The notes below the pieces were generated by a model. That model saw nothing but the letters and a program-made list of their open reading frames with translations. It had not been told where the DNA came from and did no database searches. The position numbers were made by a program, and so were the translations under genes. DNA of 64,000 nt, from positions 54,847,847-54,911,846 of the forward strand of contig CM018048.1 of assembly GCA_008638375.1 (NCBI GenBank), read 5' to 3'. Below are positions 1 to 64,000 of the stretch, piece by piece. The first letter of the stretch is position 1. The number at the start of each line of letters is the position of its first letter. This DNA is from Nyssa sinensis. Its lineage: Eukaryota; Streptophyta; Magnoliopsida; Cornales; Nyssaceae.

Positions 1-500
1 CTTTAAGGAATCTCACAGTTCAAGACTTTCATGGCCTGAACAATGAGACCATCTAAACCTTCTAGAATAAAGAGAGAGAAATCCTACACCCAACCTTCTA
101 TAACCTTCTACAATGTTCCATAACTACTTTCTATTTTAGACACTAGTTGACCATAAGGAGGTCATCTCGAAAATTCGGGAAACCTTAACGTACTCACACC
201 TATCAGCCCTACAATAAATAAACCCCAGTGTCATTCATGTGACGAGACAGGAAAAATTAGCATATCAATGATTGCCAATGATGAGAGTAATCTCGGATCT
301 TGTGTTGAAGGCATAACCTTCGTCCAACTTCCAGGCCCCCATTACTCTCTCTCTCTCTCTCTGATATTCCAGATTACCCTACTTTCGCCCTGTTGCACAT
401 CTCTCGAGAACCCTATAGTTGTTGACATGGATCTTTCACTCCCCATACGAATTCACACCTTTATCCACCACCTTCATGAACTCTAGTTCACCCATGGCAA
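1..500. other. Left edge, no gene recognised
   Basis: No coherent coding region is visible. There is a short CT microsatellite near 345-362. The DNA may be the 3' tail of the LINE that begins at about 3.45 kb on the minus strand, but no poly-A tract (poly-T on plus) marks its end. The missing last exon of the capping protein gene was looked for here and not found; it may lie beyond the window. Confidence 0.4.
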
Positions 501-3455
501 CTTAAGAACACATCCCAAATAGAGGTTGGCATTACCCAATAGCAACCGAACAAGGAGAAAATCAAACACCAAACATCCCTTGCAAATTTATAGTGAATAA
601 AAAGGTGGTCAACCAACTCCTCCTCACACTATGCAACACCAACTAGCTAACTAAAAACCTCTACGTGAGAGATTGTCCATAGTCATGCAAGCAACTCAAG
701 CTGCCACTCACGCAAAAAAAGCTACCTTGTTAGGCATTTTAGAATTTAGATTTCCAAATAAGCTTCCACGAGGACTTATCTTTATCACCCACCATAGCTT
801 TATAAGAGGATTGAACAGTGAATGCTTTGGTATTATTCACCGTCCAAACCATAGCATCCTCCCTTCCCTCACCTTAATTCTTCTCAAAACCTCCAAGAGA
901 CCCTCCACCTTTCCTAATGCCCACTCATGGAAATTTCTATGAAAACGTAGACTCCACAGCGTTTATTCCCCCCACTATAGCAACATAATCAACAACTAAA
1001 GCCCCTTTATTACAAGCTAGATTAAAAATGATAGGAAACCTCCTCTTCAACGACACATCACAACACCAAGCATTCTCCCAAAATCTCATCGTTGACCCAT
1101 CCCACACCTCATAGAACAAACCAGTGAAAACTCACTGAACTCCTCCTAATAGACTTCCACACTCCACACCCATAGGGCTCCAACACCTCCCTTGAATACT
1201 ACCCTCCCACCTCACACCTGTATTTAGAAGAAACATCTCTCCACAAGGCTCCCTACTTTATCGCAAACCTCCACAATGCACAACCACTCTTCCAAAAGAG
1301 TTGTATTAAATAATCTCAAATCCTTGACTCCCAAACTACCCCTTTGCTAAAGAAAATTTAGCCTTTTCCCAACAAACAATATGGATCTTCATTTCACTCT
1401 CCTCGCCTTCCCAAAGAAAGTCGCACTGAATTTTTTCCACTCTTTTCTTCACCAACATTAGTATTGGAAAAAAGGGACATATAATATGTGTGGAAGTTGG
1501 CTAAAGTATTCTTCATAAGAGTAATTTATCCCCCTTTGAAATGTATTAATTTTTCCAACCTATTAATACCTCTAAAATCTTTCCTCCACTGTATCCCACA
1601 TTGCTTGAGATCTCAAGAAAGCACCCAATGGCAAGCCCAAATATTTGGTAGAACAGGAACCCCGCAAGTATCCCATACCCTCGACTAATAGCTCCTCCAC
1701 ATTCCTTACTTCTCGCACTGGGATGATAATAGTCTTATCCAAATTAACCCTTAGCTCTAATACTCTCTCAAAACAAGTCAAGAAACATTGGAGAAACATA
1801 GTTGTCTATCATTAGATCCACAAAACCAAAAAAAAATCATCAACAAACTAAAGATGAGAGATAACCATCCTCCTTCCTCCACCAACCTTCATTGCAAAGC
1901 CCTTAAGCATTCCATCCCTAACCTATTCTATCCAACAGTCTACTAAGGGCTTTCATCACAATGACAAACAAAAAGGAGGGGAGAGGATCCCCTTGTCTAA
2001 GACCATGAGAATACTGAAAAAACCATGCTAGAAACCCACTAATGAGCATTGAACACGACACCGAGGAAAAGCAAAACCCCATCTATCGTCAAACCCCATC
2101 TTATCATAGGCTTTTTTCTGTATCCAACCGACAAATAAAGCCCTTTTCCTTTCTCTTCATCCTTGAATCAATACATTTGTTGGTTATAACAATTGCATCA
2201 AGAATTTGTCGTCCCCTCAAAAAGGCATTCTGGCTATTAGAGAGAATCTTCCCCATCACTTGCCTTAGGCCACAAGGGCCTTTGCTATTAATTTGTACAT
2301 ACTCCCCACCAAACTAATGGCCGGAAGTCCTTAATGTTTTTTTCTCTATCCTTCTTGGAGACTAGGGCAATAAATGAAGCATTCAAGTTTTTCTCAAAAG
2401 AACCCTACTCATAGAATAAACTAAAAACTGCCATAACATCCTCCTTAATACCCTTTGACAATGCTTGAAAAAGGCTATTGTGAAGCCATCCAACCCCGAC
2501 ACTTTGTCACCATCCCAAGACTTCAATGCCTCCACTTCCTCCTCCTCAAAAGGCTTTTCCCGAACATCTTTTGCCAGAATAAAGCTAAAAAACCATATCC
2601 TCCAAATCAGGCCTCCATCTGCAAGTTTGGCTATATAAGCCCCTGTAAAAATCAGCCATCCCTTACCTAATATCCTGCACTTCTATCAGCATTTTGTCAC
2701 CAATCCAGACTACACTTATGTTGTTTCTTCTCTTGTGGGAGTTAGCAATCCTATGAAAGAACCAAGTGTTTTTGTCCCCCACCTTCAACCATAACGCCCC
2801 AGAATGTTGGTGCCATGAAATTTCTTCGGCCTTCAACACCCAACCAAGCTTCCCTTTTGATCCTTCCCGTAGCTCTCTCAACATCTGACAAGGAACTAGA
2901 CTGTTCCTTAGAGTCCAGCATCTGGATTTTCTTCAATAATTTGCTTTTTCTAGACTTATGTTGCTAAATTCCTCCTGGTTCCACTTCTTTAAATCAACCT
3001 TCAACTTCCTGGCCATGATAAAGCTCGGGTTCCCGTTACTTATAAAAAAAAAAAATATTGGGTTCCCGTTAACATTATACCTTCTCCACTAGTCAACCAC
3101 CTTATCGATGAAACCAAGAACTTTCAACCACATGTTCTCAAACCTGAAGGGGCTCTTTCTCCATCTCACAGCCCCACAATGTAGCAGAACAGGATGATGG
3201 TCTGAGATTGGTTTTAGAAGGTAAACTTGAGAAGAGTTAGGAAATTGCTCCTCCCAAACTGAGGATATTAAAAACATATCCAATCTTGACAAAGCAGGAT
3301 TCTCCCTATCACTAACCCAAGTCCCCCCCTCCATCGGCAAATCCACCAGGTTGTTTTCATCAATACCTTCAGAAAAATCCATCATGCCTCTAGACAGCCA
3401 GCCCTCCCTTTTTCTCTGATGGGAATCAAACCACATTAAAATCACTCCCACACAC
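500..3455 (-). mobile_element. Decayed non-LTR retrotransposon (LINE, L1-like)
   Basis: Fragments in several frames follow the order of a plant LINE ORF2 on the minus strand. At 3451-3089 is the end of an AP-type endonuclease, including SDHHPVLL. At 2936-2663 is the linker typical of plant LINEs (EEISWHQHSGALWLKVGDKN, then FFHRIANSH). At 1799-1572 is the late reverse transcriptase segment (STKYLGLPLGA). At 1119-937 is a zf-RVT-like tail (GSTMRFWENAW). Stops and frameshifts break every domain, so the copy is dead. It has the same orientation as the capping protein gene and begins about 0.75 kb below its exon 6, so it may sit in the last intron. The exact ends are uncertain. Confidence 0.82.
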
Positions 3456-3595
3456 CACAGGTTAAACCACCTACCAGATTAGACCACCCCAATAGAAATC
3501 AAAGCACATTAAAATCACTCCCATACACCACAGGTTAGACCACCTTCCATAGGCAAATCATCAATAACTTCAGAAAAATCCATCAATCCTCCATA
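3333..3595. repeat. Local duplication at the LINE 5' side
   Basis: A segment holding 'cattaaaatcactccca' and 'caccacaggtta' at about 3433-3466 recurs at about 3507-3540. Next to the second copy, 'ggcaaatc' and 'ttcagaaaaatccatca' at 3552-3586 repeat parts of 3338-3385. This is an imperfect tandem duplication with an internal deletion in the endonuclease part of the LINE. Confidence 0.6.
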
Positions 3596-3599
3596 AAGG

Positions 3600-4203
3600 G
3601 CGGCACATCTACCCCCTTAGGTAGTTGTTTTCAAGGTTCTTGCAACTTCTCCCATAGTCATTACTTTTGTTTCACAGTTGTGTTCTTTCCTTTGTTCTTT
3701 CAATAAAGGATTTCTAATCTCTTCCCTTAGGCTTATGCTCTCTACTTATTGAAGTTTCATCTCTTATCAAAAAACAAACATAAAACATAAAAAATAAAAA
3801 TAAAAAGCATTTGGAAGGTTCGGACTTCAAACAACCATTGTCACAGCCAATGTTTATCCATTTCACTAAGTAGTAATTGAGATAGCTACAAAATATCATG
3901 CTCAACCAGAACATATATGCCCATGGCCGAAGGCTTGATTGATACAAAAGAAGTTAAAACTCAATGGCAGAGCCTGTTCAAAATTGTTTTTCTTCTTTAG
4001 TTGGTAGACTATATATCTCCAACCAACAACTTTTATAGCAACAATCAAATGAAATAATTGTTGATCCATATTTAATCTAGTATTCATAAAGTAACATTTT
4101 CCTAAGTCGTGCTTCTCTAAAAAAAATTCGATGTATATAGACTGGTTTAAACTGTAATGACTAATGAGTTAAATTATTACTACAATCAGGATAAAAAAAA
4201 TAC
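3600..4203. other. Non-coding DNA between LINE and capping protein exon 6
   Basis: AT-rich DNA, expected to be intron 6 of the capping protein gene. On the minus strand the reading HGHICSG at about 3927-3900 vaguely recalls the ADGHLCNMG region of the next CPB exon, but the context does not match and I do not call an exon. Confidence 0.4.
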
Positions 4204-4435
4204 CTGTCTTCTAATTGATCCGGACAAGTTGAATGTGCCTGAGGACTCATTATTTGTAGTCAATGACAACATGACAGTACTGGTTAAACAGTAATGGGTC
4301 GTTCCTTCCTCCTCTGGTCCTACCTGAATGAGCAATAAAGAAAGAATGACAAACATACTTAGAAAATATAAAAGAGAAGTGTGAAAGGGGGAGATAGGAA
4401 TGAAAGAATCTACGTCAAGTCTTTGCAGATAATGT

Positions 4436-4487
<52 letters not shown>

Positions 4488-7283
4488 TCTGCCCTGTCCT
4501 GACTTTGAGCCATCTTGATCCTCAATAGTCATTAAAATCAGTAACACGATACATATCAAGATAAAAAACTTTTAGACTATTAACTGAGGAAAAAAAAAAC
4601 TTACCTTTCTTAATCAAGAAGCAAGCTACAAAACCTTCATTCTCATCTTCCCACATATAGACTGACGAAATGCCACCTTCATAATACCTACCAATATATT
4701 GGTTAATCAAGTTGCCACTAGTTCTTCATAAACAAAATGAAAAAATAAAAATAAGGACGAGGTAAGTAAAGGACCTCACTGGTCACGATAAATTGCAAAG
4801 ACATCATTTGCTTCAATCTCAAGTTTCCTCAACTCCAGAGATGGGTAGGGCCCATCTTCCAGCAGCTGGATGGTATTTATTCGACCAAGGTGATCTACAA
4901 CCAAAACCTAGGACCATGAGACAGGATAATCATGATAAATGAATTATTTTCAATGTAAATACAGAAATAAGAAAAGAGAGCAGCCGATGCTACAAACCAC
5001 GAATGCACAAAGTAGTCCTATTCATATTGGATCTATATCATATACCAATACTCAAATTCTCCTGGACATGTGCCCAATATTTACTCAACGTACCCACAAT
5101 TTGAGAATATCTCTTAATTTTGAGCATGTATCAATACTTCTCGAATAATTCGAAACACGTATTTGGCATGTCTTGGACATTGAGGTGCGGAATTTCTAAT
5201 ATAGCATCATAAAATAATAAATAGGAAACACATAACAAGGGATTCAAATAATTCAACTGTTTTTAAGAGAAGAAGAGTTCAGGATATAATGAGCACAAAT
5301 TGTGTTGAATGTCAATGAACCACATAGCCCACATTTTTCTCATAAATTTGATTTACTGAAAGAATTTTGTTTGTCTGTATATATCACGACAAACAATTAT
5401 TCCAAAAGAAAAGAAAAAAGAAAAAGATGCACAATTATTTTTTTCAGCTTTATACATACATAAGTACAAGCATATCTACCTATAAATACACATACATACA
5501 TGTATTTTTTTCAGAACGTCTTATTGGTAATGTCCGCATCATGTTGTATATGTATCATATATCTGCGTCCATGCTTCACAGGCCTAATGTGACTAAATAT
5601 ATAACCCTTAAGAAGCATGACCAAAAAAGATTCATGTACCCAGTCCCAAACAGATGGGGACAGGGCATTGTTGAGTTGTTGATCAATGTTACAATGAAGT
5701 TACTATTAAGGTTCTAGCCTTCTAGGAATGCACTACCATGATATTACCAAGGCACCATCACTTGCTAAAGATGTCTTATGTTAATGTGAATGAATATTTT
5801 CACATGCCAAAAAACCTATTTAATTATTCATTCCGCTTGTGAGTAAACCCAACACCAATAAGGTAGATTAAATTCGTAAGCTACAATTTCATTTTTTTCA
5901 ACTACAGCTTTTCAGGTGTAAATATGGTTGAGAATTTACCTATAAGAGTCAGCGTCTCTGTTGTACTCACACAATATGAACTCCTTTCCACAATCCACAT
6001 CACATAAAACCTGTTTTTCTCAATCCAAAAAATTCCCAAACAGTTCAATGTAAGGAAAAACATAGAACTCCAATATTTTCCAGGAAAAATTTATGCATCA
6101 AACATCCACATAAGAGGGCAAAAGTTGTCAACATTTTTCAAAAACTTCTCAAAAAGTAAGAAAATTTGTTACCAGCACTGCCACAATGAATCAGGTAAAG
6201 CTGCCGGGCATGCAGCAGTCTGTACTTCAAGATAAGGCAAAGGAATTGTCTGAAATCCATAATATAAGAGGAGAGGAAAATAAACAAACAAGGTGCTGTG
6301 TTGAAATCTACATAAGTTGCCAATGTCATCATCAGAACATACAACATACAGGTTAATGAATTGGGGAAGAAAACCATAGTGTTCTACTATATCAGTAAAT
6401 AAAATTTTCAGACCTAAGAAACTATGGTTTCAACTTGGTTATCATTAAAAATATTATTTAACCATACTTGTCAAAAAATATTAATTAAAATAAGTAATTA
6501 CATAAAATATAACAAATGAGTGTAGTGTATGATCTTTACAGCAACATAGCCTGCCCTCTGCGTCACCCACTCTTCGTCTCTACAGGGGGGTAACAATTCC
6601 CTACTTTCATGGACACCGCAGTACTACAACCCCTAAGCCAACTAGGACGAGTCCACTTCAATCTAGATCCATTGAAAGCATTGAGACATCTTAGTCTAGT
6701 TAATATATACGAACTAGCACAGAGTTGATTTCTTTATAAACTCAAAATAGATTTGACATGACCCAAAAACAAAAATGGCACATTCATAATCAGCAGAATG
6801 TAAAAGGGAGGTTAGAAAGAGAGCGTGTAGCGGGACGAGTACTGTAAATGCATATTATATAAGGACAAAACCTAAGCAGCAATTCAAAACCCTAACAAAT
6901 TGAAAACCAGCAATCCTTTCTTCACTAATCGCCCAAATATCCAACCAAGAGCAATTCAATCAAACAAAGAGTAGTTAATAGAACCCAAAAATCTAAACAA
7001 GCCTCAAGTAACAAACAGCATCAAAGGCAATACAAAATCTTAACAAAATCCATAGTTATTCAACACAACGACTGGAAAAACAGGACGACAAAACAAACCA
7101 AATAGAAATGTATTACAAATGACCATATATATCAGAAATGAAATGAGAAAGGACCTGAAGAGGTTGATCAACTTGAGAAAGGAGATCTGAGGAGTGGTCA
7201 GGCAAGAGGCTTAGGAGAGCAGAGAGTGCAGTCTCTGAATGGTTTGGAGGAATCCTTCTCATCAATCCCATCGCTGCCTCCAT
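4204..7283 (-). CDS. CPB: F-actin capping protein subunit beta, partial and frameshifted
   Basis: Six exons on the minus strand: 7283-7155, 6010-5940, 4894-4780, 4687-4605, 4513-4440 and 4323-4204, all with GT-AG introns. Exon 1 starts MEAAMGLMRRIPPNHSETAL, the usual N-terminus of plant capping protein beta. Later exons give CGKEFILCEYNRDADSY, EANDVFAIYRDQ, YYEGGISSVYMWEDENEG, GQGRRGYLQEGAWDAIHVIE and YCLTSTVMLSLTTNNESSG...SGSIRRQ. The product is half of the heterodimer that caps actin filament barbed ends. Two oddities: exon 3 is 115 nt where the family needs 114, with one extra base after ...SNKYHP (about 4863-4868) that shifts the frame; and the final exon, roughly 57 residues of tentacle region, is not seen down to position 1. 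It is either a pseudogene or a gene with a sequencing error whose last exon lies beyond the LINE. FVACFLIKK has Cys where Arabidopsis has Gly. Confidence 0.9.
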
Positions 7284-7464
7284 TTTCTTCTACCAATATC
7301 AGAACCACACGAACAGCATCAACACTTGTACAGAGAGAGAGAGAGAAGGAAGAGGATTTTTAGAGACAAGAGGCGCGTTGTTTGGTCTGAGTTTCCCTCG
7401 CGGGAACCGTATGTAGTACTGAGAATTCTTTATTTACGGAATCATTTAACATTGCTCCGCAGAG

Positions 7465-7473
7465 TATTTTATA
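7465..7473 (-). promoter_or_regulatory. TATA box of the capping protein gene
   Basis: TATAAAATA on the minus strand, about 180 bp upstream of the start codon at 7283. A CT-rich tract (GA on plus, 7328-7347) lies between them, as is common in plant 5' leaders. Confidence 0.5.
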
Positions 7474-7499
7474 AACGTACGACCAGCCAATGAAACATG

Positions 7500-10400
7500 A
7501 TTCCTTTCTTTCCCTAGTGCAAGAATCTCGATTTTGTCCAACTGATGAAAATTTGGAAGGAAACAAAGGCGAGGGGATGGAGAATTTTAGTCGAAAGTGA
7601 TTTTATTTCACGTAAAACAGGTGGAATCCACGTATTAAGATTGTAATATTCATTTTAAGAGTGGTCTCCTCCAAAAGGTTATTCATTTCATTTGAAATGA
7701 AGATATTCTAATTCAATTTCACATTGTGTGATAATTTTTTATAAATTATTAATTTTTTTGACAATAAAAAAAGGTCTATTCTCTAAAATCATGAAAATAT
7801 TAAAATTTTGTGAGATACCATCATATAATAATATGATTTGACGCTCTTATTAAATAATTTATTTTTAATCCAAAAATTTATCACCAGCAAAAGAAAAAAG
7901 AAAAAAAAAAACATTTCATTTTATCATCAAGCTCTGCCATTAAGTCAACATAATGGCTTTATGCCTCCACCAATAAAAAAAAGTTTTAAATTTTATATGT
8001 TTATATTATAATTCAGACTAAAATTTGAATATTAATAAAAATCTAAATTCATTAAAAAAAAACCCATAAAAACTAAGTATAAATGCTCAATCATTCGAGT
8101 ATGTAAGAAATTTCTTATTAAAATTTTATTCAATTGTTCAAGTCTAATATATACATATTTTCTATTAGAACACTGTTATAATTTTAATATATGTATATAT
8201 ATATATATAGACACACACACATAAAATGAAGCATAAAAAATGTTTATATTTATTACTGTTTTATAATATTAATATTAAATTAAAAAAATTTCATTAACAT
8301 TAAAAAATAAAAAGAACTTAATTTAAAATTGTCACTTTAGACCTTAAATTGACTTGAGGATAGAGGGTTGTATTATTTTAAAAATAAAAAGGTAGGAGAA
8401 TTTCTTTTTTTTCTTTACTTCTTCCTTTCAATCTAATTTTAGAAGAAGAGAATGATGAGCCGAAAAAAATTCCTTTCTCTTCCACTAAATGTAAAGGGAA
8501 ATTTTTTTTCCTCCTCCTTAGTCTTTTCTACTCAATTTTTTTTTTTTTTTTGTTTTTACAAAAAGAGGAGAAAATGATGAGTTGATTTAAAAAAATGAAA
8601 TCTCAGTTCTTTTCTCTTCCTCTCATTACCCCCTTCTCCCTCCTACTAAAAAAATGAAAAACTTGAAAAGTATAATATACTCAATTCAACAAAATTTTAT
8701 TTTAATTATTTAGAGTCTATTATATGAATCATGTTTCATCTTATGCTCCATGAAATGATATCATTTTAGTTAAGTTACACATTATTATATCTTTTTTTAT
8801 TATCTCAATTCAAATTAATTTTGATTTAAAAAAAAAAGCATAAATAGAGTCAAATAATCTATCCATGGTAAAACATTTTTTTGAGAGGAAAATCAAGCTT
8901 GCTAACGCAGTATGAAAATATGAATGAGAATCGAACTCGTCAAATTTCGTAGTAATCAAGAAACAATGGGACTCCTCACTTGAAAAAAGAAAAATTCTTC
9001 AATTTCGAAATTGAAATATTATTGATAAAACTAAATAATTTGGACCGATTATATCATATTTATAGACCAAGCTGCTACAAATCAAAATAGAAATCTACTA
9101 ATTTCTTGTGCTAGACTTTTACACTTAGGAACTAAGAAATCTCGAAAATATGAAAAACTCAAAATAAATAATTTAAGAATTTTTGAAAAATTAGAAACTA
9201 AATCAAATAAGGAAAACATAGCCACTAACATAACTCAATTCGGACTTTCTTAGATAAAGTAATTACAAATCTACAACTTATTATAAACGGTTAAAAAACC
9301 CAATTGAAAGCCTAAACGAAGATATTTGATCGAAATTCAGCTGAGGTCATAACGAAGCAATAAGTGAGAGCCCATATTGTTTGTTCCTCAAATGCTTCAA
9401 CAACTTGTTTCGCATCACATTTATAGGGTGGGAGTAAGAGTAGAATGCATGACCTTATCTTTAGAAGAAGTTATGACTTACCAATTAAGGCTAATTCAAT
9501 TGATCCTTGTAGTTAAACTAGTATAGCTCTTTAGGCGATAATTATCAAGTTTGAGTAGTCGGTGAATTGACTTTAAAGATGTATCATAAACTCGAAAATT
9601 TAAAATTTAATCTATCACATTTACGATTGATGAGTTTTCAGAGTATCTCATGAACAAGTAGCTAAAATATCTTTTCTTTTGAAAAAAAAAAAGAATGAAG
9701 GTGGTGTTAATCATCATCATTACTGTCATACTGTTATACAGAAGAAAATATTTGAAAGGTCCAGTGAATGAGTTGTGATGCATGTTATCACAAACTCATG
9801 GAAAGGAAGACGGTGAGTTGTTCTGGGACCTTTTTTGTCTCTGCTTTTACACAAGGTTATGGTGGGTAATGAGAAGTTGATTTGAAGGAACCTACTGACT
9901 CCACACGCACAGCCAAGCCAATCCAAGCAAAGCAATGGGAAATTTGCTTTTGTTTTGGGATCCAATATGGACCCACTAGCAGTCCAAAAGAGTTGATCAA
10001 ATGATTGAAATTTTTGGCCTAAATTGGTTGTATTCTTTTACCTAACAATGGATATTTTGGATGCTGTTTGGGCATTGGAACTCATGAAACCCAACCAACA
10101 ACTTGCAGACATTACACTGATGTTTGAGTGCCCAACCTACAAGTATATAGTACTGGAAACAACATTGACTTGATTCGATTTTTTTTTGTCCAAGTTAGGG
10201 GAAAAAAAGGTAACATGAAAAAATTAATGGTAATACAAATTAAATTTTATGAGATAATATATATTTAAAATTAGAACATTATGAATGATGCTTAAAATTG
10301 ATTTCCATGACTACCATACTATCTTACTGCTAGTTTAATGGTCAGGTGACATGGAGAATAGGGATGACAAAATAGTCTGCCCTGCCTTGTCCCTAATGGG

Positions 10401-12240
10401 GGTGAGTATGCAGTGTTCTTAAATGGAATCAGGGTAAAGTTTTGAAAACCCGTTCGGGTTTGAGACAAGGTCAGGCGATGGTTATCCCGTCCCGCTTGTA
10501 TATTAAAATTTCTTTTTTGTCCCTAAAGATATATTATTTTTACCAATAAACCATACTATATAAACTAATTTTTAAGGTTTTTCATACTAATTTTTTTTTG
10601 TGTTGGTTATTTTATAATAAAATTTTAATTTATGTACCATAAAAAAATTAAAATTCACCTTGAGAAAAAAAAAAATCAAGGTTCGGGATTGAGATAACTC
10701 TTTAGCTAAAGAGTTGGAAACGGAGAATATAAACAGGTCAAGGTCGAAGTCAAGGTTAGAGAAGGAGAATCCCGCCCCCGCCCCCACCCAACCCAATCCC
10801 TGTCCTATTGCCATTCCTAATGAAAAAAGCTCAGTGATAATGCAAATCAAATTTTTACAGGTAACATATATTTTAAATTAGAACATTATCAAGACATAAT
10901 TTATGTCACATATTTAAAACTAATGCAAATCACGTGAAGACCATCTGTTTTTGCAATCTAACTTTTCTCGATACTAAGAGGACATATTATTGTAAAAATC
11001 TCTTTATTGTAAAAAAAAAAAAAAATCTTTTGAAGAGACACGTTTTGACGTAAAAAGAATGGTTTTTAATTTCATGTATTAATAAGAGCATTTTAAGACC
11101 ATTTGAGGCACAATAGTGCGTGGGTCAATAATGACTCGAATGCAAGCTGACATGACCTAAAAAAAATTTTGGGCCTCCAATTTTGAATTTTTTATTTTGT
11201 ATTTTACAATTTTCTAATTGAGTTCAAGTTAGTATTAGGAGTTCTTATCCCACAAGTAGAAGGAAATAAAAACTTCATAATTATATTAAGTAGAAGGAGT
11301 TAGTATCTTATTAAGTTTAGTAGTATTCCTAGTCAGCAGATTTGATGTAAAACAGTTTTTATTTTTTAGATTATCAATAATATTTCAGTTTTAAAATTGT
11401 AGAGTTTATCTCTTTTTGGGTGAAAAGTCCCATTGCTTTTTAGTTTTTAAGAAATTTAACGTGTTCGATTCTCTTTCATGTTTTCGTACTGCATTATTTT
11501 TAAAAGGATTTTTTTTTAAAAAAACTTTTAACTTTATGTTTAATCATTTGCAGACGATCAAAAATTGATACAAAAGAGTCTTTTGAAAGCGTCTCATCAA
11601 AAGATACTTTTATGATAAAAAAAGTTTTTACAATGATATATGCTATAAGTGTGATGAATCAACTAGTGTGAGAAAAATACAGTGCTATTAACTTTTTGAA
11701 AATATAGAAAATTTTTCTCTTAAAAAAAATAAAAATATTCAAACACTTTTAAAATTTTGGGTTAATTTTGAAAATATATACTTTAGTATTGTAAAGTTTT
11801 GTCTTGATTTCAAATAAGGTCATTGATTATTAATTATAATAATTCAATCTCTTAATTTTTAAATTTATTTTAATTGAATCTAACGATTGTCCTAAATTGA
11901 TTACATTTTAGTATCCTATAATTTCGTATTTGTTTCAAAATAATATCATTTAATTGTATATAAATTTTAAATAAGATTATATAATTTTATACTGGTTTCA
12001 AATGAGACCTATAATATTAACTTGTAAACAACTGTAATTACAAATTTTACACGATCGTCGATGACCGTTTGTAATTTACCTAAATTGAAATAAAATTATA
12101 AATTAAAAAATTAAATGAAATTGAAACTAAATTTCAAAATAATACAATGTAATTAATCCTAAAAATAACATGAATTTAAAAAATAAATGTAAAAGTCAAC
12201 TCGGGAACTAATAACCGGTACGGTAAAAAATCCTACAATT
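7500..12240. other. AT-rich intergenic region
   Basis: Long A and T runs, a TA/CA microsatellite near 8190-8222, and no reading frame with coding character. A polypyrimidine-rich block at 8400-8640 is the only compositional feature besides the repeat at 10353-10822. Confidence 0.7.
10353..10822. repeat. Repeat with inverted GGGATG ends
   Basis: The left end reads gaatagggatgacaaaatag and the right end is its imperfect reverse complement (cctattgccattcctaatg). Inside are GC-rich stretches (cgcccccgcccccaccc near 10771-10787; cccgttcgggtttgagac near 10448-10465) unlike the surrounding AT-rich DNA. This layout is typical of short non-autonomous repeats in dicot genomes. I cannot name the family, and no clear target duplication is visible. 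Confidence 0.45.
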
Positions 12241-12268
12241 CTCAGTGTTCTTGCAACTTTGCGATGCT

Positions 12269-12454
12269 CTACCCGATTATCCCTCTTTTAGAACTACAGT
12301 TACTTGATCCGACGAGTTTCGCGGGCTTTCCGTTTCTAAAGGCATCATCTAAGAGTCGCTCATCCATCGGATGGGTATCGTCCTCGGGATCTACGTTGAA
12401 TTCCAACGGATCCAAACGACCATCTCGTAACTGACCACCACCCCTAATCCTTCT
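12269..12454 (-). other. Coding-like open frame of unknown origin
   Basis: A 61-codon stop-to-stop frame on the minus strand lies in a patch much richer in G+C than its flanks. Its product is hydrophilic and looks like protein (LDPLEFNVDPEDDTHPMDER is a stretch; it ends SSKRGIIG). The only internal Met is about half way along, so this is not a complete ORF. It lies just upstream of, and divergent from, the MA3-domain gene. It could be a captured exon, a retrocopy fragment or the end of a divergent transcript. I do not recognise the family. Confidence 0.35.
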
Positions 12455-12479
12455 TCAATTTACACTAGACCAAAAAAGA

Positions 12480-12614
12480 GAACTTAAAATCAAAATCAAA
12501 GAAAAAAGATTCAAATATTTACACACACAATCAACCGGCGAAACCCATCAAGACGGCCGGTGTGCCATGTCACTCCGGCAAACTGTCGCTCTTCTTCATG
12601 CATACCCAATTGGG
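12480..12614 (+). other. Probable first 5' UTR exon of the MA3-domain gene
   Basis: The sequence changes to leader-like composition at about 12480 and ends in a good donor, TTGGG|GTAAGC, at 12614. It contains an ATG at 12565 followed by MSLRQTVALLHAYPIG, open to the splice site. This could be an upstream ORF or a cryptic N-terminus. The transcription start is inferred; no clear TATA box was found. Confidence 0.4.
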
Positions 12615-13013
12615 GTAAGCTTGAATCTTCAATTATATATAGTTGTATTTGTCTTATATCTTCTCTGTTTTTGAAATGCACACAATACACTAGTCTACGA
12701 ATTCGATTTATAGCTCTAAACAGTTATTTTATTGCCTAAATTTCACAAATTTTAAGCATGATGATATCTATATGATTTTAAAAATTGTATAAGGATAAAA
12801 AATCGTCTGTATTGAGCCCATGTTGTTTATCTTATGGCAATTTTTTTTCCATCCCGGAAAGACCAAAAGGGGCTTCCGCCACATTTTCTGTTTCGGAGAT
12901 CTGCCTGCAGTTCTGAGGATAATGCATGGCGTTATATTGTTTCACATCTAAATGAGTTATTTTGAAATATAAAGTAAGAGAATGTTATGAAAACCTGCTT
13001 AAATTTAAAGTAT

Positions 13014-13425
13014 TAATACCCTTACACTTCGCACCAAGTTATTGCCACCGTCTGCCACCACCCTTGGTGGTGGTGGAAAGGCCAACCCCCACAATGCCCC
13101 AAACCACTTGTCTTGATTAGCCAACAACCTTGCCCCGTAGGTGCCGGGGCTCTCTGGACGCATAGCATACCCGCCCAAGCTCAGGAGAGTACCCCCTATA
13201 TATGTCAAAGTAGGAATTCCGGATTGATGGGAGGGGACACAATCATTTGCAAGCCCCAATTTTGTATTTTAAATGACATGACATTGATGTGGCAGTTTAT
13301 TATTGGCAACACTTTGTACCACATTAACTACATGATTTAAAATATTAACAATAATACAGTGCCAAATCAATGCCACGTCGTTGGGATGGAAATTTGGGAT
13401 ACAAATATGGGAAGTGTAGCATTGC
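13014..13425. mobile_element. MITE-like mosaic related to the one at 43.2 kb
   Basis: The right terminus (ttgggatacaaatatgggaa, then gtgtagcatt) and the inner block around 13325-13385 (acatgatttaaaatattaac, then cagtgcca and tcaatgccac) match the MITE at 43179-43343. A possible left terminus (ttacacttc) is at 13022. Between them is about 200 bp of GC-richer DNA with a ccaccacccttggtggtggtgg hairpin near 13056, which the other copy lacks. It lies within the first long 5' UTR intron of the MA3 gene. Confidence 0.5.
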
Positions 13426-14214
13426 TTTAAAGTATTTCCGTTCTTCTAGACACAAGGTAGTGTGACCCTCTTGCATTTTTTCTCACTTGGGTCCCTCTAT
13501 CTTGTGTCTTAAGGGTAAAATGCCATTAGCATTTTCGATAAATAATTGTGGTTTCTCTCATATGAAAATGTGGTGAGATCAGGTTGGTGTTGGACTGTAC
13601 AGTTACTAGGGATGATTTTTTTCCCCTGCATTTTTATTGTCACATTTGGACAAGATGCTCATTGAGCACTGCCTATTGTTTGTTGTAATGCCACATTGGT
13701 TTACTTGTTGTGTTAAAAAGAAATTGTGTTAATTTCAGGAGATTTTTCTTATTTTTAACTAGCGCTGATGATGTCATAAGTGTATTGAGTTGTATTCCAA
13801 AATATACATTCATCACTAGTTTCATTGTATGACAATCTGATAAGTTTAAGGGTTCACATGATGAGATTTCCTATTAGGGATGCTCTTCATGGAATCTTTC
13901 ATTTTAACTGTCTAGTTTTGGAATCTTCATTTCAGGTTGTGTGGTAGGTTGCTCCAGCTAGTTGTGCTATATCAAGAATTTTTCCAACATTTTTTTGTCA
14001 ATAGTTTTGCTATATACCTTCTGATGCAATCAGTTTAAATGATTTTCTGGTTGCCATTCAAGTTTTGAGTGGTTATGATATGGCCTTTTGTACTCTCTCT
14101 CTCTTTGAATTTGGAGCATAATATAAATTGGGATTCTTTTAATCATGTGTTTAAAATTTATGTTGCAGATCACATCTTTTTTCTGATTCTTATTTCCCCT
14201 TTGAGGTTCTTTAG

Positions 14215-14304
14215 TGCTGGAGCACGGTGGATTAAGACATGTCATAGGGTCTAATGCAAATGGTGGAAAGAATGATGTAGTAGAAAGCTTTCTACAGAAT
14301 TACG
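14215..14304 (+). other. Probable second 5' UTR exon of the MA3-domain gene
   Basis: Bounded by the acceptor TTCTTTAG at 14207-14214 and the donor TACG|GTATGT at 14304. It has stops in all frames, consistent with untranslated leader. It lies between the presumed first exon and the exon carrying the start codon. Confidence 0.4.
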
Positions 14305-14453
14305 GTATGTTTAATTATTTAGGGGGAGACACAGAATTTCTGCTCCTTTCAAATTTTAAATATTCTGATAGTGTTCTAGGTATCAGTATAGCAAAGTAAC
14401 GGTATGCCCTGTGGTCTTTGGAACTTTTAAGTTGGCAGTGGAGTTCAGAATCT

Positions 14454-14474
14454 ATGTATGATGGATTTCACTGA
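14454..14474 (+). promoter_or_regulatory. Minimal uORF overlapping the main start
   Basis: An ATG four bases before the main start opens a six-codon frame (MYDGFH) that ends inside the main coding region. Scanning ribosomes meet it first, so it could lower main-frame initiation. Its context is weak, and its role is inferred. Confidence 0.4.
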
Positions 14475-17212
14475 TGGGTACATGTCAAATGAGCATCAGG
14501 AACTACTTCGATCTGCTTCAGAAAGTGCAGATCCATTGTCTGTTTCTGCTTTGCAGATCTCTTCATGCCCAAAGTCTCCGAGATCTCCAAATTCCCCAAG
14601 GTCCCCGAAGGATCATCATGGAAAACAATGCACAAGTAAGGGGAGCCCGCTTAAGAATGGCAGGCATTCACATTCCAGAAGAGATGGCTGTCCTAAAAAA
14701 GGTAATACATTAGTCCGTTTAATCTTGAATCTGAATTACATAACATTGAATTATGCCTTGTTTGAGACCAAAAAGAAAAAATTATTTCTTGTCTAATAAT
14801 AAGATATAAGTGCAATTAAAACCTTTACCTAGAGTATGAGAACTAAGAGAAACTAAGAGAATAGTTCTAGCACATCATGATCAGTCGAAGTCTATTTGCT
14901 ATATCCCTAGGGTTGAGCTGGTCTTGGGAAAAAAAAAAGTCAGGTGTTTAACACACGTCTTTTCTGACCAGTTTGTTTATGGTTACTAGTTAATACATTC
15001 TACATAGTAGTCTCTGTGGATCAAGTGATTTCTGAACTTCACAGACTCAAATGTGGTTTTTAGCTTATCCTTCATAACTAATATTATTATGCAGGTGGTT
15101 CTGGGGGAAAAGGAACCTGGGGTGGGTTACTTGGTACAGATGACAGTTACACAATTGGCCCACATGACCCAAACTACAATAGCAATGAGGTAGTGTTAAT
15201 AGCTCTCAATCTTAATATTTCTTTCTTCTTTCTTGAAACAAATTAAGACCGCTCCGGTTTTTGTTTTCAGGAACACTTGTGTAAGTTATCACCATGAATT
15301 ATCTTATTAAGACAAGAAAACCCTGTTTGATTGTTTATTTTGATCTTTTCAACCCTCTGAAAATATTTGGTTGCAGGAAAATGAACAATTAAGTGAAAGA
15401 AAATTGAGTGCACCATTTGTAGAGTACAAAAAGAAGGCTACAATAATTGTTGAGGAATATTTTGCCACCGACGATGTTGTCTCAACTGCCAATGAATTAA
15501 GAGATCTTGGAATGCCAAGCTATAACTATTATTTTGTAAAGAAGCTTGTTTCTATGGCTATGGATAGACATGACAAAGAGAAAGAAATGGCTGCTATTCT
15601 ATTATCCTCACTTTATGCTGATGTCATTGATCCTCCACAAGTTTATAAAGGGTTCAGTAAATTGTTGGAATCTGCAGATGACTTGATTGTAGATATACCA
15701 GATACAGTTGATGTTCTTGCATTGTTTATTGCTCGAGCTGTGGTTGACGACATACTCCCTCCTGCTTTTTTGACAAAAGAAATGGCCTCACTGCCCAGTG
15801 ATTCAAAGGGGGTTGATGTCATTAGAAGAGCTGAAAAGGGCTACTTATCGGCCCCTCTCCATGCAGAAACCATTGAGCGGCGCTGGGGGGGCAGCAAGAA
15901 CAAAACAGTTGAGAATGTGAAGGGAAGGATAAACAATCTGTTGATAGAGTATGTAGTAAGTGGAGATAAAAAAGAGGCTTGTAGATGCATTAAGGATTTG
16001 AAAGTTCCCTTCTTCCACCATGAGATAGTGAAACAGGCTATTATAATGGCAATGGAAAGGCGGCAAGCTGAATTCCGGCTTTTGGATTTGTTGAAAACAG
16101 CTGCTGAGGAAGGTTTGATTAATTCAAGTCAAATATCAAAGGGATTTGGCCGGATTATTGACACCGTGGATGATTTGTCACTTGACATACCAAATGCAAG
16201 GGGGATATTGCAGTCCTTGATCTCCAAGGCAGCATCAGAGGGGTGGTTGAGTGCCTCATCTTTGAAGTCACTGTCATTAGATCCTAAAAAGCGATCATTA
16301 GAAGATAGTGCTGCCAAGGCCTTCAAGATGAAGGCTCAATCTATTATTCAGGAGTATTTTTTGTCTGGTGATGTTTCAGAGGTAAGTCACTGTCTAGAAT
16401 CAGAGACATGTTCTTATTCGGCTGAATTGAATGCTATATTTATTAAGAAACTGATAACTCTGGCGATGGATCGAAAGAACAGGGAGAAAGAAATGGCTTC
16501 TGTTTTGTTGTCATCTTTGTGTTTTCCAGTTGATGATGTCGTAAATGGCTTCATCATGTTGATAGAATCTGCAGATGACACTGCTCTGGACATTCCAGTT
16601 GTTGTTGAGGATCTCGCAATGTTTTTAGCTAGAGCTGTGGTGGATGAAGTCCTTGCTCCACTGCACATGGAAGATATTGGGAGCCAGTTTTTTGGGCCAG
16701 ATTCGATTGGGAACAAAGTACTTCAAATGGCAAAGTCATTGCTAAAGGCTCGACTTTCTGGGGAGCGGATATTAAGGTGTTGGGGTGGCGGAGGAAGCAG
16801 CAGGAATGGATGGGCAATTGAGGATGTCAAGGACAAGATTGGAAAGCTTCTAGAGGAGTTCGAGTCTGGAGGGGGTATTAGGGAAGCTTGTCGCTGCATA
16901 AAGGAGTTGGGCATGCCATTCTTCCACCATGAGGTTGTTAAGAAATCATTGGTGATAGTTATGGAGAAGAAGAACGAAAGATTGTGGGGTTTGCTTAGAG
17001 AGTGTTTTAGCACAGGACTCGTAACCATGAATCAGATGATGAAAGGTTTTGGAAGAGTGGCAGAATCCCTTGATGACCTGGCTTTGGATGTGCCTGATGC
17101 TATGAAACAATTTATACATTATGTTGAACGGGCCAAAACTGAAGGCTGGTTGGATTCATCATTTTGTTTCAACAGCTCAGGACATGCGGTAGAGAATGGT
17201 TCTTGTTTATGA
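14458..17212 (+). CDS. MA3 domain-containing translation regulatory factor (MRF/ECIP1 type)
   Basis: CDS join(14458..14701, 15095..15189, 15377..17212), 724 aa, close to the roughly 700 aa of Arabidopsis MRF1-4. The start is the first of two Met codons (MMDFTDGYMSNEHQELLRSA), as in the family. The N-terminus has an SP-rich patch (CPKSPRSPNSPRSPKD, residues 37-52) and then GTWGGLLGTDD. The single large exon encodes four MA3 (eIF4G/PDCD4-like) domains at about residues 128-245, 290-410, 430-545 and 590-705, each with a recognisable GF...ESADDL/D...DIP core (for example KGFSKLLESADDL and KGFGRIAES-type repeats). In Arabidopsis these proteins bind eIF4A and tune translation under energy limitation through TOR/S6K signalling. 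The frame is intact with normal splice sites. Which MRF it corresponds to is not resolved. Confidence 0.94.
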
Positions 17213-17219
17213 TTCTGAG

Positions 17220-19354
17220 GTAGGTTCTGCTTTCTGTCTGCTTGTTCAAAATTACACTTGCACACACGCATTCATAATGATAAGAAATTATAGTTTGAGA
17301 CTTTGGATATATTCAAATTAATGAGAACATTGGAAATAAAAGAAAAAGAATTGCTCCCGGTATACTAAGGAAGTCAATCAAAGGTAGATCTAATAAGTTC
17401 ACTAAGAAATTAATTTTTTAATTGAAGAAACCTCATGTTCAAACTAAGTAAAACATCATAAATGCAGATTGCAAAATTTTAAATTGGTAAATAAAAAACT
17501 CGTAAAAAAATCAATTGAAGTTTCCAATGGAATGAGACCCATGTACCCCTTAAAACTGAAGAAAAGAAATAATACAAGAAAATTAATTTTGTTAACCTTT
17601 AACTCCTTGAATTGTCAGATTAATTATTTTTAATCATTATATACCATTACTCTATTACAAAGAAGATACCTAAGATATGTAATCATCAAATATTCATTAA
17701 AAATCTTCTTTTTCTCAATATTTGAGATATTTTGTTAAAAATTCAATAAACAACTTTGTTATCTCTAAAAAGTTATCCTTTCAGCCAACATGGTTGATTT
17801 GTCCAATTGATATCCAAATGATTGCTCATTGTTGAGTTGAACTGTTGAAGCAACACATAGCTTTGGCCTTTGGAGTCTCTTGCAAGTTTCATTCTTAAAT
17901 GGGGCCATGACCTTTTGCATCACCTAGAAAGTAAGAAAAAAGGTAAAAACGAAAGAACAGTACCATTGAAAATTTAGAAATGGAGGTGCTTATTATTGAT
18001 TATACTGATAATGGCTGTTTTTGCACCGTAGGTCCTGCTACTAGTTTGCGATGGGAAATTAAGTTCACAAGCTAAATATTTTTTTTGTTATCAGCACAAA
18101 ATTTAAGGATTCTGTATGAGGGTAAAATAGAAGAATCAATGATACGAGGAAGAATGAATAAAATTACTACAAAAAGAAACTTTCATGGTTTACCGACAAA
18201 TGGGTTATGGTTAGGTCCAATCTGGCTGGCAGAAATTAAAGATTAAGTGGTAATTCCAAGGCAATTAAGATGACTGCCAATCTCTATAAATACATGACAA
18301 ACCTATCTTCTGGCTCCACAGAACTTTCTACTGTTCCTCCTGCTATCATTACTCGTTACACATTTCTCTTGCTAATAAACTTCTCAATACGTGCTTTTAG
18401 TAAATTGGTGCCTTCCTAGACTTCTTCTTCAAAAATAGAATATTTTTTCTTTTAAACAAGAAAACACAGGTCGGTGATTTTGTCCACCATACAATTAAAC
18501 TAAGCTTTTATAATGTAAGATTTTGTAAGAAAGCTTTTACAAAAATGCCATAGTAAAAGATGATCATAAGATTTAATGAACAGGACTAAGACTCGGATAA
18601 GCTGGAGACATGCCCATCTGTCAATATTTGGCATGTACAATATTTTATTTTTGCCCCCTATATTCTTCTTTTATTTCTATATCAATGGACCAATGACAAA
18701 TGTTTTTTTTTTTTTGGTTGCATTTCTTTCATACAATTTTATTGAAAATACTTATCATTCTTCTTTGAGATAATTCAAATGTCTTTGAATGTTTATGTCC
18801 TTGATTACATGAATTTTCACATGTTCTCAGCTACTCAAATAAACTGATCTGGAGCTTGTTGATCTGTTACGAATACTTTAAACCATCAATACTGATATAA
18901 TCAATAATTTTTGTAAGTTAAATTCTTAGCACTTGGTAAAAATTTGGTTAACAAAACAAACAGTTCATGAATAATGTTAATAATAATTGATGGCACCTTG
19001 TTGGCTGGAAATCCTGAATTGATATGGGTTAATTTGGCACTATACCCATTTAAGTTGTAACCACAAATGTTACCTGACTTGTAGGCCTATGGATTATAGT
19101 GGTTGGTCAAAGATTGATTTATTATTTAGCTGTTGATACATTAGTTTTTCTTTTTCACACTCTATATTGTTGGATGAGTCTGACATTTCTCAACTTACAT
19201 GTGAAAATTCAGTCAGGAAAAAAAGCTTTGTCAAAATTTAGTTATATGCAGAAAAAGTAGATATTGATGGGCAGCTGCAACCATGAAGAATATTTCTATA
19301 TCTATCTATTAATCTTTTTGTTTTCCTATTTTTTATTTATGTATTTCCATGCAG
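17220..19354 (+). other. Intron in the 3' UTR of the MA3-domain gene
   Basis: Seven bases after the stop codon is a donor (CTGAG|GTAGGT, at 17220). The next good acceptor, CATGCAG, ends at 19354. The segment from 17323 on is also the left part of the 9.2-kb tandem duplication. It contains a plus-strand TATA-like site (CTATAAATA near 18283) and a short minus-strand open stretch near 17785-17920 that is frameshifted in copy B, so I do not call a gene. Confidence 0.6.
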
Positions 19355-19705
19355 GTTCTGTTCTTTAATCTTCATTTCTGCATGACTACATCATCAAAGG
19401 ATCTATTTCAGTAGTTTGCCCTTCATGTGGATGGTCTGAAGATCAATGCAAATTCTGTCTTCTGTTGTGGTAGAGAATATATCCAGGTTTGCTTCCCATT
19501 GCCAAGTTAAGCAAGGGTGTATGAGCTCCGTATTTTAAGTGGGATGGTTCAAACGACGGGGCCTTAAGTTTGCCATACTGATAATTTTGCAGTAGAGTAT
19601 TTCTTTACAGTTCAGTCTGAAGTAGTCTTAACTTTTTAATTTGGTTATCTAGTGATGAGGATATGTTTGATAAGTGTCAATAAATGAATTTGAAAGCTGC
19701 ACTCA
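19355..19705 (+). other. Last 3' UTR exon of the MA3-domain gene
   Basis: Follows the acceptor ...TTTCCATGCAG. AATAAA at 19679-19684 would serve as polyadenylation signal, so the transcript should end near 19700. The sequence has no coding frame. A near-identical copy is at 28908-29260. Confidence 0.5.
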
Positions 19706-19814
19706 TGCATTGATACTGTTCCTAAACAAATAACTTATATTATGATTAGTTAGGTAAATTGCATTGGAATTCTTCTTGTTTTTATTTTTACGTTACAAGG
19801 AAGTTGGGACCGGT

Positions 19815-20096
19815 TTACAGCCACAACAGTGATGTACTGGTATTGGCTAAAGCTTTAAACTTTAACCCACCCGGGCGTAGCGTAGCTGGTAGGAGGGAGG
19901 GTCTCGGGATGTTGATTAGGTTGAATGACCTGGGTTCAAGCCTCTTTTGAAGTGCAAGTTTGCGAATTACCTGATGCGTATGATTAGTGGGTGATTGCGC
20001 ACATCTGGGGTTTACCTTCTAGGGCTATGGGCCAAAGGTTTATGCCTTAGGGGGGATCCACGTCATAAAAAAAAAAGAAAGAAAGTTGGGACCGGT
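19815..20096 (+). mobile_element. tRNA-derived SINE with 14-bp target duplication
   Basis: Present in copy A and absent from the matching site in copy B (29349-29370). It is flanked by the direct repeat aagttgggaccggt (19801-19814 and 20083-20096; B has it once). The body has a pol III A-box-like element (tagcgtagctggtagga), a B-box-like element (gggttcaagcctc, 19932-19944) and an A-rich tail (about 20066-20083). About 55 bp precede the A-box, more than usual, so the element may have a 5' extension. Confidence 0.85.
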
Positions 20097-21917
20097 GTGT
20101 ACAAAGTCTTTAAATTCTCATCCTTTCAACTATATAAATTCTCATCTGTTCTTTCCAAAGGATTTATTCAATCTTTCATTCAAACCAATGGTATCTAACA
20201 GAATAATATCATTCACATCAAAGGGAAAACATCACATACGCAATTTAACCATTAATTTTGCAATTATAACATCATCACAATCATTCAAACATTTTATTAA
20301 ACACTTGGTAGACATATAAACTTCTAACAAGTTTATGAATAATAAGTAAATAATTTTTGAACATTTAAGTAAAAAAATTTTAAGCCGAGACCATGCCTCG
20401 AATACATATGTCAACATTCTAGACAAGATATTTCATGGGTTAAACATATAATATTCATCTACAAATCCATTTAGTAATTTACATAATTTTTTCTACACAC
20501 TTTTCATATAACATGGTCCATAGAGATGCCATAATATGCATGTTTTCTCCCTAACATTCATCTTTCACCTAGGTTAGAAGTACTACCTCAAAACAAGTGT
20601 GTATTTGTGTGTAGAGAGAGAGATTCCAATTTCAAGCCTCAATCTTTGCTTTCAAAATCTAAGAAATGATTTACACTGTTTGTTTCACTCAACCAAGTTA
20701 TATCCACAAGGAAATGCAAGAAATTTGAAAAGTAAATGAAAAGCATCAAATTTGACTTTTTGTTCTGGAAGAAATATTGAAATTTTAGCTTTTCAATCAA
20801 CAGAAATCTTCCTAAGCTTGGACTTTGTACTAGAAAGTATGTGCCTATCTTAAGATTCCGTAGAATCCATCAATCTCTAAGAACCCTAATTTTTCTCCCT
20901 TGGCTTGAGAGAGTTTGGAGAAGAAGAAAAATGGGATTTGGGCACAAATTTCTTTTCAGCTCGCAACTTAAAAGTGTTATGTCGTACGCTCAATCGAACG
21001 AACAAGGTTTTCGTTCGAACGAGTATCAAACAGAGATCACACCAAATTTTTTTTTTCTGATTTCTACAGTTCAAGTTTTTTACTTTTTCAATTTATTCCA
21101 CATATATTATCACACTCCATATTATATTGTTTAAATTTTTTTCATCATAATATTATGTTCGTGAAGTTTATTATCATGCAAAACTAACATTATCCTTTTA
21201 TTTATTCTCCAATTTTATGAAACTTTACAGCTTTAACAAAAAGGCATTTTTTCCTTTAAGTTGACTAAAATATAAGAAAATGTTACGTTAATTTGAAGTA
21301 ACCATTCCTATGCTACAAACACAACTGTTCCAACCAATTGTAATTGTAGAATTCTAATTTCACCTGATCAAATTGTGATATTGTTCGGTCAATACTACAC
21401 AACTAAACTAAACTTCGAGTGTAGTTAACTCTTTATAATCCCCAACTAATTGACCAAGTATTACTGTTGAATATTTGATTAACAAAATTTTCTATATTTA
21501 TATATTTTTCTTCTTTTGGCTATAAGTTATTATTTGGAGGTGAAAGCTGTAGAAACAAGGCTGAAAATGGTGGCTATGGAGCGAGAAGTATATTTCACGG
21601 CTGTCCTGCCTTCAAGCTAGAGAAGCTATAAAACCATCAGTGTAAAGTTTAAGGGCATTTTTAAAACTAAAAGTTGTATATTTTTTGTCTAATTATTTAA
21701 TTGGCAGGGTTATACTTTTATTACTATAAACCTTTTGGAGTTTTATTTACTATATCATATAGATAAAAATGAACAAAGGGAGAAAATCTCAAGTCTAAAT
21801 TTTGACATAAGAAGGAAATAGTAAAAAGAAAAAGGTTGACCATGACTTATTTAGGTTGTCTAAACATTTAAATTTAAACCCAAAGCTAGGAGGCTTTTAA
21901 ATGTTGACATATGAGGT
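20097..21917. other. Intergenic DNA, copy A
   Basis: AT-rich DNA shared with copy B at 29360-31660. No gene is supported. Near 20985-21030 is a pair of CGAACGAA/TTCGTTCGAACGA motifs in about 75 bp absent from copy B. The motif is also abundant in the copia LTRs at 50.1 and 59.5 kb. Confidence 0.6.
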
Positions 21918-23486
21918 TCAATGCTTCATGTCGTTTGGGTCGTTGGGAAAATATCCATTAAACCCAAAACCTTTGAAAGTAGAGTCTGTTGCTGGAGGTG
22001 GCCTATGATTTTGAATAGGGTTTGGGCCGTTTGGAACATCATGAAAAGACCCAAAACCTTTTGTTGTAAATTTCCATGGATTAGATTGCACTGAAGTCTC
22101 TTCAAGATTTCGATCAATTGAAGACGAGTCCGTTGCTGGAGGTGGCCTATGATTTTGAATAGGGTTTGGGCCATTTGGAACATCATGAAAAGATCCAAAA
22201 CCTCTTGTTGTAAATTTCCATGGATTAGATTGCACTGAGTCTCTTCAAGATTTCGATCAATTGAAGACGAGTCCATTGCTGGAGGTGGCCTATGATTTTG
22301 AATAGGGTTTGGGCCATTTGGAACATCATGAAAAGATCCAAAACCTCTTGTTGTAAATTTCCATGGATTAGATTGCACTGAAGTCTCTTCAAGATTTCGA
22401 TCAATTGAAGACGAGTCCGTTGCTGGAGGTGGCCTATGATTTTGAATAGGGTTTGGGCCGTTTGGAACATCATGAAATGACCCAAAACCTTTTGTTGTAA
22501 ATTTTCATGAATTAGATTGCACTGATGTCTCTTCAAGATTTTGATCAATTGAAGACGAGTCCGTTGCTGGAGGTGGCCTATGATTTTGAATAGGGTTTGG
22601 GCCATTTGGAACATCATGAAATGACCCAAAGCCTCTTGTTGTAAATTTCCATGGATTAGATTGCACTGAAGTCTCTTCAAGATTTCGATCAATTGAAGAC
22701 GAATCCATTGCTGGAGGTAGCCTATGATTTTGAATAGGGTTTGGGCCGTTTGGAACATCATGAAAAGACCCAAAACCTCTTGTTGTAAATTTCCATGGAT
22801 TAGATTGCACTGAAGTCTCTTCAAGATTTCGATAAATTGAAGACGAGTCCGTTGCTGGAGGTGGCCTATGATTTTGAATAGGGTTTGGGCCGTTTGGAAC
22901 ATCATGAAAAGATCCAAAACCTCTTGTTGTAAATTTTCATGGATTAGATTGCACTGAAGTCTCTTCAAGATTTCGACCAATTGAAGACGTCTGTTGCTGG
23001 AGGTGGCCTATGATTTTGAATAGGGTTTGGGCCATTGGGAACATCATGAAAAGACCTGAAATGTTGTGTAAAACCAAAATCTCTTGTTATAAATTTCCTT
23101 AGATTAGATTGCATTGTAGGTTGTTTATTTGGGTCAATTGAGACAAACCTTTTTATATATGATGAGTCCATTGTCGGAGGTAGCGCCCTGTCATTGTTAG
23201 ATGGGGTTGGGCCGCTGGAAACATTGTGAAATGACCCAAAACCTCTCATTGTAGATTTCCTCAAATTTTGTTGTGCCAAAGGCTCTCCAAGATTTGGAAG
23301 CTTTTTGACCCCAACATTCTTCAATGCAAGTGGGTGAAAATTTGCAGCCACAGGAGATTCAACTTTATTTGGGCCTGAATGGACAAGCCTTGTGACCTTA
23401 TACTCTAGTGAATCATAATGACCTGCAATGAAAGACGAAAATAGAAGAGTGATTGGAACAAGTAAATATATTTTGGCAAACTTCAT
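21918..23486 (-). pseudogene. Multi-CLE-domain precursor gene, copy A (broken)
   Basis: Starts MKFAKIYLLVPITLLF at 23486, a signal peptide followed by GHYDSLEYKVTRLVHSG as in the intact copy B gene. It would encode one degenerate CLE motif (HNVSSGPTPSNN) and eight HDVPNGPNPIQN units, spaced mostly 48 codons apart, ending NDPNDMKH. Three lesions break it: a 2-bp deletion near 22988 that ends the first frame at 22965 after one good unit; a Trp-to-stop change at 22505-22507; and a 1-bp deletion near 22237. The frame present after the last lesion is open to the normal stop at 21918. From the normal start the product would be only 173 aa, but it still carries a signal peptide and one intact CLE dodecapeptide, so residual function is possible. 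Confidence 0.9.
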
Positions 23487-23553
23487 TGTTTTACACTTCC
23501 TCTCTAACTTGAAAAAATTTCTTTTGATGTAATTTCAATTGCATAACGTCTTC

Positions 23554-23560
23554 TTATATA
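23554..23560 (-). promoter_or_regulatory. TATA box of CLE copy A
   Basis: TATATAAGAAGA on the minus strand about 70 bp before the ATG. It sits at the same place in the other CLE loci (33304-33310, 38251-38258, 40814-40820). Confidence 0.7.
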
Positions 23561-23569
23561 ATATATGCA

Positions 23570-24792
23570 AAGGGTTTCTCATTCATTACAAGAATATATG
23601 AACTCCATATTTGATAAGATAATAATTTGTGGAGATAGGACATTTATATCACATCTTTTGGATGCCAATAAGTGAATCAATTGAGATATTCTCTTAGATT
23701 GAGTTAGAGGATGAGGGCGACCAAAATTAACTTTGATAATTTTAATTAAAAAAGATAAGGTAAATTACATTTTTTACCCTGATTTTCACTTTAGTCCCTA
23801 TCATTTCAATTTTGTCAATTTTACCCTCTAATTTTTAGTCCCATTTCAATTTCATCATTTCGTCACAATTGCCCTTTTAATGTGAACGGGAAAGACCATG
23901 CGCGAGGCACATAAAAATTTAAAGAAATTATTTTTCCATCCACATTAAACAATCAATTGTAACGGAATGATGAGATTGAAATAGGGTTAATAATTGGAGG
24001 GTGAAATTAGCAAACTTGAAAGCATATGGACTAAAGTGAAATTCAAGATAAAATTTAAGGGTGAAAAGTGTAATTTATCCAAAAAGATATGACAATGTGT
24101 AGTCTAACTGAGAGAATGATTTTAATTAAAAAAGAATGACAAGACAAATTTTATGTAGCCAACCCTAATTAAGTTATTAGTTTCTCCTTCGTTGCTTATT
24201 TACCCGAAAAAAATTGTTTCTCTTTGATTTGTTTCTAAGTTGGTACTCTATTGATTGAAAATCTCCAAACCATTGCACCCTGGGGTTAACCCGGTTCAAA
24301 CTTCTGAACCTTTTTTCTACTTTGTATATGCTTGTGCTCAATTGAACATTGTTAAATATGAACTTTAGTGAATATATATTTTATGTAATTGAAAATTAAA
24401 AAGTTAAAAAAGGGTAGTCAATCAAGTAGAGTTGCAGCCATCAAGCAATGAGTTTTGATATTAACCAGAAGAGAGAAAAAAAAAAAAAAAACCTCCTCGT
24501 GTCAATTAGTCAAAATTTTGGGGATCCTTTCCAAATTTTTAATACTTTTTGTATACTCTAATATACTATATTGATGACAATGATACTATAAGATCATCAA
24601 GGATTTTATTTCATATGTATTTATTGATATAAATCTTGCTACCTCATAGTCTAAAGAAGAAATACATGAGTGAAATATTTATATATGCATGTATAATTAT
24701 ACAAATTTACCTTTTCCACTATATTTTATCCATAAATACGTAAGTACAAGCAATTGGCGACCATGTGTTTATGAATATGGGTTTCATTAACT

Positions 24793-24828
<36 letters not shown>

Positions 24829-25365
24829 AATAAACATAAATTGAATGAGAAAAAATAAGTAGGACCCACATATATTTATTGATATGGGTTCTACTCTCTT
24901 TTGTCTATGCATGGGCAGGAAAATACAATAAAAAGCAGGTTTCTTACCTAGAAATACTAGTAAGTAGGAATGCATGTGACATTTTGTTTGTGTTTTTTAT
25001 ATTATCGTTTGGCCAATTTCAAACAAATAGATGAATAGAAAGTATATTTCATGATTGTATTGCCTTCAAGTTAGAGAAGCCTTAAAACCCATTATATTAA
25101 AAGTTTAAGGGCACTTTCAAAATTAAAAGTTATATATATATATATATATATATTTATTTATTGGGCAGGGTGTTATATTTCTATTACTGTACGTAAATTT
25201 ATTGTAGTTTTATTCATTAAATCACAAAGATAAAAGATAACTAGTGGGAGCAAAATTGCAAGTCTACCTCTTGACATATGAATGAAAAAGGATAAAGAAA
25301 AGCATTGTGCATGACTTATTTAGGTTGTCTAGAATTTTCAATTTAAACCAAATGGCAGGAGGCTT
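23570..25365. other. Intergenic DNA with TA microsatellites, copy A
   Basis: No coding region. TA repeats are at about 24795-24825 and 25133-25153. The equivalent in copy B is 33310-35110 with slightly different repeat lengths. Confidence 0.6.
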
Positions 25366-25371
25366 TTGCAC

Positions 25372-25615
25372 ATGGGCTTATGAGGTTCAATGCTTCATAT
25401 AGTTTGGGTCGTTGGAAAATTTTCCATTAAACACAAAACCTTTGAAGTTTATGGCCTCACAACAGATTCTCCAGGAGGATAGGTCAGGATTTGAGCCACC
25501 TGGAACAAGTCTTTTTAATTCAAAATTTCTGAAATAATATATGATGGGCCCATTTCTGGAGGCTGTGGCGGCATGTCATGTTTCATAGGGTTTGGGACAG
25601 CAGGTATTTGATAGG
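25372..25615 (-). pseudogene. CLE precursor relic A2
   Basis: The 3' end of a CLE gene without leader. Minus-strand frames give NPMKHDMPPQPPEMGPSYIISEILN and then, one frame over, KRLVPGGSNPD, the core of an A-type CLE motif (copy B has KRLVPGGSNPDHPPGE). An extra base after ...NPD distinguishes it from B2. The downstream flank (TTTGGGTCGTTGGAAAATTT at 25401-25420) is homologous to the 3' end of the full multi-CLE genes. Confidence 0.7.
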
Positions 25616-25619
25616 AGTG

Positions 25620-26510
25620 TAATTTGGATGAGTCAGGCTTATGCTAAAATATGGCCAAGTTCAATTCAATCTCTAAAACTAGTTAATTAGAGTATGGCTT
25701 GAACCTAACCCTAAACTTGGAAAACCTAACTTGGCTCGAATTAAAATTTCACTAGTATCAGATTCCACCTAAGTCCAACCCAAACCTAATTGTTAATTTT
25801 AATTTTTAGATTTTTTTCACGAACCCAATCATGTTTCAGTGCTTTTATTTATTTTAACCCATGTCATAAGGATTTCTTTAGAATGTAACTAGGAAACAAG
25901 GCAATGTAATTTATTTATTTCATTTTTTTTGCATTTGTATATACCTTGTTGTAACAGATTTGCCCAAAACAAGCTATCGACTCCCATTTCTCTATTTTAT
26001 GTTTTCTCATAGAGTCATTCCGTCCCACCTTTAGGGAAGGGGACAGCGAGGACCCCTCTATCTTCGAAGGGTACATGTGGATATTTTCTGGCGGTGGTGC
26101 CCACATGAACATTGTATTATATATTGGCATTATGCATTGGATCTTGCATGACCTATTGGATACGTTGATATATCATGATCTATTATTTGCTTCGGTCTAA
26201 CATTGTGGATGTTGATGAGATAAGATGAGATTGTGGATTCAAATGAGATACTTGGAATTGAATTACGAGAATCATTACCCATAATCTTGTGTTTGGGATT
26301 ATATCTCCCCTCGGCTTTGGACCGTAGATCTGCATAAGAGATTGTCTTGGTCCTTTGGGTTAGTGGCCATAAGTGGTACCTTGGGTGTTGATTGTGTGAG
26401 AACATGTAGATGGGACTGATGTGGGCCTTGTGTGCATGGTTATAGAATTGACATGAAATCATATAACATGTCATACAACATTTATGAAAGTGTATATGCA
26501 TATAGCATGA
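25620..26510. other. Intergenic DNA, copy A right part
   Basis: Contains a repeat fragment with 'cctaacccaaacc'-type phrases (about 25640-25800) also seen at 36360-36540. The DNA at 25900-26510 matches 35490-36090 in copy B. No gene is supported; the open minus-strand frame near 26130-26519 has no recognisable domain. Confidence 0.5.
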
Positions 26511-26511
26511 C

Positions 26512-26546
26512 TTTTGCACATGGGCTTATCAGGTTCAATGCTTCAT
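26512..26546 (-). pseudogene. CLE relic A3, cut off at the duplication joint
   Basis: Only the downstream flank (CACATGGGCTTAT...GGTTCAATGCTTCAT) of a CLE gene 3' end remains. In copy B the same flank continues into relic B3 at 36092. The break at 26546 is the copy A end of the tandem duplication. Confidence 0.6.
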
Positions 26547-26868
26547 TGTATGCATGATTACGCTTCTGATTATTGATCTACAATGGTAGTCATTTATCTT
26601 TTATTCATATGAAGCTTTTCACAAGTATATTATAGTGGTTGTTTTGCAAAAACACATGTTAAATCAATCATATTATTGATTGCAGTATCACAAGTCAATA
26701 GATTAGATATCCCATGTAAATCTTTTCTTACAGATTTTTGGGGTTTACTTGTAGGTATCTAATTTTAGTTGTTCTTGTATTGAGTTTTGTCATGGATTTC
26801 CAAAGGGAGAGTTTGTTAGGATTATTCGTCACAAATATTGACTAGTCTATGAGACAAAACTGTCATTG
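26547..26868 (+). mobile_element. Copia fragment at the duplication joint
   Basis: Matches 59190-59515 of the complete copia element downstream: internal 3' end from 'tgtatgcatgattacgc', the polypurine tract (aaagggagagttt) and the first ~55 bp of the LTR (tgttaggattattcgtca...). It ends at 'tgtcattga', directly followed by the start of copy B. It has no LTR end and no target duplication, so it looks like captured filler, not an insertion. Confidence 0.85.
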
Positions 26869-28907
26869 AAAACATTGGAAATAAAAGAAAAAGAATTGCT
26901 CCCGGTATGCTAAGGAAGTCAATCAAAGGTAGATCTAATAAGTTCACGAAAAAATTAATTCTTTGATTGAAGAAACCTCAAGTTCAAACTAAGTAAAACA
27001 TTATAAATGCAGATTGCAAAATTTTAAATTAGTAAGTAAAGAACTCGTAAAAAAATCAATTGAAGTTTCCAATGGAATGAGACCCATGTACCCCTTAAAA
27101 CTGAAGAAAAGAAATAATACAAGAAAATTAATTTTGTTAACCTTTAACTCCTTGAATTGCCAGATTAATTATTTTAATCATTATATACCATTACTCTATT
27201 ACAAAGAAGATACCTAAGATATGTAATCATCAAATATTCATTAAAAATCTTCTTTTTCTCAATATTTGAGATATTTTGTTAAAAATTCAACAAACGACTT
27301 TGTTATCTTTAGAAAGTTATCCTTTCAGCCAACGTGGTTGATTTGTCCAATTGATATCCAAATGATTGCTCATTGTTGAGTTGAACTGTTCGAAGCAACA
27401 CATAGCTTTGGCCTTTGGAGTCTCTTGCAAGTTTCATTCTTAAATGGGGCCATGACCTTTTGCATCACCTAAAAAGTAAGAAAAAAGGGTAAAAACGAAA
27501 GAACAGTACCATTGAAAATTTAGAAATGGAGGTGCTTATTATTGATTATACTGATAATGGCTGTTTTTGCACCGTAGGTCCTGCTACTAGTTTGCGATGG
27601 GAAATTGAGTGCGCAAACTAAATATTTTTTTTTGTTATCAGCACAAAATTTAAGGATTATTTATGAGGGTAAAATTGAAGAATCAATGATACGAGGAAGA
27701 ATGAATAAAAGTACTACAAAAAGAAACTTTCATGGTTTACCGACAAATGGGTTATGGTTAGGTCCAACCTGGCTGGCAGAAATTAAAGATTAAGTGGTAA
27801 TTCCAAGGCAATTAAGATGACTGCCTATCTCTATAAATACATGACAAACCTATCTTCTAGCTCCACAGAACTTTCTACTGTTCCTCCCTCTGCTGTCATT
27901 ACTCGTTACACGTTTCTCTTGCTAATAAACTTCTCAATATGTGGCCTCTTTAGTGAATTGGTGCCTTCCTAGACTTCTTCTTCAAAAATAGAATATTTTT
28001 TCTTTTAAACAAGAAAACACAGGTCGGTGATTTTGTCCACCATACAATTAAACTAAGCTTTTATAATGTAAGATTTTGTAAGAAAGCTTTTACAAAAATG
28101 CCATAGTAAAAGATGATGCTAAGATTTAACGGACAGGACTAAGACTCGGATAAGCTGGAGACATGCCCATCTGTCAATTTTTGGCACGCACAATATTTTA
28201 TTTTTGCCCCCTACATTATTCTTCTTTTATTTCTATATCAATGGACCAATGACAAACGTTTTTTTTTTTTGGTTGCATTCTTTCATACAATTTTATTGAA
28301 AATACTTATCATTCTTCTTTGAGATAATTCAAATGGCTTTGAATTTTTATGTCCTTGATTACATGAATTTTCACATGTTCTCAGCTACTCAAATAAACTG
28401 ATCTGGAGCTCGTTGATCTGTTAAGAATACTTTAAACCATCAATACTGATATAATCAATAAATTTTGTAAGTTAAATTCTTAGCACTTGGTAAAAATTTG
28501 GTTAACAAAACAAACAGTTCATGAATAATGATAATAATAATTGATGGCGCCTTGTTGGCTGGAAATGCTGAATTGATATGGGTTTGGCCCTATACCCATT
28601 CAAGTTGTAACCACAAATGTTACCTGACTTGTAGGCCTATGGATTATGGTAGGTTGGTCAAAGATTGATTTATTATTTAGCTGTTGATACATTAGTTGTT
28701 CTTTTTCACACACTATGTTGTTGGATGAGTCTGACATTTCTCAACTTCCATGTGAAAATTCAGTCAGGAAAAAAAGCTTTGTCAAAATTTAGTTATATGC
28801 AGAAAAAGTAGATATAGATGGGCAGCTGCAACCATGAAGAATATTTCTATATCTATCTATTAATCTTTTTGTTTTCCTTTTTTTTTTATTTATGTATTTC
28901 CATGCAG

Positions 28908-29260
28908 GTTCTGTTCTTTAATCTTCATTTCTGCGTGACTACACCATCAAAGGATCTATTTCAGTAGTTTGCCCTTCATGTGGATGGTCTGAAGATCAAT
29001 GCAAAATTCTATCTTCTGTTGTGGTAGAGAATATATCCAGGTTTGCTTCCCATTGCCAAGTTAAGCAAGGGTGTATGAGCTCCGTATTTTAAGTGGGATG
29101 GTTCAACGACGGGCCTTAAGTTTGCCATACTGATAATTTTGCAGTAGAGTATTTCTTTATAGTTCAGTCTGAAGTAGTCTTAACTTTTTAATTTGGTTAT
29201 CTAGTGGTGAGGATATGTTTGATAAGTATCAATAAATGAATTTGAAAGCTGTACTCGTGC
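28908..29260 (+). pseudogene. Duplicated 3' UTR exon of the MA3-domain gene
   Basis: Near-identical copy of 19355-19705, including the acceptor CATGCAG and AATAAA at 29231-29236. No coding exons accompany it, so it is an orphan fragment. It could still act as a downstream acceptor and poly-A site for the real gene. Confidence 0.65.
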
Positions 29261-31028
29261 AGTGATACTGTACCTAAACAAATAAATTATATTATGATTA
29301 GTTAGGTAAATTGCATTGGAATTCTTCTTTGTTTTTATTTTTACGTTACAAGGAAGTTGGGACCGGTATGTACAAAGTATTTAAATTCTCATCCCTTCAA
29401 TTATTTCAATTATCTAAATTCTCACCCGTTCCTCGTAAATTATTTATTTAATCTTTCATTCAAATTAATGGTATCTAAAAGAATAATATCATTCACATCG
29501 AAAGGAAAACATCACATACGCAATTTAACCAATAATTTCCCAATTATAACATCATCACAATCATTCAAATATTCTATCAAACACTTGGTAGACATATCAA
29601 CTTCTAACAAGTTTATGAATAACAAGTAAATAATTCTTGAGCATTCAAGTAAAAAAATTTTTAAGCTGGAACCATGCTTTGAATACATATATCAGCATTC
29701 TAGACAAGATATATAAAGGGTTAAACATATAATATTCATCTACAAATCCATCTAGCAATTTACATAATTTTTTTTACATACTTTTCGTACAACATGGTCC
29801 ATAGAGATGCCATAATATGTATGTTTTCTCCCTAACATTCATCGTTCACCTAGGTTAGAAGTCCTACCTCAAAACAAGTATGTAATTGTGTGTAGAGAGA
29901 GAGATTCCAATTTCAAGCCTCAATTTTTGCTTCCAAAACCTAAGAAATGATTTACACTGTTTATTTCACTCAACCAAGCTATATCTACAAGGAAATGCAA
30001 GAAATTTGAAAAGGAAATGAAAAGCCCCAAATTTTACCTTTTGTTCTTGAAAAAATCTTGAAATCTTAACTTTTCAATCGATAAAAATCTTTCTAAACTT
30101 GGATCTTTACACTAAAAGGCATGAGTGTATCTTAAGATTTCATGGAATCCATCAATCTCCAAGAACCCTAATTTTTCTCCCTTAGCTTGAGAGAGTTTGG
30201 AGAAGAAGAAAAATGGGATTTGGGCACAAATTTCTTTTCAACTCGCAACTAAAAAGTGTTATATCGTACGTTCGATACCTTTTCAATTTATTCCACATGT
30301 ATCATCACACTCTATATTATGTTGTTTAATTGTTTTTCATCTTATTATCATGTTCGTGAAATTTATTATCATGCAAAACTAACACTATCCTTTTATTTAT
30401 TTTCTAATTTTACGAAACGTTACAACTTCAACAAAAAGGCATTTTTTCCTTTAAGTTGACTAAAGAATAAGAAAATGTTACGTTAATTTGAAGTAACCAT
30501 TCCTATGCTACAAACACAACTATTCCAACCAATTGCAATTATAGAATTCTAATTTCACCTGATCAAATTGTGATATTGTTCGGTCAATACTACACAACCA
30601 AACTAAACTTCGAGTGAATGATATATTAACATTCATTGTGCTTGAAACAATTGCTCACTGAAACTCTTCTCCATTGATATAAAATGAATAGAGACCCATT
30701 TCTTCAAAATTTAAAATATCACATTTCTTTTTAATCTGGGATGATTTTAGCGTTTTCTGTTTTTTTTTTTAAACTCTAAAATTCTAGTAAAGCTGCATAG
30801 TATTTATTTCTTTTAAAATTCAAGAGCCTTGTAAACTAAGTACTAAATATCACTTTTCTTTTCTTTCTTATCCTTTTCACATTGCACATAAATTCCCCCT
30901 ATCGGCATGAGTAAAATAAGGTCATTAAAATCTTGATTTTATTAAGATCCATCAATCATGCAAACATTTTGATGTTCTATAAACCAAGTAAATTTGGAAA
31001 TGGAAGTAAGGTGATTTACGATTTCTAA

Positions 31029-31067
<39 letters not shown>

Positions 31068-31664
31068 GTTGAAACAACATGACATACATGTAGATTGGTT
31101 ATTGACCGGTTCAGTATACTATGAAATGGACAACCATGTTAGTTTGTTCCAGTGTAGTTAACTCTTACAATCCCCAACTAATTGACCAAGTATTACTGTT
31201 GAATATGTGATTAATTTATATTTTTTTTCTTCTTTTGGCTAATTTCAAATAATGAAATGAATAATAAGTTATTATTTGGAGGTGAAAGCTGTAGAAACAA
31301 GGCTGAAAATGGTGGCTATGGAGCGAGAAGTATATTTCACGACTGTCCCGCCTTCAAGCTATAGAAGCTATAAAACCATCAGTGTAAATTAAAGTTTAAG
31401 GGTATTTTCAAGACTAAAAGTTGTATATTTTTTGTCTAATTATTTAATTGGCAGGGTTATACTTTTAGTACTATAAACCTTTTGGAGTTTTATTTACTAT
31501 ATCAGATAGATAAAAATGAACAAAGGGAGAAAATCTCAAGTCTACCTTTTGACATAAGAAGGAGATAGTAAAAAGAAAAAGGTTGACCATGACTTATTTA
31601 GGTTGTCTAAACATTTAAATTTAAACCCAAAGCTAGGAGGCTTTTAAATGTGGACATATGAGGT
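29260..31664. other. Intergenic DNA, copy B
   Basis: Matches copy A except for the absent SINE (at 29365), a missing ~75 bp near 30273, and about 535 bp present only here (30617-31150) that include a GT microsatellite. No gene is supported. Confidence 0.6.
31036..31065. repeat. GT microsatellite
   Basis: About 15 GT units inside the segment found only in copy B. Confidence 0.9.
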
Positions 31665-33236
31665 TCAATGCTTCATGTCGTTTGGGTCGTTGGGAAAATA
31701 TCCATTAAACCCAAAACCTTTGAAAGTAGAGTCTGTTGCCGGAGGTGGCCTATGATTTTGAATAGGGTTTGGGCCGTTTGGAACATCATGAAAAGACCCG
31801 AAACCTCTTGTTGTAAATTTCAATGGATTAGATTGCACTGAAGTCTCTTCAAGATTTCGATCAATTAATAACGAGTCCGTTGCTGGAGGTGGCCTATGAT
31901 TTTGAATAGGGTTTGGGCCGTTTGGAACATCATGAAAAGATCCAAAACCTCTTGTTGTAAATTTCCGTGGATTAGATTGCACTGAAGTCTCTTCAAGATT
32001 TCGATCAATTGAAGACGAGTCCGTTGCTGGAGGTGGCCTATGATTTTGAATAGGGTTTGGGCCGTTTGGAACATCATGGAAAGATCCAAAACCTCTTGTT
32101 GTAAATTTCCATGGATTAGATTGCACTGAAGTCTCTTCAAGATTTCGATCAATTGAAGATGAGTCCGTTGCTGGAGGTGGCCTATGATTTTGAATAGGGT
32201 TTGGGCCGTTTGGAACATCATGGAAAGATCCAAAACCTCTTGTTGTAACTTTCCATGGATTAGATTGCACCGAAGTCTCTTCAAGATTTCGATTAATTGA
32301 AGACGAGTCCTTTGCTGGAGGTGGCCTATGATTTTGAATAGGGTTTGGGCCGTTTGGAACATCATGAAAAGATCCAAAACCTCTTGTTGTAACTTTCCAT
32401 GGATTTGATTGCACCGAAGTCTCTTCAAGATTTCGATTAATTGAAGACGAGTCTGTTGCTGGAGGTGGCCTATGATTTTGAATAGGGTTTGGCCCGTTTG
32501 GAACATCATGAAAAGATCCAAAACCTCTTATTGTAAATTTCCATGGATTAGATTGCACTAAAGTCTCTTCAAGATTTCGTTCAATTGAAGATGAGTCCGT
32601 TGCTGGAGGTGGCCTATGATTTTGAATAGGATTTGGGCCATTTGGAACATCATGAAATGACCCAAAACCTCTTGTTGTAAATTTCCATGGATTAGATTGC
32701 ACTGAAGTCTCTTCAAGATTTCGATCAATTAAAGACGAGTCGGTTGCTGGAGGTGGCCTATGATTTTGAATAGGATTTGGGCCATTGGGAACATCATGAA
32801 AAGACCTGAAATGTTGTGTAAAACCAAAATCTCTTGTTAGAAATTTCCTTAGATTAGATTGCATTGAAGGTTGTTTATTTGGGTCAATTGAGACAAACCT
32901 TTTTATATATGATGAGTCCATTGTCAGAGGTAGCGCCCTGTCATTTTTAGAAGGGTTTGGGCCACTGGAAACATCGTGAAAAGACCCAAAACCTCTCATT
33001 GTAGATTTCCTCAAATTTTTTTGTGCTAAAGGCTCTCCAAGATTCGGAAGCTTTTTGACCCAAACATTCTTCAATGCAAGTGGGTGAGAATTTGCAACCA
33101 CAGGAGATTCAACTTTATTTAGGCCTGAATGGACAAGCCTTGTGACCTTATACTCTAGTGAATCATAATGACCTGCAATGAAAGACGAGAATAGAAGAGT
33201 GATTGCAGCAAGTAAATATATTTTGGCAAACTTCAT
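31665..33236 (-). CDS. Multi-CLE-domain secreted peptide precursor (TDIF-like, nine CLE motifs)
   Basis: Intact 523-aa single-exon ORF. Residues 1-22 are a signal peptide (MKFAKIYLLAAITLLFSSFI), then a variable propeptide. The first CLE motif is degenerate (HDVSSGPNPSKN, residues 87-98). Eight identical motifs HDVPNGPNPIQN follow, starting at residues 147, 195, 243, 291, 339, 387, 435 and 483: an exact 48-residue (144-bp) period. Each is followed by HRPPPATDSS and a linker (RNLEETSVQSNPWKFTTRGF). The tail NGYFPNDPNDMKH looks like a tenth, eroded motif. The motif matches Arabidopsis TDIF (HEVPSGPNPISN) at nine of 12 positions, so it is B-type-like; TDIF peptides act from phloem through PXY/TDR on cambium. 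Multi-CLE proteins are known in rice, wheat and Medicago; this series is not one I recognise. Processing and Hyp modification are inferred. Confidence 0.9.
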   Translation of the reverse strand: MKFAKIYLLAAITLLFSSFIAGHYDSLEYKVTRLVHSGLNKVESPVVANSHPLALKNVWVKKLPNLGEPLAQKNLRKSTMRGFGSFHDVSSGPNPSKNDRALPLTMDSSYIKRFVSIDPNKQPSMQSNLRKFLTRDFGFTQHFRSFHDVPNGPNPIQNHRPPPATDSSLIDRNLEETSVQSNPWKFTTRGFGSFHDVPNGPNPIQNHRPPPATDSSSIERNLEETLVQSNPWKFTIRGFGSFHDVPNGPNPIQNHRPPPATDSSSINRNLEETSVQSNPWKVTTRGFGSFHDVPNGPNPIQNHRPPPAKDSSSINRNLEETSVQSNPWKVTTRGFGSFHDVPNGPNPIQNHRPPPATDSSSIDRNLEETSVQSNPWKFTTRGFGSFHDVPNGPNPIQNHRPPPATDSSSIDRNLEETSVQSNPRKFTTRGFGSFHDVPNGPNPIQNHRPPPATDSLLIDRNLEETSVQSNPLKFTTRGFGSFHDVPNGPNPIQNHRPPPATDSTFKGFGFNGYFPNDPNDMKH

Positions 33237-33303
33237 TGTTTTACACTTCCTCTCTAGCTTGAAAAAATTTCTTTTGATGTAATTTCAATTGCATAACCTC
33301 TTC

Positions 33304-33310
33304 TTATATA
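33304..33310 (-). promoter_or_regulatory. TATA box of the intact multi-CLE gene
   Basis: GTTATATAAGAAGAGGTTATG on the minus strand, with the TATA about 70 bp upstream of the ATG at 33236. This predicts a leader of about 40 nt. The same block lies in front of the paralogues. Confidence 0.75.
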
Positions 33311-33319
33311 ACATATACA

Positions 33320-34544
33320 AATGGTTTGTCATTCATTACAAGAATCTATGAATTTCATATTTAGTAAGATAATAATTTTGTGAATATGGACATTTATATC
33401 ACATCTTTTGGATGTCAATAAGTGAATCAATTGGAATGTTCTCTTAGATTGAGTGAGAGGATGATGGCAACCAAAATTAACTTTGATAGTTTTAATTAAA
33501 AAAGATCAGGTAAATTATACTTTTTACCCTTGAACTTTACCCTGATTTTCACTTTAGTCTCTATCCTTTCAATTTTTGTCAATTTCACCCTCTAATTTTT
33601 AGCCCCATTCAATTTCATCATTCCGTCAGAATTGGCCTTTTAATGTGAACGGGAAAGACCATGCGCGAAGCACATAAAAATTTAAAGAAATTATTTTTCC
33701 ATCCACATTAAACAATCAATTGTAACAGAATGATGAGATTGAAACGAGATTAAAAATTGGAGGGTGAAATTAACAAACTTGAAAGCATATGGACTAAAGT
33801 AAAATTCAGGATAAAATTTAATGGAGAAAAGTGTAATTTATCCAAAAAGATATGATAATGTGTAATATAACTGAGAGAATGATTTTAAATAAAAAAAGAA
33901 TGACGAGACAAATTTTATATAGCCAACCCTAATTAAGTTATTAGTTTCTCCTTGATTGCTTATTTATCCCGAAAAAAATTGTTTCTCTTTGATTTGTTTC
34001 TATGTTGGTTACTATATTGATTGAAAATCTCCAAACCATTGCACCCTGTGGTTAACCCGGTTCAAACTTCTAAACCTCTTTTCTACTTTGTATATGCTTG
34101 TGCTCAATTGAACATTGTTAAATATGAACTTTAGTGATTATATATTTTATGTAATTGAAAATAAAAAAAGTTAAAAAGGGTAGTCAATCAAGTAGAGTTG
34201 CAGCCATCATGCAATGAGTTTTGATATTAACCAAAAGTGAGAAAAAAAAACCTCGTGTCAATTAGTCAAAATTTTGGGGATCCTTTCCAAATTTTTAATA
34301 CTTTTTGTATACTCTAATATACTATATTGATGACAATGATACTATAAGATCATCAAAGATTTTATTTCATATGTATTTATTGATATAAATCTTGCTATCT
34401 CTATAGAAGAAATACATGAGCGAAATAATTATATATGCATGTATAATTATACAAATTTACCTTTTCCTCTATATTTTTGTCCATAATAAATACATAAATA
34501 CAAGCAATTGGCGGCCATGTGTTTATGAATATGGGTTTCATTAA

Positions 34545-34587
<43 letters not shown>

Positions 34588-35110
34588 ATAAATTGAATGA
34601 GAAAAATAAGTACGGCCCACATATATTTATTGATATGGGTTCTACTATCTTTTGTCTATGCATGGGCAGGAAAATACAATAAAAAGCAGGTTTCTTACGT
34701 AGAAATACTAGTAAGTAGGAATGCATGTGACATTTTGTTTGTGTTTGTGTTTTTTATTTTTTCGTTTGGCCAATTTCAAACAAATAGATGAATAAAAAGT
34801 ATATTTCATGATTGTATTGCCTTCAAGTTAGAGAAACCATAAAACCCATTATATTAAAAGTTTAAGGGCACTTTCAAAATTAAAAGTTATATATATATAT
34901 ATATATATTTATTGGACAGGGTGTTATATTTCTATTACTGTAAATCTATTGTAGTTTTATTCATTAAATCACAAAGATAAAGATAAATAGTGAGAGTAAA
35001 ATTGCAAGTCTACCTCTTGACATCTGAATGAAAAAGGATAAAGAAAAGCATTGTGCATGACTTATTTAGGTTGTCTAGAATTTTCAATTTAAACCAAATG
35101 GCAGGGAGGC
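33320..35110. other. Intergenic DNA with TA microsatellites, copy B
   Basis: Equivalent of 23570-25365. TA repeats are at about 34549-34583 and 34889-34908. No gene recognised. Confidence 0.6.
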
Positions 35111-35111
35111 T

Positions 35112-35322
35112 TTTGCACATGGGCTTATGAGGTTCAATGCTTCATATAGTTTGGGTCGTTGGAAAATTTTCCATTAAACACAAAACCTTTGAAGTTTATG
35201 GCCTCACAACAGATTCTCCAGGAGGATGGTCAGGATTTGAGCCACCTGGAACAAGTCTTTTCAATTCAAAGTTTCTGAAATAATTTATGATGAGCCCATT
35301 TTTGAAGGCTGTGGCGGCCCGA
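35112..35322 (-). pseudogene. CLE precursor relic B2
   Basis: The 3' end of a CLE gene. The minus strand reads NYFRNFELKRLVPGGSNPDH followed by PPGESVVRP and a stop, an intact A-type-like CLE end (RLVPGGSNPDHP). The upstream part (PPQPSKMGSS) is in another frame and the leader is gone: a deletion near 35318 removed the rest and joined unrelated repeat DNA. Confidence 0.7.
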
Positions 35323-36091
35323 ATTAAAATTCATTAATATCGGATTCAACCTAAGCTCAGCCCGAACCTAATTATTAATTTTAATTTTTAGATTTTATTC
35401 ACGAACCCAATAATGTTTCAGTGCTTTTATTTATTTTAACCCATGCTAATGGATTTCTTTAGAATATAACTAGGAAACTAGACAATGTAATTTATTTATT
35501 TCATTTTTTTTCATTTGTATATATCTTGTTGTAACAGATTTGCCCAAAACAAGCTATCGACTCCCATTTCTCTATTTTATGTTTCCTCATAGAGTCATTC
35601 CGTCCCACCTTTAGGGAAGGGAACGACGAGGACCCCTCTATTTTCGAAGGGTACATGTGGATATTTTCTGGCGGTGGTGCCCACATGAACATTGTATTAT
35701 ATATTGGCATTATGCATTGAATCTTGTATGAGCTATTGGATACGTTGATATATCATGATCTGTTATTTGCTTCAGTCTGACATTGTGGATATTGATGAGA
35801 TAAGATGAAATTGTGGATTCAAATGGGATACTTGGAATTGAATTACGAGAATCATTACCCATAATCTTGTGATGGGGATTATATCTCCCCTCCACTTTGG
35901 ACAATAAATCTGCATAGGAGATTGTCTTGGTCATTTGGGTTAGTGGCCATAAGTGGTACCTTGGGTGTTGATTGTGTGAGGACATGTAGATGGGACTGAT
36001 GTGGGCCTTGTGTGCATGGTTATCGAATTGACATGAAATCATATAACATGTGCATACAGCATTTATGAAAGTGTACATGCATATAGCATGG

Positions 36092-36355
36092 CTTTTGCAC
36101 ATGGGCTTATGAGGTTCAATGCTTCATACAGTTTGGGTCGTTGGAAAATTTTCCATTAAACACAAAACCTTTGGAGTTTATGGCCCACAACAGATTCTCC
36201 AGGTGGATGGTCAGGATTTGAGCCACCTGGAACAAGTCTTTTTAATTCAAAATTTCTGAAATAATATATGATGGGCCCATTTTTGGATGTTGTGGCGGCA
36301 TGTCATGTTTCATAGGGTTTGGGTCAGCAGGAACCTTGCGCACAGACCTAATAGT
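36092..36355 (-). pseudogene. CLE precursor relic B3 with two motifs
   Basis: The minus strand reads SVRKVPADPNPMKHDMPPQ...KMGPSYIISEILN and a stop; RKVPADPNPMKH is a CLE motif. One frame over, KRLVPGGSNPDHPPGESVVG gives a second, A-type-like motif. No leader precedes it; upstream DNA from 36355 is unrelated repeat. It shows that even the short relics came from a multi-motif gene. Confidence 0.72.
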
Positions 36356-36359
36356 TGAT

Positions 36360-37885
36360 AGGAGTGCAATTTGGATGGCAAGGCTTGAGTTGAATCATGT
36401 CTAAATTTAATTTAACCTCTAAAACATTTAATAAGAGCCTAACCCAAACCTAATCTTGAACTTGAAAAAATCTAGCTTGACCCGAATTAAAATTCATTAG
36501 TATTGAATTCAACCTAAGCTCGGCCTGAACTTAATTATTAATTTTAATATTTAGATTTTATTCATGAATTCTTTAATAAATTGTCATCTTTTTTTTTTTT
36601 TTTCTATTTTGATTATACACTAAAAACTTCAATAATTTTTCTTAATTTCTCCTTCTAAAAGTAACAAAAAATAGTTAAATAATTCCTTCAACATAATTTA
36701 ATTTTAAAAAAAGTTAAAGATTAATAAGGTTTTGAAATTTTAAAAATGTAAACATTAATTCTTATAAGAAATTTTTATTAATCTAATAGTGAATAATTAA
36801 AGTATAAAAAATATAATATATAAAATATTAAATTCGAGTTGGGCTCGAGTTTTTAAAGTTTTAACCTAAGCCCAACCCTAATTTAAACTAAGCTTGAAAT
36901 CTTTTCTCCAAACCCAATCCAAAATGTAAAGTATGAAGCTTAAGTCTTAAAAAACTTGGGCCGGACTCGGATTAGATTCAGGGTGGTCTACCCAAGTTGC
37001 ACCCAATGTTATTTTGTTCTTGCTGTATTTGCTTGTTTCCACTTCTCAATTTTGCTTCTCACTTCCTTTGCACAACAAAACACGACCAATTAGAGAGGAG
37101 AACTATGATAATAAAAGTGACTTAGCTGAATATAGAACATTTTAGTCTTCATAGCCATGCTTATAAGATGTTCCTTGGGATACAATCGATTTCTTAAGCT
37201 ATAGATGTGACTCTAGAATATAGGGTTTTCATAGGAAAAATGTTTGAATAATGTTGAGATGATGTATATGACATTACAGGGATAAGGCTATGGCAGCATG
37301 GATTTATGAGCATGATGATGCTATATTGAACCATTTTGCAGCACTTTAGCACAGGTTCATATTAGTCTTAAAATAATGCTATTAGAGTATCAACAACCAT
37401 AAGCTGTAATGTTATCCCTTTCAAATAAGAGGCCCTAAGATCACGTTTGATACAGTGAAATGGACATTCTAGAAATGTCCTATCTAAATTTTTCATTTTT
37501 TATTTTTATTTGGTATGATTGAGAATGCATATTTCAAGAAATGAACATTTTATTAATAATCATTCTAAGTATTTTTTTGGTTTAGTTGTATAATTCCTAT
37601 TGTATTTCATGTAATTTTTATTACATTCTCTATTTCATTTCATAATTTTGTACCAAACATGACCTAAAAATTTTATTTGTAAACTTCAAGGGGTGGTAAA
37701 ATATAGTGGTCCAAAAAAATCTTAAAATGGAATGTCCAAGATGATAAGAGAGAATTATAAATCGTGGACAAACTAAATTGCTCTCTAATTATTACTAACA
37801 AGAATTGTCTATGGTGTATAATGAAAATAATGACATGACATTACTAAGAAGGACTGGCCTATAAGGTTCTAGATAAATATGTAAT
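36360..37885. other. AT-rich intergenic DNA
   Basis: The left part holds a repeat with 'cctaacccaaacctaat' and 'gagttgggctcgag' phrases (36400-36990). The rest has no coding frame. Confidence 0.6.
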
Positions 37886-37889
37886 TATC

Positions 37890-38182
37890 CTAATGCACCA
37901 AATTCAAAATGATAAATTGTACATTACCACATCCTATTATATAGTCCAAATATGAGCCCCTTTTCAGAGGTGGTGGCGTCTTGGCACCGTGCAAAGGGTT
38001 TGGGCCAAAAGGAACCTTGCATAAAGACCCAAAATCTGTTGTTATAGATTTTCTTAGATTAAATTGCATTGAAGGGACAAGCCTTGTGACCTTATACTCT
38101 AGTGAATCAAAATGACCTGCAACAAAATAAAAAAAAATAGAAGAGTAATTGCTCCAAGAAAATGCACTTTGAAGAACTTCAT
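37890..38182 (-). pseudogene. Single-CLE precursor gene with frameshift in the signal peptide
   Basis: ATG at 38182 gives MKFFKVHFLGAITLLFFF. Near 38130 the frame is lost in a T-rich run. In the next frame it resumes as GHFDSLEYKVTRLVPSMQ...LRKSITTDFGSL and a CLE motif CKVPFGPNPLHG, then AKTPPPLKRGSY, stopping at 37890. Arg at motif position 1 is replaced by Cys. Only one motif is present, so this may resemble the ancestral single-CLE state or be a contracted array. The leader and promoter match the multi-CLE paralogues. Confidence 0.8.
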
Positions 38183-38250
38183 TGTTTCACACTTCCTCTG
38201 TAAATTGAAAAATAAAATGTTTTTGATGTATTTTCAATCGTAAAACCTCT

Positions 38251-38258
38251 TCTTATAT
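38251..38258 (-). promoter_or_regulatory. Degenerate TATA box of the single-CLE locus
   Basis: TAATATAAGAAGAGGTTTTA on the minus strand, about 70 bp before the ATG at 38182, aligned with the TATA blocks of the other CLE loci. Confidence 0.55.
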
Positions 38259-38393
38259 TACATATGTGGAGTGTTTCTCATTCATTGCAAGATTCTACAA
38301 TTTTCATATTTAATTTGATAATAATTTTGTTGAGCTGGACACTTATACCACATCTTTAGGATACCACTAAAGTGAATTGAGGTTGAGATATTC

Positions 38394-38793
38394 GCACCGT
38401 GACCGCCACTAATAATGGTCTATTAGTAACGCACACTGAGTGCCGCAAATAGTGTACTAGACTATTAGCGGTGCACGCTACTATGCTCCACTAATTGTCC
38501 ATCCACTATTAGCATCGCTTAGCATGCGTAGCTAATAACCCATTTTTAGCGGTGCTCAACGTCCGTGACTAATAATCCATTATAAGCGACACTTCAATAA
38601 ATCTATTTGCAACGCTTTAAAACACCGCTAATATTGTACTATTAGCGGCACACAAGCTCTGAATGCCACTAATAGTATTTGCCACATCATTTTTAGCGTC
38701 ACACACCTGAACGCCGCTAAAACTTATTTGAGGCACTTTTTGGATTATTAGTGACACTTTTGTGTGCTGCTAATTTTAAGATTTCTTGTAGTG
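38394..38793 (-). mobile_element. CACTA-type transposon end
   Basis: The right end read on minus is CACTACAAGAAATC, the usual CACTA terminus (38782-38793 on plus is tttcttgtagtg). Inside are many subterminal variants of 'ttagcggcgc' and 'ccgctaat' in both orientations. No matching left terminus is visible, so it is truncated or internally deleted. It lies about 0.2 kb upstream of the single-CLE pseudogene. Confidence 0.8.
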
Positions 38794-38799
38794 TTGGAT

Positions 38800-39410
38800 A
38801 CCTTTTAGTGATTGGTCTTTCTATATGAATATCTGATTCATACATTTTTGTGCATATATATATATATATGTATCCCTATTGGCCAATTTCAAATAAGGAA
38901 ATGAATAAGAAGTTACTACTTGGAAGTGAAAGTTGTAGAAACAAGGTTAAATAGTATGACCATAGAGGGAAAAAGTATATTTAAAGACTATTTTTCCTTC
39001 AACCTATAAAAGCTAAAGAACCATCAGAATATAAAAAACTTCAAGTGCACTTCTAATTTTAAAAGTTAAATATTTTTTGTTTCCATTTTTATTTTTATTT
39101 ATTGGACAGGGTTATACTTTCATTTCTATAAATCTATTATAGTTTTGTTCACTAGATCATAAAGATAAAGAAAATAAATAAAGATAAATAAAGGTAGAAA
39201 AATTGCAAGTCTACCATTTTTTTCTGAAAGAAACTATAGAGATTTATTAATATGAAGCAAAGCCTAGAAGGACTACAACCAAAGAAAGAGGGGAACAAAC
39301 AAAGAAGAACTAGAACCCTCCCCCAAAGAACCTCCAAATCTAGAATTGGAGAGAATATCCCACAACATAAGAAATAAGAAGAAACAATTACCATGACTTA
39401 TTTAGGTTTT
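38800..39410. other. Intergenic DNA
   Basis: Part of it (38879-39180) is related to the downstream flank of the multi-CLE genes (compare 21525-21780: 'ggtgaaagctgtagaaacaagg'). The segment 39215-39385 interrupts that similarity and may be a small insertion. No gene. Confidence 0.5.
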
Positions 39411-40744
39411 CTAGAAATTTAATAAGCCCATTTTCGGATTTGGTGGTGACACTTAATTGTGCAAAGGGTCAGGGCTAGTAGGAACATTGCGTAAAGACCC
39501 AAAGCCTTTTGTCCCTTCAAGATTTCGACCAATTGAAAATGAGCCCATTTTTGGATTTGGTGGCGGCACTTTATTGTGCAAAGGGTTAGGGCCAGTAGGA
39601 ACATTGCGTAAAGACTCAAAGCCTCTTGTCTCTTCAAGATTTTGACCAATTAAAAATGAGCCCATTTTTGGATTTGGTGGTGGCGCTTTATTGTGCAAAG
39701 GGTTAGGGCCAGTAGGAACATTGCGTAAAGACCCAAAGCCTCTTGTCTCTTCAAGATTTCGACCAATTGAAAATGAGCCCATTTTTGGATTTGGTGGCGG
39801 CGCTTTATTGTGCAAAGGGTTAGGGCCAGTAGGAACAGTGCGTAAAGACCCAAAGCCTCTTGTCTCTTCAAGATTTCGACCAATTGAAAATGAGCCCATT
39901 TTTGGATTTGGTGGCGGCGCTTTATTGTGCAAAGGGTTAGGGCCAGTAGGAACAGTGCGTAAAAACCCAAAGCCTCTTGTCTCTTCAAGATTTCGAGCAA
40001 TTGAAAATGAGCCCTTTTTGGATTTGGTGGCGGTACTTTATTGTGCAAAGGGTTAGGGCCAGTGGGAACATTGCGTAAAGACCCAAAGCCTCTTGTCTCC
40101 TCAAGATTTCGACCATTTAAAAATGAGCCCATTTTTGGATTTGGTGGCGGCACTTTATTGTGCAAAGGGTTAGGGCCAGTAGGAACATTGCGTAAAGACC
40201 CAATACCTCTTGTCTCTTCAAGATTTCGACCAATTGAAAATGAGCCCATTTTTGGATTTGGTGGCGGCACTTTATTGTGCAAAGGGTTAGGGCCAGTAGG
40301 AACATTACGTAAAGACCCAAAACCTCTTGTCTCTTCAAGATTTCGATCATCAATTGAAGATGAGCCCATTTTTAGAGGTGTTGGTGGCACGTCATGTTGC
40401 ATAGGGTTAGGGCCGGTAGGAACCTTGCGTAAAAATCGAAAACCTCTTGTCTCTTCAAGATTTCGACCAATTGAAAATAAGCCCATTTTTGGATTTGGTG
40501 GCGGCACTTTATTGTGCAAAGGATTAGGGCCAGTAGGAACATTACGTAAAGACCCAAAACCTCTTGTCTCTTTAAGATTTCGATCAATTGTAAATGAGTC
40601 CTTTGCCGAATAAGATTCAACTAGATATTGGCTTAAAGGAACAAGCCTCATGACCTTATATTGTAATGCATCATAATGACCTTCAACGAAAGAGAAAAAT
40701 AGGAGAGTGATCGCTCCAAAGAAATAGACTTTGTCAAGCTTCAT
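39411..40744 (-). pseudogene. Multi-CLE-domain precursor with ten A-type motifs, frameshifted
   Basis: Starts MKLDKVYFFGAITLLFFSFV, a signal peptide, then GHYDALQYKVMRLVP. CLE motifs start at residues 67, 106, 146, 185 and 224 (RNVPTGPNPLHN, RKVPTGPNPMQH, then RNVPTGPNPLHN three times), with a 39-residue (117-bp) unit: linker GRNLEETRGFGSL, motif, KVPPPNPKMGSFSI. A 1-bp deletion near 40014 throws out the frame after the fifth motif, and translation runs to 39650 in the wrong frame. Five more motifs lie in the original frame (RTVPTGPNPLHN twice, RNVPTGPNPLHN twice, RNVPTSPDPLHN), followed by a Lys-to-stop change at 39453. The product still has a signal peptide and five intact motifs, so the gene may work. 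The motif is closest to A-type CLE19/CLE21-like peptides. Confidence 0.85.
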
Positions 40745-40813
40745 TGTTTTAAACTTCCTTTATAAATTGAAAAAGGAAATATGTTGATGTATTTTCAATT
40801 TCAAAACTTCTTC

Positions 40814-40820
40814 TTATATA
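40814..40820 (-). promoter_or_regulatory. TATA box of the ten-motif CLE gene
   Basis: GTTATATAAGAAGAAGTTTT on the minus strand, about 70 bp upstream of the ATG at 40744, as in the paralogues. Confidence 0.7.
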
Positions 40821-41500
40821 ACATATGTGTGGGGTTTCTCTTTCATTAAATTTTCTTATAAATTTCATTAATAATTAATGTGATAATAATTTTGTTAGTT
40901 GGACATTTATACCACATCTTTTAATAATTTTAGTTTATATGCATTTATTGATGGGATAATTATGATTATATCCTATTTATAGAGTTTGTGAGAGAGTGGC
41001 CCACTCAAAGTTTTTATCATTATAGGTCCAGATGATGTCTTGTGTTTTTGAGTTGAGATCCATGTGATAATGATTTTGTTAGTTGGACATTTATACCACA
41101 TCTTTTAATAATTTTAATTTATATGCATTTATTGATGCGATAATTATGATTATATCCTATTTATAGAGTTTGTGAGAGAGTGGCCCACTCAAAGTTTTTA
41201 TCATGATGATGTCTTGTGTTTTTGAGTCGAGATCCATTGTTGATTACATGGCACATATGTGTGGGGTTTCTCTTTCATTCAAAATTTTTATAAATTGCAT
41301 TAATAATGTGATAATAATTTTGTTGAGCTAGACATTTATACCACATCTTTTAATAATTTTAATTCATATGCATTTATTGATGGGATAATTATGATTATAT
41401 ACTATTTATAGAGTTTGCGAGAGAGTGACCCACTCAGAGTTTATATCATTATAGGTCTAGATGTTGTCTTGTGTTTTTGAGTTAAAATCCATTGTTGATT
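40820..41500. repeat. Three direct repeats upstream of the ten-motif CLE gene
   Basis: A block running from 'gataataattttgtt' through 'ttataccacatctttt', 'tatgcatttattgatg' and 'gagagtggcccactc' to 'gtcttgtgtttttgag' occurs at about 40880-41055, 41065-41230 and 41306-41490. The third is preceded by another copy of the promoter-adjacent piece 'atgtgtggggtttctctttc' (40825 and 41259). The upstream region has therefore been copied in tandem. Confidence 0.8.
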
Positions 41501-43178
41501 ACATGGCACATATGTATTTTTTTAATTAACTAGTTCACCCATGAAAAAGATAAACTAAGTGTTTTCGTTCATTCCCATTTTTTTCTCTTTTCAAGTTTCG
41601 AACAATGGGCCACCACATCCATTCTCAACCCTAACCAAAATTTCATTCTTTCTCCATGGCCATCAACCTAACCTGAAATAATGTAACCTACAATTTCAAA
41701 AGGTATGTTCTTAACCACTGATCGCAAAAGTAATGCAAGAGATTCCCATGTCCCATTCTTTATAACTTCTATTGGTTGCTTATTATTATTTTTATTTATT
41801 TAAAGATAAATACTAAAAAAGAAAAACTAGTAAATGTTGAAGGATAATCAACAACTTGTGAATTTGTCCGTTCTTATCACCAACCTCCTTTCTATATTGC
41901 TTCCTAAAGCGTTTTTGTTATTCGGACTATCCATTCCCTACTCGTGGAACTTTCAAAAATGTTCAACCTCGACCCAAGTATATAGCATTCATTGACAAAA
42001 GGAGTTTTAGGTTAATTTATATGAGGGAATTGAGGCTGAGGTTGGTTTAATGTGTTATTTTCTTAAGAAAACTACACTTATTCCACAAGGATTTCCTAAG
42101 TAGAAGATTATAGCAAGATCTAGCAAGTGATTACTTTTCATCGTCACTGTCGGTTTATAAACAAAAATATATATTTTTTTAATAAATTACTTTTGGCCCC
42201 TTATTTTTTGCAGTAAGAAAGTCTCTCACATATGTATTTGCTTCTCTTAATCCTAAGATTCACGAAGCCAATAAGGAAATCGTGAAATTACACTATCTTT
42301 CGTTGGACACTGAAATTTTACTATTTCTCTATTCATTGAAATTTCACTATCAACAGATCATATAACACTTGTATGTCATAAAAAAAAGTTTGTTTCTAAA
42401 ATTTTAATTACCTTAATTTTGCTTCTTTAACATTTTGTGGTTGTAAAGAAAATGAGTGAAAAAACATAAAATAATAAAATTTCATAGTTTAATTGGACAG
42501 TGAAATTTCATTCTCACCGTCCAGGCTCAAACAGTAAAATTGCACTATTTGGCAAGCTCAAATAATTACATTCACCGTTTTCAAAAGGGTAATTTCTTTT
42601 CAAATCTCATATGCAATATGGATCTTATTTGACAGATCTCACTTTTTAGAGTCCAACTATATAAATTTGATTAAAAATAGATTTATAAATTGTAAGTTAT
42701 TTAATTTTAAAATTTTAAAATTTTAAAAAATGTTAGAATGCTTTTTCAAGTCTTTTGCATGGTTTGTACATGGCCTGAAAATCTTGTTAAAGTAAGGGTA
42801 TTTTTATCATAAAATAGTGAAAACTTTTGGGGTTAAAAAATTTGGACTTGGACCTAATTCTAATTGTGATTTATTGAAAGAGTGTTGGCCAAAGTCCCTT
42901 TTATTGATTTAGATCTCATTGTCTTATGTTTATTGAAAAAAATGTATAAGTGAAACATTTATATATGCATGTACAATTTTACCAACTTATTTTTTCCACT
43001 ATGTTTTTATCCATAAATACAAGAAAATAACCCTCATGTATTTATGAATATGGGTTCCCTTTACTTATATTTATGAATAAACAAAAAAGGTATGACAAAA
43101 AAAAGTCTGATCCACATATATTTATTGATGTGCATCCCTCTATCTTCTATCTACGGGTAAGAATACAATAAAAAATAA
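41500..43178. other. Intergenic DNA
   Basis: AT-rich, with no supported coding region or named repeat. Part of 42900-43150 resembles the 24650-24930 flank of the CLE copies ('tatatatgcatgtac', 'ttatgaatatgggtt'), so the CLE-associated repeat unit extends here in eroded form. Confidence 0.5.
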
Positions 43179-43343
43179 TAATGTTACACTTCTCAAGTTT
43201 GTATCCTAAGTTTCTAACCCAAATGATGTGTCATAATCATATTAATTACATGATTTAAAATATTAGCAGTAATATAGTGCCACATCAATGCCACATCATT
43301 TAGGATTTAAATTTGGGATTCAAAATTGGGAAATGTAGCATTA
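43179..43343. mobile_element. MITE with 30-bp inverted ends
   Basis: The left end taatgttacacttctcaag and the right end (reverse complement taatgctacatttcccaa) are imperfect inverted repeats of about 30 bp. The 165-bp element has no coding capacity. A relative lies at 13.0-13.4 kb. Confidence 0.7.
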
Positions 43344-43859
43344 CTCATAAGAAAAAGTAGGTTTCTTACCTATAGATACAACCAGGGCCCGTACATATTT
43401 ATTAATGTGAGTTCCACTAGCTTGAGCTTATATTTTCTTATTATAAATATAACCAAGGTCAATATATATTTATTGATCCTACTACTTATTTTTATGTTTT
43501 TTACTCACAAATACATATAAGACCCACATACATATATTTATAAAATGGGTCCTACCATATTATATTTTGTAGTAAATAAATACTGTGATAATGGAAATGA
43601 TATACAAACCTTATAGACATTGTGTTTTGTGACTTTTAATTGATTGGAGAATCGAAAACACAAAAGAGTTTGTATCCAGATCATTCATAAAGTTTCCTAA
43701 TTCAATTAGGATTCTTCCATAACATAGGAAAGTTGGCTTATCTGAGATGAAAAGACCCATATCTCCCATATACACGACTCTATTTTAAGTCACTGCACAC
43801 ACACATAGTATTTAAGATTTTCACCCTTTCCATATCACTTGTATAAAAAACGATTCTCC

Positions 43860-44070
43860 AATAACATATCCTTGTTAAGTTAGGAATTTTTTGGTAGGTA
43901 CTTTAGTTGAGTTACAATTCTTTTAGTAGGCTTTAAGTTGAGTTAGAACTCTTACAATAGGTATCCTAGATTAGTTAGGACTTGTTCAATATGTCTCTAG
44001 ATCAGTTAAGATTGTTTGATAAGTTTTTTAATTTATTTAGGACTCTTTCGATAGGTTTCCTATTTGAATT
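43860..44070. repeat. Degenerate ~40-bp tandem repeat
   Basis: About five units of the form 'gttaggactctt..aataggtttcctaga' with many substitutions. No known function. Confidence 0.55.
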
Positions 44071-44105
44071 TGGGTGCTTTAGTGATGTTTTTTTACATAG
44101 GTATA

Positions 44106-45850
44106 TGTCATGCCCTGAGCTCGAGGAAGTCCGGGGGTAAGGTCCATGCTATAAACTCGAGCCATTTAAAGTGACGGAATGGAGTAAAAAACATAATTAA
44201 GCAATCTAAATCAGTGCAAAAAAGCTATAAGCATGTGAATCGGGTGAATAAGAAACGGTTCAGGAAAGCCAAAACGACAAGAAAATAGAAAAATGAAGCC
44301 CTACTGCCCCTGAGTGCCGATCGGCAGATTGAGAGGGAGGTTTTCCACCTCTCTATGTTGATCGGCCACCTCGGGGTGCCGATCGATCATGGGTGCCAGC
44401 CCTACTCCTGATCTGAAACATGTCCCATATTTTTGTCTCTATTCTTGGTTCAAATTGTTTCCTCATATCTTAAACAGTCTTATTATTTTCATATAAGTTC
44501 ATTTCATCATCCAATGTATGTCATACATCTTAGGTCACATAAGATACATAAAGAGGTATTATGCCACAAATTTAGTTTCTAAGGGTGAAGACCACACTAG
44601 TTAGTTTCACAAATTTTTACATTGCCATCTTCATTCCGTTTCCAAACAAGTTAACTTACAAAGATTATAATTCATTTACAAAAGGCTTAGATAAAAAATA
44701 AGTTCTTCAAGGAGTAAAATATTAACACAAGTGCACAAGTATAAATATGTCCAAAAATATCCTAAAAGTAGTTTTCCTAAAGTAGCTTCATGATGGTCCT
44801 TCAATTGGTAGCAGTCTCATTAACCATTATTGTGTCTAGTAGGGGTTAATATAACAGCCCCGGTAGGAACATCTAAACAGAGGCAAAATCATGCGGTGAG
44901 TTGTGTATACATGTGCATGTGTAGTGACATTCAAGTGATTACCGATATATGCATAGTAAACAATGATAACAAGTATGTCAAGTCTAAAAAGTTTCCATAT
45001 ATTCATAATCCAATTCACCAAATCATTCAACAAAAGAACATCATCAAGTTACATCAATATATAAACAAAGCAAATGGGGTTTTATGCTTCATTTACTTAT
45101 TTCAAATTCTCAAAACTCTCAATCCAAAATCTATCCACTTAGCGGCCCTCGGTAAGCTTGTGTGCTTTATGGGTTAGTAGCCCGATGAAGACAAATGACC
45201 ACTCATACGGGTTTATAGTTCGCAAGCTGATAGGAGACACCATCCTAATCATGCTCAAACCCCGGGTAAAACGCAATCTCACCATGCTCAAAAGTCATAA
45301 ATGATGTGAATAATCTTTAGCCCTAATATCTATTCCTTCCAAGTCCTCAATTCCTACAAATTCAAGGCCATTTTATTAGCATTCATGTCTATAGTTCATA
45401 TATATATATTTCATCAATATCCTCAATTATTTGTGAAACAAGGTTAAAGCATCACTTTTTAACATGAATAATCATAGAGGAATTTCCACAAACACTTAGT
45501 ATGCAAGAAAGAATTTCATACATATTCCATTCAAAACCCACATTGTAAATACTCAATGTAAAGCATTTCGGATCTAATCCGAGAAAAATAAAAATGATAA
45601 GACAAATGAAAATAAGTCAAAACCAAAAACCCATCATTCAAATCCCTAGGAAAGCGTCCTAGAGAGGATTCCAATGCCGAACACCGAACAAAGTCTCACC
45701 ACGACCTCTAAGTCTTCCTCAACACCAATATCATACAAAAGTTCAACTATGACATCAAATATCGACACGTCGAGTACGGTAAAACATTAGCACCCCTTTT
45801 TCGATTCCAAATCTATTCTAATAGGTACTCACTTTGATTACCTTGGTTAG
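44106..45850 (+). mobile_element. Probable Gypsy-type LTR or solo LTR
   Basis: Starts TGTCATGCCCTGAGCTCG, a common beginning of plant Gypsy LTRs. It has a palindrome-rich patch (tgccgatcggca and variants, 44315-44395). A block at 45140-45300 (ggtaagcttgtgtgct, cgggtttatagttcgcaagc) resembles one at 62925-63090. No gag or pol follows in clear form. The right boundary is approximate. Confidence 0.5.
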
Positions 45851-45899
45851 ACTAAGTTCCTTTCATCTTCCAATATCCAATACACCCAACTTGTTTAAC

Positions 45900-46800
45900 T
45901 ATTCTACGCCCATTTTGAGATGCTAAAGGGTTTCAGTTCTTCATTATGGGTACTTGCCACCCCATATCTCTCACACTCGACTCTCTCTCCAAAATGTTCA
46001 ACATCCCTTGGAGGGATTTCCAAGAATTCACCATTAATACTTGGGTCCTTCATGACTATATAACAAATGTGTGGTAATCCCAAGATAACCGAGGTCTTCA
46101 AACCAAAAGCCTCCCAACTCACTTTTGAATCTCGCCTCATACACCATATCATAACCTACAACATCCTTTCACATGCCGATGGATGAGACTTTGTCTCGTA
46201 CATGAATGTGTTCCTGATTTGGTGCGCCATTAACCATAAAAGGTTGACATCTCTTACATCACATAAATGATTGCCTTAAGAAAAAATGGGGGCAACCTCT
46301 CATATGGAAACCACCTCACCACCCTCTTCAAACATCACTAAATTGATCTTGGTGGTAAGACTGATTTCTTCACTCTCATCCACACGGACATCTATTCCAA
46401 AGGAACTCTTAAGTCCATGGATTACAAGTCTACTAACCTAAGGATGGGTCCCTAAATCTGCTCCCACCTCCGAGCAAAATCAAGAGACTCTCTCTTCCAC
46501 TCACCCTACCACACAAAAAACCTCACCTATTCATCTTCCTTCTGTCCCAACTTCAGACTCCTCTTTCATCATAACCTTTCTCCAAGTGATAGACTACAAC
46601 CTCCGAACCCAAATTTGGACCGTTGAATCTAATCTCTCCAAAACCCTATCCTCAATAACCGAGAGGATAGAAGCCATTGAGAATGATGTCCACATTCTCA
46701 AGATCCGCGCTGATTCTCTTTATGAACACAATGAGATAAAGCATGGATAAACCAAGATGGAAGTGCTCGAGGCCAAGGGCACCCTTCAATAGATCCTCAG
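45900..46800. other. Unidentified coding relics
   Basis: A minus-strand open frame of about 80 codons (45904-46152) and a plus-strand open stretch (about 46575-46745) encoding SNLSKTLSSITERIEAIEND, coiled-coil-like. Both look like eroded transposon ORFs, but I recognise no domain. Confidence 0.3.
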
Positions 46801-47319
46801 CACAAGACACAGGCATCCTCCCATATATCCTTGAAGCATTCTTTTAAGATGAAAATAGGAGAGAAGAATAGGAAGAATATGGGAAGAAATAGAAAAAGTA
46901 TAGGATTTTTTTTGTGATTTGATTCAAAATCCTTGTTGTAATTGTCTTCTTTTTTTAAAAAAAAGTACTTATATTCATGCTCACTATTGTAAAAGATCAA
47001 TACATGAATAGAAAATATCTTTTGTTATATCTTTTTATGTGTTATGTGCAATTTATGTGTTTAATGATAATATTCAAATGCACAAACAAATTATAAAAGT
47101 TGATATAATTGTCTAAGCCTAAAATGCAATAATTTCATATTGATAGAGGGAGATAGAAAAATATGCCAAAATTTAGAAGATCTATTTATTTATGACATGA
47201 ATTCAAGTTTACAAATTGATAGGGGGAACATATGTGCATTATTATTATGCTCTATCATTTATATTATTACTTCACTATTTGCAAAGGACATTGTTTTATC
47301 ATCATCAAAAGGGAGAGAT

Positions 47320-48790
47320 TGTTAGCTCTAAAGGTTTTCAACCAATGACGTCTCAATAATTTTGATAACAATAAAACATTATCCTAGTGGACTAATGTTT
47401 TATACAAGTGACAATGTAAATAGGTCATCAAGGTCAAAAAAGAATGTTGCCCAATAAATGACAAAGTCCATCAAGTTAAAGGATTCCACTCAAAAACATG
47501 CTTCAAGGTAAGAATCAAAATGATTGTAATGCTCTCATGATGAATCAAGCAAATAGGACACACTCAAGCCTAAGGATTTAAGACAAGTCAAGTGAAGACT
47601 TTTATTTTCCTTATGTTGAGTTTTGAGTGATTTAGGATTAAATTGATCAATGGTCATAAGCTCTTACTATTTAAAATGATAAACTAAGGAACTAACTTGA
47701 AATGATTTTTCAAAACAAAATAAATGCCATATTTTAAGTTTTGAAAGATCAAAAGATTTTGATAAAAATATATTGAGAAAAATAAGTTAGAAGACACTTA
47801 TTGTCCAAACCAGTTGACAAATTCATGGAACTAGTGACCGATTCTTAAGGCATATTTTTACACTGATCAAACCAGTCAACCAATTCTAAGAACCAATCGA
47901 TTGAGTGACCTTTTTCTCAAAAAAGCCTAAGACTCACTGTCCAATTCAAGTCAACCTCTAAGGAGAATCAGTTGACTATTTTTCAAGGCTAAAAACTATG
48001 TACATTAGAACCAGTCGACTGATTCAAAGGACCAGTCGACTAATTGTTCTTAATTGTTCTTGAACAATTGAACCTTAATCGCTCTGAAAAATTCGGTTGA
48101 TCTAATCAGTCGACCAGTCCTCAATCTAGTCAACTAATTGATGATTCAATTGACTAAACTTGTCGATCTAGCAATCATGAATTCAAATTTTGAACATACA
48201 AAAATGAGAGAAAGGGCTTTTTTTAAAAAACAATGGACATATTCTTTTAAGGGGTATAAATAGAGGTTTTCTAGGGCATTCTATGCCATCTCTTTATATG
48301 CTTATACCTCTACATCTTTGTTCCTGACTTTAGATCTAAACATTGAAAATCTAGATCTAAAAGTTCTACTCATCTTAAATACTCTGAGTTTACACCAGAT
48401 CTATCGATAGAGACCGGGCATTTTATTGTGTCATCTATTTAAAGAGAGTGCCTTTTGGTAAATAACATTGTATCATCTCATTGCGGTGAGAGTTGTTGGT
48501 AGATGCTACCCGATGAGGTAAAAAGGTATATTATACTAGGATAAGAGGGTTGTGGTCCTCGCATTGTAAAGGTTTGATCTCCACCTACAAGAAGGTCACA
48601 ATAGTGGAAAAAATCAAGTGAGGATGCCTGAGTTGAGGATGTATGAAGTTTTCTGAACCTCATAAACTGTTATGTTTGCTCTCTCTGTCTCTCACTATTG
48701 TTTACTTATTTGTGCACTTACAACATTCATTTTTAAATCTTTGCAAAGAAACTAATATTTGCAATACACCCTATTCTTCCCCCCCCCTCT
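47320..48790 (+). mobile_element. Copia-like 3' LTR with polypurine tract
   Basis: A polypurine tract (aaaagggagaga, 47307-47318) precedes TGTTAGCTCTAAAGG. The LTR ends near 48790 after 'accctattcttcccccccc', the C-rich phrase found near copia LTR ends. It carries scattered variants of ccagtcgactgatt (47810-48180). Internal DNA to the left (46900-47319) is non-coding; no matching 5' LTR is in the window. The right end abuts MULE coding sequence. Confidence 0.55.
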
Positions 48791-50107
48791 AAGGTAAATA
48801 TGTAAGCAATAGTAGGCAACTATAAGCAGCAATTGGCAGGGATGGGAATGACAACATATTTTCCATTGCCATGGCAATTATAGAGGCTGATGCAAAGGAT
48901 TCTTAGAGTTGGTTTATGATTGAATTGATGGCTTATTTTGGGAGAGTGGAAGAAATAGGTTGGACCTTTATATCAAATAGGGAAAAGCATAGTTATTAAA
49001 CTATTATCATACCTAATAAATTAATATTGAACAAAAAATTATAATATTATATGAATTCTTATATTGTCATTCCTTATTTCAATTACTAAATTATAATTAA
49101 AGTATCAAATCTATTGTTAAAATTCAAGTTAAATATTACATAAGCATGATAATAAAAAGTAAAAACACCTAATGAATATATTAAATATATCTTCAAGGTA
49201 TTTTAATATCATTTATGAGGATAAATCATTTAAAAGTTTGGTTGTTAAGTCATTTTTTTGTAATTATTTACAACCCAACCGGTTCACACAAACCCATCTG
49301 GTTCACTAGCTCAACCATAAAACCGGCTGAGTTAAACGATTTTACCGGTTCACATCCTTAACTGGTCCAATAACAAAATCGGACCTGTCTGGCCTGTGAT
49401 TTACTTGGTTGACCCATTAGGCCCGCCGGGGTTTAATAACACTGGGCAAAAGGGTTTAGTTGAAACATTTCAAAACCTTCTTCCTACAATAGATCACATG
49501 TATTGTTTAAGGCATATTTATGCCCATTTCAAAGTCAAGTTTAGAGAAAAAGAATTGAAGGAAATGTTGTGGAAAGCAGTTTCAACAACCTCTATGAAAG
49601 AATTTGAGTTTTATTTGAATGAAATTCAAAAGCTAGATGTTAAGGCATATGGTGGGTTGAAGAAACTAAATGGTAGGCTGGGTCTCATTTCAGTACAAGA
49701 TGCAAATGTGAAATTCTAGTAAATAATCTGAATGAGTCTTTTAATGGAAATATTTTAGAGGCAGGAGATAAACCCATAATGAGTATGGTAAAGTGGATTA
49801 GGATGAAGGTTATAAATTGAACTCAATTAAAGAAGTAAGGCACGAAAAAATATGGTGGTCCAATTTGTCCAAATATACAACAGAAGTTAGAGATCATCAC
49901 GGAGTAGTCAAGGAATTACTTTCCAAGTTAGGTAGAGGTAATGAAATTTAAGGTTGATTGTTTTGACACAACACATGTAGTGGATGGAGAGCGTAGGACT
50001 TGTACTTGTAGGAGGTGGGATCTCACTAGAATCTCATGCAAGCATGCAGTGAGTGCATTGCAACTCCACAAGAAGAAACCAAATGACTATGTGCACATCT
50101 TTTATAG
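48790..50107 (+). mobile_element. MULE transposase relic, part 1
   Basis: Frames on plus give pieces of a plant MULE transposase in order: AAIGRDGNDNIFSIAMAIIE and ADAKDS (about 48830-48905); after an insertion, QKGLVETFQNLLPTIDHMYC and LRHIYAHFK (49444-49545); then the SWIM zinc finger CTCRRWDLTRISCKHAVSAL (50000-50062) and KKKPNDYVHIFYS, where the copia element interrupts. Stops and frameshifts make it non-functional. It continues at 60874. Confidence 0.85.
48988..49443. mobile_element. TIR element inserted in the MULE gene
   Basis: 456 bp between matching parts of the transposase frame. Ends are inverted: catagttattaaac and, at the right, gtttaataacact. The flanks agggaaaag (48979-48987) and gggcaaaag (49444-49452) are a 9-bp target duplication with two changes, as made by Mutator-type elements. 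Inside are repeated 'ccggttcac' and 'aaccggctgag' phrases. Confidence 0.75.
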
Positions 50108-51365
50108 TGTTAGGACTATTCGTCTAATCTGTGAGACAAAACTGTCATTAAGTTATAATGTTGACCAAGTTATTGAGTGTAGAGTCCTTAAGCCTTGTGA
50201 TCATTAAAGAACGTGTCTGGTTTCAGTTTAAGGCTGTCTTATTTCCACATAACTCTCACATACTGCATATGGAAAATCATTGATTAGCTCTTGGTAAGTT
50301 TGGATAGGATCTATCTCACACACACACACACTCTCATGTATTAAGTTTAACTTACTATTTTAATATGTGAAAGTGTATAGTGTAATGGTTCTATGAATAA
50401 TAATAGCTCACTTAACTATGCCTAGTTCTGAAAGATTGCTTAAGTGGGTTATTATATGTTATTGACTTAAAACTAGAAATTTTAGGGTTTTTTCACAATA
50501 TTGATTCGAACAAATCATGAGTTCGTTCGCACGAAATAGAAATTTGTTTGCACGAATAATTCTAGTGAGCTTATCGTATATTTTAACAAAATATTCGTTT
50601 GATCTTTCAATCGAACGAATTTTTTAGAAACCCATTCGTGGGACATTCGTTCGAACAAATGATCCAACGAATTTTGCAGTACCTTTTATATCACATTCGT
50701 TTAATAATTCGTTCAAACGAATTGAGGTTCGTGCGAACAAACACCTAATTCTTGGGAACGAATGTTGCGCATATCAATTTTGTAATTGGGTTTAAACAGT
50801 TTGATTTCCTTTCTAAAACCTATCCTATATAAGGATTTGATCTCTAATTCGTGAAAATACTTTTGGCTTGCTATCAAAGAGAGCTTCTAAACTTTCCAAA
50901 AGTTTTTTTTCTTCATATGCATATTGCACACATAGATAAATCCTTGAAGAAAACCTGTATTCCATCTTCTACATTGTTCGTTTGAGTACAAGTTTATGGA
51001 TTTCAAGTTTGTGCAATCAGGCAGAGTTCGAGATTGCGTGGAGTTCGCAATTGTGCTTGGATCGTCGTTTGTGGAGTTCAAAGCAACAGATACATTTGAA
51101 GGGTACTTGAGGATTTAAGTTTGAGAAGATTCAGATTATCAACAAGGCTTGAGGGACTAAGATTGAGTTGTAAAGAGTTTGTAATCATCAAACCTCTTCT
51201 AGTGGATTCACATCTGGGTTAGCACCCCAAGGTTTTCCAAAGTAGATTTAGTTGATCTGTGGTTGTTTTCTCATCAACAAATTCGATGCACTGCCTTTAT
51301 CTTTTTACTATTGCTTTATTTATTATTGTTATAATTATTATTGCATGTCACTAAATTTTTTTACA
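50108..51365 (+). repeat. 5' LTR of the copia element (3' end deleted)
   Basis: Matches the 3' LTR from TGTTAGGAC up to ...TTTTTTTACA. The last ~117 bp of the 3' LTR (60752-60868) are absent here, and the sequence goes straight to the PBS. It contains many TTCGTTCGAACGAA-like motifs at 50505-50765. Confidence 0.88.
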
Positions 51366-51366
51366 C

Positions 51367-51376
51367 TATCAGAGCT
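51367..51376 (+). other. Primer binding site
   Basis: TATCAGAGCT follows the 5' LTR, matching the core of the common plant tggtatcagagc site complementary to initiator tRNA-Met. Confidence 0.75.
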
Positions 51377-51413
51377 TAATCTTAGGTATTAGATTGATCC
51401 TATACTTGTCTAG

Positions 51414-53117
51414 ATGGATAATCGTAAATGAGGTTTTATATCTCGTCCTTCATTGTTTGATGGTACTAATTATGTATATTGGAAAGCTAGGATGAAGGCA
51501 TGCATTCCTTAGATCTATTGATGAATGTGTCTGGTTGACTGTTATTAGTGGTTGGACCCATCTCACCACTGTTGCTACCGCTGAAAAACCAACTGAACTT
51601 AAACCAAGAGTTGAATTGAATGAACTAGAACTTAGAATGACTAGTTGCAGTACTAAAGGGTTAAATACAATTTTCAATGCAGTTAGTGCTAATGAGTTTA
51701 GGTGTATTATAACACTGTAAGACGTCTAAGGATACCTAGGGGAATCCTACAAATTACCTATGAAGGTACCACTGCTGTCAAGAGGTTTAAACTTCAAATG
51801 TTGACCTCTAAGTTCGAATCACTTAGAATGGATGAGTCTAAATCATTTGATGATTTTTATGCAAAACTAAGTGATGTTGTCAATTCTTCTTTTAATATTG
51901 GAGAAAGAATTGAGGAGCACAAAATTGTGCGCCAGTTGTTAAGATCTCTACTTGAGCGATTTCAACCAAAAGTCACTACTATAGAAGAAAGCAAAGATAT
52001 TGACTCCATGAGAGTTGATGAGTTGGTAGGTTTACTCCAGACTTATGAGTTGAATTGTAAACACAATATGAGACCAAAAAGCATAGCCTTGAAATCAATT
52101 CAAGAAAAACCTGAAGATGAACAAGACACTGAGTCTACATCTCTTAATGATAATGACCTAGTCATATTTGTCAAAAGATTCATCAGATTCCTTAAAGGTA
52201 GGAAAAATAGTTCATCCAATCAAGGAAGCTCTTCTAGAAAGTCAAATTCAATCTTAAACAATTCAAAAGGCAAATCAACCTCTAGTAGTGATAGGAGAAA
52301 AATCTCAAATCAATCATCTGGTCCATCTCCTATAGAATGCTATGATTATCATAAGTATGGTCACATCACTGCAAATTGTCCCAACAAAAAGAAAAATAAG
52401 GGGAATAGTAATTCTAGGGCGATGAACTCAACCTTGACCGATGATGATAATGAATAGGATGAGAAGAGTAAAAGTGATGATGAAGTAGAAGAAGAACAAC
52501 AGTTCTTGGCCTTCACTATCACCACCAATAGTCCTGAGATTTCTCTAACCCATAATGTTAGTGAAAAATATTTTGATGGTGAAGATTCCTCAGAGAGTGA
52601 AAGTGACAATAAAATCGATCATAATAAACATGCAGCTTATAATCAATTGTATAAAGAATCATTTAAACTCAAGAAAGTTAATCTCAAGCTTGTTGCCAAA
52701 TTAAAAATGGCTGAAAAAGAGAAGAGTGCTAATATTGAATGTGAAACTCTTATTAGCTAGTTCAAGGCTGATCGAGCTACTCTTCTTGAGAGGTTGAATG
52801 AAGTTGAGATTGAGAGAAATTCCTTAGGTTTGGAGATTGATAGTTTAAAGAAGGAGTTTGTCTCTAATAAGTCTGAAAAGATTGATTTCCAAGGTCGAAT
52901 TCATAATCTTGAAGTCGAACTTAAAAAGGCTAAAAAAGTTAAGGTTACTCTTGAAGACAGGTCTAATAAATTAGGAAAAATATTGAACACTGTCACCTTC
53001 AAAAGTAATAAGGTTGGTCTGGGATATGATACTGTTCGTGATTATAAAAAACCCATCGTGTCCAACCAATCTCAAAAGGCACCTCTAATGCCAGTTAAGT
53101 TTGTGTCTCCTATTTAA
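51414..53117 (+). pseudogene. Copia gag, broken
   Basis: Starts MDNRK and meets a stop. It continues SRPSLFDGTNYVYWKARMKA, then a UBN2-type gag domain (FESLRMDESKSFDDFYAKLS, 51815-51875). The zinc knuckle at 52337-52380 reads CYDYHKYGHITANC with the second Cys replaced by Tyr. An acidic stretch and a long coiled coil follow (52506-52985, for example NSLGLEIDSLKKEFVSNKSE). Several in-frame stops and one frameshift are present. Confidence 0.85.
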
Positions 53118-53479
53118 AAGCCTCAAGTTGTATCACAACCAAATGCATGGTATTATAGTTATTGTAAGAAAGAAAGACATACAAAGGAATATTGTAAAGA
53201 GGCTAAGAGAGAGAAAAATTACCAAATCACTAGTATGCCAAAATCAGAGTTGTCAATCATAAAGCAATAATTAAACACCTTAGTTCAGAGATTTCAGAGT
53301 TTAGCTCAAAGAGTCAGTAATATGACTAATTATTGTAGATTGTCATACAACTCTAAGATTAGAACTAATGATAACGAAAGTCATCCTAGAAAATTCAAGC
53401 AAATCTGGGTTAGAAAAGATAAGTTGAATTGTCTTGTTATTCACACTACTTTGAGTGCTCAAAATATCACTCAATGGTA

Positions 53480-54620
53480 CTTTGATAACAGGTGTTAAAG
53501 GCACATGACTGGAGATAGGTCCCTATTTTTTCATTTGGAGAAGTACAATGGTAGGATTGTCACTTTTGGTGATGCTAGTAAATCTACTGTGTTGGGAAAT
53601 GGTTTAGTTCTTCTTGAATGTCTTCCTAAACTAGAAAATGTTCTTTATGTTGATGGTCTAAAAGCCAACTTAATCAATATAAGTTAGCTATGTGATGACA
53701 GTCTTGCGGTTCACTTCTCTAAAAAAGAGTGTAAAGTTTTTAACACAAAAGGTAGGTGTGTCTTGCAAAGGATTAGGACAATTGATAATTGCTATAGAAT
53801 AATTCCAAATTCCACTGTCATATGTAATAAGGCTAAGGTTGAAAACTGCAACTTGTGGCATGAGAGACTAGGTTATTTGAACTCTAAAGATATAAAAATT
53901 TTGTCAAATAAAGACCTAGTCCGTGGACTACCAAAACTAGGTAAGACCTCTACAAGTATATGTAGTACGTGTAAAAAAGCTAAGAAAACTAGAGTATCAC
54001 ATAAAAATTCTTCCCCATTATCAACCTCAAGTCATTGGAACAAATCCATATGGACTTGATGAGTCATTCTAGAACTGAGAGTCTTGGTGGTAGGAGATAC
54101 ATCTTAGTTATGGTAAATAATTTTTCTCGATACTCTTTTGTAGATTTTCTTAGAGAAAATTCTAATGTGTTTAATGTTGTTATTAGGATTAGTTAAAGAA
54201 TTCAAAATGAGAAAGGTTACACAATTGTGAGAATAAGAAGCGATCATGGTACTGAATCTAAAAAATCCCCTGTCATTGATTATTATGATAACCTAGGCAT
54301 AAAACATGAGTTTTTAACTCCCAAGACACCTCAAAAGAATGGGGTGGTTGAGAAAAAAAAATAGAGTCATTCAAGAAATGGCAAGAGCCATGCTCTTTGG
54401 GAAAACTATTTTTGGGCTGAAGCTATTAAGTACGGCTTGTCACATGATCAATAAGGTTTTTTCCTTTTGGAAGATACAGGAGCGAAACAATCAACCTATT
54501 GATATTGGACCAAGTTCGAGTCAGACTCCGTATAAGTTGTGGACCGGTAAGAAACCTAGCCTTAAGTATTTCAAAGTCTTTGGTAGCCATTACTATATTT
54601 TAAGAGATAAGAAAACTTAG
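53480..54620 (+). pseudogene. Copia protease and integrase, broken
   Basis: A protease-like start with RHMTGDRSLFFHLEKYNG (the DSG site is changed to DNR and followed by a stop), the GAG-pre-integrase zinc finger (NLWHERLGYLNSKDIKILS, CSTCKKAK), and an integrase core with RSDHGTES and TPQKNGVVEKKNR. There are frameshifts near 54060 and 54190. Confidence 0.85.
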
Positions 54621-55029
54621 GAAAATTTGATCAAAGAAATGATGATGGTATCTTCTTAGGTTATTCTACCAACAGTAGAGCTAATGGAGTTTATAATTTT
54701 AGAAATTTTACTATTATGGAGTCAATCAATGTTGTAATTGATGACTTGGAAAAAGTAGATACATTAGAAAATATGGATGACCCTATTATTCTTGATGAGC
54801 TCATTTTAAATAATGAGGATAAAGGGTTAAAAAATGGACAACTTGGGTTGAAAGAGCTCATGATCCCTCCAACATAATAGGAAATCCTAAGAGTAGGGTT
54901 AAGACAAAAGCTTAAATTGACAATGAATTGAGTTTTCATTACTTCACTTCTCAAATAGAACCCAATGATGTAAAAGAAACTCTTTTCCATGATGATTGGA
55001 TTATTGCTAGACAAGAAGAGTTACTTTAA

Positions 55030-56491
55030 TTCAAAAACTTGATGTTTGGAAATTGATCTCAAGACTTAGAGATAGTAATGTCATTGGCATTAAGTGGATT
55101 TTTAAGAACAAATTAGATGAATATGGTGTCATTGTTAGAAATAAGGCTAGGTTAGTTACTCAAGGTTATACCCAGGTTGAGGGGATAAACTTTGATAACA
55201 CTTTTGCTCCATTTGCTAGACTAGAAAGTGTGAGATTACTTCTAGCCATGACATGTCATTTGAAAATTCAGACTTTATCAAATGGATGTTAAGAGTGCAT
55301 TTTTACATGACAATCTTAAAGAAGAAGTCTATGTGGAACAGCCCAAGGGGTTTGAAGATCCACAAAGTCCTAGTCATGTTTATCATCTTAAGAAAACGTT
55401 ATATGGTTGAAAGCAAGCTCATAGAGCTTGGTATGAAAGGCTATCTTCATATCTCCTTGAGAAAGGTTTCTCAAGAGGAGGAGCTGATAAGACTGTTTGT
55501 AAGGATGGATAGAAAGGACTTTGTGATAACACAAGTCTATGTTGATAACGTAGTATTTGGTTCAAATAGCACTAAACATACTCGTGAGTTTGTTGAAGAG
55601 ATGAAAGTAGGTTTTGAAATAAGTATGGTTGGTGAGTTGAACATTTTTTTAGGACTCAAAGTTAAATAGATGAGAGATGGGATTTTTATTTCTCAATCAA
55701 AATATGCTAAGGAGTTAGTAAAGAAATTTGGCTTAGAAAATGTTAAGCATGTAAGAACTCCTATGAACACTAGTACAAAGGTACAAAGCTTAGTAGTGAC
55801 ACAATAGGCAAAGATATAGATCCCACATTGTATAGGAGTATGATAGGTAGTTTACTTTATCTCACTTTTAGTAGACCTGATATTGCCTTTAGTGTTGAGG
55901 TTTGTACATAGTTTCAGTCTGAACCTAAAGAATCTCATTTGATTGCATTAAAACGGGTTGTTAGATATGTTAATGCAATTTTAAAGTATGGCATTTGGTA
56001 TTCCATTGATACTAATGCTACTTTAGCTGCATATTCTAATGCGGATTGGGCCGAAAATGTTGATGATCGAAAAAGTACTTCTGATGGTTGTTTTTACTTG
56101 GAGAATTCTCTAGTATCTTGGTATTGTAAAAAATAGAATTCAATTTCTTTCTCCACAGTTGAGGCAAGAGTATATTGTTGTAGGTAGTTGTTGTGCTTAG
56201 CTTTTGTGGATGAAGCAAATGTTAAAGGATTATGTGATAATTGTTGATATTATGATAGTATATTGTGATAACTCGAGTGCAAATAATATCTCTAAAAATC
56301 ATGTTCAACATTCTAGGACTAAGCATATAGATATTAGACATCACTTCATAAGAAAACTTGTTGAAGATAATGTCATATCTTTAAATTATGTCCCATCTGG
56401 CCTTCAACTTGCATATATTTTCACAAAACCTCTAGATAGTCTAAGGTTTGAGAACCTTAGAAAATCTATTAATATTTGTTCTATTAATTGA
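55030..56491 (+). pseudogene. Copia reverse transcriptase and RNase H, broken
   Basis: RT pieces: IGIKWIFKNKLDEYGVIVRN, ARLVTQGYTQVEGINFDNTF, and the catalytic box as YVDNVVFGS, where YVDD is expected, so the second Asp is lost. The RNase H region has AAYSNADWAENVDDRKSTS, and KHIDIRHHFIRKL with the end VPSGLQLAYIFTKPL. Frameshifts and stops are scattered through 55270-56200. Confidence 0.88.
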
Positions 56492-56499
56492 GGGTTCAT

Positions 56500-57730
56500 C
56501 TCTTTTCTTATAAATTTCTACTTTGATGACAAGAAAACTTTGATTTTTATTCTTCATAAGTAGTACATGCATTGTCATGAATATTTGAATGCATTCAATT
56601 TCTTTAATTTTTGTTGCTCCTTTTCACTCTTACACATGCACGTTTATCTTATGAGATTGAATTTGTTGAGACAATGGATTATAACAATCTTATGTTTATC
56701 TTTCAATATGCCCATGGCTAGAAGAAAGTTTTTCAATGACTATGATTTGAATATTTGCTCTCAACACTAATGTGCATAAAAGTATTTTCTTTATTTGACA
56801 AGGAAAGGGCTACCTGTAGGGCAGTGTGTATGCTAGCAAAGGGGTGTACCTTTGAAAAAATTTGCCTCTCTAATTTGTGTGAAAGCCACCTTGAGGAATG
56901 CCAATGCATTTAAGCTGAACAAAGTTCAATGTTCTACCTGAATCCATTAAGGGGGAGTTTGTATAAATTATATTGATCATGTCATCCAAGAAACAATTCA
57001 TTATAGTTGTTTGTACTTATTAATTGATAAATCACTCAATATTGTTTTGAAGTTTTTGAAACAAACTCAATTTCATGAGATAAGTTAGTTTATTTGCACT
57101 TTTATGAGAACATGAGATTGAATTGATTGCCTACATTTTAGTGTCTTTTGATCATGCTTTGTATATAGAGATTTTAAGACTGCTTGTCATTCTCTCCTTG
57201 GAATCATTATGATTAATCTCAGCAAATAGTTTATTTTAAAAGAAAAAAATTTAGGGATTATTTCTCTTTTCGTCATTTTGAGCTACTGGAAAATTTGTTT
57301 GAATGAATTGAGGACTCTTTTGAACGAAAATGCATTAATAGTTGGCACGAATATCACGTTCGTTCGAACGAACATTCATTTGAACAAATCATCCATTTGT
57401 TCGAACGAATCCTGAAGAAGTTCAGAAATCATAGAATTCAGCAAATTCTGAATTCTTCATCTTTTTCTCCATAGTTCTCCCTTTCAATTTTTTCTTTGTA
57501 TTGCAAATTTTGAATCTCGTGTTTTAGAATTTTCCAGTTTCGCTCCGGTTAGATCATTGCTCTGCATCTAGGCTTCATTTTCACCGATTGGTTTCAACAT
57601 GTAACGTCTTTTCTACAGGTGTGCGGTGAGTTTTATCTTTTAGTTTGTTTTCTTTAGATTATAAGATTTGTTTGAAATTGTTACTACAGTTTTCAAACTT
57701 AGCACCTCTCTTAGTTATTTTCTTTTAGAT
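56500..57730. other. Copia internal spacer
   Basis: Non-coding DNA between pol and the extra ORF. At 57340-57410 is a cluster of CGTTCGAACGAA-type motifs, the same as in the LTRs. A polypurine-like 'aagggggag' at 56949-56957 looks like an internal PPT. Confidence 0.55.
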
Positions 57731-57734
57731 AATT

Positions 57735-58973
57735 ATGGCACCTCGTCAACATCTTTCTACGGAGAATCAGTTTCCTTTTACCATTTCTTTGGTTCCTTGA
57801 CCGAGGAATCCTCCTCTGTACAGGTCTGCTACTGCTCGGACTCATCGCCTTGTCATTCAGGGTCGTGAGTTTTTACTTGAATGGTATGCTAGGTTAGGTT
57901 AGATTAATGGGACCTGGGCATTTTTCCAATTTTTTGCACGAGGTTAGCTTCCCTTGTTATCTATCTCTAGTCCCATTGATGTGTCGCTAGTTCGCGAGTT
58001 CTATGCGAACTTAGAGACAATTTACGATTAGGTCACTGCCAGAGTATTTATGCATGGCATTACTTTTGATTTTACGTCTACTCTTATAGCAGAGACTCTT
58101 GGCATTCCTTGAGAGGATAAGCCTAGTTTTCGTTATGCTCCAAGCACTGCACCTAAGGAGGAGGTTTTAGCTAAGGCACTCCCTCGTGATAGGTCATAAG
58201 TCTTTCGGGTCATAAGTGCTCATCTATCACAAGGTCTTCTTTCTGATGACTAGCGCTTTTTTAATCTAGTGGTCTCATATGATTTATCCCCATTGAGTCA
58301 TACCAATACCCTAACTCAATCTCACTCCGCTCTCTTATATGCCATTGCCATTGAAGTTCTGATTGATGGAGTTTATGTCATCTTCTTGGCCATTGATGGT
58401 GTCGCCTCTGGTCGGCGTACTGCCGTTCTTCCCTTTGGTAGTGTCATTACTAAGATTTGTGTGTCAGGATGTCCCAATCTACACTTTAGATATGATGAGG
58501 GAGTTATTTGGGCTCTTTACTAGACGCACATTGATGCAATCTGAGTGTTATGTTGACCCTATTACTGATGAAGACATAGAAACAGATGCAACTAAGGCTG
58601 GTGGCGCAGTTCCTAATGTGGATTATCTGGTCGATCAGACGCCTCCTTAGTATCGCCAAGATCCCTCTCCACCTCGTCCATTTTATTTAGATCCTAGTGC
58701 ATCTTCATCCAGTGCTCCTCCTCCCGTTACTCAAGAGGATTTAGAGGAGTACTTTCAATGACTAAGGATGGATTTCTTCATACCTATTCTATAGAAGTTG
58801 AGTACCCAATGCGTTCACATTCAGGCGATTCATGAGCTTTAGGATCAGTTTGCTACCAATTTGTTTGCGACGGCCACTGATCTCCACTCTCTCATTCCTG
58901 ATGATGATGATGGGGACAATGGTGATAATGGAGGCTTCATCCCTGATACCTCTACTACTTTAGTGTCTGAGTG
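57735..58973 (+). pseudogene. Extra 3' ORF of the copia element, 'putative plant transposon protein'-like
   Basis: Begins MAPRQHLSTENQFPFTISLV and runs in one frame through several stops: HRLVIQGREFLLEWYARLG, DVSLVREFYANLETIYD, VTARVFMHGITFDFTSTLIA, ETLGIP, then FNLVVSYDLSPLSHTNTLTQ and SHSALLYAIAIEVLIDGVYV. This layout fits the plant family called 'putative plant transposon protein' (recalled as PF20167). It ends in a Pro/Ser-rich and acidic tail. Stops are mainly TAG/TGA where CAG, CGA or TGG would fit. Its role is unknown. Confidence 0.7.
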
Positions 58974-59446
58974 ATCATGTAGTAAGGAGATTTGTGTATT
59001 GGCTATTCACTTAATTTTTTTTTTATTCCTATCTTGTCACATTTTATATTATGTTTTAATTGATTATATTTTGTTTAGACTGATATCTTAATTATATATC
59101 ATATCATGTTGATGATTTTCTTTGTCATTTCATGACAAAAAAATGGGAGATTTGTGATAGGGGAAGGGGGAGGGGGTATAATTTTTTTTACTTGTATGCA
59201 TGATTACGCTTTTGACTATTGATCTACAATTGTGGTCATTTATCTTTTATTCATATAAAGCTTTCCACAAGTATATTATAGTGATTGTTTTGCAGAAACA
59301 CAGGTTAAATTGATCATGCTATTGATTGCAATATCACAAGTCATTAGATTAGACATCCCATGTAAATCTTTTCTTACAGGTTTTTGGGGTTTACTTGTGG
59401 GTATCTAGTTTTAGTTGTTCTTGTATTGAGTTTTGTCACAGATTGT

Positions 59447-59458
59447 CAAAGGGGGAGT
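59447..59458 (+). other. Polypurine tract of the copia element
   Basis: AAAGGGGGAG immediately before the 3' LTR start at 59460. Confidence 0.8.
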
Positions 59459-59459
59459 T

Positions 59460-60868
59460 TGTTAGGACTATTCATCACAAGTATTGGCTAATCTGTGAGA
59501 CAAAATTGTCATTGAGTTGTAATGTTGACCAAGTTACTGAGTGTAGAGTCCTTAAGCCTTGTGATCATTAAAGAACGTGTCTAGTTCCAGTTAAAGGCTG
59601 GCTTATTTCTGCATGACTCTCACATACTCATATGGTGAAGCATTGGTAAACACTACGTAAGTTTGGATCAGATCTATCTCACACTCACACACACACACAC
59701 ACACACACAAACTCTCATACATTAAGTTTAACTTGCTATTTTAATATGTGAAAGTGTATAGTGTAATGGTTCTATGAATAATAATAGCTCACTTAATTAT
59801 GCCTAGTACTGAAAGATTGTTTAAGTGGGTTATTCTATGTCATTGATGTAAAACTGGAAATTTTAGGATTTTTTCACAATATTCGTTCGAACAAATCATG
59901 AGTTCGTTCGCACGAATCATAAATTCGTTCACATAATTATTCCTAGTGAGCTTGTCGTATATTTTAACGAAATATTAATTTGTTTGATCTTTCAATCGAA
60001 CGAATTTTTCAAAAATCCATTCGTGAGACATTCGTGAGGACGAGATCCAACCAATTTTCCAGTACCTTTCATATCACATTCGTTCGATAGTTCGTTTGAA
60101 CGAATTGAGGTTTGCGCGAGCAAACACCCAATTTGTGGGAACGAATGTCGCACAGATCAGTTTTGTAATTAGATTTAAATAGTGTGATTTCCTTCCCAAA
60201 AGCCTATCCTATATAAGGATTTGATCTCTAATTCGTGAAAAGACTTTTGGCTACTATCAAAGAGAGTTTCTAAACTTTTCAAAAGTTATTTTGTTCTTCA
60301 TATGTATATTGCACACATAGATCAAATCCTTGAAGAAAGAACCTGAATTCCATCTTCTACATTATTCGTTTGAGTACAAGCTTGTGGATTCAAGTTTGTA
60401 CAATTGGAAGAGTTTGAGGTTGCGTGGAGTTCGCAATTGCGCTTGGATCGTTGTTCGTGGAGTTTGAAGCGACAGATAAACTTGAAGGGTACTTGAGGAT
60501 TCAAGTTTAAGAAGATTCAAATTATCAACAAGGCTTAAAGGATTAAAACTGAGTTGTAAAGAGTTTGTAATCATCGAACCTCTTTTAGTGGATTCACATC
60601 TGGGTCAGCATCCCGGGGTTTTCCAAAGCAGATTTAGTTGATTTATGGCGATATCCTTGTCAACAAATTCGATGCACTGTCTTTATTTTTTACTATTACT
60701 TTATTTATTATTGCTATAGTTTATTTTTGTATGTCACTGAATTTGTTTACACCCATAACAAGTGAATTTGAACATAGTTAAACAAATAAATTTTATTTGC
60801 TAGTGAGACCTATTCACCCCTCCCTCTAGGTCTAATTCTTGACATCTAGACATAGATTGGACCCTTCA
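59460..60868 (+). repeat. 3' LTR of the copia element
   Basis: TGTTAGGACTATTC to ACCCTTCA. It includes a CA microsatellite (59683-59709), the palindromic TTCGTTCGAACGAA-like motifs (59880-60145), a probable promoter (CCTATATAAGGA at 60207-60218) and the C-rich phrase cacccctccctctagg near its end. It has the terminal ~117 bp that the 5' LTR lacks. Confidence 0.9.
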
Positions 60869-60873
60869 TATAG

Positions 60874-61098
60874 CAAAGCAACCTATCTTTAGGTGTATGC
60901 ATACATGATAAATCTTGTACCTAGTCAGAATGATTGGATGGAGACTGGATTGAATCTAATTATGCCCCCTAAAGTAAGAATATAATAAGAAAAAATCCTA
61001 AAAATCCCAGTAAAACTTACAAAGTGTTAAGAAAAAACAAGAACATGGTCTGTTATAGATGCCATCAAAAAGGCCATAATCAGAGGTCATGTAAATGA
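60874..61098 (+). mobile_element. MULE transposase relic, part 2
   Basis: Continues the frame broken at 50107: KATYL, VYAYMINLVPSQNDWMETGL, NLIMPPK, a decayed basic stretch, then the zinc knuckle CYRCHQKGHNQRSCK (61051-61095) and a stop. These are the usual last parts of a plant MULE transposase. Confidence 0.85.
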
Positions 61099-62600
61099 GT
61101 TATTACCAGCAGATCAAAGGTACATCGTATGTTCTAAATGTCATTAAATTTTCTTTTGATTGAAAACTTTATTTAATCGCATGTTGATCCTGTAAGGTTC
61201 AAGCAACAAGACACAAACTAGCTCTGATGCCCATGGTTCACTAAATATGCCCAAACAAGTTTGCTTTGATGTCCATATTGAATTCAATTTATACTTTGTA
61301 ACAACAACTTTTGATACAACACATGAAATTTCTAGTTGTAGATTGTGCCACCTCAACTAATCAATCAACAACAACACCCAATCAATACCTCAGCAGCAGT
61401 ACCCCAATAATAGCTAAAACTCCAGTCAAGGTACAATATTGCAATGTCTTTTATGTAAAAAATTGCAGTTGAAAGTCAATAAATTTAAGCCAATATTGTT
61501 TGATCCTGATCAAATCCAAATACATCATTTTTTGACTTAAATGCCACAAATTCCATGTCCACAAGGATGTCTCTAAGATTGGCTACAACACAACCATCCA
61601 CAAAGGTGCACACAAGGATGTCTCCAAGATTGGCTGCTATTCATCCATCAAAGTTGCAATGCTATAGTAGCATAGAACTTGGACTTGGTTCTGGTAGATC
61701 CAAGGGATGGCACAAAAAGTGGTGAAATAGGAAGTGTAAAGCTTTTATGTTAATGTTACTAATAATGATTTGGGAGAATTTTAATGCATTGAACTAAATT
61801 ATTTGTAACTGATGAAGTGCAAAACTTAATTTTTGACATTTTGGGAATGTATTAAACTAATTGATTTTAATGTTAATTTTTCAATTGGTTAATGTTAATG
61901 TTATTCTTATTCTTAATTATTGATTAAAGACCATATTTTATTCTTATTCAATGTGTCAACTTACAAAGTTGCAGTCAACCAACATGAGACAATTCACATT
62001 CGAAACAAATGTATTAAGTGTATACAAAAGAATTTATAATTCATTCACATTCTTCATTAATATCAAAACAACTTACAATCCAATAGTCAAACAAACTATA
62101 TTTCAACCCAACACTACTAAACAATACACTGTCCACCCTACACTGCTTTAATAAGATTTTCTCATCCACCATAGTGCACCAAGCAACAACCATGACACAA
62201 CCAAAGCACGACAGTAAAAAAAATCTCCTCCCACGAGCAATCTTGATCTCATTCTCCAAATTAGCATTGTTCTTCTCAATCAGCTTAGGCAATACTTCTC
62301 TACCTCTTTGGCACAATAGAATGTCAATTCATTCAAAATACCGATAATTACTAGCAATCTATAACATTACAAAATACCCAAAAATTATGGAAATTTGTAA
62401 AATATTAGTTTCAAAAGTGAAAGTTTTCAATTTTATTTTCAAAATACAAATTTTGACCCAGGTGCAAAATTTTAATTACCCCATAATGACCACAACCATA
62501 AAGCCTCATCCCATAATTTCACAATGTATAGGCTATTCTCGAAATAACTCGAGCTCCAAAATAACAAATTCAAACTTGAGCATTACCAACATGGTTTTCT
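61099..62600. other. Intergenic or transposon-derived DNA
   Basis: On the minus strand at about 62316-62041 is an open stretch LIEKNNANLENEIKIARGRR followed by a hydrophobic segment, which resembles the C-terminal part of plant GRF-zinc-finger small proteins often linked to transposons. No zinc finger is seen. A run of short duplicated phrases (acaaggatgtctc at 61560 and 61612) is also present. Nothing else is supported. Confidence 0.35.
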
Positions 62601-62609
62601 TGTGTAGCT

Positions 62610-64000
62610 TGTCACACCCCAAATCCCCAAAGACCCAGAATGTGATCGACTCCGAATGGTACATCTATTAATATTTAAATAGGAGAAATGAAAATGTTGC
62701 AAAGTGCATGCTTGTGAAAGTGTAGTGGCATGCTAATGATAATATCCGAATAGATGCAAAATCATAAAATAACAAAGCAATCTAAGTAAATTTCAAGGCT
62801 TTTAATTCATTATGAATGGTTCCAATTTTCTTCTCACTTGTCATTTCACAATTATCATAATATTCCATAATTTTCTACAATTCAAGTTTGGGATTTTATT
62901 CCACCTACAACCTAAATGTTGGCTCCCGGCAAGCTTATCGGGTTTTACGAGCTACTAACCCGCTGGACACCACAACCAAATCCCGTGCGGGTTCTCAACT
63001 CACAAGCCGAAGGGAAGCTCACTCCCACATCAAAATTCATAGTCCGAGATCGCAATCTCACATACACTCCAAGGCACACAAAGACGTCACTAGTTTTCCT
63101 GTCTCCCATTTTTCTCTATTTCCTCCATGGATAATTAACTTTTTATCAGTAATAGATTTTTTTTACAATGCATTAACCAACTCATATAAACAAGTATACA
63201 CCATTAAAGGTCCATCCATATCCATTAATCTAACAATTAATAAAGAAAATGAGTGACAATCTAGGTAAAATAAGGAAGAATGATCATGCATTGGGTAATT
63301 ACAACAAATATATATAATTTTTTTCATTCAAGAGACAAGATAATTTTCATATTACCTAACATGTAATTCTTGATAAATGCCAAAAAGAAATACAATTGCA
63401 CGAACCCAATTATAGTTTCAATCCAAATACAACCTTACAATTCTAAGCATCTCCATTTCTTCAAGTTCAGAAACCCTACTTTGTTCTTGAAATTTTTGAG
63501 TTGAGATTTTTCAAGCCCTAGCTTCCCAAATTATAATTGATGTTGGTAAGGCTAAAATTATTGCACTAGAGAACCACACCCCACTCTAATATTCAAGAAA
63601 ATCAATAGGTTTAGATGTAAATTGAAAAAATGAGTGAAACCCTAAGCTTTCCCCATTTTTCCTTATTAGTCATAACTAAAGAAAAAGATTTGTGAGTGAA
63701 AAATTTTGATGTTGTGTGTTTATGGTATATATTCAAAAGGCTAAACTTGTTAAATGACCCATTTAATTTCAAAAGTTGTGGACACTATTAACTTTCTCAT
63801 GCCTTTTATGTCATTTCACCCACAAGTGCACCAAATTACATTTTCATGTCTTTTAGTTGCCTAATTGCATTTTAATGTAATATTATTCAAGTATTTTAAC
63901 TACATGAACATATAAGTTAGGTAAATGACTATTTTATTCCAATGACTACTTCATGTATTTATTTTAACTCCAAATATTTCAAAAATAATAATAATACTCT
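62610..64000 (+). mobile_element. Probable Gypsy-type LTR, running off the window
   Basis: Starts TGTCACACCCCAAATCCC, a common plant Gypsy LTR start. It shares the block with 'ggcaagcttatcgggtttta' (62928-62947) with the segment at 45.2 kb. No coding domain is visible before the window ends. Confidence 0.5.

Follow-up and report, generated by a model that had tools for sequence, protein, structure and literature searches.

Positions 31665-33236 of the 64,000-nt stretch of Nyssa sinensis DNA analysed here (the window) contain, on the minus strand, a single uninterrupted ORF, gene B, whose translation runs from ATG to stop over 523 aa with zero internal stops. The dodecapeptide HDVPNGPNPIQN is found in this protein eight times, starting at residues 147, 195, 243, 291, 339, 387, 435 and 483, such that the spacing between copies is exactly 48 residues (copies 1 to 8, all minus strand: 32763-32798, 32619-32654, 32475-32510, 32331-32366, 32187-32222, 32043-32078, 31899-31934 and 31755-31790). 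A degenerate first CLE unit, HDVSSGPNPSKN, lies at 32943-32978 (minus strand), and the C-terminal stretch GFGFNGYFPNDPNDMKH looks like a worn unit. In the DNA, TRF delimits the array as 7.5 copies of a 144-bp unit with 95% matches (31729-32804). The original prediction described an intact gene for a precursor of this length, with eight identical peptides at this period and a degenerate N-terminal copy; the ORF and the copy positions bear out each of these points and supply the strand, which had been missing.

Residues 1-22 of gene B (33171-33236, minus strand) form a putative signal peptide, with the cleavage site placed by eye. By hydropathy, the leader MKFAKIYLLAAITLLFSSFIAG has a 15-residue Kyte-Doolittle maximum of 2.29, from residue 6. 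The precursor had been called secreted; the hydrophobic leader is present, and it is the one feature from which secretion is predicted. The ATG is preceded, at 67 nt, by a TATATAA box (33304-33310, minus strand). The same box lies 67 nt upstream in the neighbouring gene A and 69 nt upstream in gene C, and its exact form is absent from locus D; the 5' flank that contains it can be aligned among A, B, C and D. A second frame is open across array B on the same strand (218 aa), but it has no leader, and a chance reading of the repeat was rejected for gene B on this ground. This frame is open because the 144-bp period leaves open frames open. The core-codon pattern GGNCCNAAYCC has 28 matches in the whole 64,000-nt window, compared to a mean of 0.26 and a maximum of 2 in shuffled sequences (n = 100). 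Two matches outside the three arrays were checked: that at 37996 belongs to locus D, and that at 28580 has neither a CLE-like secretory leader nor a full motif.

Gene B belongs to a cluster of seven loci, of which it is the only intact member. Its twin, gene A (21918-23486, minus strand), has eight HDVPNGPNPIQN units in a second 144-bp array (21982-23056; TRF) and is broken by two frameshifts and two premature stops. The annotated protein F0562_013077 (232 aa) begins with the leader of array A, holds some of the A units and omits part of A, possibly owing to an intron predicted over the damaged region. Genes A and B lie in the two copies of a tandem segmental duplication of approximately 9 kb (17322-26546 and 26867-36127, respectively, from self-blastn blocks that are 89-96% identical); gene C and locus D are outside it. 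The duplicated segments also contain a similar pair of minus-strand ORFs (26130-26525, 131 aa, and 35710-36123, 137 aa) with no Pfam match, and the duplication junction (26546-26869) matches 59192-59515 at 90%.

Gene C (39453-40744, minus strand) is a ten-unit R-type paralogue with a 117-bp unit (array at 39421-40598; TRF). Its peptides are RNVPTGPNPLHN (six copies), RTVPTGPNPLHN (two copies), RKVPTGPNPMQH and RNVPTSPDPLHN (one copy each), and it has one frameshift, between units 5 and 6, which is either an assembly error or true. Over the first ~170 residues (leader and first units), B and C have 40% identity. Locus D (37950-38182, minus strand) is a single-unit relative, with CKVPFGPNPLHG at 37986-38021 and a frameshift within the signal-peptide region. 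The remaining three loci are minus-strand relics whose C-terminal ends resemble those of A and B: E1 (36119-36346; RKVPADPNPMKH and a RLVPGGSNPDHP-like remnant), E2 (35137-35270; a RLVPGGSNPDHP-like remnant) and E (25390-25613; YQIPAVPNPMKH). The gene had originally been described singly. Gene B is real, but the R-type/H-type tandem cluster around it was overlooked, and this cluster is more informative than gene B alone. It is adjoined by a plus-strand ORF (15344-17209 as searched) for an MA3-domain protein that is 100% identical to Nyssa sinensis F0562_013078 over 98% of the query; F0562_013077 carries the next number in the annotation.

A protein search with the 523-aa precursor returned 0 matches at E <= 0.001 among 7996 scored candidates with lengths of ~288-915 aa. 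Plant proteins are present in this database: the MA3-domain protein, used as a control, returned 952 matches, and among the best 120 of these the named ones are from plants. A search with the B/C N-terminal alignment gave two matches at E <= 0.01 among 879 candidates of ~93-296 aa, F0562_013077 (gene A) and an unnamed 111-aa CLE-like protein; no annotated protein for gene B was found within these two length ranges. The 111-aa protein (ENA; P0123) contains RKVPTGPNPLHN and the motif-like KDVPCGPKPLHN, and is possibly another two-motif CLE. In Pfam, gene B, gene C and the A leader have no match to a CLE model, and all of the matches listed for them (for gene B, only YEATS) are below the curated cut-offs and were taken as chance. 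The gene B peptide matches the CLE motif xxVPxGPNPxxN. Because Pfam gives no CLE match, the assignment of gene B to the CLE family rests on this motif and on its R-type paralogues. Viral contigs scanned for the codons of the 12-mer gave 0 matches.

All 16 HDVPNGPNPIQN copies in genes A and B have the same protein sequence, and their DNA varies synonymously; in units 2-8 of B, three peptide codons are variable, every one synonymously. In a codon alignment of A and B, synonymous and amino-acid changes number 7 and 0 in the 96 peptide codons, 21 and 25 in the spacers, and 6 and 13 in residues 1-146. Had the peptides changed as fast as the spacers, 8.9 amino-acid changes would have been expected. 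The resulting P values (0.0077 for peptide against spacer changes, one-sided Fisher test; 1.3e-4 for the Poisson probability of zero changes if sites are independent) are optimistic, because the units are partly homogenised and independence is thus overstated; units 2-8 of A have no one-to-one pairing with those of B. When a 12-codon frame is slid over 72 offsets, zero amino-acid changes are found at offsets -5 to +2 only. The invariant core therefore consists of the five preceding residues (GFGSF in units 2-8, HFRSF in unit 1), the 12-mer and the HR that follows it. Part of this invariance may be older than the lesions in A.

HDVPNGPNPIQN differs from TDIF (HEVPSGPNPISN) at positions 2, 5 and 11 only. 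In an alanine scan of TDIF (Ito et al. 2006, via PMC8496505), positions 2, 5, 7, 10 and 11 are reported as dispensable and H1, V3, G6, N8, P9 and N12 as critical. HDVPNGPNPIQN keeps all six residues critical for activity, as well as I10, which is reported to matter for TDR binding (PMC5383425; the TDR-TDIF structure is in PMC4979064). H1 reportedly determines TDR specificity: TDIF H1R binds 3.2-fold more weakly, and the R1H change in CLE9 leads to better TDR binding (PMC5383425). As His is at position 1 in all eight gene B copies, the peptide is of the H-type (B-type, TDIF), and the TDIF-like class originally proposed for it is supported. The three substituted positions are described less uniformly. 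S5 of TDIF makes no significant TDR contact and S5A is tolerated, while E2A reduced TDR binding in vitro (PMC5383425), and sites 2, 5, 10 and 11 are given elsewhere as important to specific TDR/PXY binding (PMC7552357). The TDIF-like HDVPSGPNPGSN, an active peptide of lower strength than TDIF, has D2 (PMC8496505), and HEVPSGPNPTQN from nematodes, a reported functional TDIF mimic, has Q11 (PMC5319780).

The residue at position 1 separates the members of the cluster. All ten units of gene C, and E1, have Arg there. D has Cys, whose TGC codon is a single step away from the Arg codon CGC, and relic E has Tyr. In the A and B units the residue is His, also in the degenerate first ones. Relic E1 combines Arg1 with a C-terminus of the A/B type, and the remnants in E1 and E2 read RLVPGGSNPDHP. 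In an unrooted quartet of A to D (~300 bp of 5' sequence), A and B are grouped with an SH-aLRT of 99.4, and 17 of 18 informative sites favour A+B against C+D. From this distribution of Arg, near-Arg, Tyr and His codons, the simplest reading would be an R-type ancestor and one CGY to CAY change in the A/B lineage, and the TDIF-like class of A and B was probably acquired within an R-type cluster. Because the quartet is unrooted and outgroup species are absent, the R-to-H direction is one that we infer. It is tentatively suggested, at somewhat less than an even chance, that this represents an independent origin of the TDIF class in the Nyssa lineage, in which Arg1 became His, the receptor class switched from CLV1/BAM to TDR/PXY, and the new peptide became fixed and was amplified to eight copies beside an R-type sister array. 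Such an origin, if true, would mirror in nature the CLE9-R1H experiment done in the laboratory.

With at least two CLE dodecapeptides regularly spaced in one ORF, gene B is a multi-CLE precursor, a type of protein established in rice, wheat, Medicago, soybean and Lotus; surveys of CLE genes in poplar and tomato turned up no such precursor. The original prediction described known examples as mainly A-type. Such precursors are indeed known, but a B-type one has already been published in switchgrass. PvTDIFL3-MR3 and PvTDIFL3-MR2 (PMC8496505) resemble gene B in having a signal peptide (putative in B) followed by several TDIF-like motifs; in PvTDIFL3-MR3 the motif starts are 47 and 43 aa apart (48 in B), and two of its three motifs have D2, as does HDVPNGPNPIQN. 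However, the switchgrass proteins are 171 and 124 aa long, compared to 523 aa for B, and contain three and two non-identical motifs, one of them an antagonist, rather than eight identical ones. The comparison covers the architecture of the precursors.

The legume proteins LjCLE32/33, MtCLE14 and GmCLE37a/b have, like B, CLE domains repeated in tandem with a regular period (PMC5570945, PMC4526924). Up to nine domains are described (eight and nine in Lotus), and some of the copies are identical, four of them in MtCLE14; the text passages covered in these papers report no case of eight identical copies. The Lotus and Medicago units are 24-35 aa in precursors of 116-347 aa, both shorter than the 48 and 523 aa of B. 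A truly whole frame in gene C would give it ten motifs, one more than the nine reported for LjCLE33. The multi-CLE proteins of rice, wheat and Medicago (PMC2254619, PMC6747155) likewise have regularly spaced motifs in one ORF, but with two to six copies, and 16 of the 18 tabulated motifs start with R (one with T and one with M); rice CLE76 has DPPP after the motif where B has HRPPP.

In a comparison of peptides only, Arabidopsis CLE41/CLE44 (TDIF, HEVPSGPNPISN) have H1 and the critical residues in common with HDVPNGPNPIQN. Their single C-terminal motif (PMC8496505), which an orthologue would be expected to have, is not found in B, where eight internal motifs are each followed by a tail. Unlike CLE41/CLE44, the nearest relatives found for B are R-type gene C, locus D and relic E1. 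The cyst nematode proteins HgCLEB/HsCLEB (PMC5319780) are TDIF-like with Q11, as is HDVPNGPNPIQN, but are parasite proteins with one C-terminal motif and a length of 105 aa for the first transcripts reported. In the literature searched, which included few subscription papers and no supplements, HDVPNGPNPIQN has 0 occurrences, and neither a set of eight identical H-type copies nor a cluster with an internal switch from R to H is reported. A survey of 69 plant species scored proteins of 30-300 residues (PMC7552357), a limit that leaves a blind spot in which a 523-aa precursor would be missed. As multi-CLE and B-type multi-motif precursors are already known, the eight identical H-type copies are moderately surprising.

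A model for gene B function can be proposed. If the gene is expressed, its signal peptide would route the 523-aa protein to the secretory pathway. In each 48-residue unit, HDVPNGPNPIQN is placed between the conserved upstream flank and the downstream HR, putative protease cut sites, so that one precursor could be cleaved to yield up to eight identical peptides, presumably with hydroxylated prolines. As a member of the H class, HDVPNGPNPIQN would most likely act on TDR/PXY receptors in the cambium or procambium. This system probably arose by a single nucleotide step from Arg1 to His in a tandem R-type cluster, followed by amplification. Release of all eight peptides is not assured, because nematode multi-CLE proteins are reported to be processed to a single ligand (PMC4526924), the authors of a wheat multi-CLE study suspected use of the first motif only, and a switchgrass multi-motif precursor expressed in Arabidopsis gave no dosage amplification (PMC8496505). 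The original prediction had proposed that eight copies would multiply signal dosage per transcript. The nematode and wheat statements, together with the binding sites listed in PMC7552357, lower the confidence placed both in the TDR/PXY reading and in an independent TDIF-class origin. The reading of gene B as a protein-coding multi-CLE precursor for a TDR/PXY-class ligand is judged to have about an even chance.

Gene B might instead be unexpressed or dying, with its identical peptides produced by recent amplification and homogenisation. The cluster may be decaying, as all six of the other loci are broken or relics; dN/dS for the leader (A against B) is 0.63, a weak constraint; and the annotated proteins searched, of ~288-915 and ~93-296 aa, include none that matches B. 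This is rather unlikely given that the copies vary synonymously and never in amino acids, while the spacers change freely. The neutral chance of B remaining intact, simulated under three rate assumptions (0.12, 0.0006 and 0.18), also argues against a dying gene, but with this range the intactness of B is suggestive only and decides nothing alone. As for the annotation, the RNA described for the published one came from leaves and flowers only (if the F0562 entries are from that assembly), so a cambium or root gene could escape it. An error in copy number or in the intact frame, introduced during assembly of a repetitive locus, is very improbable: the 144-bp repeats are near-identical and the published assembly (if it is the source of the window) is described as PacBio with Quiver and Pilon polishing, but the array of ~1.1 kb is short compared to the subread N50 of 14.53 kb, and A and B each have eight units with unit-specific differences.

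A further alternative accepts that HDVPNGPNPIQN is released, but assigns it to CLV1/BAM-class receptors, or makes it an antagonist or decoy; it would then not be a TDIF-class agonist. Its nearest relatives within the window are R-type, sites 2, 5 and 11 are said to be relevant to TDR binding specificity (PMC7552357), and one TDIF-like switchgrass peptide is reported to be antagonistic (PMC8496505). That antagonism arises through a change of N12 to H, however, and HDVPNGPNPIQN retains N12 along with the H1 reported to set TDR specificity; its three differences from TDIF are at positions reported as dispensable (PMC8496505). Such an activity is accordingly considered unlikely.

Nyssa, placed in the Cornales (asterids), is represented here by a species described as a deciduous tree (PMC6877568). 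Should gene B prove functional, an eight-fold precursor would be the source of a vascular-class CLE signal in a woody plant, and gene B would offer a sharp test of multi-hormone processing and of repeat-driven dosage in plants. With R-type and H-type arrays next to each other, a change of ligand class between CLV1/BAM and TDR/PXY would also become open to direct test.

The window is of plant origin. A nematode origin was rejected because the window contains both the plant MA3 gene and a degraded Copia-type retrotransposon (51702-55669, plus strand), which has gag and GAG-pre-integrase matches and an RVT_2 match below the cut-off. No tRNA was found in the window. A dispersed repeat pair of ~1.27 kb (50124-51366 and 59488-60752) is 86% identical.
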